In this document: one piece after another, positions 1 through 32,399 of the stretch
Position numbering within the stretch: position 1 is the first letter of the stretch
How the letters are laid out: the number at the start of each line of letters is the position of its first letter
Origin: Verrucomicrobiota bacterium
GTDB lineage: Bacteria > Verrucomicrobiota > Verrucomicrobiia > Chthoniobacterales > Terrimicrobiaceae
NCBI GenBank assembly: GCA_026398275.1
Contig: JAPLTF010000106.1
Coordinates: forward strand, 1 to 32,399
DNA: 32,399 bases
Reading direction: 5' to 3'
Program-made: the position numbers and the translations under genes
The notes under the pieces: generated by a model
Databases searched by the model: none
The model's input: only the letters and a program-made list of their open reading frames with translations
What the model was told of the DNA's origin: nothing

Positions 1-114
1 GGAATCCTCCAGATCGCCAAGCGCATGGCGCGCGGCTTCCGTAACTTCCATTACTTCCGCATCGCTGCCTACCTCAAAGCGGGCGGTCTTCAACTCAATA
101 TTGTTCATGCTTGA
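1..114 (+). mobile_element. C-terminal fragment of a transposase (ISL3-like), truncated by window edge
   Basis: The first 37 codons are open from the window edge to a TGA at 112-114. They contain an ARGFRNFHYFRIAAYL stretch. A similar basic/aromatic tail (ARGF/YRNF..YRL) closes many ISL3-type DDE transposases, so I read this as the last part of a transposase gene running in from the left. The rest of the gene and any terminal inverted repeat lie outside or cannot be recognised. Its stop codon overlaps the start of the next gene (ATG at 107-109), which is unusual for an IS border. It may mean that the element end supplies translation of, or has replaced the upstream region of, the alpha-galactosidase gene. 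The family assignment rests on motif memory only. Confidence 0.55.
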
Positions 115-2281
115 ACCCACTCAAAACGTCGAAGCGGCCAAATTCACGATACACGAAAACGGGATTCAGCTTGTCCTGCAAACCCCGGCGGATGCGCCGG
201 TGCGGCTGCTGCAGTTCGCGCCGGAGGGCACACCGCTGGATGTGCCGGAGGAGCTTTATTATTGCTTCCCGTTGGTTGAGGTTCGCGGCACGGGCATCGC
301 GGGCGGAAGCGCCCCGAAGGGGGCGCATTACCTCGGCTGTCACCCGGGCTCCGCGCTGCGCTATCGAAGCCATCGGGACCACCGCACAACAGCAGGGCGC
401 AAGTTGGAGATCCTGCAGGTTGGAGAGGGACTGGAAGTGGTCAGCCATTTCCAATTCCACGATGACGCGCCGCTGGTGAGGGTCTGGACAGAGCTGCTCA
501 ACCGGAGCGAAAGGCCGGTGGGGCTGACCTATGTGGCGTCATTTGCGCTCACCGGGTTGGGCCGGGTCACCGATGGGGATTTTGGGCAGGGACTCAGCTT
601 GTGGATTCCATTCAACAGTTGGGGCAATGAGATTCGCTGGAAGGAGCAGAGCCTCTTTGATCTTGGCTGGGCGCCGATGTGCGAATCCACCCAGCGCATC
701 AGCTTCCAGCAGACGGGCACGTGGCCTTGCAATGGGACCCTGCCGCTGGCTGTGCTTGCCGATGCCAGGCGCGGTACGGCACTCGCATGGCAAATCGAGC
801 ACAGTGGCTCCTGGCACTGGGAGTTGGGCACTTACGGCTACGACGTTGCCCTGCGTCTGAGCGGGCCAACGGAGAACGAAAACCACTGGTTCAAGCAATT
901 GGCGCCCGGCGAACGGTTTGTCTCAGTGACGGCGGCCGTCGGCGTGGTCACGGGAAAGTTTGAAACAGCCATCCAAGCCCTGACGCGATACCGTCGGAAA
1001 ATCCGGCGTCCGAGTCCCGACAATGAGAAATTGCCGGTGATCTTCAATGACTATTTTTGTCTTTGGGGCAATCCGTCCATGGAGAACCTCCGCCCGATGA
1101 TTCCGTTGGCGGCGGAAATCGGCTGCGAGGTATTCTGCATTGATTGCGGTTGGTATGCCGAGGGGAATTGGTACGACAATGTCGGGGAGTGGCGGCCCTC
1201 CGTCGCCCGGTATCCCGATGGCATCCAGGAGCCGATTGCGCTGATCCGTGCGCACGGAATGATTCCCGGCCTCTGGCTGGAGCTCGAAGTTATGGGCATC
1301 AATTGTCCTCTGGCTGCAACGCTGCCCGATGACTGGTTCTTTGTCCGGCACGGCCGCCGTTTGGTGACGGACCACCGTTATCATCTCGATTTCCGCAACC
1401 CAGGGGTGATCCGCTTTGCCGATGAGGTGGTCGATCGCCTGGTGGGCGAGTATGGCATCGGTTACATCAAGATAGATTATAACACGAGCGCCGGACTGGG
1501 CACGGAGTTGCATGCCGACAGTTTTGGCGAAGGACTCCTCGGGCACAACCGGGCCTACCTCGCCTGGCTGGATCGGGTCTTTGAGCGCTACCCGGAGCTG
1601 GTGATCGAAAACTGTGGCAGCGGCGGCATGCGCATGACCTACGACCTCCTCAGCCGGCACAGCGTGCAGTCGATCAGCGATCAGACCGACTATCGGAAAC
1701 TGGCCTATATCGCGGCGGCCATCGCCTCGGCCATCGCCCCGGAACAGTGCGGGGCTTGGGCCTATCCCTTGCGCAATGACGACGACGAGGCGGTGGCCGT
1801 CAATATGGTCAACGCCATGTTGCTACGCATGTTTGTGAGTGGTCATTTGGCGGAATTATCCGATTCCCGCCGCGCGCTGATGGCGGAGGCAATCGCGGCC
1901 TACAAGACGATTCGAAATGATATTCGTGAGGGTGTTCCCTTCTGGCCGCTGGGGATGCCGGAGTATCCCGATGCCTGGCTGGCCTACGGCACCACGGCGG
2001 GGAGCCGTTCGTATCTTTCACTCTGGAACATGGGGGACGAAACAGGCTCGATCGCTCTCTCGTTGCCAGCGTTTCGCGGCCAACCGCTTGAGGTCGATGT
2101 CGTGTATCCGGCCCGTCGTCCAGTAGCCTGGCAGTGGCATCCTGAGTCCGCGACACTGCGGATGCAACTCGCCCAAGGGTGTGCCCGGGTGCTGAGATTA
2201 GTCCAAAGCACGGACGAAGTTCGGTCCAATGTTGAAATCCAAATGGCAGCCGAAGTCGAGAGTCTGATCAAGAAGATCTGA
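107..2281 (+). CDS. GH36-type alpha-galactosidase (first of three tandem copies)
   Basis: Predicted to release terminal alpha-galactose from oligosaccharides by a retaining mechanism. The 724-residue protein has the usual GH36 order: an N-terminal beta-sandwich (about residues 10-300), a central TIM barrel (about 300-620) and a short C-terminal beta domain. The barrel begins around VIFNDYFCLWG and carries FCIDCGWY. YIKIDYN supplies the likely nucleophile D457, and ENCGSGGMRM followed by SISDQTD supplies the likely acid/base D525. The 68-residue spacing between them fits the family. No signal peptide is seen, so a cytoplasmic location is inferred. I prefer the ATG at 107 to a TTG at 101. No clear ribosome-binding site is visible because the upstream sequence is transposase coding. 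The next gene starts 7 bases after the stop, so the two are probably cotranscribed. Substrate linkage cannot be read from the sequence. Confidence 0.9.
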   Translation: MLEPTQNVEAAKFTIHENGIQLVLQTPADAPVRLLQFAPEGTPLDVPEELYYCFPLVEVRGTGIAGGSAPKGAHYLGCHPGSALRYRSHRDHRTTAGRKLEILQVGEGLEVVSHFQFHDDAPLVRVWTELLNRSERPVGLTYVASFALTGLGRVTDGDFGQGLSLWIPFNSWGNEIRWKEQSLFDLGWAPMCESTQRISFQQTGTWPCNGTLPLAVLADARRGTALAWQIEHSGSWHWELGTYGYDVALRLSGPTENENHWFKQLAPGERFVSVTAAVGVVTGKFETAIQALTRYRRKIRRPSPDNEKLPVIFNDYFCLWGNPSMENLRPMIPLAAEIGCEVFCIDCGWYAEGNWYDNVGEWRPSVARYPDGIQEPIALIRAHGMIPGLWLELEVMGINCPLAATLPDDWFFVRHGRRLVTDHRYHLDFRNPGVIRFADEVVDRLVGEYGIGYIKIDYNTSAGLGTELHADSFGEGLLGHNRAYLAWLDRVFERYPELVIENCGSGGMRMTYDLLSRHSVQSISDQTDYRKLAYIAAAIASAIAPEQCGAWAYPLRNDDDEAVAVNMVNAMLLRMFVSGHLAELSDSRRALMAEAIAAYKTIRNDIREGVPFWPLGMPEYPDAWLAYGTTAGSRSYLSLWNMGDETGSIALSLPAFRGQPLEVDVVYPARRPVAWQWHPESATLRMQLAQGCARVLRLVQSTDEVRSNVEIQMAAEVESLIKKI

Positions 2282-2288
2282 GGACATC

Positions 2289-4319
2289 ATGATAAAGGAA
2301 AACGTGATGAGGAATGTCAAGATGACAATGAATGAAAATGGCCTGTGTTTCGTCGATGCCGACGCAAATATGGGGGTGAAGGATTTTGGACTCCGCCTGA
2401 CAGTGGCGGGGAAAGACGTCGTTGTCCGTTATGGGGCGGCGACCGGGGCGGATGGTGTGGTGACAGCCGAGGCTGACGCCGGGAGTGGCCTAACGGTGCG
2501 CACCACGGCAACCCCCGTGAGCGGCTTGCGCGCTGTGGTGCTGCAACACCGGCTGGCGAATACGTCCAATAAACCCGTCTGGATCAGCGCGGCCGCCACC
2601 GGGCAATTCGCGGAGTCTGCGGCCGTGCTGCATGGCAAGGGGAGCTCGCTGGGCTGGGACCTGCGCTGCTGCCACACCGACCATGTCCGCACCGAGCATT
2701 ATCCCCACTGCCAGATGGAATATCCCTACTTGAGGATGCTGCCGACTGAAACGATGCGCCTGGGCCGGGGCGAGGATCAGGCTTTTCCCGCGTTTTTCAT
2801 CAAGGATCTGCAAGGCAAACAGGGCATGGTCTTGGCCGCCGCCTCGCAGACGTTGAACTATACGACGTTCGAACTGCGCAAGGGTGGCATGGTCAATCGC
2901 AGCATCTTCGAGGAGTTCGCCATCCAGCACGACCCCGGCCAAAGTGGCGGCTTCGAAGTGCCGGCGGGCGGGACCTTGGAATTGGACGGCGTGTTCATTC
3001 AGATCACCGGCAACCTTGCGACGGAAGACGCCTTCGTGGACTACCTCAACTTCCTGGTCACGCGCTTCACCTTCCGAGGACCGAAAACGCCGATCCTGCG
3101 CGAGGCGTTCCACTGCACTTGGAACTACGGCGTCTTCGCCGACCAAAGTGAGCAGTCGCTTTTGCCGACGGCGCGCTTCATCGCGAAGAACTTCCCGAGT
3201 CTTAAGTGGTTTCTAATGGATGCGGGCTATCTTATTGACAGCACCTTCCTTGACCATTTCTATCCCGATCCGAATCAGCATGTGTCTGCCGAGAAATGGC
3301 CTCGCGGCATTCGCAGTTACACGGACGAACTGCGGAAGTTGGGGCTGCGGCCCGGCATCTGGTGGTCTCCGACCGTGTCCGTTCCCTCACAGCTTCATAC
3401 GGATCATCCGGATTGGTTCCTCCGCAACGCCGATGGCTCGCTCTACCTGATCGGCGACACCAATGCGTTCCTGGATTACAGCAATCCCGAGGCACTAGCC
3501 TTCCTTGACAGGACTTTGGCGGTGATCCTGGGTGAGTGGGGCATGGATGCCTGTAAGATGGATTTCTGGAGCCAGATTGTGGAGGATCGGCATATCCGGC
3601 TGCAAAATCCACGGCTGACCTCGGTGCAGGTGCGGACGCGCTTTTTCGAGACCATCCGCAAGCATCTGCCGCCGGACGGCATCTTCATGACCTGCGTGGC
3701 CACCGGCATGGGGAATCCCTTCATCGGCCAGCATGCCGACACCTATCGCAACACCATTGATGTGGGGGTCGGCACGTGGGACGAGCAGGTGCGCAACTGC
3801 ATCTGGTCCTTGCCCACGCTGGGATTTGAGGGCCGCAAAACCTTCCTGCTCAACAACGACAGCGTCGGCATCATGCCGGAATATCCGGACAACGAAAACT
3901 TCTTCCGGTTTACCTGGAGTTTCATGAACATGGGCCTCATCGAGACCGGAGGCCGCATGGAGACCTGGCCCGACAAGTGGGTGCAGGCGATGCGCAAGCT
4001 TACCGACCGCTGCGATCGCGGCTATCGCGTGCATTGTCCGGACGATCGCGCCTTCACCGGCGTGCCGCTGCCCGAGGTGTTGCTTGTGGACTATCCCGCT
4101 GGCAGCCCCACCGCCAAGGCGGGCATCCGCCAATCCGTCGCCCTCTTCAACTGGAGCGACGAGGCCCGCGTCATCTCCGTTCCCCGCGCACGGCTCAGCC
4201 ATACCGGCCCGGTGGTGGCGGAAAACTTCTGGACCGGCGAGCGCGAGACGCTGGAGGGCGAGTTCATCAGCAGGCGCCTCGATGGCCGCTCGGCGGTCTT
4301 GTATGATGTGAAGGCATAA
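2289..4319 (+). CDS. GH36-like (clan GH-D) alpha-galactosidase homologue, divergent
   Basis: A second clan GH-D enzyme of 676 residues, different in sequence from its neighbours. An N-terminal beta-sandwich (about 1-270) precedes a TIM barrel containing LKWFLMDAGY, LRPGIWWSP and the likely nucleophile D425 in ACKMDFW. The RxxxD motif R487-D491 (YRNTIDVG) lies 66 residues on and is the best acid/base candidate. A short beta domain closes the protein. No signal peptide is present. The start at 2289 has a GAGG at 2280-2283 overlapping the preceding stop. In-frame ATG codons at 2307 and a little further on are alternatives. The next gene follows after about 26 bases. The divergence from copies 1 and 3 argues for different specificity (for example another alpha-galactoside linkage or alpha-N-acetylgalactosamine) rather than a recent duplication. 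Assignment to clan is firm; the substrate is unknown. Confidence 0.85.
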   Translation: MIKENVMRNVKMTMNENGLCFVDADANMGVKDFGLRLTVAGKDVVVRYGAATGADGVVTAEADAGSGLTVRTTATPVSGLRAVVLQHRLANTSNKPVWISAAATGQFAESAAVLHGKGSSLGWDLRCCHTDHVRTEHYPHCQMEYPYLRMLPTETMRLGRGEDQAFPAFFIKDLQGKQGMVLAAASQTLNYTTFELRKGGMVNRSIFEEFAIQHDPGQSGGFEVPAGGTLELDGVFIQITGNLATEDAFVDYLNFLVTRFTFRGPKTPILREAFHCTWNYGVFADQSEQSLLPTARFIAKNFPSLKWFLMDAGYLIDSTFLDHFYPDPNQHVSAEKWPRGIRSYTDELRKLGLRPGIWWSPTVSVPSQLHTDHPDWFLRNADGSLYLIGDTNAFLDYSNPEALAFLDRTLAVILGEWGMDACKMDFWSQIVEDRHIRLQNPRLTSVQVRTRFFETIRKHLPPDGIFMTCVATGMGNPFIGQHADTYRNTIDVGVGTWDEQVRNCIWSLPTLGFEGRKTFLLNNDSVGIMPEYPDNENFFRFTWSFMNMGLIETGGRMETWPDKWVQAMRKLTDRCDRGYRVHCPDDRAFTGVPLPEVLLVDYPAGSPTAKAGIRQSVALFNWSDEARVISVPRARLSHTGPVVAENFWTGERETLEGEFISRRLDGRSAVLYDVKA

Positions 4320-4330
4320 AAAAATAACTT

Positions 4331-4337
4331 AAGGAAG
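4331..4337 (+). promoter_or_regulatory. Ribosome-binding site deciding the start of the third GH36 gene
   Basis: AAGGAAG lies 2 bases before an ATG at 4340 but 8 bases before an in-frame ATG at 4346. Normal spacing favours 4346 as the translation start. This is one of the few good Shine-Dalgarno sequences in the window. Confidence 0.6.
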
Positions 4338-4345
4338 AAATGACC

Positions 4346-6487
4346 ATGAACCCAAACGCAAACCCAACTGCAGATGAACTGCTGACGACGCACAGATGGG
4401 TCTCCGCCGCAGTCCTCAGACAAGCGACGGCCTTGGACGGGACAAGTATGGCCGTCTCGGGGGCCAAATTCTCAACGGCGATCCCCTTCTCGTTTGTCTA
4501 TGGGGGAAAACCTTCCGCACAACTCCTGCCGTCATGGAAATATTCCATAAGGAAGGAAGCCGGAATGCCTGGGACGGAAAAGTATGTTATTACGTATCTT
4601 GATCCGGCCACAGGACTCCAGATTGCATGCGAAGCCGTGGTCTATAACGATTACCCGGCGGTCGAGTGGCTCTTGCGCCTGACGAACACCGGCACGGTGG
4701 ACACACCGATTATCGAGAACATTCTCCCTTTGGACATGGGCATCACGACCCCGGACAAGGGCGCCGCTCCATTCCCCGGACTCGTCGATGTCATGTTGCA
4801 TCACGTTTACGACAGCGGTAGAACGTGCACTGATTACTTGCCACAGGAAAAATTGGTTTATCCCGGGGCGGACATAACGCTTTCGCCGCACATCAAATCG
4901 GTAGATCTCGAAGCGATGCAATCTCGTGAAGAACGCATGCCTGTATGGGCCAGGAAGCCCGGGAGCATTCCGTATTTCAGTCTCGAATGGTCCGGCGGTG
5001 GGGTCGTGGGCGGAATCGGGTGGACCGGAATGTGGCGTTTCGACCTCCGCCGCGATCAGGGGCGCGAGTTGACCATGCAGGTCGGACAAGATCTCACGCA
5101 CCTGAAACTGCATCCGGGCGAGTCGATCCGCTCACCCAGTGTCCTGCTGGTCCCCTGGCAGGGAAACGACCGGATGCGTGGGCACAATTTCCTGCGTCGC
5201 CTATTGTTAGCGCATTATGTTCCGAAGGTCGATGGCCAGATCCCCGTTGTTCCGATTTCTCATTGTTGTTGGTTTTACTTGGATTCAGGCAATAACGGTA
5301 CGGAAGAGATTATGTTTGATGTTATTGACAAGTTGTCATCGTTTGGGGTGGAGGCTTTCTGGCTTGACGCCGGTTGGTTTGAAGGTGGCTGGCCAAATGG
5401 GGCAGGCAATTGGATGCCTCGACCCGAGCAGTATCCACGTGGGCTCAAGCCTATAGCTGACGCGGCTAAAAAACATGGGATGAAGTTCATCCTTTGGTTC
5501 GAGTCTGAGCGAGTTGTACGCGATACAAAGATACAGCGGGAGCATCCCCAGTGGGTAATCGGTGAGCGACTGCATCGGGAATTCGCCCTTGAGGAAAGTG
5601 GATATATAGAAGGTGAGGTGTTCAATCAGGGCGATCCGGCAGCACGGCAATGGATGACTGATTTTTTATCAGATTGTATTGCAGAGTGGGGAGTCGATAT
5701 TTATCGTCAGGATCGTAATTTTGTGCCTTTGAGTTGTGTCAACGCTTACGAGAAGGATGATCGGCAGGGCATGGCTGAGATCCGTTACGTGGAGGGGCAT
5801 TACGCCATGTATGACGAACTGCTGCGACGTCATCCCGGGCTTATGATCGACAACGCAAATTGGCGGAATACAGGTTGTGACCTGGAAATGGTGAAACGGA
5901 CTATTGGCTCACTCACGAGATCCGAATGGACCATCTTCCCGAGTGAGTCTAATCAATCCTATGATCAAATGGGGACAGCGGCGCTGAGTCAATACGTCCC
6001 CCTGAGCGCGTCGCTCATCCATGGATTTGACCCGTACCGTGTCCGTTCTGGCGCGACCAGCGGCGTAGGGTTTTGCCTCGATCCGCGGGACAAAATGTTC
6101 CCAGTCGAGCAGGCGCGCCGCGCCGTTGAGGAGATCCGGTCGTTGCGTCCCTATTGGAGCGGCGACTTCTATCCCTTGGTCGAGAGAATCGACTCAGATG
6201 ATCGCAACTGGTGCGCCTGGCAGTTCCACCGTCCCGATCTCGATGCAGGTTTCGCCGTCTTCTTCCGCCGCAGCAAGTGCCCCTTTGTGCTGGTCGAGAT
6301 TGCCTTGCGCGCTATCGATCCGCATGCGAATTACAAAGTCGCCTTCAAAGAGACCTACGATGTCAAAGAAGAACGGACGATGTCCGGCGCAGATCTGGCG
6401 AAACTGCGAGTCGAGATCCTTGACGCGCCCGGGAGCGTATTGGTGACCTACGAGAATCCCACTCACCTCGCGGCTGCTCCTCTGTGA
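4346..6487 (+). CDS. GH36-type alpha-galactosidase with altered acid/base motif
   Basis: Third GH36-type protein, 713 residues from the ATG at 4346. The N-terminal beta domain (about 1-320) is followed by a barrel with FWLDAGWFEGGW and KFILWFESERV (the WFExE strand typical of GH36). The likely nucleophile is D456 in DIYRQDRNF. The segment aligned with the usual acid/base (D.CASGGRR ... RSD) reads DNANWRNTGCDLE ... LTRSE. At the expected position, 71 residues after the nucleophile, there is Glu (E527) instead of Asp, and the Cys and double-Gly are missing. The enzyme may have a different bond or leaving-group preference, or reduced activity. Base use between about 5220 and 5990 is visibly more AT-rich than in flanking genes, hinting at separate acquisition. 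No signal peptide is present. A 67-base gap separates it from the GH2 gene. Confidence 0.85.
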   Translation: MNPNANPTADELLTTHRWVSAAVLRQATALDGTSMAVSGAKFSTAIPFSFVYGGKPSAQLLPSWKYSIRKEAGMPGTEKYVITYLDPATGLQIACEAVVYNDYPAVEWLLRLTNTGTVDTPIIENILPLDMGITTPDKGAAPFPGLVDVMLHHVYDSGRTCTDYLPQEKLVYPGADITLSPHIKSVDLEAMQSREERMPVWARKPGSIPYFSLEWSGGGVVGGIGWTGMWRFDLRRDQGRELTMQVGQDLTHLKLHPGESIRSPSVLLVPWQGNDRMRGHNFLRRLLLAHYVPKVDGQIPVVPISHCCWFYLDSGNNGTEEIMFDVIDKLSSFGVEAFWLDAGWFEGGWPNGAGNWMPRPEQYPRGLKPIADAAKKHGMKFILWFESERVVRDTKIQREHPQWVIGERLHREFALEESGYIEGEVFNQGDPAARQWMTDFLSDCIAEWGVDIYRQDRNFVPLSCVNAYEKDDRQGMAEIRYVEGHYAMYDELLRRHPGLMIDNANWRNTGCDLEMVKRTIGSLTRSEWTIFPSESNQSYDQMGTAALSQYVPLSASLIHGFDPYRVRSGATSGVGFCLDPRDKMFPVEQARRAVEEIRSLRPYWSGDFYPLVERIDSDDRNWCAWQFHRPDLDAGFAVFFRRSKCPFVLVEIALRAIDPHANYKVAFKETYDVKEERTMSGADLAKLRVEILDAPGSVLVTYENPTHLAAAPL

Positions 6488-6554
6488 TGCCATTGAACAA
6501 GCCCGAGATTTCCAGAGCCGCCATGCATCACATCAACCCGCCACGGAACTTCTG

Positions 6555-8684
6555 ATGAAAAATCTTCTCACTATGAAACATCCGAAACCTATTCTTATTA
6601 ATCTCGCTTCCGCATCCGGAATTCGCTGGCAGTTCTGTCCGGAAAACGGCGCTTGGGGCGAGATTCAAGTGCCGGCTGGCGGCTGGCGGACGCAGGGGCA
6701 TTCCTGCGATGCGGGTACTTACCGCGCGGAAATACCGATTCCGGAGGCTGCGGCCGGACATGTGGTCCTCGTTGCCTTTGCCGCCGTCAATTTCGGTGCC
6801 GAAGTTTTTGCGGGCCCCGATGCCGACCATCTCATGCGGGTGGCTGGGCATCTGAATGGCTGGCTGCCTTTCACGGCCGACCTGACGCCGCACATCATAC
6901 CGGGCCGGACGATCCTGCTGGTGGTCGAGGTCAAAGGACGAAAAAAATATTTGCGTGACGGCAAGTATATCATTCCAGAGGGGGCGGGCTGGTTCGACGG
7001 GTTGGCCGATGGAATTATCCGGGACATCGAAATGCAGGTTCTGCCTCCTGTGTTTATTGAGGATGCCTGGGTTCGCACCCGAGTGGACGAGGACTTCATC
7101 GAACCGGAAGTCACGCTAGTAAATGCCACCGCCGGGGCGGCTGTGATTTCTCTGGACGGACGGTTGTCCGCTGCTCTGGGCACGGGCGACTTCCCATACC
7201 CTACGATCCCTACATTAACCGTGACGCTGACAGCGGGGGAGCGGCGGACGGTGAGCCTCGGGCGCACCCTTTGGGGACTTGGAAGCGCCAGTTACTGGTG
7301 GCCGAATGTGCCTTATCGTCCGGATTATCGAGCCCGGCAGCATTGTCTGACCCTGACGGCGAGCGTCGAGGGCAGCGATGCGCACACCGTGGATCAGCGC
7401 TTCGGGTTCCGTCAATTCGAAGCCAAGGGTTGTCATTACTATCTTAATGGAATTCGTTGTAACCTGCGAGGCGATAATCAGCAGGAGGCAAATTTTGGCA
7501 CCGACGCCTATGGCATTTTTCCAGGGTTTGGGCCACCAACCGTCGAGAATCCGGGCTGGCCCCAGGCGGTCGACAATCTGCTGCGCGTCAATTTCAACGT
7601 CATGCGCATCCATCAGATTCCAGCCACCCCTTACATGCTGGATGTCTGTGATGATCTCGGGCTCATGATTGTCGTCGAGTCCCCGGTGCGGGGATCGGAA
7701 TATCTGGAGGATTTTGTTGCGGGGAAAGAAAACATGATCGCGTCCGACCGTGAATTGGTCCGGCGTGACCGCCGCCATCCCTCGGTGGTTCTCTGGAGCG
7801 CCGGCAACGAGACCTGGGGGCAGCGTGGCTTGATGCTCGCCTGCATCGCGGGCATCATGGCTGAGGATGATACCCGGCCCGTCATTGTGGATGGAGTGGA
7901 GGACATGGGGTGGCCGATCATCAACATGGAGCATTATGTGGGCGAAGGGTATTGCAACGGGCAGTTGGGCGTTTTGCCGGAGTTTGGCGGGACGCCACGC
8001 ACTGATCGCCCCTATGGGGAGACCGAGTGCGTCTGGCCCATGGACAACAGTTGGCAGGGCTTCGCCTGGATGTCCACCTGCACCCGCATCCGGCGTCTCA
8101 AGGGGAACGCCGACATCCGTAATTATGTCCTGAACAATGCCTGGTCCAATTATGTGCCCGGACAATCGGATAGGTTACAGCACTTGGAGAAACTAATCAG
8201 GAAGATGCAGTGGACTCTGGAGCCTCCATTTTCGACCGAGATCTGTCCGGCGTTGGAAGACACGTGGAATCATCCCCTGATCCGGTTGATGCAGAAGTGC
8301 TTCAACCCCGTGGCTATTTGCGATATTCAGTTTGACGACGCCAATAAGCGGAGCAATGAGAACGGCGACTGGCCGGTGGTTAGACCCCTATTGCGAGCCG
8401 GGGTGATTGAGAGTCGTGAATTGGCGATTTTCAATGACGAGTTCAGCGGAGAAGAGGTGGTTGTATCATGGGAATTGCGATGCGAGAGGTATACCACTCC
8501 GCTGCTGGATCGCGGCGCTTTCACGCTCCGCATTCCCTTGGGTGAGTTCCGGCGGCGCGCCGTTCAGCTTCACATTCCGCCACACATAATGGGCGAGGTG
8601 CAGCTTGTGCTGAGTGCCGCCAAAAATGGAGAGAAGCGTTTTTCTGAGGAGGCTATTTTCTTTGAGGTGCGTCCATGCGAGTGA
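6555..8684 (+). CDS. GH2-family glycoside hydrolase (beta-galactosidase/beta-glucuronidase-like)
   Basis: A 709-residue protein with the GH2 layout: sugar-binding jelly-roll domain (about 20-165), immunoglobulin-like domain (about 165-285) and a TIM barrel beginning near FRQFEAKGCHYYLNG, where GH2 enzymes carry F.(K)..F.LNG. NVMRIHQIP and YMLDVCDDLGLMIV are typical early barrel strands. SAGNET gives the acid/base candidate E419. The nucleophile is less clear, and E476 in LPEFGG is my best guess. The protein ends in a short beta domain. GH2 covers beta-galactosidase, beta-mannosidase, beta-glucuronidase and others, and the sequence alone does not decide between them. No signal peptide is seen. 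Position after three alpha-galactosidases suggests sequential trimming of a galactose-containing glycan. The final 10 bases overlap an ATG that opens the next, decayed frame. Confidence 0.85.
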   Translation: MKNLLTMKHPKPILINLASASGIRWQFCPENGAWGEIQVPAGGWRTQGHSCDAGTYRAEIPIPEAAAGHVVLVAFAAVNFGAEVFAGPDADHLMRVAGHLNGWLPFTADLTPHIIPGRTILLVVEVKGRKKYLRDGKYIIPEGAGWFDGLADGIIRDIEMQVLPPVFIEDAWVRTRVDEDFIEPEVTLVNATAGAAVISLDGRLSAALGTGDFPYPTIPTLTVTLTAGERRTVSLGRTLWGLGSASYWWPNVPYRPDYRARQHCLTLTASVEGSDAHTVDQRFGFRQFEAKGCHYYLNGIRCNLRGDNQQEANFGTDAYGIFPGFGPPTVENPGWPQAVDNLLRVNFNVMRIHQIPATPYMLDVCDDLGLMIVVESPVRGSEYLEDFVAGKENMIASDRELVRRDRRHPSVVLWSAGNETWGQRGLMLACIAGIMAEDDTRPVIVDGVEDMGWPIINMEHYVGEGYCNGQLGVLPEFGGTPRTDRPYGETECVWPMDNSWQGFAWMSTCTRIRRLKGNADIRNYVLNNAWSNYVPGQSDRLQHLEKLIRKMQWTLEPPFSTEICPALEDTWNHPLIRLMQKCFNPVAICDIQFDDANKRSNENGDWPVVRPLLRAGVIESRELAIFNDEFSGEEVVVSWELRCERYTTPLLDRGAFTLRIPLGEFRRRAVQLHIPPHIMGEVQLVLSAAKNGEKRFSEEAIFFEVRPCE

Positions 8685-8996
8685 AGCCCTCGAGGAAGTA
8701 TCTCAAATGGGTAATGGCAAAGCCGCCGGACAGCCCTGTTTTTCATGGGATCTCGCTGAAGGTCCCGTTCGGACAAAAAGGTGGCATTCGCGGGCCACTC
8801 GGGAAGCGGGAAAAACACCTTGGTCTCGCGTTTAAAACGGTTCTGCCGTCTGCCCGACGGGCGAATCTTTGCCTCTGCGGGACCAGACATCGCTCACTGG
8901 TATGTGATCGCGGAGGAGGTCGGCTGGGCCCGCGATCTGGGTATTCCGGTCTTCTGCTGCAATGAAATGATCCACGGGGCTTTAGTCTCTCCATGA
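8675..8996 (+). pseudogene. Chimeric remnant: frameshifted ABC-exporter ATPase fragment fused to an unknown C-terminal tail
   Basis: From the ATG at 8675 the frame reads PDSPVFHGISLKVPFGQ, the start of an ABC-exporter nucleotide-binding domain. At an A5 run (8775-8779) the homology jumps to the next frame, KVAFAGHSGSGKNTLVSRL, which is a Walker A motif. Removing one A would join the two parts seamlessly. The Walker A Ser/Thr is Asn here, and homology stops after about 50 residues (PDGRI) with no Walker B or signature motif. The second frame continues into AHWYVIAEEVGWARDLGIPV and ends at the TGA 8994-8996. That tail faintly recalls DUF4406 or nucleoside-deoxyribosyltransferase-like proteins, which is a weak guess. 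The stop overlaps the start of the SGNH gene (ATGA), so the tail may be the real end of the gene that once preceded SGNH. Confidence 0.65.
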
Positions 8997-9634
8997 AAAT
9001 CCTATTCCAAGGTGACTCGATCACCGACGCCTTCCGCAAGCCGGAGGAAATCAATCCCGCCTACCAGCTCGGTAACGGATACGCCTTTCTCGTCGCCGCG
9101 CACCTCGGGGCGCAGTATCCGGATCGCCGGTTCGAGTTCATCAATCGTGGAGTCAGCGGCCAGGCCGTCCAGCATTTGGCGGAGCGCTGGCAGACAGACG
9201 CGCTGGACGTTCAGCCCGATCTCCTCTCCCTGCTCGTTGGGGTCAACAACATCCTCCGCAGGAACAATGGCCAGCCGGATATCCCGGATGCCGGGTTTCT
9301 GGAACTCTACCGCGGCCTTCTGGATCAACTGCTCGCACAAAACCCTCATGTTCGCTTTCTCCTGATCGAGCCGTTCCTCCTGCAGGCGGGCACCGTGACG
9401 GAAGAGATGTCCGCTTCGTTCAGGCCGATCCAGAAAGGAATCGCGGCGATCGCGAGCGATTTCGACGCGCCCTTCATTCCTTTGCAGAGCATTTTTGATC
9501 GCGTGCTGTCGCGGGCTCCGGCCGCTTATTGGGCCTATGACGGCATCCACCCCACCCATGCCGGATTTCAGTTGATCACGGAAGCCTGGCTCAGGACGGC
9601 AGAGTCGCATCAGCTTCTCACTCCGGTCGCATGA
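8993..9634 (+). CDS. SGNH/GDSL-family hydrolase, probable carbohydrate O-acetyl esterase
   Basis: A 213-residue, single-domain SGNH hydrolase predicted to remove acyl (probably acetyl) groups from sugars, which exposes them to the neighbouring glycosidases. All four blocks are present: ILFQGDSIT with nucleophile Ser9; the Gly of NRGVSGQA; the Asn of LLVGVNN; and DGIHPTHAG with Asp183 and His186. No signal peptide is seen. The start overlaps the preceding remnant stop and its own stop overlaps the GH29 start (ATGA at 9631-9634), so the genes are probably translationally coupled. Its last 117 bases recur at 16497-16613. Esterase chemistry is well supported by the motifs; acetyl specificity is inferred from context. 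Confidence 0.88.
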   Translation: MKILFQGDSITDAFRKPEEINPAYQLGNGYAFLVAAHLGAQYPDRRFEFINRGVSGQAVQHLAERWQTDALDVQPDLLSLLVGVNNILRRNNGQPDIPDAGFLELYRGLLDQLLAQNPHVRFLLIEPFLLQAGTVTEEMSASFRPIQKGIAAIASDFDAPFIPLQSIFDRVLSRAPAAYWAYDGIHPTHAGFQLITEAWLRTAESHQLLTPVA

Positions 9635-9794
9635 ACGATTCCTGGTTTACTGAAGCCCGATACGGGCTCTTCATCCACTACGGTCTTTACTCGCTGCTCG
9701 AACGCGGAGAGTGGGTCTGGAACCGCGAGGAAATCCCGCGTGAGGAATACAGGGCGCTAGCCGCGCGGTTTACCGCCAAGGACTTCGATGCCGA
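9518..9794 (+). repeat. Source copy of a 277-bp SGNH/GH29 junction duplication (partner at 16497-16773)
   Basis: This segment covers the last 39 codons of the SGNH gene and the first 54 codons of the GH29 gene. It aligns without gaps to 16497-16773 at a constant offset of 6979 bases with about 26 mismatches counted by eye (about 90 % identity). The homology ends inside both genes. Confidence 0.92.
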
Positions 9795-10899
9795 TTGGCT
9801 CTGCCGGATGGCGGTGGATGCCGGCATGCGCTATGTGGTGCTTACCACGATGCACCACGAGGGCTTCCGGCTTTATCCGACGGAGCTTTCGGATTTCCAC
9901 ATCGGCAACAGCGGCGCAGCCGGGCGCGATCTAGTAGCGGAAATCATCGCCGCCACGCGCAAGCACCGGCTCAAGGTCGGCCTCTACCACAGCCTCAACA
10001 ACTGGTATGACCAACCGGACGCCGTCGCCGCGCTGGAAGATCCCGCCGCCTACGAAAAGTTCATTACTGCGACGCACGCCCGCATCCGCGAACTCGTCAC
10101 CCGCTACAACCCAATCGATATCCTCTGGTATGACGGTTGGTGGCCGTTCAACGCCGGGGGCTGGCAGGCGGAGAAGATGAATGCCATGGTGCGCGAGATC
10201 CAGCCGCACATCCTCTTCAACGGCCGCAATGGGCTGCCCGGCGACTTCGCGACCCCCGAGCAACATCTCAGCGCGCCGAATCCGTGGCATCCATGGGAGG
10301 CCTGCGTGACGATGAACGAGAGTTGGAGCTTCCATGCCGGAGATCACGAGTGGAAGACCGAGTCGCACCTACTCGACATGCTCGCCCGTTGCTCCCAGGG
10401 CAACGGCAACCTCCTCCTCAATGTCGGCCCCATGCCGGATGGTATCGTGCCCGAGCCCTGCGTGCGCGTGCTGCACCGCGTCGGCGCATGGCTCCTCAAA
10501 AACGGCGAGGCGATCTACGGCACGGAACTCTTCACCTTCAGCCTGCAGGAGCGCGACGACCATCGCGGCGACTGGAATTTCCACGGCCCGATGACGGTGA
10601 AAGGAAACTCCCTCTTCTGGCTGCTACGGCGTCCGCCCGGCGACAAGGCGACCCTCGGCGGCCTGCAAAGCAATGTCGTCTCTGTGAGCCGCCTCGACAA
10701 CGGCGAGGCACTGCCTTTCACCCAGACCGGAACGCGCCTCCAGATCGCCATTGTGCCCGCAACCGACGAGACCGGCCTCTGGCCGGCGCTGCGCATCGAG
10801 TGCGATACGCCCCCCGTTGTCTATCAAACCGGCGGACTCCGAGTGCCGAAGGCCCCGCATCCGCACTACGACCCGTGCCCCTCAGACATAGCGCATTAA
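9631..10899 (+). CDS. GH29 alpha-L-fucosidase
   Basis: Predicted to hydrolyse terminal alpha-L-fucose by a retaining mechanism. The 422-residue protein opens with the family hallmark RYGLFIHYGLYSL, then YVVLTTMHHEGF (most members have KHHDGF, so the Asp is Glu here) and GLYHSLNNWY. The likely nucleophile is D168 in ILWYDGWW. GNGNLLLNVGPMPDG closes the barrel near residue 275, and a beta domain of about 130 residues follows. The acid/base Glu is not conserved across GH29 and I do not assign it. No signal peptide is seen. The gene is coupled to the SGNH gene by ATGA and followed 9 bases later by the CBM9-like gene, whose AAGGA site overlaps this stop. Its first 54 codons are duplicated, truncated, at 16610. 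Confidence 0.92.
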   Translation: MNDSWFTEARYGLFIHYGLYSLLERGEWVWNREEIPREEYRALAARFTAKDFDADWLCRMAVDAGMRYVVLTTMHHEGFRLYPTELSDFHIGNSGAAGRDLVAEIIAATRKHRLKVGLYHSLNNWYDQPDAVAALEDPAAYEKFITATHARIRELVTRYNPIDILWYDGWWPFNAGGWQAEKMNAMVREIQPHILFNGRNGLPGDFATPEQHLSAPNPWHPWEACVTMNESWSFHAGDHEWKTESHLLDMLARCSQGNGNLLLNVGPMPDGIVPEPCVRVLHRVGAWLLKNGEAIYGTELFTFSLQERDDHRGDWNFHGPMTVKGNSLFWLLRRPPGDKATLGGLQSNVVSVSRLDNGEALPFTQTGTRLQIAIVPATDETGLWPALRIECDTPPVVYQTGGLRVPKAPHPHYDPCPSDIAH

Positions 10900-10908
10900 G
10901 GAACAGCC

Positions 10909-11532
10909 ATGAAAAGCTCGCCTTACACCTGGCCATTCGGCCAACCCTGGCTCCCGCAAACCGAACCAGCTTTCGCGCCGGGCCAGGTTTTCATAGCCTG
11001 CGAGAACGACGCGCTCGTGATCCGTGCCGAACTGAACGACGCGCACGTCACGCAGGACGTTTTCCCGCTCAACTTTCCGGCGTTCATGCACTGCGACGCC
11101 TTCGAGATCTTCCTCGGACCGGCTGACGAGAAGGCCTACTACGAACTCCATGTGACGCCTTCGAACAGCGTGCTTCAGCTTCGATTTGACGGTGGGGGGG
11201 AAGCGAAACCGCTTGAAGAACTCACGGTCGCTGAGCCGCTGTTTACGAGTGAAACCGCGATCATGCCCGAGGGATGGAGCGTCATTGCCCGAATCCCGCT
11301 CGACGGACTGTTCCCAACAACGCATCCCGAATGGCTTCTCTCCTTCGGCCGCTACGACTACACGCCGGGGCAGACCAATCCGGTGATCTCGTCTACCTCG
11401 CCGCATACTGTCTGCAATTTCCACCGCAAAGAGGAGTGGCGGCGGGTGAGGTTGGTTGACGGGGTGCATCCGACCGCCGCCGGCCACATGTTGATGGCCC
11501 GGACGTGGCTGAAACAAATTGGCACTGCCTAA
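10909..11532 (+). CDS. CBM9-like (DOMON-type) domain protein with an SGNH-hydrolase tail grafted on
   Basis: Residues 1-180 look like the carbohydrate-binding family 9-like beta-sandwich: FIACENDALVIRAELNDAHV, CDAFEIFLGP, YYELHVTPSN and the closing FHRKEEWRRVRLV. Such domains usually end there. The remaining 25 residues, beginning DGVHPTAAGHMLMARTWL, instead match block V of SGNH hydrolases (compare DGIHPTHAG in the esterase at 8993). I infer a recombination that replaced the last codons and stop of the CBM9-like gene with the 3' end of another SGNH gene. The nucleotide sequence differs clearly from the other SGNH tail, so a third SGNH copy was involved. AAGGA at 10898-10902 gives a good ribosome-binding site. 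No signal peptide is seen. A binding role is likely; free-standing intracellular CBM9-like proteins in such clusters are of unproven function. Confidence 0.75.
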   Translation: MKSSPYTWPFGQPWLPQTEPAFAPGQVFIACENDALVIRAELNDAHVTQDVFPLNFPAFMHCDAFEIFLGPADEKAYYELHVTPSNSVLQLRFDGGGEAKPLEELTVAEPLFTSETAIMPEGWSVIARIPLDGLFPTTHPEWLLSFGRYDYTPGQTNPVISSTSPHTVCNFHRKEEWRRVRLVDGVHPTAAGHMLMARTWLKQIGTA

Positions 11533-11551
11533 CTCAAAGTCTGCGAAAACC

Positions 11552-13483
11552 ATGAATAATCCTTGTTCACAAATCACTTGGTCGGGCACGCCGCCGACCA
11601 CCGTGCAATTGACGGGATCCGGCTGGGTCGAGGCGGCCTGGGGCGTGCCGGCTGGCAAGTCCTTTGCCGCGACCTGCCGGCTGTTGCTGCCGGAAACGGA
11701 GGAGCCGTTCTGGTGTATCCCCGGCTTGTTTTGGGGCGACAACCAGCAGGACCGCACCGGCCAATACTACCCGCGATTTCGTGCCGGAATGGACGCGCCA
11801 CGCCGCTTCGAAAGTTCGTTTTGGGAGTTCAGCGTGGCGCGTGCGGCGCAACCAGTCGCCGCCATGTTCGACGGCGTGGGGTGCTGGATTCTTCAGGTCA
11901 CGCCCGCTGCGGGTGATCTTTGCGCGAGCGTGGGATTCGAATATGAGCATGGCCGCCCGGTGCTGGTGGCTTCGCTGCCGGCAAGTGAGCGGCCTTATCG
12001 CAACGCGGGCCATGATTACACGATGCCCGTGATCGGTTCCTCCACTTCGGATCATGCCCGCAAAATCATCTGGGCAGTCCGGGCGCTGCGCTTGGAGGGC
12101 GGCTGTAGCTCGCTCCTGGATTTTCTCCAGACCAACTACCACGCCCAAGAGGATCGCGCCTTTGTATTGCCGGAGGCCGATTATGCGGGCACCACGCGGA
12201 ATGCCCTGATGAATTGGCACTATCATCCGGGGGACCACTACTTCCGTTACACGGTCGCCTTCGACCGGGTGGGACAGCAGATAGCCGAGGCAATGGGGGC
12301 GTCCCTTGATCGCCACGAGATGGCTCTTGGCTGGGTGAATGGATGGGTTGTCTTCGAGGCCCTCATCGAATACGCCGTGAAGCGCTCGGATGCGGAAGCA
12401 CTTCAGGCAGTGGAGGATGTTTGGAAAAATCTGACCGGATCCGGGCTGGTCTCCCCGAGCGGGTACTGGTGGACGCGCTTTGCTCCGTCGCGCGGACGGA
12501 CTCAGGGAATCTTTGACTCGAAGTCACCTGACGGATTTGATGGGAACTGGATGCCCGACCCGGATCATCTGCACATGCGGACGCTCGGCGATGCCGTCTG
12601 GCGCGCTGCCCGTTCGCTGCGCCGACACGGGAAGTCGCTCTCTTTTTCCTCGGCAGTGCAGGATCAACTTGTCGTCCAAGCCGGTCAGGTCGCCGGTCTC
12701 GCCCGGCGAGGCTGGCCGCTCCCGCTCAGCGTCGATGCCCGCACCGGAGAACCGACGGGATTACACGGCACCGCCGCAATGATTTGGATCTCGGTCTGGG
12801 CGGAACTCGCCGCGATGGGGCAGTGGAGCGACACCGCTCTCATAGCGCAGGGGCTCGACCATTACCGGGCCGATGTCGAGTCGGGGCAGCTTTTCGGCGC
12901 GCCGGAGGATGTCGGCGAATGCGTCACCTCTGAGGACATCTACATTGCCGTGAATGCGTATCTGGACGGCTATCGCGTGACCCGGCGGCCCAGAGATTTG
13001 GAGACGGCCCTCCAAGCCGCCCGGTGGATTTATATCTGGCGGAAAGCCTTCAATCACTCGCTCGATCCGAGGACGATCATCGGCGTTTACCAGTTGAAGA
13101 GCCGGGGTGGAGACCTCGCCTCGTTCAAGAACAATCACGTTCACCTCTATGGGCTCGATGCGGAAGAAAGCTTATTGGAACTCGCCACACTAACCGGCGA
13201 CAACCGCTGGCGCGAGCTGGCCGATGACCACTGGAAGTTTGCCGCCCAGCTCACGCCCGTCGTGGACGGCCAGTTCAACGCCTACGAAGGGATGGTGACC
13301 GAACAGTTCTATTTCATTGACTGGTCGGCGCTGGGAAATTCCGTGCGCCAGTTCGAGGACGACGAGCGCCGCTCGAGCTACGATGTCGGTCCGCATTACC
13401 GGAACCACGGCAACCTTGCCGGATTCTCGCACGCCTGGTGCACCGCATTCGTATTGCGCAGCGCCCTCAGGAGAACTTTATGA
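11552..13483 (+). CDS. Unrecognised 643-residue protein, probable (alpha/alpha)-barrel carbohydrate-active enzyme
   Basis: I do not recognise this family with confidence. Residues 1-200 are beta-rich with many aromatic residues (FWCIPGLFWGDNQQ, SFWEFSV). Residues about 215-640 alternate helices and Trp/His-rich loops in the manner of six-hairpin toroid glycosidases and polysaccharide lyases: ALMNWHYHPGDHYFRYTVAF, GNWMPDPDHLHMRTLGDAVW, VSEDIYIAVNAYLDGYR-like stretches, FKNNHVHLYGLDAEESL, YEGMVTEQFYFIDWSALG. Conserved-looking acids in GECVTSEDIY and TEQFYFID are candidates for catalysis. The ATG at 11552 is preferred; a TTG at 11519 would add 11 residues overlapping the upstream gene. No signal peptide is seen. 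It closes the + strand array and overlaps the next small frame by ATGA. It could be a glycosidase, a lyase or an epimerase-like protein. Confidence 0.8.
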   Translation: MNNPCSQITWSGTPPTTVQLTGSGWVEAAWGVPAGKSFAATCRLLLPETEEPFWCIPGLFWGDNQQDRTGQYYPRFRAGMDAPRRFESSFWEFSVARAAQPVAAMFDGVGCWILQVTPAAGDLCASVGFEYEHGRPVLVASLPASERPYRNAGHDYTMPVIGSSTSDHARKIIWAVRALRLEGGCSSLLDFLQTNYHAQEDRAFVLPEADYAGTTRNALMNWHYHPGDHYFRYTVAFDRVGQQIAEAMGASLDRHEMALGWVNGWVVFEALIEYAVKRSDAEALQAVEDVWKNLTGSGLVSPSGYWWTRFAPSRGRTQGIFDSKSPDGFDGNWMPDPDHLHMRTLGDAVWRAARSLRRHGKSLSFSSAVQDQLVVQAGQVAGLARRGWPLPLSVDARTGEPTGLHGTAAMIWISVWAELAAMGQWSDTALIAQGLDHYRADVESGQLFGAPEDVGECVTSEDIYIAVNAYLDGYRVTRRPRDLETALQAARWIYIWRKAFNHSLDPRTIIGVYQLKSRGGDLASFKNNHVHLYGLDAEESLLELATLTGDNRWRELADDHWKFAAQLTPVVDGQFNAYEGMVTEQFYFIDWSALGNSVRQFEDDERRSSYDVGPHYRNHGNLAGFSHAWCTAFVLRSALRRTL

Positions 13484-13611
13484 AAATCGAGAAATATTTG
13501 GCGACCGTTTTGCCCGTCAAGTCTGCGTTCAATTACGCGCCGTCGTGCAAGCCCGCCAACTTGGCAACCTTCTCGAAAAGCACACTAACCCGATTATTTG
13601 ATAGAACGTAA
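13480..13611 (+). CDS. Small ORF (43 codons), coupled to the upstream gene; probably a gene remnant
   Basis: An ATG overlapping the previous stop (ATGA) opens a frame beginning MKIEKYLATVLPVKS and ending with TAA at 13609-13611. I recognise no family. Its perfect start/stop overlap mirrors the junctions of real genes in this cluster. The most likely reading is the first few codons of a truncated gene whose rest was lost, followed by random codons. The 115 bases up to the opposing gene (13612-13726) hold only a 25-codon mini-frame with no recognisable product. I see no convincing terminator hairpin between the two converging gene arrays. Confidence 0.35.
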   Translation: MKIEKYLATVLPVKSAFNYAPSCKPANLATFSKSTLTRLFDRT

Positions 13612-13726
13612 CAAAGACACCATGAAACACCGCCCTGAGCAGATTATGGAATCGGCCCACAGCCGCCGACTCTGGCGACCAAAGTATTTCGCAATCTGAG
13701 CCCCTCCCAGAGACTCTTCCCTGCCT

Positions 13727-14569
13727 CTAAGCACTGGCGAGACTTTCCAGAAAGTTGCGGCTTCCGAGTACCGCCTCTTCACCGGCGACCTCAAGCGTGG
13801 TATGGCCATCGAAGCCCGCCTTGAGGAGCGCTCGATAGACCGCCTCGATTCCCACCACTCCCGCGCCGAGAGCAATCGTCGCCATACCGCACCCGAAGAC
13901 TTTGCCGCGCCGGGATTCCATCTCTACGGGCATGTCTTTCCAATGCACATGCTCGATCTTCGCGCCAAACTTGCGGACATAGGCGACCGGATCACCTCCG
14001 CCAAGCCAGAGATTGCCGGTATCCAGATTGAGACCAAGTGCTGGTGAGTCGCACGAATCGAGCACGCGCTCGGTGAGCGCGATATTGTCGGAGATCCGGC
14101 CGTGCGGCTCGAAGAGAATCTTCACTCCCATGTCTTCAGCCAGACGCAATGGTTCGTGCAGTTTTTCCCGCACCAAGAGGATCGCCTCGGAATCCGAAAG
14201 GTTTTCTCCAAATGCCGTCAACGGCTCGCCTTCGGTAGTGATCACATGCCGGACCCCGATGGCCGCCGCGGATTTCACCGCCTTGATGATCTGCGCGGTG
14301 CCGTAGCGCCAGGGCGCGCTCGGATCCAGCAGGTTGCCGTGCGCGCACCAGGCTGAAATCTGCAGACCGTGCTTTGCAAAAAGCCGGGCGATGTCATGCG
14401 GATTCCCGTCCAGGCTGGCGAGAGCGGTGAAGCCAAACTCCACGCCCAGACAGGCGCCGTCGGAGTTGTCGGTGACATCGGCATGCGAAAATCCCCAGCG
14501 GGCAATTTGCTCGAGTTGGACTTCCAGTGGCCGATACGGGGTGTTGGCGGCAAAACAGCCTGTTTTCAT
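13727..14569 (-). CDS. Sugar phosphate isomerase/epimerase-type TIM barrel (AP_endonuc_2 fold)
   Basis: A 280-residue xylose-isomerase-like barrel predicted to act on a sugar or keto-sugar with a divalent metal. Likely metal ligands sit at the expected strand ends: Glu in ILFEPHG, Asp in NLDTGN, His in EHVHWKD and Glu near the C terminus in TLEVAGEE. VRHVITTEGE is the third strand. No signal peptide is present. It starts 2 bases after the stop of the Gfo/Idh gene, so the two are surely cotranscribed. Members of this fold paired with Gfo/Idh enzymes include inosose isomerases, 3-keto-sugar epimerases and partners of C-glycoside cleavage. The exact reaction cannot be read from the sequence. Confidence 0.87.
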   Translation of the reverse strand: MKTGCFAANTPYRPLEVQLEQIARWGFSHADVTDNSDGACLGVEFGFTALASLDGNPHDIARLFAKHGLQISAWCAHGNLLDPSAPWRYGTAQIIKAVKSAAAIGVRHVITTEGEPLTAFGENLSDSEAILLVREKLHEPLRLAEDMGVKILFEPHGRISDNIALTERVLDSCDSPALGLNLDTGNLWLGGGDPVAYVRKFGAKIEHVHWKDMPVEMESRRGKVFGCGMATIALGAGVVGIEAVYRALLKAGFDGHTTLEVAGEEAVLGSRNFLESLASA

Positions 14570-14571
14570 GG

Positions 14572-15615
14572 TCAGGTGGTTTGGTTTTTCCTGGCGATGG
14601 CATCGACCGGCCAGACATCGAGGTCGGAGGCCAGCGGGAAATCCACGCGGTCGCCAGTGAGCGCGGAGACATACAGGGCAAGGTTGAGTTCACTGGTCAG
14701 CAACTGATTGCTCGCTCCCAGATCGGGCTCCGGGCCGCCTTCCATCCAGTCGAAGAGCGCATTCCAGACCCCAAGCCACACTTCGGGACCGTAACTCGGC
14801 CGCGTGAACTCTTCGAAGCCATCCTTGGTTTGCAGGGCGCCCCTGCCTTCGTCCACGAGTCGGATCGCCCCCTCGCTGCCATTGATCTGCATGCAGCAGG
14901 AACCGATCGCGCTGCCGCCATCGAGCAGGGCCTTGCACCCGTTTTCAAAATGGAAATACCCCATCCCGTGCTCCTCCATCTGGTGGCCGAACGAGCGTAA
15001 ATCGCGCGTCCGGGTCTGGCCAAAGGCCCATTGCACCGGGGAGTCCGAATTCAGGAACCGGAAAATGTCCAGCCAGTGCGCGCCCCACTCCGAAAGATCC
15101 CAGTCGGCGATTCCCGCGCTCATCAGCGCGGGCGTGCCGATGCGTCCGGCGTCGATCAGGGCCTTGGCATGGACGAAAATCGGCTGGTATCGACGCATGT
15201 GATTCACCACGATTTTCACCCCGGTCTCGGCCACCAAGAGGCGGAGTTTTTTGATCTCGGCGGGCGAGTTGAGAAACGGCTTTTCGCAGAAGACGCCTTT
15301 CACGCCGGCCCGGGCGGCGGCCTCGATCATCGGGTAATGCGAGCCGACATAGGTGGCGAGCGCCACGACGTCCGGCTTGAGATCGCGGAGCATTTCCTCG
15401 TAGCTGGTGAAGCCTTGCGGAACACCGAATTTCTCGCGCCATGCCTGGAGATTTTCCTCGCTGATATCGACGCCGGCCAACAGGCTGCCGCGGGCCTGCC
15501 GGGCCAGCATCTCGGCGTGAATGTAGCCGATTTTGCAGCCGTCCTTGGGGCTGTCTTTCTGGGCCTTGCCCACGCCCACCAGGGCAATGCGATGGGGGTT
15601 TTGTTTGCGATTCAT
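14572..15615 (-). CDS. Gfo/Idh/MocA-family NAD(P)-dependent sugar dehydrogenase
   Basis: Predicted to oxidise a hydroxyl of a sugar or glycoside with NAD(P). The 347-residue form starting at the ATG at 15615 begins NPHRIALVGVG, the Rossmann strand. An extended loop (KAQKDSPKDGCKIGYIHAEML) separates this from the helix. Then come LATYVGSHYP and the family signature FCEKPF (Glu111-Lys112-Pro113), NHMRRYQP, and WGAHWLDIFRF with a likely catalytic His180. The C-terminal half is the mixed-sheet Gfo/Idh domain. A longer frame to 15699 exists but overlaps the upstream gene and adds no family sequence. The gene lies 29 bases downstream of the ThuA-like gene and 2 bases before the isomerase. Confidence 0.9.
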   Translation of the reverse strand: MNRKQNPHRIALVGVGKAQKDSPKDGCKIGYIHAEMLARQARGSLLAGVDISEENLQAWREKFGVPQGFTSYEEMLRDLKPDVVALATYVGSHYPMIEAAARAGVKGVFCEKPFLNSPAEIKKLRLLVAETGVKIVVNHMRRYQPIFVHAKALIDAGRIGTPALMSAGIADWDLSEWGAHWLDIFRFLNSDSPVQWAFGQTRTRDLRSFGHQMEEHGMGYFHFENGCKALLDGGSAIGSCCMQINGSEGAIRLVDEGRGALQTKDGFEEFTRPSYGPEVWLGVWNALFDWMEGGPEPDLGASNQLLTSELNLALYVSALTGDRVDFPLASDLDVWPVDAIARKNQTT

Positions 15616-15644
15616 GGGATGTCGATTTGGTTTTGCGATGAGGG

Positions 15645-16343
15645 TCAGGAAAGCAGCCAGCGCACCGAGTTGGTCCAGAGTTGCCTCATGGCCGGACACT
15701 CAAAGGCCCGCAGATCGTGGCCGTTGGCGAGGTAAACCAGTTTTCCAGCGCCCGCAGTGCCGCGCCCGCCCTCACCGGTAAAGACCATCGGGAGGCGCTG
15801 CCCCTCGAACTCCGCCCACGCATGCGCGGCTGGCTCGAATCTAGGGTGGATGTGAAGATTGTAATAAAGCTCATCGATGAGCGTGTAATCGCCCACGCCT
15901 TCGATGACCGGGTGGGCGGAGGGCGGCGCGCTCACGCGGTATTCCGCAATCGGGGAATGAGCGGTGCATCCCTCACCGCTCCACACCCAGTTGATTCCGA
16001 TGAGGCGCTTGAACACCTCCGAATCGTCGTAGCTGGCGATGGCGCCGTGGTGAAGCAACACCGGTCGCCCCGAGGCGACGTAGGCGCTGAGCGCTTCCTC
16101 ATGCCTTGGCTCAAGCGGGGTGTAGCTGCCCGGGCACGAAGCGTTGCTTCCGGAGTAGAACAGCCCCATCAACACCAGCAGGTCGGCCTCTTGCAAGTGG
16201 TCAAAAACCACCCTGTTGTCGTGAATGGCGCAGTCGTAGGAATCGCCCAGCCAGGTTTGAATCAGGCGCGCTTGATCAGCAACGGGATGAAAGTCAGGAC
16301 CGCCGACATGAAAGAAAATGAGAGGGTTTCTTTTTGAGATCAT
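15645..16343 (-). CDS. ThuA-like domain protein (class I glutamine-amidotransferase-like fold)
   Basis: A 232-residue protein matching the trehalose-utilisation ThuA domain: ADLLVLMGLFYSG, SGRPVLLHHGAIASYDD, HPVIEGVGDYTLIDELYYNL and the closing GKLVYLANGHDLRAFECPAM. In rhizobia ThuA works with the Gfo/Idh enzyme ThuB in 3-keto-disaccharide catabolism. The same pairing here (next genes: Gfo/Idh and isomerase) suggests a comparable role. This is context inference, since ThuA domains are multifunctional. No signal peptide is seen. AGGA lies 9 bases before the ATG. The upstream 150 bases should contain the promoter of this three-gene set, but no good -35/-10 pair stands out. Confidence 0.85.
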   Translation of the reverse strand: MISKRNPLIFFHVGGPDFHPVADQARLIQTWLGDSYDCAIHDNRVVFDHLQEADLLVLMGLFYSGSNASCPGSYTPLEPRHEEALSAYVASGRPVLLHHGAIASYDDSEVFKRLIGINWVWSGEGCTAHSPIAEYRVSAPPSAHPVIEGVGDYTLIDELYYNLHIHPRFEPAAHAWAEFEGQRLPMVFTGEGGRGTAGAGKLVYLANGHDLRAFECPAMRQLWTNSVRWLLS

Positions 16344-16496
16344 TTTGGTGATCCTACCAGCCTCGGCTCATCATCGGCAAATATTTACAGTGGTGTTTCA
16401 TCATCCATTGCTGGTAAAAGACAACCATGCTTCTGCCCGATATTCCGCTCTGGACCGTTCCGATTTCCGCCCTGCCCAAGCTCCAGTCCAGCGGAG

Positions 16497-16613
16497 CCGG
16501 CCGCTTATTGGGCCTATGACGGCATCCACCCCACCCATGCCGGATTTCAGTTGATCGCGGATGCCTGGCTCAGGACGGCAGAGTCGCATCAGCTTCTCAC
16601 TCCCGTCGCATGA
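16497..16613 (+). pseudogene. SGNH hydrolase, 3' remnant
   Basis: Encodes only the last 39 codons of an SGNH hydrolase (DGIHPTHAGFQLIADAWL) with the intact stop at 16611-16613. Upstream codons, nucleophile and oxyanion blocks are gone. It is the broken paralogue of the gene at 8993-9634 and still overlaps the following GH29 remnant by ATGA. Confidence 0.88.
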
Positions 16614-16773
16614 ACAATTCCCGGTTTACGGAAACCCGCTACGGTCTCTTCATCCACTACGGACTTTACTCGCTGCTCGAACGGGGGGAGTGGGTCTGGA
16701 ACCGTGAAGCAATTCCGCGCGAGGAATACAAAGCGCTCGCCGGCCGGTTCACCGCGAAAAACTTCGATGCCGA
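16497..16773 (+). repeat. Second copy of the SGNH/GH29 junction (partner at 9518-9794)
   Basis: Ungapped copy at an offset of 6979 bases with about 26 substitutions, many at third codon positions, which suggests the two copies evolved for a time as functional genes. Left of 16497 the sequence (16350-16496) is not recognisable. Right of 16773 the homology stops abruptly next to a 16-base palindrome at 16777-16792. Confidence 0.92.
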
Positions 16774-16795
16774 CCGTCGAGGTCGACCTCGATGA
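16610..16795 (+). pseudogene. GH29 alpha-L-fucosidase, 5' remnant
   Basis: The first 54 codons of a GH29 gene (RYGLFIHYGLYSLLERGEW) followed by about seven unrelated codons and a stop at 16793-16795. The active-site region is absent, so the product would be inactive. It lies on the + strand between the - strand ThuA and PhyH genes, showing that a second SGNH/GH29 pair once stood here or that a piece was inserted. Confidence 0.88.
16777..16792. repeat. 16-bp perfect palindrome at the duplication breakpoint
   Basis: TCGAGGTCGACCTCGA reads the same on both strands with no spacer. It begins 4 bases after the homology with the GH29 gene ends, so it may mark the recombination junction or a target of an integrating element. 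A regulatory-site reading is less likely because it lies downstream of genes on both sides. Confidence 0.6.
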
Positions 16796-16817
16796 CAGGA
16801 CCGCCGACTCGCGTGTG

Positions 16818-17735
16818 TCAGCCGCTGACGCGCAGTTCGATGAAGTCGTCCGGCGCCACCGAAACCCGGCACTCGGGGAACGACGGGTTTTGCTGAAAGG
16901 GCGTCTCGCCCCGGCCGATCGGCGACGTCGCTCTCGCCTGAATCGCGCGCGTCAGGGCGCGGAAAATCGCGCGGTTCGAGGCGAAGTCCACGCCGCGCGC
17001 GAGTTGCTCTTCGATGGTCCGAACGCCGCAATACACCACTCGCCGCGGCTCGTCGGAGTGCGTCACCGGTGACCCGTGCAACACATCTTCTGAGTGGATG
17101 ACCAAATCGCCCGCCTGGGTTGGCACTGGGATCGCGCCGGGCAGGCGAAAACCATGCTTCTCGATGAGCTCCTGCAGATCGTAGTCTTTGCGCCTGTGGC
17201 TGCCGGGCACCGCCCACAACATGCCGTTACTCTCATTGGCGCCATCGAGGTAGATGCCGATGTTGATGCCATTCCGGACCTTGCAGAACGCCGGGTCAAC
17301 GTGCCACGGGACTGCGGCGCCATAACCTTTTGACTTTGTCACCATGCTGAATCCTACCCCGCACACCATGTTGCGCCCCTGCAGCGCCTCGGCGATTCGC
17401 AGGATCACGGGGTGGCCCAGCAAATGGAGGAATGCATCCGTTTTGGTTTGCATGTAGCCGATCCGATGCAAGACCGCCCGCCCTAGGTGGGGCGGCCGGA
17501 TGTAGCCATAGTCCGAATTGGTAATCTGGTCATTCGAAGGGATTGCCGTGATTCTGTCGGCGTCTGCCCGCAAAATGGCCAATTCCTCCGCGCTTACCAC
17601 GCCGGGCACATGCAGATAACCGTTTTCTTCAAACGACGCGATTTGCTCGGGCGTCAGCAGTGCTTGGTCGCTTTCGACGATCGTGCTCCGACTCGCCGCC
17701 TTTGGCGTGAGCGTTTCAATGGGCATTGTTGTCAT
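16818..17735 (-). CDS. Phytanoyl-CoA dioxygenase (PhyH)-like Fe(II)/2-oxoglutarate oxygenase
   Basis: A 305-residue oxygenase. It starts LLTPEQIASFEENGYLHVPGV, typical of PhyH proteins. The iron ligands are visible: His145 and Asp147 in PWHVDPAF and the distal His220 in DVLHGSP. R231/R232 in DEPRRVVYC are likely 2-oxoglutarate ligands, and GMLWAVPGSHRRKD is the usual core strand. Substrates of such proteins in sugar clusters are unknown; hydroxylation or oxidative demethylation of a modified sugar is possible. A ribosome site AGGAG lies 10 bases before the ATG at 17735, and a promoter lies upstream at 17775-17803. A small hairpin (GTCAG CCG CTGAC, extended by G-U pairs) overlaps the stop and might attenuate transcription. 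Confidence 0.88.
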   Translation of the reverse strand: MTTMPIETLTPKAASRSTIVESDQALLTPEQIASFEENGYLHVPGVVSAEELAILRADADRITAIPSNDQITNSDYGYIRPPHLGRAVLHRIGYMQTKTDAFLHLLGHPVILRIAEALQGRNMVCGVGFSMVTKSKGYGAAVPWHVDPAFCKVRNGINIGIYLDGANESNGMLWAVPGSHRRKDYDLQELIEKHGFRLPGAIPVPTQAGDLVIHSEDVLHGSPVTHSDEPRRVVYCGVRTIEEQLARGVDFASNRAIFRALTRAIQARATSPIGRGETPFQQNPSFPECRVSVAPDDFIELRVSG

Positions 17736-17774
17736 GGTGATGGAACTCCTGAAATGTGAGAATGTTAATAAGTG

Positions 17775-17803
17775 ACTTTACGACACGAGTTGGAATGTGT
17801 CAA
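17775..17803 (-). promoter_or_regulatory. Sigma-70-type promoter for the PhyH gene at 16818-17735
   Basis: On the - strand TTGACA (17798-17803, a perfect -35) is followed after exactly 17 bases by TAAAGT (17775-17780, 4 of 6 matches to the -10 consensus). The ATG lies about 40 bases downstream. An ATGGAC hexamer at 17818-17823, just upstream of the -35, resembles the half-sites found near the AraC gene, but six bases may be chance. Confidence 0.6.
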
Positions 17804-17864
17804 TACGGTTTTCGTAAGTCCATGCCTGTTTGTCTGTTGCAAAGTCCCAAATCCAACGCAAGCA

Positions 17865-19277
17865 TCAGTTGGCCGGAAATATCAGGTCCCTCTGGAAATC
17901 GATCATCTCGCGCATCAGGCGTCGAACGACCGCCTCCTCCTTCGGCATCAGGGCGTCGAGATTCATCGATTCGATGAGGAGATCCTCATCGAATTGATCG
18001 CAGCATCGGGCGAGCAGCAGTTGGCTTTGGCCGACGCGCGCAATCTCGGCGGTGATGCCATCGGGGAAGCGCACGGAAGGCCGGATGACCTCGCCGTTCT
18101 CGATGCGGCAATACATCTCCAGATGCCGGTCGTCCGCGACGCCTTGGATCGCTCCTTCGTTGCGGAGATTGAGATGAACGTCGAGACGCTTGCCGGTTTG
18201 GAAGGCAGCAAGAATTTCCGCAATCGGCTCACGGCTGTGATGCAGGTTCCAGGATTCGGTGGCCGAAAAATCCCGACGGGCATCGGAAAGCGCCGCTTCC
18301 AGCAGGGTCTGGCTGTCGTCATGTCTTTCGCCGTGGAGCGGATCGATCTCGCCAGCGACCGGAGCGACTCCCCAGAGCCGGCCGAAATCGTTTTTGCGGT
18401 CGTTGAATCCCGGCAGGAACTCAATCGGATGCCGCGCACAGTTCCCGACATAAACCCCGTAGCGTGACCATACCGCCTCGCGGAAGGGACCGTCGAAGAT
18501 CTGCGGGGTGAGTTCGCGGATCTCGGATTGCGTGTAGATCCGGTCGCCGATCTGCAATTTGTCGGCAAAAACGAAGTGGTTGTTCCCTGCCAACTCGACC
18601 CGCACGAGCGGAGTATTCTGCCGCCAAACGGAGTCATGCGCCGTATGCAGCGGGATCAGACCGAGCGCCTGTGCGATGATGTGCTCGGTATCATGGTAGC
18701 CGTGGCAAAACCCGTAAACCCGGATCCCGGGAATCCCGTCAATGCATGCGGTGAGGACGTTGAGCGGGTTGGTGAGTTGCAGCAGCAGGGCATCCGGAGC
18801 GCCGACCTCCGCGAGTGTCTGCGCGATGCCGCGCATCACCGGAGCATGGCGCAAGGCCCGGATCGCGCCTCCGGGGCCTGTGGTGTCGCCGACGGCCTGG
18901 AAAATGCCATCGAGTTGCGGATGTGTGGAATCGTAGCGCCAGAGGCGGTCACCGCCGACCGAAATCGCCGTGAGGCAGGCAGTGGCCCCGCGCAAGCCCT
19001 CTTTCAAATCCGTGTGGGCCGAGATCCTGTGCCCGCAGCCGAGCCTGCGCCTGGCGAACTCACACCACTCGTGCACCATGGCAAGGCGCTGCTCGTTCAG
19101 GTCCACCAGACGAATCTCCGCCCCCGCGAGGTCGGGATTGAGCATCATGTCCACCGCGATGTGGCGGCCCCAGTTGAGCGAACCCGCACCCACGATTGTC
19201 AGGACGGATGCGGCGGAGACGGCTTGGTTTGGATTTTTCATTTCCGTGATCTTCGCATGCCCCTGGCCAATTTGCAT
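17865..19277 (-). CDS. GH4 family NAD-dependent glycosidase (alpha-galactosidase/alpha-glucosidase-like)
   Basis: GH4 enzymes cleave glycosides by transient NAD-dependent oxidation at C3 followed by elimination, needing Mn2+ or a similar metal. The 470-residue protein shows the Rossmann motif LTIVGAGSLNWG (about 26-37), LVDLNEQRL, QLTNPLNVLT (Asn170), GFCHGYHDT with the metal ligands Cys191 and His192, and GNNHFVF with His234. The C-terminal half is the GH4 substrate domain. The ATG at 19241 (beginning MKNPNQ) is an alternative start that removes 12 poorly family-like residues. Which sugar is cut is not decided by these motifs; the neighbouring GH36 genes favour alpha-galactosides. It sits between two PhyH genes on the same strand, with gaps of 129 and 111 bases. 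Confidence 0.9.
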   Translation of the reverse strand: MQIGQGHAKITEMKNPNQAVSAASVLTIVGAGSLNWGRHIAVDMMLNPDLAGAEIRLVDLNEQRLAMVHEWCEFARRRLGCGHRISAHTDLKEGLRGATACLTAISVGGDRLWRYDSTHPQLDGIFQAVGDTTGPGGAIRALRHAPVMRGIAQTLAEVGAPDALLLQLTNPLNVLTACIDGIPGIRVYGFCHGYHDTEHIIAQALGLIPLHTAHDSVWRQNTPLVRVELAGNNHFVFADKLQIGDRIYTQSEIRELTPQIFDGPFREAVWSRYGVYVGNCARHPIEFLPGFNDRKNDFGRLWGVAPVAGEIDPLHGERHDDSQTLLEAALSDARRDFSATESWNLHHSREPIAEILAAFQTGKRLDVHLNLRNEGAIQGVADDRHLEMYCRIENGEVIRPSVRFPDGITAEIARVGQSQLLLARCCDQFDEDLLIESMNLDALMPKEEAVVRRLMREMIDFQRDLIFPAN

Positions 19278-19388
19278 CTTGCTAAATTCCAGAGTTCTCT
19301 TGAATAGTCACCTCGAAAGTCGATGGTGAGGAATCCGCCATCAATTCTTAAAGCGAATTCCCCAGCCGATGATACCGACTTCAAATGA

Positions 19389-20243
19389 TCAATGCGTTCC
19401 GCCTTCCCAGACCGTTCCCTCGCGCAAGCTGCTGCCGCATGGGCCGCCGCTATCGTTGGCCTCGATCATGACATCCTCTCCTTCGGGTGATAGCAGGGGT
19501 AGATAGAACTTGCTGATGCGCTGCGTGGATTTTGGGACATAGTGGCAGATGAAGGAACGGCGGAAGCGGTCCTTGGAGCGGTTGGGGCCGGATCCGTGGA
19601 TGGAGCTGCCGTTGAAGAACAGGGTGTCACCAGCCTTCATTTTGCACGGAAGCGCTTTTTTGCCTTTGGGCGTCGGCACGAAATGCGTGGTGAAGGATTC
19701 TTCCTTGTTTGCCAACTCCGGGCAGGCGATCTCCTCATCGGCCGTGTCGGAGACGAGATACATGCCGCCGTTCTCAGGGTCGGCATCATCGATTGCGGTC
19801 CATGCGGCCACGCAGGTATTGGGTTCGACTAAGAGGTAAAAATTGTCCTGGTGCATCGCCTGGCCACGTGAGCCCGGCGGTTTGTAATAGAACATGCAAT
19901 TCGCTGCCAGGACATCATCACGCAACAGCTCACGCATGCAGGTGAGAACTCCCGGATGTACCAAATACCGGCGCGAGACAGGATCGAAGCGATGCGGATG
20001 AATGATGCGCGGAAATTCCTTCAACGGATCGCCGTCGGATTCTTCCTTGGAAACAGGCTCGAAGTGGCCGGGAACCGGACCGTTCTCCGCGATGCGAGCG
20101 AAGGTGGATTTGATTTCTTCGACTTCGGACTCGGAAAAAAGGCCGCGGGCGACGGCATAGCCGTGCTGTTGGAACGAGGCATTCATTTCCGCCAGGTCCA
20201 CGGACTTTGGAAGAGTTGACGCAGTGGTTTGTGTTGTGCCCAT
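19389..20243 (-). CDS. Second phytanoyl-CoA dioxygenase (PhyH)-like oxygenase
   Basis: A 284-residue Fe(II)/2-oxoglutarate oxygenase starting at the ATG at 20243 (MGTTQTT). The open frame extends upstream to 20318, but those codons lie in the regulatory region and are not family-like. Iron ligands: His131 and Asp133 in QAMHQDNFYLL and His216 in SSIHGSG; the Arg pair near 226-229 (DRFRRSF) binds 2-oxoglutarate in relatives. NTCVAAWTAIDDADPENGGM is the typical core. It is only distantly like the PhyH at 16818, so the two are unlikely to be recent duplicates. The gene is divergent from the AraC regulator with 77 bases between the starts, which makes it the first candidate for control by that regulator. 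Confidence 0.88.
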   Translation of the reverse strand: MGTTQTTASTLPKSVDLAEMNASFQQHGYAVARGLFSESEVEEIKSTFARIAENGPVPGHFEPVSKEESDGDPLKEFPRIIHPHRFDPVSRRYLVHPGVLTCMRELLRDDVLAANCMFYYKPPGSRGQAMHQDNFYLLVEPNTCVAAWTAIDDADPENGGMYLVSDTADEEIACPELANKEESFTTHFVPTPKGKKALPCKMKAGDTLFFNGSSIHGSGPNRSKDRFRRSFICHYVPKSTQRISKFYLPLLSPEGEDVMIEANDSGGPCGSSLREGTVWEGGTH

Positions 20244-20257
20244 AGGGTCAAGAAATT

Positions 20258-20269
20258 GGCACATGTGCC
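20258..20269. promoter_or_regulatory. 12-bp perfect palindrome in the PhyH/AraC divergent region
   Basis: GGCACATGTGCC is a perfect inverted repeat 15 bases upstream of the PhyH start. It could be an operator or part of the PhyH leader. No known factor is assigned. Confidence 0.4.
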
Positions 20270-20280
20270 GAAAGAAGTGA

Positions 20281-20315
20281 ATGGACAGGCTTCTCAAAAG
20301 GATGGACAATCTTAT
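20281..20315 (+). promoter_or_regulatory. Pair of 21-bp-spaced direct repeats, candidate AraC-family operator
   Basis: ATGGACAGGCTTCT (20281) and ATGGACAATCTTAT (20302) share ATGGACA and CTT at the same positions. They are spaced 21 bases apart, two helical turns. AraC-family activators with two helix-turn-helix units commonly bind such directly repeated half-sites. The pair ends 6 bases before the GTG start of the AraC gene, so binding could repress the regulator and activate the divergent PhyH gene. Confidence 0.5.
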
Positions 20316-20320
20316 CACTC

Positions 20321-21205
20321 GTGAAAACGAAGCTGAAGGGCTGCCCAGACAGGATCATTCATTATCCGCCGGCGGATGTGCTGGAAAATGTGCGTCGTCA
20401 TCCGCTTGGCGTCGGATTCCATGTCGTCTGCCTCGGCTGGTTTCCCGAGGCGCGCGGGAGTGGCATTGAGCGACCGCGCGGACTCAATGAATGCATCATG
20501 ATTTTCTGCACCAAGGGCAAGGGGTGGTTTGAAACCGACGGACGCAGAGTCGTTGTGGGAGCCGGTGAGGTCTTGATCATTCCGCCCAACAAAGCACACG
20601 CCTATCATGCCGATGATGAAGATCCTTGGTCGATTCATTGGGCGCATTTTTCAGGCACCGCGGCGGCATCCTATGCAAGCCTGCTTCCCCCGCACGAGCA
20701 TGTGATGATGCTCCCCGCCGGCGATTTCAAAGCGATCGCAAACATGTTCCGCGAATCCTACAGGCTTGCTTCAACCGGATTCACGGAGCGCACCTTGTTA
20801 CTTGTTTCCCATATCCTGCGACATGCGCTTGGTATTTTGTTTTTCCAAATCGGCACAAGCTTGAGTGGCAGCGCGCGGGCCATCGCCCACGACCTGACCA
20901 AGAGCATTGAATTCATGCGCGCTAATGTCGCGTGCTCGCTCACCCTTCAGGAACTCTCGCGCCACGCCGGGCTCTCCCCCGCCCGTTTCTCCTCGCTGTT
21001 TCGCGATCAGACCGGATCCTCCCCCGTCGAACATTACATTCGCCTGCGCATGCAAGCCGCATGCCACTACCTCGATACCACCGCACTGAGCGTGAAGGAG
21101 GTGGCGGCTGAACTCGGCTATGACGACCCATATTACTTCTCACGCATCTTCCAGAAAACCCTCGGTTGCTCCCCGCTGGCCTACCGAAGGTCGGTCAAAG
21201 GATAA
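20321..21205 (+). CDS. AraC/XylS-family transcriptional regulator
   Basis: A 294-residue regulator with an N-terminal cupin-like sensing domain (about 30-130: CIMIFCTKGKGWFETDGR, AGEVLIIPPNKAHAYHAD) and a C-terminal double helix-turn-helix (about 190-292: LTLQELSRHAGLSPARFSSL, then VKEVAAELGYDDPYYFSRIF, the classical AraC signature). The start is a GTG; ATG codons just upstream (20281, 20302) are out of frame, and there is no convincing ribosome site. The sensing domain suggests a sugar ligand. It is the only regulator in the window and is likely to control the divergent PhyH gene and perhaps the GH4, PhyH and glycosidase units. The gap to the convergent gene (21206-21333) shows no clear feature. 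Confidence 0.92.
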   Translation: MKTKLKGCPDRIIHYPPADVLENVRRHPLGVGFHVVCLGWFPEARGSGIERPRGLNECIMIFCTKGKGWFETDGRRVVVGAGEVLIIPPNKAHAYHADDEDPWSIHWAHFSGTAAASYASLLPPHEHVMMLPAGDFKAIANMFRESYRLASTGFTERTLLLVSHILRHALGILFFQIGTSLSGSARAIAHDLTKSIEFMRANVACSLTLQELSRHAGLSPARFSSLFRDQTGSSPVEHYIRLRMQAACHYLDTTALSVKEVAAELGYDDPYYFSRIFQKTLGCSPLAYRRSVKG

Positions 21206-21333
21206 GGCGATGAAGATTTGCGGCAATGGGTCGAGGATTTCGGGAGCGGAAACGCCATGCGCCGGAAAGTGCTCCTGCTGGAAATCCAGGCCCGCCAGCC
21301 CGCGGGACCCGGCATGGAGCCCAATGCCTGCGC

Positions 21334-23310
21334 CTATCCTGATTGCTCCGTAAAGACCAACGCGGCGACATTGCCCTCGCTGTCACCGGCGAAAAGGGTA
21401 TTGCCGCTGAAAATCGGCGAGCACAGCAATGGCGCGGGCAGGGTGATCGACCACAACCCGGCACCGCTCTCGATTGCAAAGCAACGGAGGCGTCCGCCGC
21501 AGTCGGCCGAAACAACCGATCGGTTCAGAATCAGTGGCATTGCGAAAGCGCCGAGCGGAGACTCGAACCCGTATTTGCTGTAACTTGCTCCCCCAAAATG
21601 CCAGCGCGCGGGCAACTGCGGCACCCGCCACCGGACGCTGCCGCCGCCGCCTTCATAGCAAACAATTTCATCATGGTAGGACACAACGACCAGATCCTCC
21701 CGGCAGGCGGGACCGGCACTTCCTTCGCTGTGCTGGAAAAACCGCAGGCCGCCATCCGGGTCTGCCAGGTCGACTTCAACAAGCCCGTTGGCAACACCAT
21801 AAAGTTTGCCGCGATGGAAAACCGGAGTCGCGTGCCGGAAGCGCGGGTGCATTTGCGGATGGGGATCGACACATTGCAGGTCTCGGCCGGTGGCCGCCAG
21901 CACCGACTGGATTTGGGATGTGCCGCGCTCGGTGGCGTTGAACGGGCGGACATGGAAAACCCGGTCGCCGACAACGAGCGGGGCCGCGTTGCCGGGCCCC
22001 ATGTAGGTAAAGCCGTCGCTGGTGGCAATCGACCGCCAGCGGGTGACACCCGTGGCGGCATCCACCGCATACATCTCCCAGTTCGCCGCGCAATGGACCA
22101 AACCATCAGCCACCAAAGGTTGGCAACCGATTGGCATGTTGTCGCGGTTGTTCCACCGCCAGCGGACTGCGCCTGTTTCGGCGTCGCATGCAAGCAGACT
22201 GCCCGCCGAGGTTCCACAATAGACCGTATCTCCGTGAACGACCGGTCCACCCAAAGAATCGCCATCGAGGCTGTGCTGCCAGAGAATTTCTCCGCCGACT
22301 GGATCGAGCGCGGCAAGGATGCGATCCGCCGGATTCCCCCAGCCAAAACCCGCCACCAGGAGCCGCCCCCCGGCCAGCACCAGGCCGGAAGGTCCAAAAC
22401 CGCCGCCGACTTTCTGCCTCCACGCAAGAGTCGGACGTGTCGTTTCGCAGACGCCACCTGCCGCCGCACGGGTGCGCGAAGGCCCGCGAACATCCGCCCA
22501 ATCGCCATCTATGCAGACAGTGGCACGGCTTTCCGGCAGATCGGTCTCTATGGCAGGGACGTTGACAGTTACAGGACGGAGAGAGCAGCGCACCTCGCCG
22601 CCAATACAATCCACGACGGCGATGGTGAGCGGGGAGGAATCATGGGGCCGGTCGTCGCCGACGCAGGTGAAAAATGGGATGCCACGGAAGCCCCCGGTGT
22701 AGTTGGCCTGCACGTGTCCGAAGAGCAGGGAGCGAACATTGTGTCGTTCCAGCAGATGCATCAATTCGAGCCCGCGATGGAACCGGGAAACACCGACCGG
22801 ATCGTCGTGCAAAGCGACGATCAAAGGTGTGGCGGGATCCAAGCCGGCAAGGAGTGTGCGACAGCGGGCGATGGTTTCCGCCGACATCGCAAAAGCGTGT
22901 TGGGTGTGTTGGTAGGTGCGGAAATAACGGTCCACGCACAAGAAAGCCCACCCTTTGTGGCGATGCAGGCAGGTCCCCTCCCCATAGACCGAGAAATATT
23001 CGGCATCCGGGATTATGGCATCGTGGTTGCCTCGAACGAGGTGAAACGGCACGCCATGTTCCCGAGCCAGCCTGTCGATCAGCTTCTTGAACCGTCTGTG
23101 TCCTTCCACACCGATATTGCCATTGCAAAAGTCGCCGGTATGCAGGACGAAATCGGCGCCTTCGCGCAAACCTTCCCGAACCATTTGTTCGAAAAATTGT
23201 TCCGCGCTGCCGCAGTCGCCACGGCCATCCGGCGAGGTATTGCGGGCGTAGAGATGCGAATCGGTCAGCCAAAGAAATCGACAAGGTTGTGGAATCTGGT
23301 CGGCAAGCAT
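21334..23310 (-). CDS. Metallophosphoesterase fused to a PQQ-type beta-propeller; signal peptide out of frame
   Basis: Residues 1-225 form a calcineurin-like phosphoesterase: D17/H19 in LTDSHL, D60 in HTGDF, N95/H96 in RGNHD, H168 in ALHDD, and GHVQ at 198-201 where most members have GHxH. Residues about 300-655 are a propeller with repeats of the type DPVGGEILWQHSLDGD / LLACDAETGAVRWRW / MYAVDAATGVTRWRS. The domain starts abruptly at FLWLTDSH. A good signal peptide lies immediately upstream (23390 to about 23330) but one base out of register, see the separate entry. Proteins of this layout are normally exported, so this copy is either frameshifted, wrongly sequenced at a C run, or expressed in the cytoplasm from the ATG at 23310. 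The substrate is unknown. Confidence 0.8.
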   Translation of the reverse strand: MLADQIPQPCRFLWLTDSHLYARNTSPDGRGDCGSAEQFFEQMVREGLREGADFVLHTGDFCNGNIGVEGHRRFKKLIDRLAREHGVPFHLVRGNHDAIIPDAEYFSVYGEGTCLHRHKGWAFLCVDRYFRTYQHTQHAFAMSAETIARCRTLLAGLDPATPLIVALHDDPVGVSRFHRGLELMHLLERHNVRSLLFGHVQANYTGGFRGIPFFTCVGDDRPHDSSPLTIAVVDCIGGEVRCSLRPVTVNVPAIETDLPESRATVCIDGDWADVRGPSRTRAAAGGVCETTRPTLAWRQKVGGGFGPSGLVLAGGRLLVAGFGWGNPADRILAALDPVGGEILWQHSLDGDSLGGPVVHGDTVYCGTSAGSLLACDAETGAVRWRWNNRDNMPIGCQPLVADGLVHCAANWEMYAVDAATGVTRWRSIATSDGFTYMGPGNAAPLVVGDRVFHVRPFNATERGTSQIQSVLAATGRDLQCVDPHPQMHPRFRHATPVFHRGKLYGVANGLVEVDLADPDGGLRFFQHSEGSAGPACREDLVVVSYHDEIVCYEGGGGSVRWRVPQLPARWHFGGASYSKYGFESPLGAFAMPLILNRSVVSADCGGRLRCFAIESGAGLWSITLPAPLLCSPIFSGNTLFAGDSEGNVAALVFTEQSG

Positions 23311-23390
23311 TTGAGTGAGTTGGGTTGTGGGGCGGCGTGGAGTGTTGCAGCTACGAGCAATGACAGGGCGATCAGGGGGAATTTGGACAT
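23311..23390 (-). other. Out-of-frame signal peptide of the metallophosphoesterase gene
   Basis: From the ATG at 23390 the - strand reads MSKFPLIALSLLVAATLHAA, a textbook signal peptide (short basic start, hydrophobic core, A-x-A end). It then runs into a different frame from the enzyme. Adding one C to the C4 run in GCCGCCCCACAACCC would give HAAPTTQLTQMLADQIP and restore one continuous reading frame. Confidence 0.7.
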
Positions 23391-23431
23391 GCGGGGATAT
23401 TTCGAGATCGAGATAAGAATGGGAAGGATTT

Positions 23432-23776
23432 TTACCGCTTCTGGGTCATCATGAATTCGTTGCCATCCGGGTCCACGCACATGGCGAGATGAAGCGGATC
23501 CTCCGGTGTATCCTCGGGTTCCCGTGTCAGGCTCCCTCCACAAGCTTTCAGGCGGTCGATACCACCCCGAAGATCATCGACTTGAAAAGTCAGGCCGGTC
23601 CAGGTTCGCTTGCCTTCTCCACCGCCATGGATTCCGATGGTGGCACCGGCGATCACAACCTCGCTCCAAACATCCGACTCCCTGGCCACCTCCCCGGAGA
23701 AGAGGTCCCGGTAAAAATGAAGACAGCGCTGCCAGTCCGCTGCCCAGAGAGCGTATTTCACTTTGGTCACTTGCAT
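23432..23776 (-). CDS. VOC (glyoxalase/bleomycin-resistance/dioxygenase) family protein
   Basis: A 114-residue single-module VOC protein. It starts VKYALWAADWQRCLHFYRDLF, has LTFQVDDLRGGIDRLKACGG in the middle and ends MCVDPDGNEFMMTQ, all characteristic. Of the usual metal positions I see Glu in GNEF; the first-strand His/Gln is not obvious. Activity (isomerase, dioxygenase, or antibiotic/toxin binding) cannot be assigned. It lies 41 bases upstream of the signal peptide start of the phosphoesterase gene and could share its promoter. A 9-base inverted repeat (CAGCAGGGG at 23810, CCCCTGCTG at 23897) lies between this gene and the divergent methyltransferase. Confidence 0.85.
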   Translation of the reverse strand: MQVTKVKYALWAADWQRCLHFYRDLFSGEVARESDVWSEVVIAGATIGIHGGGEGKRTWTGLTFQVDDLRGGIDRLKACGGSLTREPEDTPEDPLHLAMCVDPDGNEFMMTQKR

Positions 23777-23915
23777 AAAGGAGACGGTATCAGTTCCGCG
23801 CGCATACGCCAGCAGGGGATTCAGGCGTCAACTCATCTTGAGGGAATGATGGTTTCTGGATTTTCAAGCCGGCTCGTTCCGTGATACTCCTTGCAGCCCC
23901 TGCTGCCGGAGCCCC

Positions 23916-24575
23916 ATGAAGCCGAAATATACAACACTCTCACCTGAAATCTTTAACTACGTTTGCGACAACAGTTCAGGAGGCCACGTTCCGATTCTTG
24001 ATCAACTGCGTGCCGAAACTGAGGAACTGGGCGAAATAAGTGAAATGCTGATCGGAAAAGATCAGGGGATCTTCATGAGCATGTTGGTGAAATCCATCAG
24101 CGCAACCTCGGCAATTGAGGTCGGAACTTTCACCGGCTACAGCTCCACGTGTATTGCACTGGGACTTCCTGAGCATGGTCGCCTGATTTGCGTGGACCAG
24201 AGCGAAGAGTGGACCCAGATCGCTCGTCGCTATTGGAACGACGCGGGAGTTTCTGACAAAATTGAACTCAGGTTGGGTGACGGAAGATCGGTGCTTGGGG
24301 AATTGTCTTCGGATGAAGCCTTCGACTTCGCTTTCATTGATGCCGACAAACCGGGCTATGATGCCTACTACGAGCTGCTCTTGCCGCACATGCGCCCGAA
24401 CAGCTTGATGCTTTTCGACAATATGCTCCGCAACGGGCGGGTGGTAAATCCAGGGAAGGACGATGTCGATACGCAGGCGTTAAACGCACTCAATAGCAAA
24501 CTCGCATGCGATCCGCGAGTCGATTCTGTCCTGCTGACTGTCGGGGATGGAATCAACATGTGTCGCAAAAAGTGA
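23916..24575 (+). CDS. SAM-dependent O-methyltransferase (COMT/CCoAOMT type)
   Basis: A 219-residue class I methyltransferase of the small metal-dependent catechol/caffeoyl-CoA O-methyltransferase group. The SAM motif is AIEVGTFTGYSS (66-77). The second strand LICVDQSEEW binds the ribose, and IDADKPGY (141-148) and LFDNML (166-171) hold the metal ligands Asp142, Asp168 and Asn169. The length fits the family. GGAG just before the ATG may serve as ribosome site. Targets are small catechol-like molecules in characterised members and are unknown here. The following phosphatase-like frame overlaps its 3' end by up to 29 bases. Confidence 0.9.
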   Translation: MKPKYTTLSPEIFNYVCDNSSGGHVPILDQLRAETEELGEISEMLIGKDQGIFMSMLVKSISATSAIEVGTFTGYSSTCIALGLPEHGRLICVDQSEEWTQIARRYWNDAGVSDKIELRLGDGRSVLGELSSDEAFDFAFIDADKPGYDAYYELLLPHMRPNSLMLFDNMLRNGRVVNPGKDDVDTQALNALNSKLACDPRVDSVLLTVGDGINMCRKK

Positions 24576-24939
24576 AACGGGATTCCATTTATTGTTGAAA
24601 ACAACCACCCCCATCAAAGTGCTCTTCGTTTGCGGCAGAAACCAACGTCGAAGCCCGACCGCTGAGCAGATATTCCGCACCGACCCCAGAATGTCGGTCC
24701 GGTCAGCCGGCGTGAGCGACAGCAGCAAGAGAAGGATCAAAGAAAACGATCTCTTCTGGGCCGATCTCGTTCTGGTGATGGAGCCCAAGTATGCATCCCG
24801 TATCCGATTCCAGTTCCCCGGTGAATCCGTCCCGCCCATACGCTCCCTGGATATTCCCGACGACTACGAGTTTATGGATGCCGAGTTGATTGAGTTGCTC
24901 AAAACGGCTGTGGAGCATGAACTCGCCCAAACACTTTGA
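24547..24939 (+). CDS. Low-molecular-weight protein tyrosine phosphatase-like protein
   Basis: Contains the P-loop C-x5-R-S (VLFVCGRNQRRSPTAEQIF) of the LMW phosphatase fold. Next come VRSAGVSDSSKRRIKENDLFWADLVLVME, where the family has the DxxxADxIxxMe stretch, and IPDDYEF, with the likely general-acid Asp. Total 130 residues from the ATG at 24547. Relatives usually begin directly at KVLFVC, so a TTG near 24591-24594 or another codon between the genes may be the real start and would remove the overlap with the methyltransferase. It is probably a phosphatase acting on a small molecule or phosphotyrosine; this short group is poorly studied. Its stop overlaps the TTG of the next frame. Confidence 0.8.
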   Translation: MESTCVAKSETGFHLLLKTTTPIKVLFVCGRNQRRSPTAEQIFRTDPRMSVRSAGVSDSSKRRIKENDLFWADLVLVMEPKYASRIRFQFPGESVPPIRSLDIPDDYEFMDAELIELLKTAVEHELAQTL

Positions 24940-25208
24940 ATAAACGCGCGCTCTCCATCACCGGCGTTGTTGTTGGGGCCTTGATTACCCTGAGCCCACT
25001 GTGGGGCCTGCTTCTGACGGTATTGAGTATGTCGCGTGCCTTTACGATCTTGGAAAAGGCCGGTGTATCTGACCCCCGACATTTGGCCCAGGCGGTGGGT
25101 GACAGCCTCATGGCAACGACAGTCGGGCTATTCCTGTGTCCCGTGGGGCTTGTCGTTCTTGGGCGCTATCGATCTATTTTCTGCACAGGAATCGTCACCC
25201 TGACCTGA
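24936..25208 (+). CDS. Small membrane protein, MotA/TolQ/ExbB-like half
   Basis: A 90-residue protein starting at TTG overlapping the previous stop (TTGA). Two hydrophobic segments (about 8-31 and 58-76) flank a loop with SRAFTILEKAGVSDPRHLAQAVGDSLMATTVGLFL. This resembles the last two helices of MotA/TolQ/ExbB proton-channel proteins, in which a Thr-bearing helix follows 'ADGIAEAL'. No ExbD partner is nearby. It could also be an unrelated small membrane protein. The start codon choice rests on the overlap alone. Confidence 0.6.
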   Translation: MNKRALSITGVVVGALITLSPLWGLLLTVLSMSRAFTILEKAGVSDPRHLAQAVGDSLMATTVGLFLCPVGLVVLGRYRSIFCTGIVTLT

Positions 25209-25533
25209 TCCCTCCTTTTCCTGTTTCCATTTCGCATTGCGCCACGGATAAAATCAAACTGCGAGATGACACCACAAATCGAAGCGCATCGAGGAGACAG
25301 TTCCAACGACCCGGCGACCCTACCTTTCTGGAAGGCGATTGGTGTGGATAAGCTCTGCACGAATCGACCTGCACTTATGGCACGTTCGATGCGGGACAGC
25401 TCTGATGCCATATCCAAGCGGACATAGATTACTGAGAACACTGGCGGTTAACCGCCGAAACAGAAAAGGCCAGCTATGGAGCAATCCACGCGGGCCTTCG
25501 CGTGTCTGGAATACAGTGATACTTCCGGCGATC
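25209..25533. other. Intergenic stretch without a recognisable gene; 14-bp palindrome at 25443-25456
   Basis: Frames in this 325-base gap lack family features and have no plausible starts. The only structure I see is the perfect palindrome GGCGGTTAACCGCC at 25443-25456, about 77 bases beyond the stop of the convergent gene at 25534. It could be an operator or a short hairpin without a U tract. Confidence 0.5.
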
Positions 25534-25905
25534 CTATTTCCCTCTACTTTTCCACTCAATCGCATCCGCTTTGCATTTCGGGCAGATGAACATCACTTCT
25601 GATGTCTTCCCGGGAATCCTGCAGCAACCGCCCTCAATGACTGTGAGGTAGTTCGGGAAGTGCTCCATGCGATATTGGTAGGTCGGTTCTCCCGGAGCCG
25701 GTGGAACAGCTTCACCCCAATGGATCAACACAGCTTCAGCTGTCATTTTAATCCTGTGGATTTCACAAATGCCGGTCTTTTGCGCTTCTGCATGCGCTTT
25801 GGCGGATTGTTTCCAATCAAAGCTGGGGCTCTCCGCGCGTAATGTGACGCAGCCAAGATGGACCAGAAACAACAACAGGCATATCAAGTGTCGTCCTGGA
25901 GACAT
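25534..25905 (-). CDS. Small secreted Cys/His-containing protein of unknown function
   Basis: A 123-residue protein with an N-terminal signal peptide (MSPGRHLICLLLFLVHLGC..., probable cleavage near LRA/ES at about 24; the HLGC stretch is not a proper lipobox). The mature part contains GICEIHRIKMTAEAVLIHWGE, a C-x2-H...M pattern that I have seen in uncharacterised secreted proteins of similar bacteria, and ends with GGCC and a CPKC pair. This hints at metal binding or a disulfide-rich fold. The gene is monocistronic, 30 bases downstream of the histone-like gene on the same strand. No enzymatic function is proposed. Confidence 0.7.
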   Translation of the reverse strand: MSPGRHLICLLLFLVHLGCVTLRAESPSFDWKQSAKAHAEAQKTGICEIHRIKMTAEAVLIHWGEAVPPAPGEPTYQYRMEHFPNYLTVIEGGCCRIPGKTSEVMFICPKCKADAIEWKSRGK

Positions 25906-25935
25906 CGTGATCGTCCCGTCAATTGCTTGCCAGAG

Positions 25936-26658
25936 TCAGAATGGATTCTTACCGGCCTTCGCGAGTTTGAACCCCTTCTTGGCAGGCTTCCCGGCCTTGG
26001 CTGCAGGTTTCCCAGCCCTCTTGGCGGCCCAGCGGGCCTTCATGTTGGCCGAGAGCTTCGCACGCCCCTCGGCGGTGAGAGCGCGCTTCTTTTTCGCCTT
26101 GGCTGGTTTCTTGGCAACGGCAGTCACCGGCGCTGGCTTGGCGCTTGGCTTCTTGGCGGCCCTTGTGAGTTCCGCCTTCATCGATGCCGGTGGCTTGAGA
26201 TATCCTGTTACCGTCTGAGTGGATGCAGAAGTCGGCTTGGATCCCTTCACCGCAAAACGACCGGGTTCAACCTTAGTGACGAGCTTCTTGCCGGTCGTGC
26301 TGAACCACACGGAGATATTGCCAGGCTTGGCAGCAAGTTTCTCGGCAATCTCCTTCACCTTGAGTCCCTGGTCACCGGCATCGTGCAGAAGGGCAAGGAT
26401 GCGCTCCTTGAGTCCACCGGACTTCGTGACCTTGGATTTGGCGGCTTTGGCCTTGTGGGCTTTCTTCCCCTTGGACTTCTTGGCAGGCTTGAAGGGGGTG
26501 ACGGCTTCTGCGGCTTCGACAACTGATGTGGCGGCACCCTTCAGGGCCTTGGCGATCTCGTTCTCGACTTCCTCGATTCCCTTGATGAGTTGTTCTTTCT
26601 TTTCGGTCAGGGTGAGCAGACGGCGGATGGAATGACTGGTGATGTGGGTTAAGCTCAT
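25936..26658 (-). CDS. Histone H1-like, Lys/Ala-rich DNA-binding protein
   Basis: A 240-residue very basic protein from the ATG at 26658; a longer frame to 26715 adds non-conserved residues. Layout: N-terminal helix/coiled coil (about 1-45, LLTLTEKKEQLIKGIEEVENEI), Lys/Ala linker (about 55-80), a winged-helix-like segment (about 80-135, LKERILALLHDAGDQGLKVK, EIAEKLAAKPGNISVWFSTT) and a long Lys/Ala/Pro tail. The tail contains LTAEGRAKLSANMKARWAAK, a motif seen in basic nucleoid proteins. Proteins of this type coat or compact DNA. The winged-helix plus basic tail arrangement parallels eukaryotic H1. Exact partners are unknown. Confidence 0.8.
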   Translation of the reverse strand: MSLTHITSHSIRRLLTLTEKKEQLIKGIEEVENEIAKALKGAATSVVEAAEAVTPFKPAKKSKGKKAHKAKAAKSKVTKSGGLKERILALLHDAGDQGLKVKEIAEKLAAKPGNISVWFSTTGKKLVTKVEPGRFAVKGSKPTSASTQTVTGYLKPPASMKAELTRAAKKPSAKPAPVTAVAKKPAKAKKKRALTAEGRAKLSANMKARWAAKRAGKPAAKAGKPAKKGFKLAKAGKNPF

Positions 26659-26776
26659 AGTTGAGAGGAAGTAAGCAACAGGGTAACTGTGTTGGCAATA
26701 GAAAAGGGAGCGCAACAGGAGTCTTCCATCATGGCGATCAGCGTGGCATTATCTGGCAACCGATTTGAATTCCCCC

Positions 26777-27172
26777 ATGCTCACCGTCGCCACATTCAGC
26801 AAGCCGGAGGAGGCCCACATGCTCAGGTTGCGACTGGAAGCGGGTGGTGTGCCTGCTTACATCCAGGACGAGAACATGGTGCAGACGGATTGGCTGTATT
26901 CAAACGCGATTGGCGGAGTGAGAGTTCAAATTGACGAGGATGACGAGGATCGAGCCAAAGAAATACTCCAAGACCCCGGCATAGAAGGTGAGCCCGTGGG
27001 GATGCCAGTCTGCCCGAAATGCTCCTCTACCAACACAGCGCCGGATGAACTACCCAGAAGATTGTCCTTCCTGTCATTGATGCTCGCCGGGATTCCATTC
27101 CTGTTCTCCAAGACTCGATGGAGATGCTCCCACTGCAAACATGCTTGGAATGAGAGGAACAAAGAAATTTGA
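26777..27172 (+). CDS. DUF2007-domain protein with C-terminal zinc ribbon
   Basis: A 131-residue protein. Residues 1-68 match DUF2007 (putative signal-transducing domain): MLTVATFSKPEEAHMLRLRL, EAGGVPAYIQDENMV, GGVRVQIDEDDEDRAKEIL. A rubredoxin-like zinc ribbon follows with Cys79/Cys82 (VCPKC) and Cys117/Cys120 (RCSHC). Between the pairs lies a hydrophobic stretch LSFLSLMLAGIPFLF that may be a membrane segment. I take the ATG at 26777; a TTG at 26765 is in frame but the domain starts at the ATG. Function is unknown in the family. It is divergent from the histone-like gene. Confidence 0.82.
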   Translation: MLTVATFSKPEEAHMLRLRLEAGGVPAYIQDENMVQTDWLYSNAIGGVRVQIDEDDEDRAKEILQDPGIEGEPVGMPVCPKCSSTNTAPDELPRRLSFLSLMLAGIPFLFSKTRWRCSHCKHAWNERNKEI

Positions 27173-27286
27173 TAAATACCCCACTTTCAAAAGAACAGAA
27201 GGCAGAGATCATTGCGTCACTCCGGCGCTATTTCACCGACAACCCATGACATACTGGAAGATGTTAGCAGAGTTAATATTGCGTGC

Positions 27287-27850
27287 ATGACCTCCGCTCT
27301 TCCCATCAGGCGATTCACTTACAGGCAAGATGATTTCGATGCTTGGGTGGAGGCTTTCACCCGATGGTGGCCCTACAGGAACGACCCTGCAGTATGGGGC
27401 AGATTTCAAGAGCAAGCGGCAAGCGGACGTTACCTATTCAGCCATTTCAGGCAGCCACGTCGCCATTTCGCTGAGACGCTGGTAGCTGCGGAATTTGAGA
27501 AACAGGGGTATTTGTGCTGGACCGCTGCGTGCGTTCTGCGACGGCCGAATCGTGGGTTTTATGGCTTTCGGCGTAAACAAACGGACGAAGTAGAGCGTTA
27601 TCTGAATGCAACGCTTGGCATACTTCCGCAGATTGCATATGAAAAGCAACGTCTCCAGGAGAGCATCAAACTGAAGAACATGGACGTGATAGGCTTTAAT
27701 CCAGATACAAGCCATTGGATTTTTACAGAAGTCAAAAAGGGAAAGGACACAATGCACCCTTCTCAAATCGACGGTCTGTGCTTCATCCGCCGTCTATACA
27801 ATCCAAGCCAAGCTGATGTGTTTATCTCTTGGGTAACAAAGCAAAAATAA
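27287..27850 (+). CDS. VRR-NUC-like nuclease (PD-(D/E)XK superfamily)
   Basis: A 187-residue protein from the ATG at 27287; the frame extends upstream to a TTG at 27212. The C-terminal half has KNMDVIGFNPDTSHWIFTEV followed by KKGKDTMHPSQIDGL. This fits the VRR-NUC nuclease core: Asp in a beta strand, then E-V-K, then Gln in the following helix. An N-terminal region rich in Trp/Arg (FDAWVEAFTRWWPYRND) may bind DNA. It is likely a stand-alone DNA endonuclease (structure-specific repair or restriction type). No methylase is next to it. Stretches of lower GC within this gene hint at horizontal origin. Confidence 0.68.
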   Translation: MTSALPIRRFTYRQDDFDAWVEAFTRWWPYRNDPAVWGRFQEQAASGRYLFSHFRQPRRHFAETLVAAEFEKQGYLCWTAACVLRRPNRGFYGFRRKQTDEVERYLNATLGILPQIAYEKQRLQESIKLKNMDVIGFNPDTSHWIFTEVKKGKDTMHPSQIDGLCFIRRLYNPSQADVFISWVTKQK

Positions 27851-27970
27851 AAACTAAAGGTATAGATGAAGCGGAGGCGAGGCGCGATCCCTTTGACAGA
27901 ACCCATGGTTGAACAATTACCCGAATCTATGTCCCACAGACGCCACTGATCCACCATTTCACGCCACACC

Positions 27971-28195
27971 ATGAATACGTTCAACAAACACGAGCCGGTC
28001 ACAATGGGGAATTGGATGCTCACCATGATCGTGCTGGCAATCCCACTCGTAAATCTCATCATGCTGTTCTACTGGGCTTTTTCGAGCGGCACGAATCCAA
28101 GCAAACGAACTTACTGCCAGGCAACGTTGATGTTCGGACTCCTTGCTCTCGGCATTGTCGCCGTCGCGGTAATTCTTCAACAAGTCGCCAAGTAG
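27971..28195 (+). CDS. Small two-helix membrane protein of unknown function
   Basis: A 74-residue protein with two hydrophobic helices (about 12-38, MGNWMLTMIVLAIPLVNLIM; about 50-70, ATLMFGLLALGIVAVAVIL) separated by a short loop, WAFSSGTNPSKRTYCQA. The pattern resembles widespread small hypothetical membrane proteins with an 'IPLVNLIMLFYWAF' core. The stop lies 4 bases from the stop of the convergent SRAP gene. The 120 bases before it (27851-27970) hold no recognisable gene. Confidence 0.7.
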   Translation: MNTFNKHEPVTMGNWMLTMIVLAIPLVNLIMLFYWAFSSGTNPSKRTYCQATLMFGLLALGIVAVAVILQQVAK

Positions 28196-28199
28196 ACGC

Positions 28200-28847
28200 T
28201 TACAGGCCAGGTGCTGGTTCGATCAATGAAGGATCATCGAATCGGACGCTCCCCACCCGCCGATCCACTGGGTAGGAATCAAGGCTGCCATCGGGCAATG
28301 GCCGCAGGAACCACCGGCGCTCCTCCTCTGACAGTGGGCTTGCTTCCATCCACCGGTCGTATTGTGATCGGTCCAGAATGACCGGCATGCGGTCGTGGAC
28401 CTGCGCCGCCTCCGCATTGGGTTCGGTCGTGATGGTCGCCACCGTCTCCCCCTCCCAGATCGCGGCAAACGCCAGTGGGGCGCCCTTCCTGCTGAAACAG
28501 AATGGCTGCCTGGTCCCGTCGGGCAGTTTCTTCCACTCGTAGTATCCGGTGGCCGGAACGATGCAGCGGCGGGTTTTGAATGCGGACCGGTAGGAGGGCT
28601 TCGTGGCAACTGTCTCGCCCCTGGCGTTGATCATGAGCGGGAGCTTCGATTCTGGCTTGGCCCAGATCGGGACCAGCCCCCACCGCATCTCCACCAGCTC
28701 ACGCTCACCGTCATCTTCCTGCCTGATCACCGCGATGCCCGTGGTCGGAGCGATGTTGAACCGTGTGGGAGGCATGTAGCGGGTCCGGGTGACACCGAAA
28801 TCCTTGAGGGAGATCTTCGAGGTATCGAGAGTAAACCGGCCGCACAT
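28200..28847 (-). CDS. yedK: SRAP-domain abasic-site-processing protein (YedK/HMCES family)
   Basis: YedK/HMCES proteins form a stable thiazolidine crosslink with abasic sites in single-stranded DNA, protecting them at replication forks. All key residues are present in this 215-residue protein: Cys2 (MCGRF, exposed after removal of Met), Asn74 in MINARGET, Glu104 in GYYEWKK and His151 in VHDRMPVIL. RFNIAPTT and MRWGLVPIWAK are also diagnostic. Length is normal. The gene is divergent from the repeat protein and near other DNA-repair genes (polymerase IV, MBL nuclease, VRR-NUC), suggesting a loose repair neighbourhood. No SOS operator is recognised. Confidence 0.95.
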   Translation of the reverse strand: MCGRFTLDTSKISLKDFGVTRTRYMPPTRFNIAPTTGIAVIRQEDDGERELVEMRWGLVPIWAKPESKLPLMINARGETVATKPSYRSAFKTRRCIVPATGYYEWKKLPDGTRQPFCFSRKGAPLAFAAIWEGETVATITTEPNAEAAQVHDRMPVILDRSQYDRWMEASPLSEEERRWFLRPLPDGSLDSYPVDRRVGSVRFDDPSLIEPAPGL

Positions 28848-29043
28848 AGTGCGATCCTAGCATGGGTCTGATATGGTTTCCAGTGGTCTGGATGGCAGCG
28901 AGCTTGGCATGTCCCCTGGTGAGGCGGAAGACGAGCATGGCGTCAACGACCTCCGTGTGCTGGGCCGATTCACTCTCTCCATTTGCCGTCTTGAGAATCG
29001 CGGTGACGATTCCACTCAACCCCGTTACTCTCATATTTCACCC

Positions 29044-29538
29044 ATGAAAACCATCATCCTGATCGCCATCATCGCCTCCGCTCTCGTCGCCCATGCGGGG
29101 GACCAGACCCCGGTGGTCGTCCCGGTGCAGGGCGGAGGGACCGCCACCACGTCAAAATTCGGCGACGGCTACATCACCCGCACGAGCAGCGGGCAGACAT
29201 TGACGACCTCGCAGTTCGGCAGCGGGACGATCACCCGCGACAACAAGGGCAATACCTGGACGACGAGCAAGTTTGGCGACGGCGCAATCACACGCGGGCC
29301 AGACGGGCAAACGGTCACGACATCGAAATTTGGGAGCGGCTACATCAGCCGGGACAATCAGGGAGGCACGACGACTACCTCGAAGTTTGGCGACGGCACC
29401 ATCACGAGGGGCAACGGCGGGAGCACGGCTACGACGGCCCCGTTCGGGAGTGGCTTCATCACGCGGGGCAGCACGACAGCGACCCCGGCGAACAGCCCTG
29501 CGGCTGGCAACGTGATCATCCTGCCGGCGAGGAAGTAA
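29044..29538 (+). CDS. Secreted protein with six 19-residue tandem repeats
   Basis: A 164-residue protein starting at ATG 29044 with a signal peptide (MKTIILIAIIASALVAHA, cleaved near 18). Residues 31-144 are six consecutive 19-residue repeats, consensus G-x-T-x-T-T-S-K-F-G-(D/S)-G-x-I-T-R-x-x-x. Position 11 alternates strictly Asp, Ser, Asp, Ser, Asp, Ser. The short repeat with alternating small/polar and aromatic positions suggests a beta-solenoid or a regular repeated sheet on the cell surface. The C-terminal 20 residues are not repeated. An open frame extends upstream to 28873, but those codons lack features. The intergenic 28848-29043 must hold promoters of this gene and the divergent SRAP gene; none is obvious. 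Function unknown. Confidence 0.82.
   Translation: MKTIILIAIIASALVAHAGDQTPVVVPVQGGGTATTSKFGDGYITRTSSGQTLTTSQFGSGTITRDNKGNTWTTSKFGDGAITRGPDGQTVTTSKFGSGYISRDNQGGTTTTSKFGDGTITRGNGGSTATTAPFGSGFITRGSTTATPANSPAAGNVIILPARK
29134..29475 (+). repeat. Six 57-bp in-frame tandem repeats
   Basis: Six units of exactly 57 bases encode the 19-residue repeats. The units are clearly diverged at the DNA level, so the array is not freshly expanded, while the protein pattern is kept. Confidence 0.85.
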
Positions 29539-29585
29539 CGGGCGGTTGCCCCACAAGCCCGCACAGATACCCTTAAGCAGGCAAA

Positions 29586-30578
29586 ATGGACCCTTACTTA
29601 CGGATGGAGGTGAAGTTTGACCGGGGGATTTCCCTTCCGGGCTGCGGCGTGTGGTTTGACGCCGGTCGGAAGCAGAAATTTGCGGTTGTCACACATGCAC
29701 ACAGCGATCACGCCGCTTGGCACTCTGAAACCGTGCTGACCCCGGCCACTGCGACCCTGATGGCGGTCCGCTTTGGCAAGCCACGAGGACACGTCCATGA
29801 GATGGCTTATCATCAACCTTTCCATTTCGCTGCCGGGCAGATCACCCTGCTGCCGGCCGGACATGTGCTCGGATCGGCCATGGCGCTGCTGGAAACATCC
29901 GGCGAACGGCTCCTCTACACCGGGGATTTCAAGCTCCGGCAGAGCCTGACGGCGGAACCTGCGGAGGTTGTGCAAGCCGACACCCTGATTCTGGAGACGA
30001 CCTTCGGTCTGCCACGCTACCGCATGCCCCCGGCCGAAGCAGTGATGGCGGAAATCATCGCCTTCTGTGAAAAGGCTCTTCTGGAGAAACATTATCCCGT
30101 GCTGCTCGCCTATTCCCTCGGGAAGGCACAGGAACTGAGCGCCCGGCTGGCAGGGTCCGGGCTGCGTGTCGCCGTGCATCCCTCCATCCACAAGATGAGT
30201 CGGATTTACGAGGCTTTTGGCGTCCGCCTCACTGGCTACGAGTTGTTACGGGCTGATGACAATAACCCCAAAGTGCTGATCTATCCTCCCAACTTGCGCT
30301 CCCAGCTTGCCGGGATTCCCAAGACGCGGACAGCGATCGTGAGCGGGTGGGCGCTCGATTCCAGAGCCAGATATCAATTCCGGTGCGACGCGGCGTTCCC
30401 GCTCTCCGACCATGCCGACTACGACGAACTTCTTGCGTGCGTGGAGCGGGTCCAGCCTAAGCGGGTTTTCACAGTCCATGGTTTCGTCGAGGAATTTGCG
30501 GCCGACCTGCGGCGCAGGGGAGTGGAGGCGTGGGCGCTGGGAGGAGGCAACCAGCTTGAACTTCCACTGGTTGCCTGA
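29586..30578 (+). CDS. Metallo-beta-lactamase/beta-CASP-type DNA exonuclease (ligase-associated exonuclease-like)
   Basis: A 330-residue MBL-fold nuclease resembling the ligase-associated DNA exonucleases. The metal motif is THAHSDHAAWH (about 36-46). Further metal ligands are His in LLPAGHVLGSAM, Asp in YTGDFKL and the late His in FPLSDHADYDEL and FTVHGFVEEF. LAYSLGKAQELS is the beta-CASP helix. It ends NQLELPLVA, in which QLELPL (323-328) fits the beta-clamp-binding consensus QL(S/D)LPL. In many genomes relatives sit next to an ATP-dependent DNA ligase; here the neighbour is DNA polymerase IV. An in-frame ATG at 29604 is an alternative start. Confidence 0.87.
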   Translation: MDPYLRMEVKFDRGISLPGCGVWFDAGRKQKFAVVTHAHSDHAAWHSETVLTPATATLMAVRFGKPRGHVHEMAYHQPFHFAAGQITLLPAGHVLGSAMALLETSGERLLYTGDFKLRQSLTAEPAEVVQADTLILETTFGLPRYRMPPAEAVMAEIIAFCEKALLEKHYPVLLAYSLGKAQELSARLAGSGLRVAVHPSIHKMSRIYEAFGVRLTGYELLRADDNNPKVLIYPPNLRSQLAGIPKTRTAIVSGWALDSRARYQFRCDAAFPLSDHADYDELLACVERVQPKRVFTVHGFVEEFAADLRRRGVEAWALGGGNQLELPLVA

Positions 30579-30662
30579 TTGGGATCAAACCCTCGCCACC
30601 GGCAGCTCACCCCATCGGGCAGAGCAGATGCTTGTTGACCGCCCCGCCTGCTGATACCTCCC

Positions 30663-31730
30663 ATGGGCGTGCTCCGCGTCATCTTCCACCTCGACATGGA
30701 CGCCTTCTATGCGTCCGTGGAGCAGCGCGACAACCCCTCCCTCCGGGGTCGGCCGGTCATCGTCGGCTCGCCGCCCGACAAGCGCGGGGTGGTGTGCGCC
30801 GCCAGCTACCAGGCGCGGAAGTTCGGCGTCCGCTCGGCCATGCCGTCGAGGACGGCGCACCGGCTCTGCCCTGCCGGGGTGTTCATCCGCCCCCGCATGG
30901 ACGCCTACCGCACGGAGTCGCATGCGATCATGGATCTGCTGACCCAGTTTGGCGGTGCCGTCGAGCAGGTCAGCGTTGACGAGGCCTACCTGGACATGAG
31001 CCACCGGTTTGCAGTCTTCGACCCCGAGACCGTCATGGGGCTCGGCCGGGAAATGAAGAATCTTATCCGATCAGAGCGCCGACTGACCGCCAGCATCGGC
31101 ATCGGCGGCAACAAGCTCCTGGCCAAAATCGCGAGCGACCACGGCAAGCCCGACGGACTCTTCTGCATCACGGAGGAGGAGAAGGTGGCGTTCCTGCGCC
31201 CGCTCCCGGCATCGGCCATACACGGCGTTGGGAAGGTGACAGCGGAGGCATTGACCAAGGCGGGCCTGCGCACCATCGGCGACCTCCAGGATTACCGGGG
31301 TGAGTTGAGGGCACTGGTGGGCTCCTACGCGCCAATCCTCAGGCGCTACGCGATGGGGGAGGATGACCGGGCGCTCGAATACGACGGGGAGGTCAAGAGC
31401 GTGAGCGCCGAGGAAACCTTCGAGCGTGACACCGACGACCGCCGGGTGCTCGTGCCGGCGCTGAAGGACCAGGCCCGCGAGCTGGCTGAGAAGCTCGGGA
31501 AGGAGCGGCTGGCCGCGAGGACCGTCCAGATCAAGGTCCGCTACAGTGACTTCAAGACCCTCACCCGGCAGACCAGCGTGGAGGATCCCGTGGAGACCGC
31601 GGACGACATCTACGCCATCGCCTGCTCGATCCTGCGCCGGGAGCAGCTGGTGGACCGGCCCCTCCGCTTGCTGGGGTTGGGTGTCACCGGCCTGGTTCCG
31701 CCGAGCCTGCAGATCCCCCTGCCGCTTTGA
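30663..31730 (+). CDS. dinB: DNA polymerase IV (Y-family translesion polymerase)
   Basis: A 355-residue Y-family polymerase for error-prone bypass of DNA lesions. The palm residues are Asp11 in HLDMDAFYASVE and Asp106-Glu107 in SVDEAYLDMS. VVCAASYQARKFGVRSAMPS is the fingers motif. ASIGIGGNKLLAKIASDHGKPDG and the helix-hairpin-helix HGVGKVTAEAL complete the core. The little-finger domain spans about 245-345. It ends at SLQIPLPL, where QIPLPL (350-355) resembles a beta-clamp-binding peptide. Length is typical for DinB. Spacing of 84 bases from the nuclease gene on the same strand is compatible with cotranscription. I see no convincing LexA site. Confidence 0.95.
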   Translation: MGVLRVIFHLDMDAFYASVEQRDNPSLRGRPVIVGSPPDKRGVVCAASYQARKFGVRSAMPSRTAHRLCPAGVFIRPRMDAYRTESHAIMDLLTQFGGAVEQVSVDEAYLDMSHRFAVFDPETVMGLGREMKNLIRSERRLTASIGIGGNKLLAKIASDHGKPDGLFCITEEEKVAFLRPLPASAIHGVGKVTAEALTKAGLRTIGDLQDYRGELRALVGSYAPILRRYAMGEDDRALEYDGEVKSVSAEETFERDTDDRRVLVPALKDQARELAEKLGKERLAARTVQIKVRYSDFKTLTRQTSVEDPVETADDIYAIACSILRREQLVDRPLRLLGLGVTGLVPPSLQIPLPL

Positions 31731-31751
31731 GCTGGGCGGGAGCCCTATTGG

Positions 31752-32399
31752 TCAACCCGCAGCATGACCTCGTTCCGGCGCAGGAACGGCGGTGTCCAAG
31801 GTGGGTCGAAATAGGCGAAGACCGGGGCCGCTGATACCGTTGGCGAGGGCGACGCTCACGATGCGATCCCAGTCCGTCCGGGGCTGGCGGCTCCTGGATT
31901 TTCCAATATCCGTGGTGGACCCCGACAGGTAGCGGACAGCATTTTCGATGGCGTGCCAGACCTCACGGTACAATTCGGTGGCAGGCCGACCGGCTTTCAG
32001 TCCGGCCGGATACAGGATTTCATACACCTGCTCCGGGGTATGGCCCTCGGCGAGCCCCTGAATAACGGCGTAGAAGATCGCCTGGTTCAACTGACCACAT
32101 CCGTCCGGCGGCAAACATCCGGCTTGCTCCGCGAAGGGTTTGTAGTTTTTCGCGAGGTGGGCGATGACGTTCGGATTGTCCACCGGGATGGCCTCGCGCT
32201 GGTCGTGCTTCTCCGGCGGTTCCAGCGGCGATGTGTATGCGACTTGCGCCTGTGCGGGTATCTGCACGTTTTCTCCCGTGGCCTTCTGGACTTCCTGAGT
32301 GAGATCTTTTACCTGGGCTCTTTCCTGCTCGTTGGCAGGCGTCACTTTCAAGGCCAGCAAATGTCCGAGCGTGTCCACTGCCGCATGAACCTTCGAGCC
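31752..32399 (-). pseudogene. IS5-type transposase fragment fused in frame to an unknown sequence (partial, runs off the right edge)
   Basis: Read from the window edge on the - strand, the open frame begins [19 protein letters not shown] and continues [19 protein letters not shown], characteristic of the DDE region of IS5-family transposases. After about GENV (near 32263) transposase similarity ends. The frame continues without a stop for 170 codons of unrelated sequence, with [40 protein letters not shown] and [18 protein letters not shown] do not recognise that part; a helical plasmid- or phage-type replication or accessory protein is possible. The chimera could be the relic of an IS inserted in another gene or a deletion joining two genes. 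Whether it is expressed is unknown. Confidence 0.6.

Follow-up and report, generated by a model that had tools for sequence, protein, structure and literature searches.

The locus studied here raises the question of what an unnamed protein contributes at the end of a run of glycosidase genes. Freshwater Verrucomicrobia have been proposed as important polysaccharide degraders (PMC5615132), and Verrucomicrobia sugar loci contain unnamed genes. The window analyzed is a whole contig (C114; 32,399 nucleotides) of a lake bacterium known from a 4.66-Mb draft genome (completeness 98.7, contamination 3.8), and the protein under study, P0001, has 643 residues. A preliminary description had proposed it as an unrecognised protein at the end of a glycosidase array, and the gene at 11552..13483 (+ strand, stop included) is indeed an ATG-initiated, uninterrupted open reading frame of 643 codons. 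Among three intact orthologues, dN/dS was 0.14 and 0.10 for the two pairs that include P0001 and 0.09 for the third, and this purifying selection relative to two intact orthologues indicates that P0001 is a real gene. Its third-position GC content (0.73) lies within the range of the seven preceding genes (0.62–0.80).

The position at the end of an array was likewise borne out, as the P0001 gene is the eighth and final member of a co-directional run in which neighboring genes overlap by 4 bp at the closest and lie at most 67 bp apart elsewhere, except for one gap of roughly 310 bp ahead of the SGNH gene. On the + strand, and annotated through Pfam unless stated otherwise, the run comprises a GH36/melibiase-like gene (101..2281; Pfam/NCBIfam, with 464 bits to a beta-L-arabinopyranosidase model, below its cut-off of 1100), a melibiase-like glycosidase (2289..4319), a second GH36/melibiase-like glycosidase (4340..6487), a GH2-type glycosidase (6555..8684; Pfam and NCBIfam), an SGNH/GDSL esterase-type gene (8993..9634), a GH29 alpha-L-fucosidase-type gene (9631..10899), and a gene for a 207-aa protein with a short SGNH-like C-terminal tail (10909..11532; Pfam and tail comparison). 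The contig begins just upstream of the first gene, and the run may thus be cut. Directly downstream of P0001, the genes lie on the opposite strand. A scan for promoters and terminators was near chance (1 and 6 found, versus 1.1 and 4.3 in shuffles). The C-terminal DGVHPTAAGHMLMARTWLK tail of the 207-aa protein resembles the end of the SGNH enzyme (10/19 identical), and the protein may combine a binding domain with what remains of another gene. P0001 had also been described as rich in Trp, His, and Asp: this stands for Trp (4.0%, joint highest among 17 window proteins), but not for His (3.1%) or Asp (6.4%), which are ordinary. A simple hydropathy scan, run in place of a signal-peptide predictor, found no N-terminal hydrophobic stretch in P0001.

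The preliminary description could not place P0001 in any GH or PL family, and this holds for Pfam and NCBIfam, neither of which gave a match up to E 1; a phmmer search of PDB sequences gave none up to E 10. Across 50 family members, Pfam matches at 0.01 were solely to toroid-type families, i.e., GH127 (PF07944) in 15 members (best 2.7e-7), GH88 (PF07470) in seven, GH76 in three (best 1.9e-7), N-acylglucosamine 2-epimerase (PF07221) in two (best 2.1e-6), and pectate lyase 2 in one. NCBIfam 2026 at 0.01 matched none of these 50, nor any of a second set of 16 members that partly overlaps the first and includes members from other phyla. RefSeq labels the members from Bacteroides, Segatella, Catenovulum, and Deinococcus “hypothetical protein.” By the libraries searched, the P0001 family thus appears to lack a name in Pfam, NCBIfam, and PDB, and to belong to the known six-hairpin toroid superfamily. 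The weak GH127 scores of relatives were rejected as grounds for GH127 membership of P0001, which had no such match up to E 1. Six of the relatives (L006, L009, L048, L049, L029, and L015) scored below 24.9 bits against the GH127 Pfam model, and the best-matching member (2.7e-7) may pass the Pfam cut-off. Weak matches at profile positions 453–535, seen in many genomes, were left unused: the one that was read (L032) looks, from its sequence, like a toroid of the thioredoxin/DUF255 kind.

P0001 was introduced as a candidate new carbohydrate-active family, and a new family confined to this locus can be rejected, since relatives occur throughout Verrucomicrobiota and beyond. At E up to 1e-20, a 13-row profile detected family members in 25 of 384 class-level genomes and in 43 of 387 sampled across the phylum, two overlapping samples that both include the genome studied here. 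Relatives at about 14–32% identity were found in Verrucomicrobiota, Actinomycetota, Bacteroidota, and Gammaproteobacteria, and more weakly in Deinococcota. The same genome encodes further members: on contig C109 (L054 11677–16541), two tandem and very unlike family members have a GH36-like gene on each side, and on contig C116 one member adjoins a GH36-like gene. In plasmid records, tblastn with P0001 retrieved a Nonomuraea relative at 31.6% identity over 86% of P0001 (32% over 572 columns), and a second query from the larger subfamily retrieved seven, from Streptomyces (two), Nonomuraea, Segatella, Catenovulum, Bacteroides, and Deinococcus. Scores against the profile of the 50-row family alignment (A5) were 733 bits for one Streptomyces relative, 416 for Nonomuraea, 174 for Catenovulum, and 160 for Bacteroides; the Segatella relative shares 51% identity with that of Bacteroides, and the Deinococcus relative was placed by alignment only. 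Taken together, these comparisons suggest that P0001 is one divergent branch within a large unnamed family. The proposal is supported by the missing name in Pfam and NCBIfam and by the toroid fold and invariant acids presented below; its confinement to this locus does not stand, and catalysis is something we infer.

Several of these relatives sit among sugar-utilization genes. The Bacteroides finegoldii relative, WP_055279373.1, lies between a GH88 gene, directly before it, and a GH43 gene, in a locus with GH2, GH130, GH115, and TonB/SusD genes, while the Segatella relative has GH43 on one side and TonB/SusD on the other, the Catenovulum relative an arylsulfatase on one side and TonB receptors on the other, and the Deinococcus relative is flanked by an aldose epimerase and a sugar ABC transporter. 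GH38 and ROK genes lie upstream of the Nonomuraea relative, and the stretch itself is unannotated, as in Streptomyces. The Nonomuraea record (NZ_LT559118.1, L128; 11.85 Mb) is filed as a plasmid in PLSDB and, judging by size, is probably the chromosome. A Pfam scan of 72 of the 121 genes selected within three genes of family members gave three MFS and three melibiase genes among the families listed, and two each for GH43, GH31, sulfatase, GDSL, and DUF5703 (25 of 90 families listed); these are raw counts, from which we claim no enrichment. A protein with a double metallo-beta-lactamase fold was also seen near a P0001-type gene in two phyla (L015 9839–11485 in Verrucomicrobia; L128 4313–6301 in Actinomycetota), the two proteins being 26% identical over 451 columns, and had no match in the genome studied here. 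A function for P0001 could be carried over to a large unannotated family, and a recurring “hypothetical protein” is now tied to a predicted fold, two candidate catalytic residues, and a multi-phylum sugar-utilization context.

Next, we considered the predicted fold. AlphaFold2, run with 50 alignment rows, modeled P0001 with a pLDDT of 86.9 and a pTM of 0.91, and structure prediction with a fold search yielded an (alpha/alpha)6 toroid preceded by a beta-sandwich, in agreement with the beta-rich N-terminus and subsequent helical hairpins noted from the sequence. The predicted N-terminal beta-sandwich spans residues 1–182 (11552..12097, + strand) and the toroid, supported by Foldseek and VIA-align, residues 205–643 (12164..13480, + strand). 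In the model, 12 helices of the toroid pair into six hairpins, as in the superfamily fold, and a loop at 592–616, after E584, has a pLDDT below 50. Foldseek placed the PL27 lyase BACCELL_00875 first (5nok and 5no8; 4e-7), followed by 2-epimerases and GH76, and its rows with long alignments include the two-domain hydrolases GH9 (5dgr, 3.2e-6), GH116 (8r1m, 1.6e-5), and GH52 (4rhh, 2.3e-5). VIA-align, for which the stated baseline without a clear match is a best Z of typically 7–8, or 14 for helical models, gave Z 28.1 for an exported protein (7tem; 327 residues, 2.9 A), up to 26.9 for GH76, and about 24–27 (up to 26.6) for sugar epimerases. PL27 reached Z 24.7 over 437 residues across both domains (rmsd 5.1 A) and alone among 50 rows was aligned from residue 1; 7tkv was aligned from residue 74 and the rest from residue 189 or later, and all 49 rows other than PL27 had Z 23.7–28.1 over 299–347 residues. 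Searched alone, the N-terminal domain had weak matches to FpGalactosaminidase (7e-3), then to a sialidase, an aldose 1-epimerase (0.048), and others, which would presumably fit the galactose-mutarotase-like beta-sandwich of several glycosidases; modeled alone, it had a pLDDT of 75.6. A viral structure library returned nothing useful for P0001.

Conservation was evaluated in A5 and in a wider 16-row alignment (A8). A5 consists of 51 reference rows less L080, L081, and L030, with P0001 and L007 added; L028, L029, and rows with little coverage of the profile also stayed outside it. Five residues are invariant in all 50 rows of A5, namely G449, E461, G519, N527, and E584. The segments GECVTSEDIY and TEQFYFID, where clustered acids had been expected to mark an enzyme, hold E461 and E584, the only invariant acids of that alignment. 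Both are candidate catalytic residues: E461 (codon 12932..12934, + strand) lies at the start of the helix 460–477, and E584 (codon 13301..13303, + strand) lies in the loop before the last helix. N527-N528-H529 (codons 13130..13138, + strand) precedes the helix 533–548. Of the 46 distant rows, 45 retain W629, 42 each retain W261, H529, and D590, 40 retain R343, and 35 each retain D347 and D453. All four relatives examined from three other phyla have E461, E584, R343, W629, N527, and H529, and one of the four has D590. In A8, every row keeps E461, and the only gap at E584 is a row that stops short of it; four of the 16 rows lack N527. Among six distant rows outside A5 (L080, L081, L085, L028, L029, and L030), E461 is present in 6/6 and E584 in 5/5 that reach this site, with N527 and H529 each in 1/6. 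The two Glu are thus kept in the most distant rows, where N527 and H529 are mostly lost, and we regard them as the stable core.

In the model, G260–G264, R343, E461, N527–H529, E584, and W629 are found at, or ahead of, the starts of five helices (265–278, 342–362, 460–477, 533–548, and 628–642). By a reading of the hairpin order, these five would form the inner ring and place the conserved residues on one face of the toroid, and E461 and E584 would then supply the conserved acids ahead of inner helices that characterize the superfamily. The column at residue 534, just after the N-x-H motif, holds Cys in 34 of 50 rows of A5 and Gly in the P0001 branch; it adjoins a stretch that weakly matches GH127 in relatives. 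Many members of the broad family have Tyr at positions 231 (37/49) and 500 (38/50), where P0001 has Phe, and none of the toroid Tyr residues of P0001 reaches 70% conservation among the 46 distant rows.

Two invariant Glu on a toroid face, a surrounding run of glycosidase genes, and the lack of a hydrophobic N-terminus are best explained by an intracellular exo-glycosidase. We therefore propose, with a probability of roughly one half, that P0001 belongs to an unnamed family of six-hairpin (alpha/alpha)6 toroids and acts inside the cell as a glycoside hydrolase, probably in exo mode, on imported oligosaccharides. Most likely, P0001 helps take complex sugars apart. Some relatives outside the branch have signal-peptide-like starts, as judged by eye, and “intracellular” is thus meant for the P0001 branch only. 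Under this proposal, the gene run would be co-transcribed, and P0001 would work alongside its GH36-like, GH2, GH29, and SGNH enzymes on imported oligosaccharides that may contain galactose, arabinose, or fucose and are probably of algal or plant origin. The toroid pocket, where the inner helices have their N-terminal ends, would hold the substrate, with E461 and E584 as putative acid and base and R343, N527, H529, and W629 shaping the pocket, and the reaction would be hydrolysis, in exo mode, rather than elimination. As a guess, we suggest arabinogalactan-like side chains as the substrate, in view of the kinship of the first gene in the run to beta-L-arabinopyranosidase, the GH36-like, GH2, and GH29 enzymes nearby, and the resemblance of P0001 to PL27 in shape.

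The main rival to hydrolysis is a beta-eliminating enzyme acting on uronic-acid glycans, either a PL27-like terminal-sugar lyase or a GH154-like uronate dehydratase that prepares the substrate for an unsaturated uronyl hydrolase, which we consider unlikely. The PL27 rhamnose-glucuronate lyase (BACCELL_00875, 5no8/5nok; L-rhamnose-alpha-1,4-D-glucuronate) tops the Foldseek list, is the nearest full-length fold, and matches P0001 over both domains, whose order is the same as the N-terminal beta-sandwich and (alpha/alpha)6 barrel given for PL27 in PMC8377490. Identity in the structural alignments is 8–10%, however, and PL27 chains are absent from the PDB sequences listed by the A5 (37) and A8 (47) profiles at E up to 10. 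PL27 membership of P0001 was rejected because the fold agrees but the sequence does not, and the B. finegoldii relative, which matched no PL27 chain up to E 1, was likewise rejected as a PL27 member. For GH154, PMC12269599 reports a glucuronate dehydratase that co-occurs with GH88 and GH105 and proposes two Tyr and an Arg as the catalytic set. The B. finegoldii relative, directly after a GH88 gene, is GH154-like in its placement, R343 and H529 are widely kept (R343 in 40/46), and Tyr is frequent at positions 231 and 500 in the broad family, but P0001, with Phe at each, has no well-kept toroid Tyr. No GH154 entry is among the PDB sequences listed by the A5 and A8 profiles, and no GH88 or GH105 match was found with Pfam and NCBIfam among the window proteins searched. 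Asn and His, the residue types at N527 and H529, are ones that lyases use, whereas paired invariant Glu are the usual signature of a hydrolase.

Other toroid enzymes resemble P0001 in part. GH76 alpha-1,6-mannanases (6u4z, 4v1s, and Aman6) share the toroid, and Aman6 gave a local profile match (5.6e-5; 8.5e-8 with the wider profile, over about 80 residues), but P0001 has no GH76 Pfam match, most matched GH76 chains are shorter (330–375 residues), and the GH76 catalytic Asp pair, mutated according to PDB titles, has no acidic counterpart around P0001 residues 402–406, where we take it to align. Local profile matches within the toroid also included yteR (1e-5), which we take to be a GH105 enzyme, and an unsaturated glucuronyl hydrolase (GH88; 0.0018), yet these chains are about 375 aa long and lack a P0001-type N-terminal domain, and P0001 has no Pfam match to them. 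GH127 beta-L-arabinofuranosidases use a catalytic Cys together with metal-binding Cys and Glu; other members have PF07944 matches, and the Cys at residue 534 in 34 of the 50 rows may correspond to one of theirs, but P0001 has no such match and has Gly there. It is improbable that P0001 is an N-acylglucosamine 2-epimerase-like sugar epimerase or isomerase carrying an extra beta domain. Many such enzymes are among the fold matches, and PF07221 is among the Pfam matches of relatives, but the matched chains are single toroids of 380–417 residues, and the catalytic His pair of N-acylglucosamine 2-epimerase would, if the loops correspond, be replaced by invariant Glu. Compatible with any of these mechanisms, the broad family may already hold a CAZy number that went unseen through Pfam, NCBIfam, and PDB, a possibility that we hold to be doubtful: relatives occur in Bacteroidota utilization loci, which CAZy studies closely, yet RefSeq has “hypothetical protein” in four genera and NCBIfam matched 0/50 and 0/16. 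Least probable of all, and in our view barely tenable, is a decaying or non-catalytic gene, a reading prompted by damaged copies elsewhere, of which those in the same genome and in G007 are truncated and that in G003 has lost internal sequence; P0001 itself is full-length, its dN/dS values are low, and all five invariant residues are present.

A more ambitious reading, which we offer only tentatively, is that P0001 and its relatives form a new CAZy-level family spanning at least five phyla (Deinococcota more weakly) in which the Glu pair would cleave a linkage outside the characterized classes, with the P0001 branch specialized, laterally moved, and directed to a freshwater phytoplankton glycan. 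Members of this branch were rare in a contig search of 84,980 species, which gave three loci from 108 pattern matches; the two peptide patterns are branch-specific, and this rarity thus applies to the P0001 branch alone. L015 (7986–9911; 84% identical to P0001) and L016 (80%; sequence identical with L006) are full length, while L017 (85%; identical with L007) is truncated. Of 58 related genomes, the one studied here included, six match P0001 at E up to 1e-3, with the P0001 branch in G000, G003, G007, and G025 and a distant relative in G020 and G057. P0001 and L015 are sisters in the tree (99/96), although the L015 genome is outside the order of our bacterium, in the same class, and the L006 genome is of the same family as our bacterium, which suggests lateral transfer. 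L015 has GH9-like, GH2, and GH29 genes as neighbors.

Broken copies are found alongside the intact ones. In G003, an internally deleted P0001 copy lies within a 378-aa open frame (L055 8949–10082), the G007 copy (L007 1501–2175) matches P0001 residues 417–641 only, and within the window itself a 277-bp segment (16497–16773) is 90.6% identical to 9518–9794, where the SGNH gene ends and the GH29 gene begins. This duplicated fragment and the cut or deleted copies suggest that pieces of the locus have been repeatedly copied and broken, with the P0001 copy intact. A second P0001 copy in the same genome (contig C1; L056 9977–10672), cut past about residue 165, immediately follows a GH9-like gene, with a tRNA-Phe gene (9875–9947) some 0.2 kb away, and possibly marks the edge of a mobile island. 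Upstream of this cut copy (L056 12476–17530) are genes for a URO-D-type protein, a SASA esterase, an unmatched 309-aa protein, by eye similar to one in L016, and a cytochrome P450, a class of enzymes that can demethylate methylated algal sugars. In the window, the opposite-strand stretch at 13727–20318 encodes a sugar-isomerase-like TIM barrel, a GFO/IDH/MocA oxidoreductase, a hydroxylase-like protein, a GH4-type enzyme, and a 232-aa ThuA-type protein that is 28% identical to a Pfam-confirmed ThuA in L125. Further along, at 29155–29470, a small protein has internal repeats in which a TTSKFGDG-type unit recurs.
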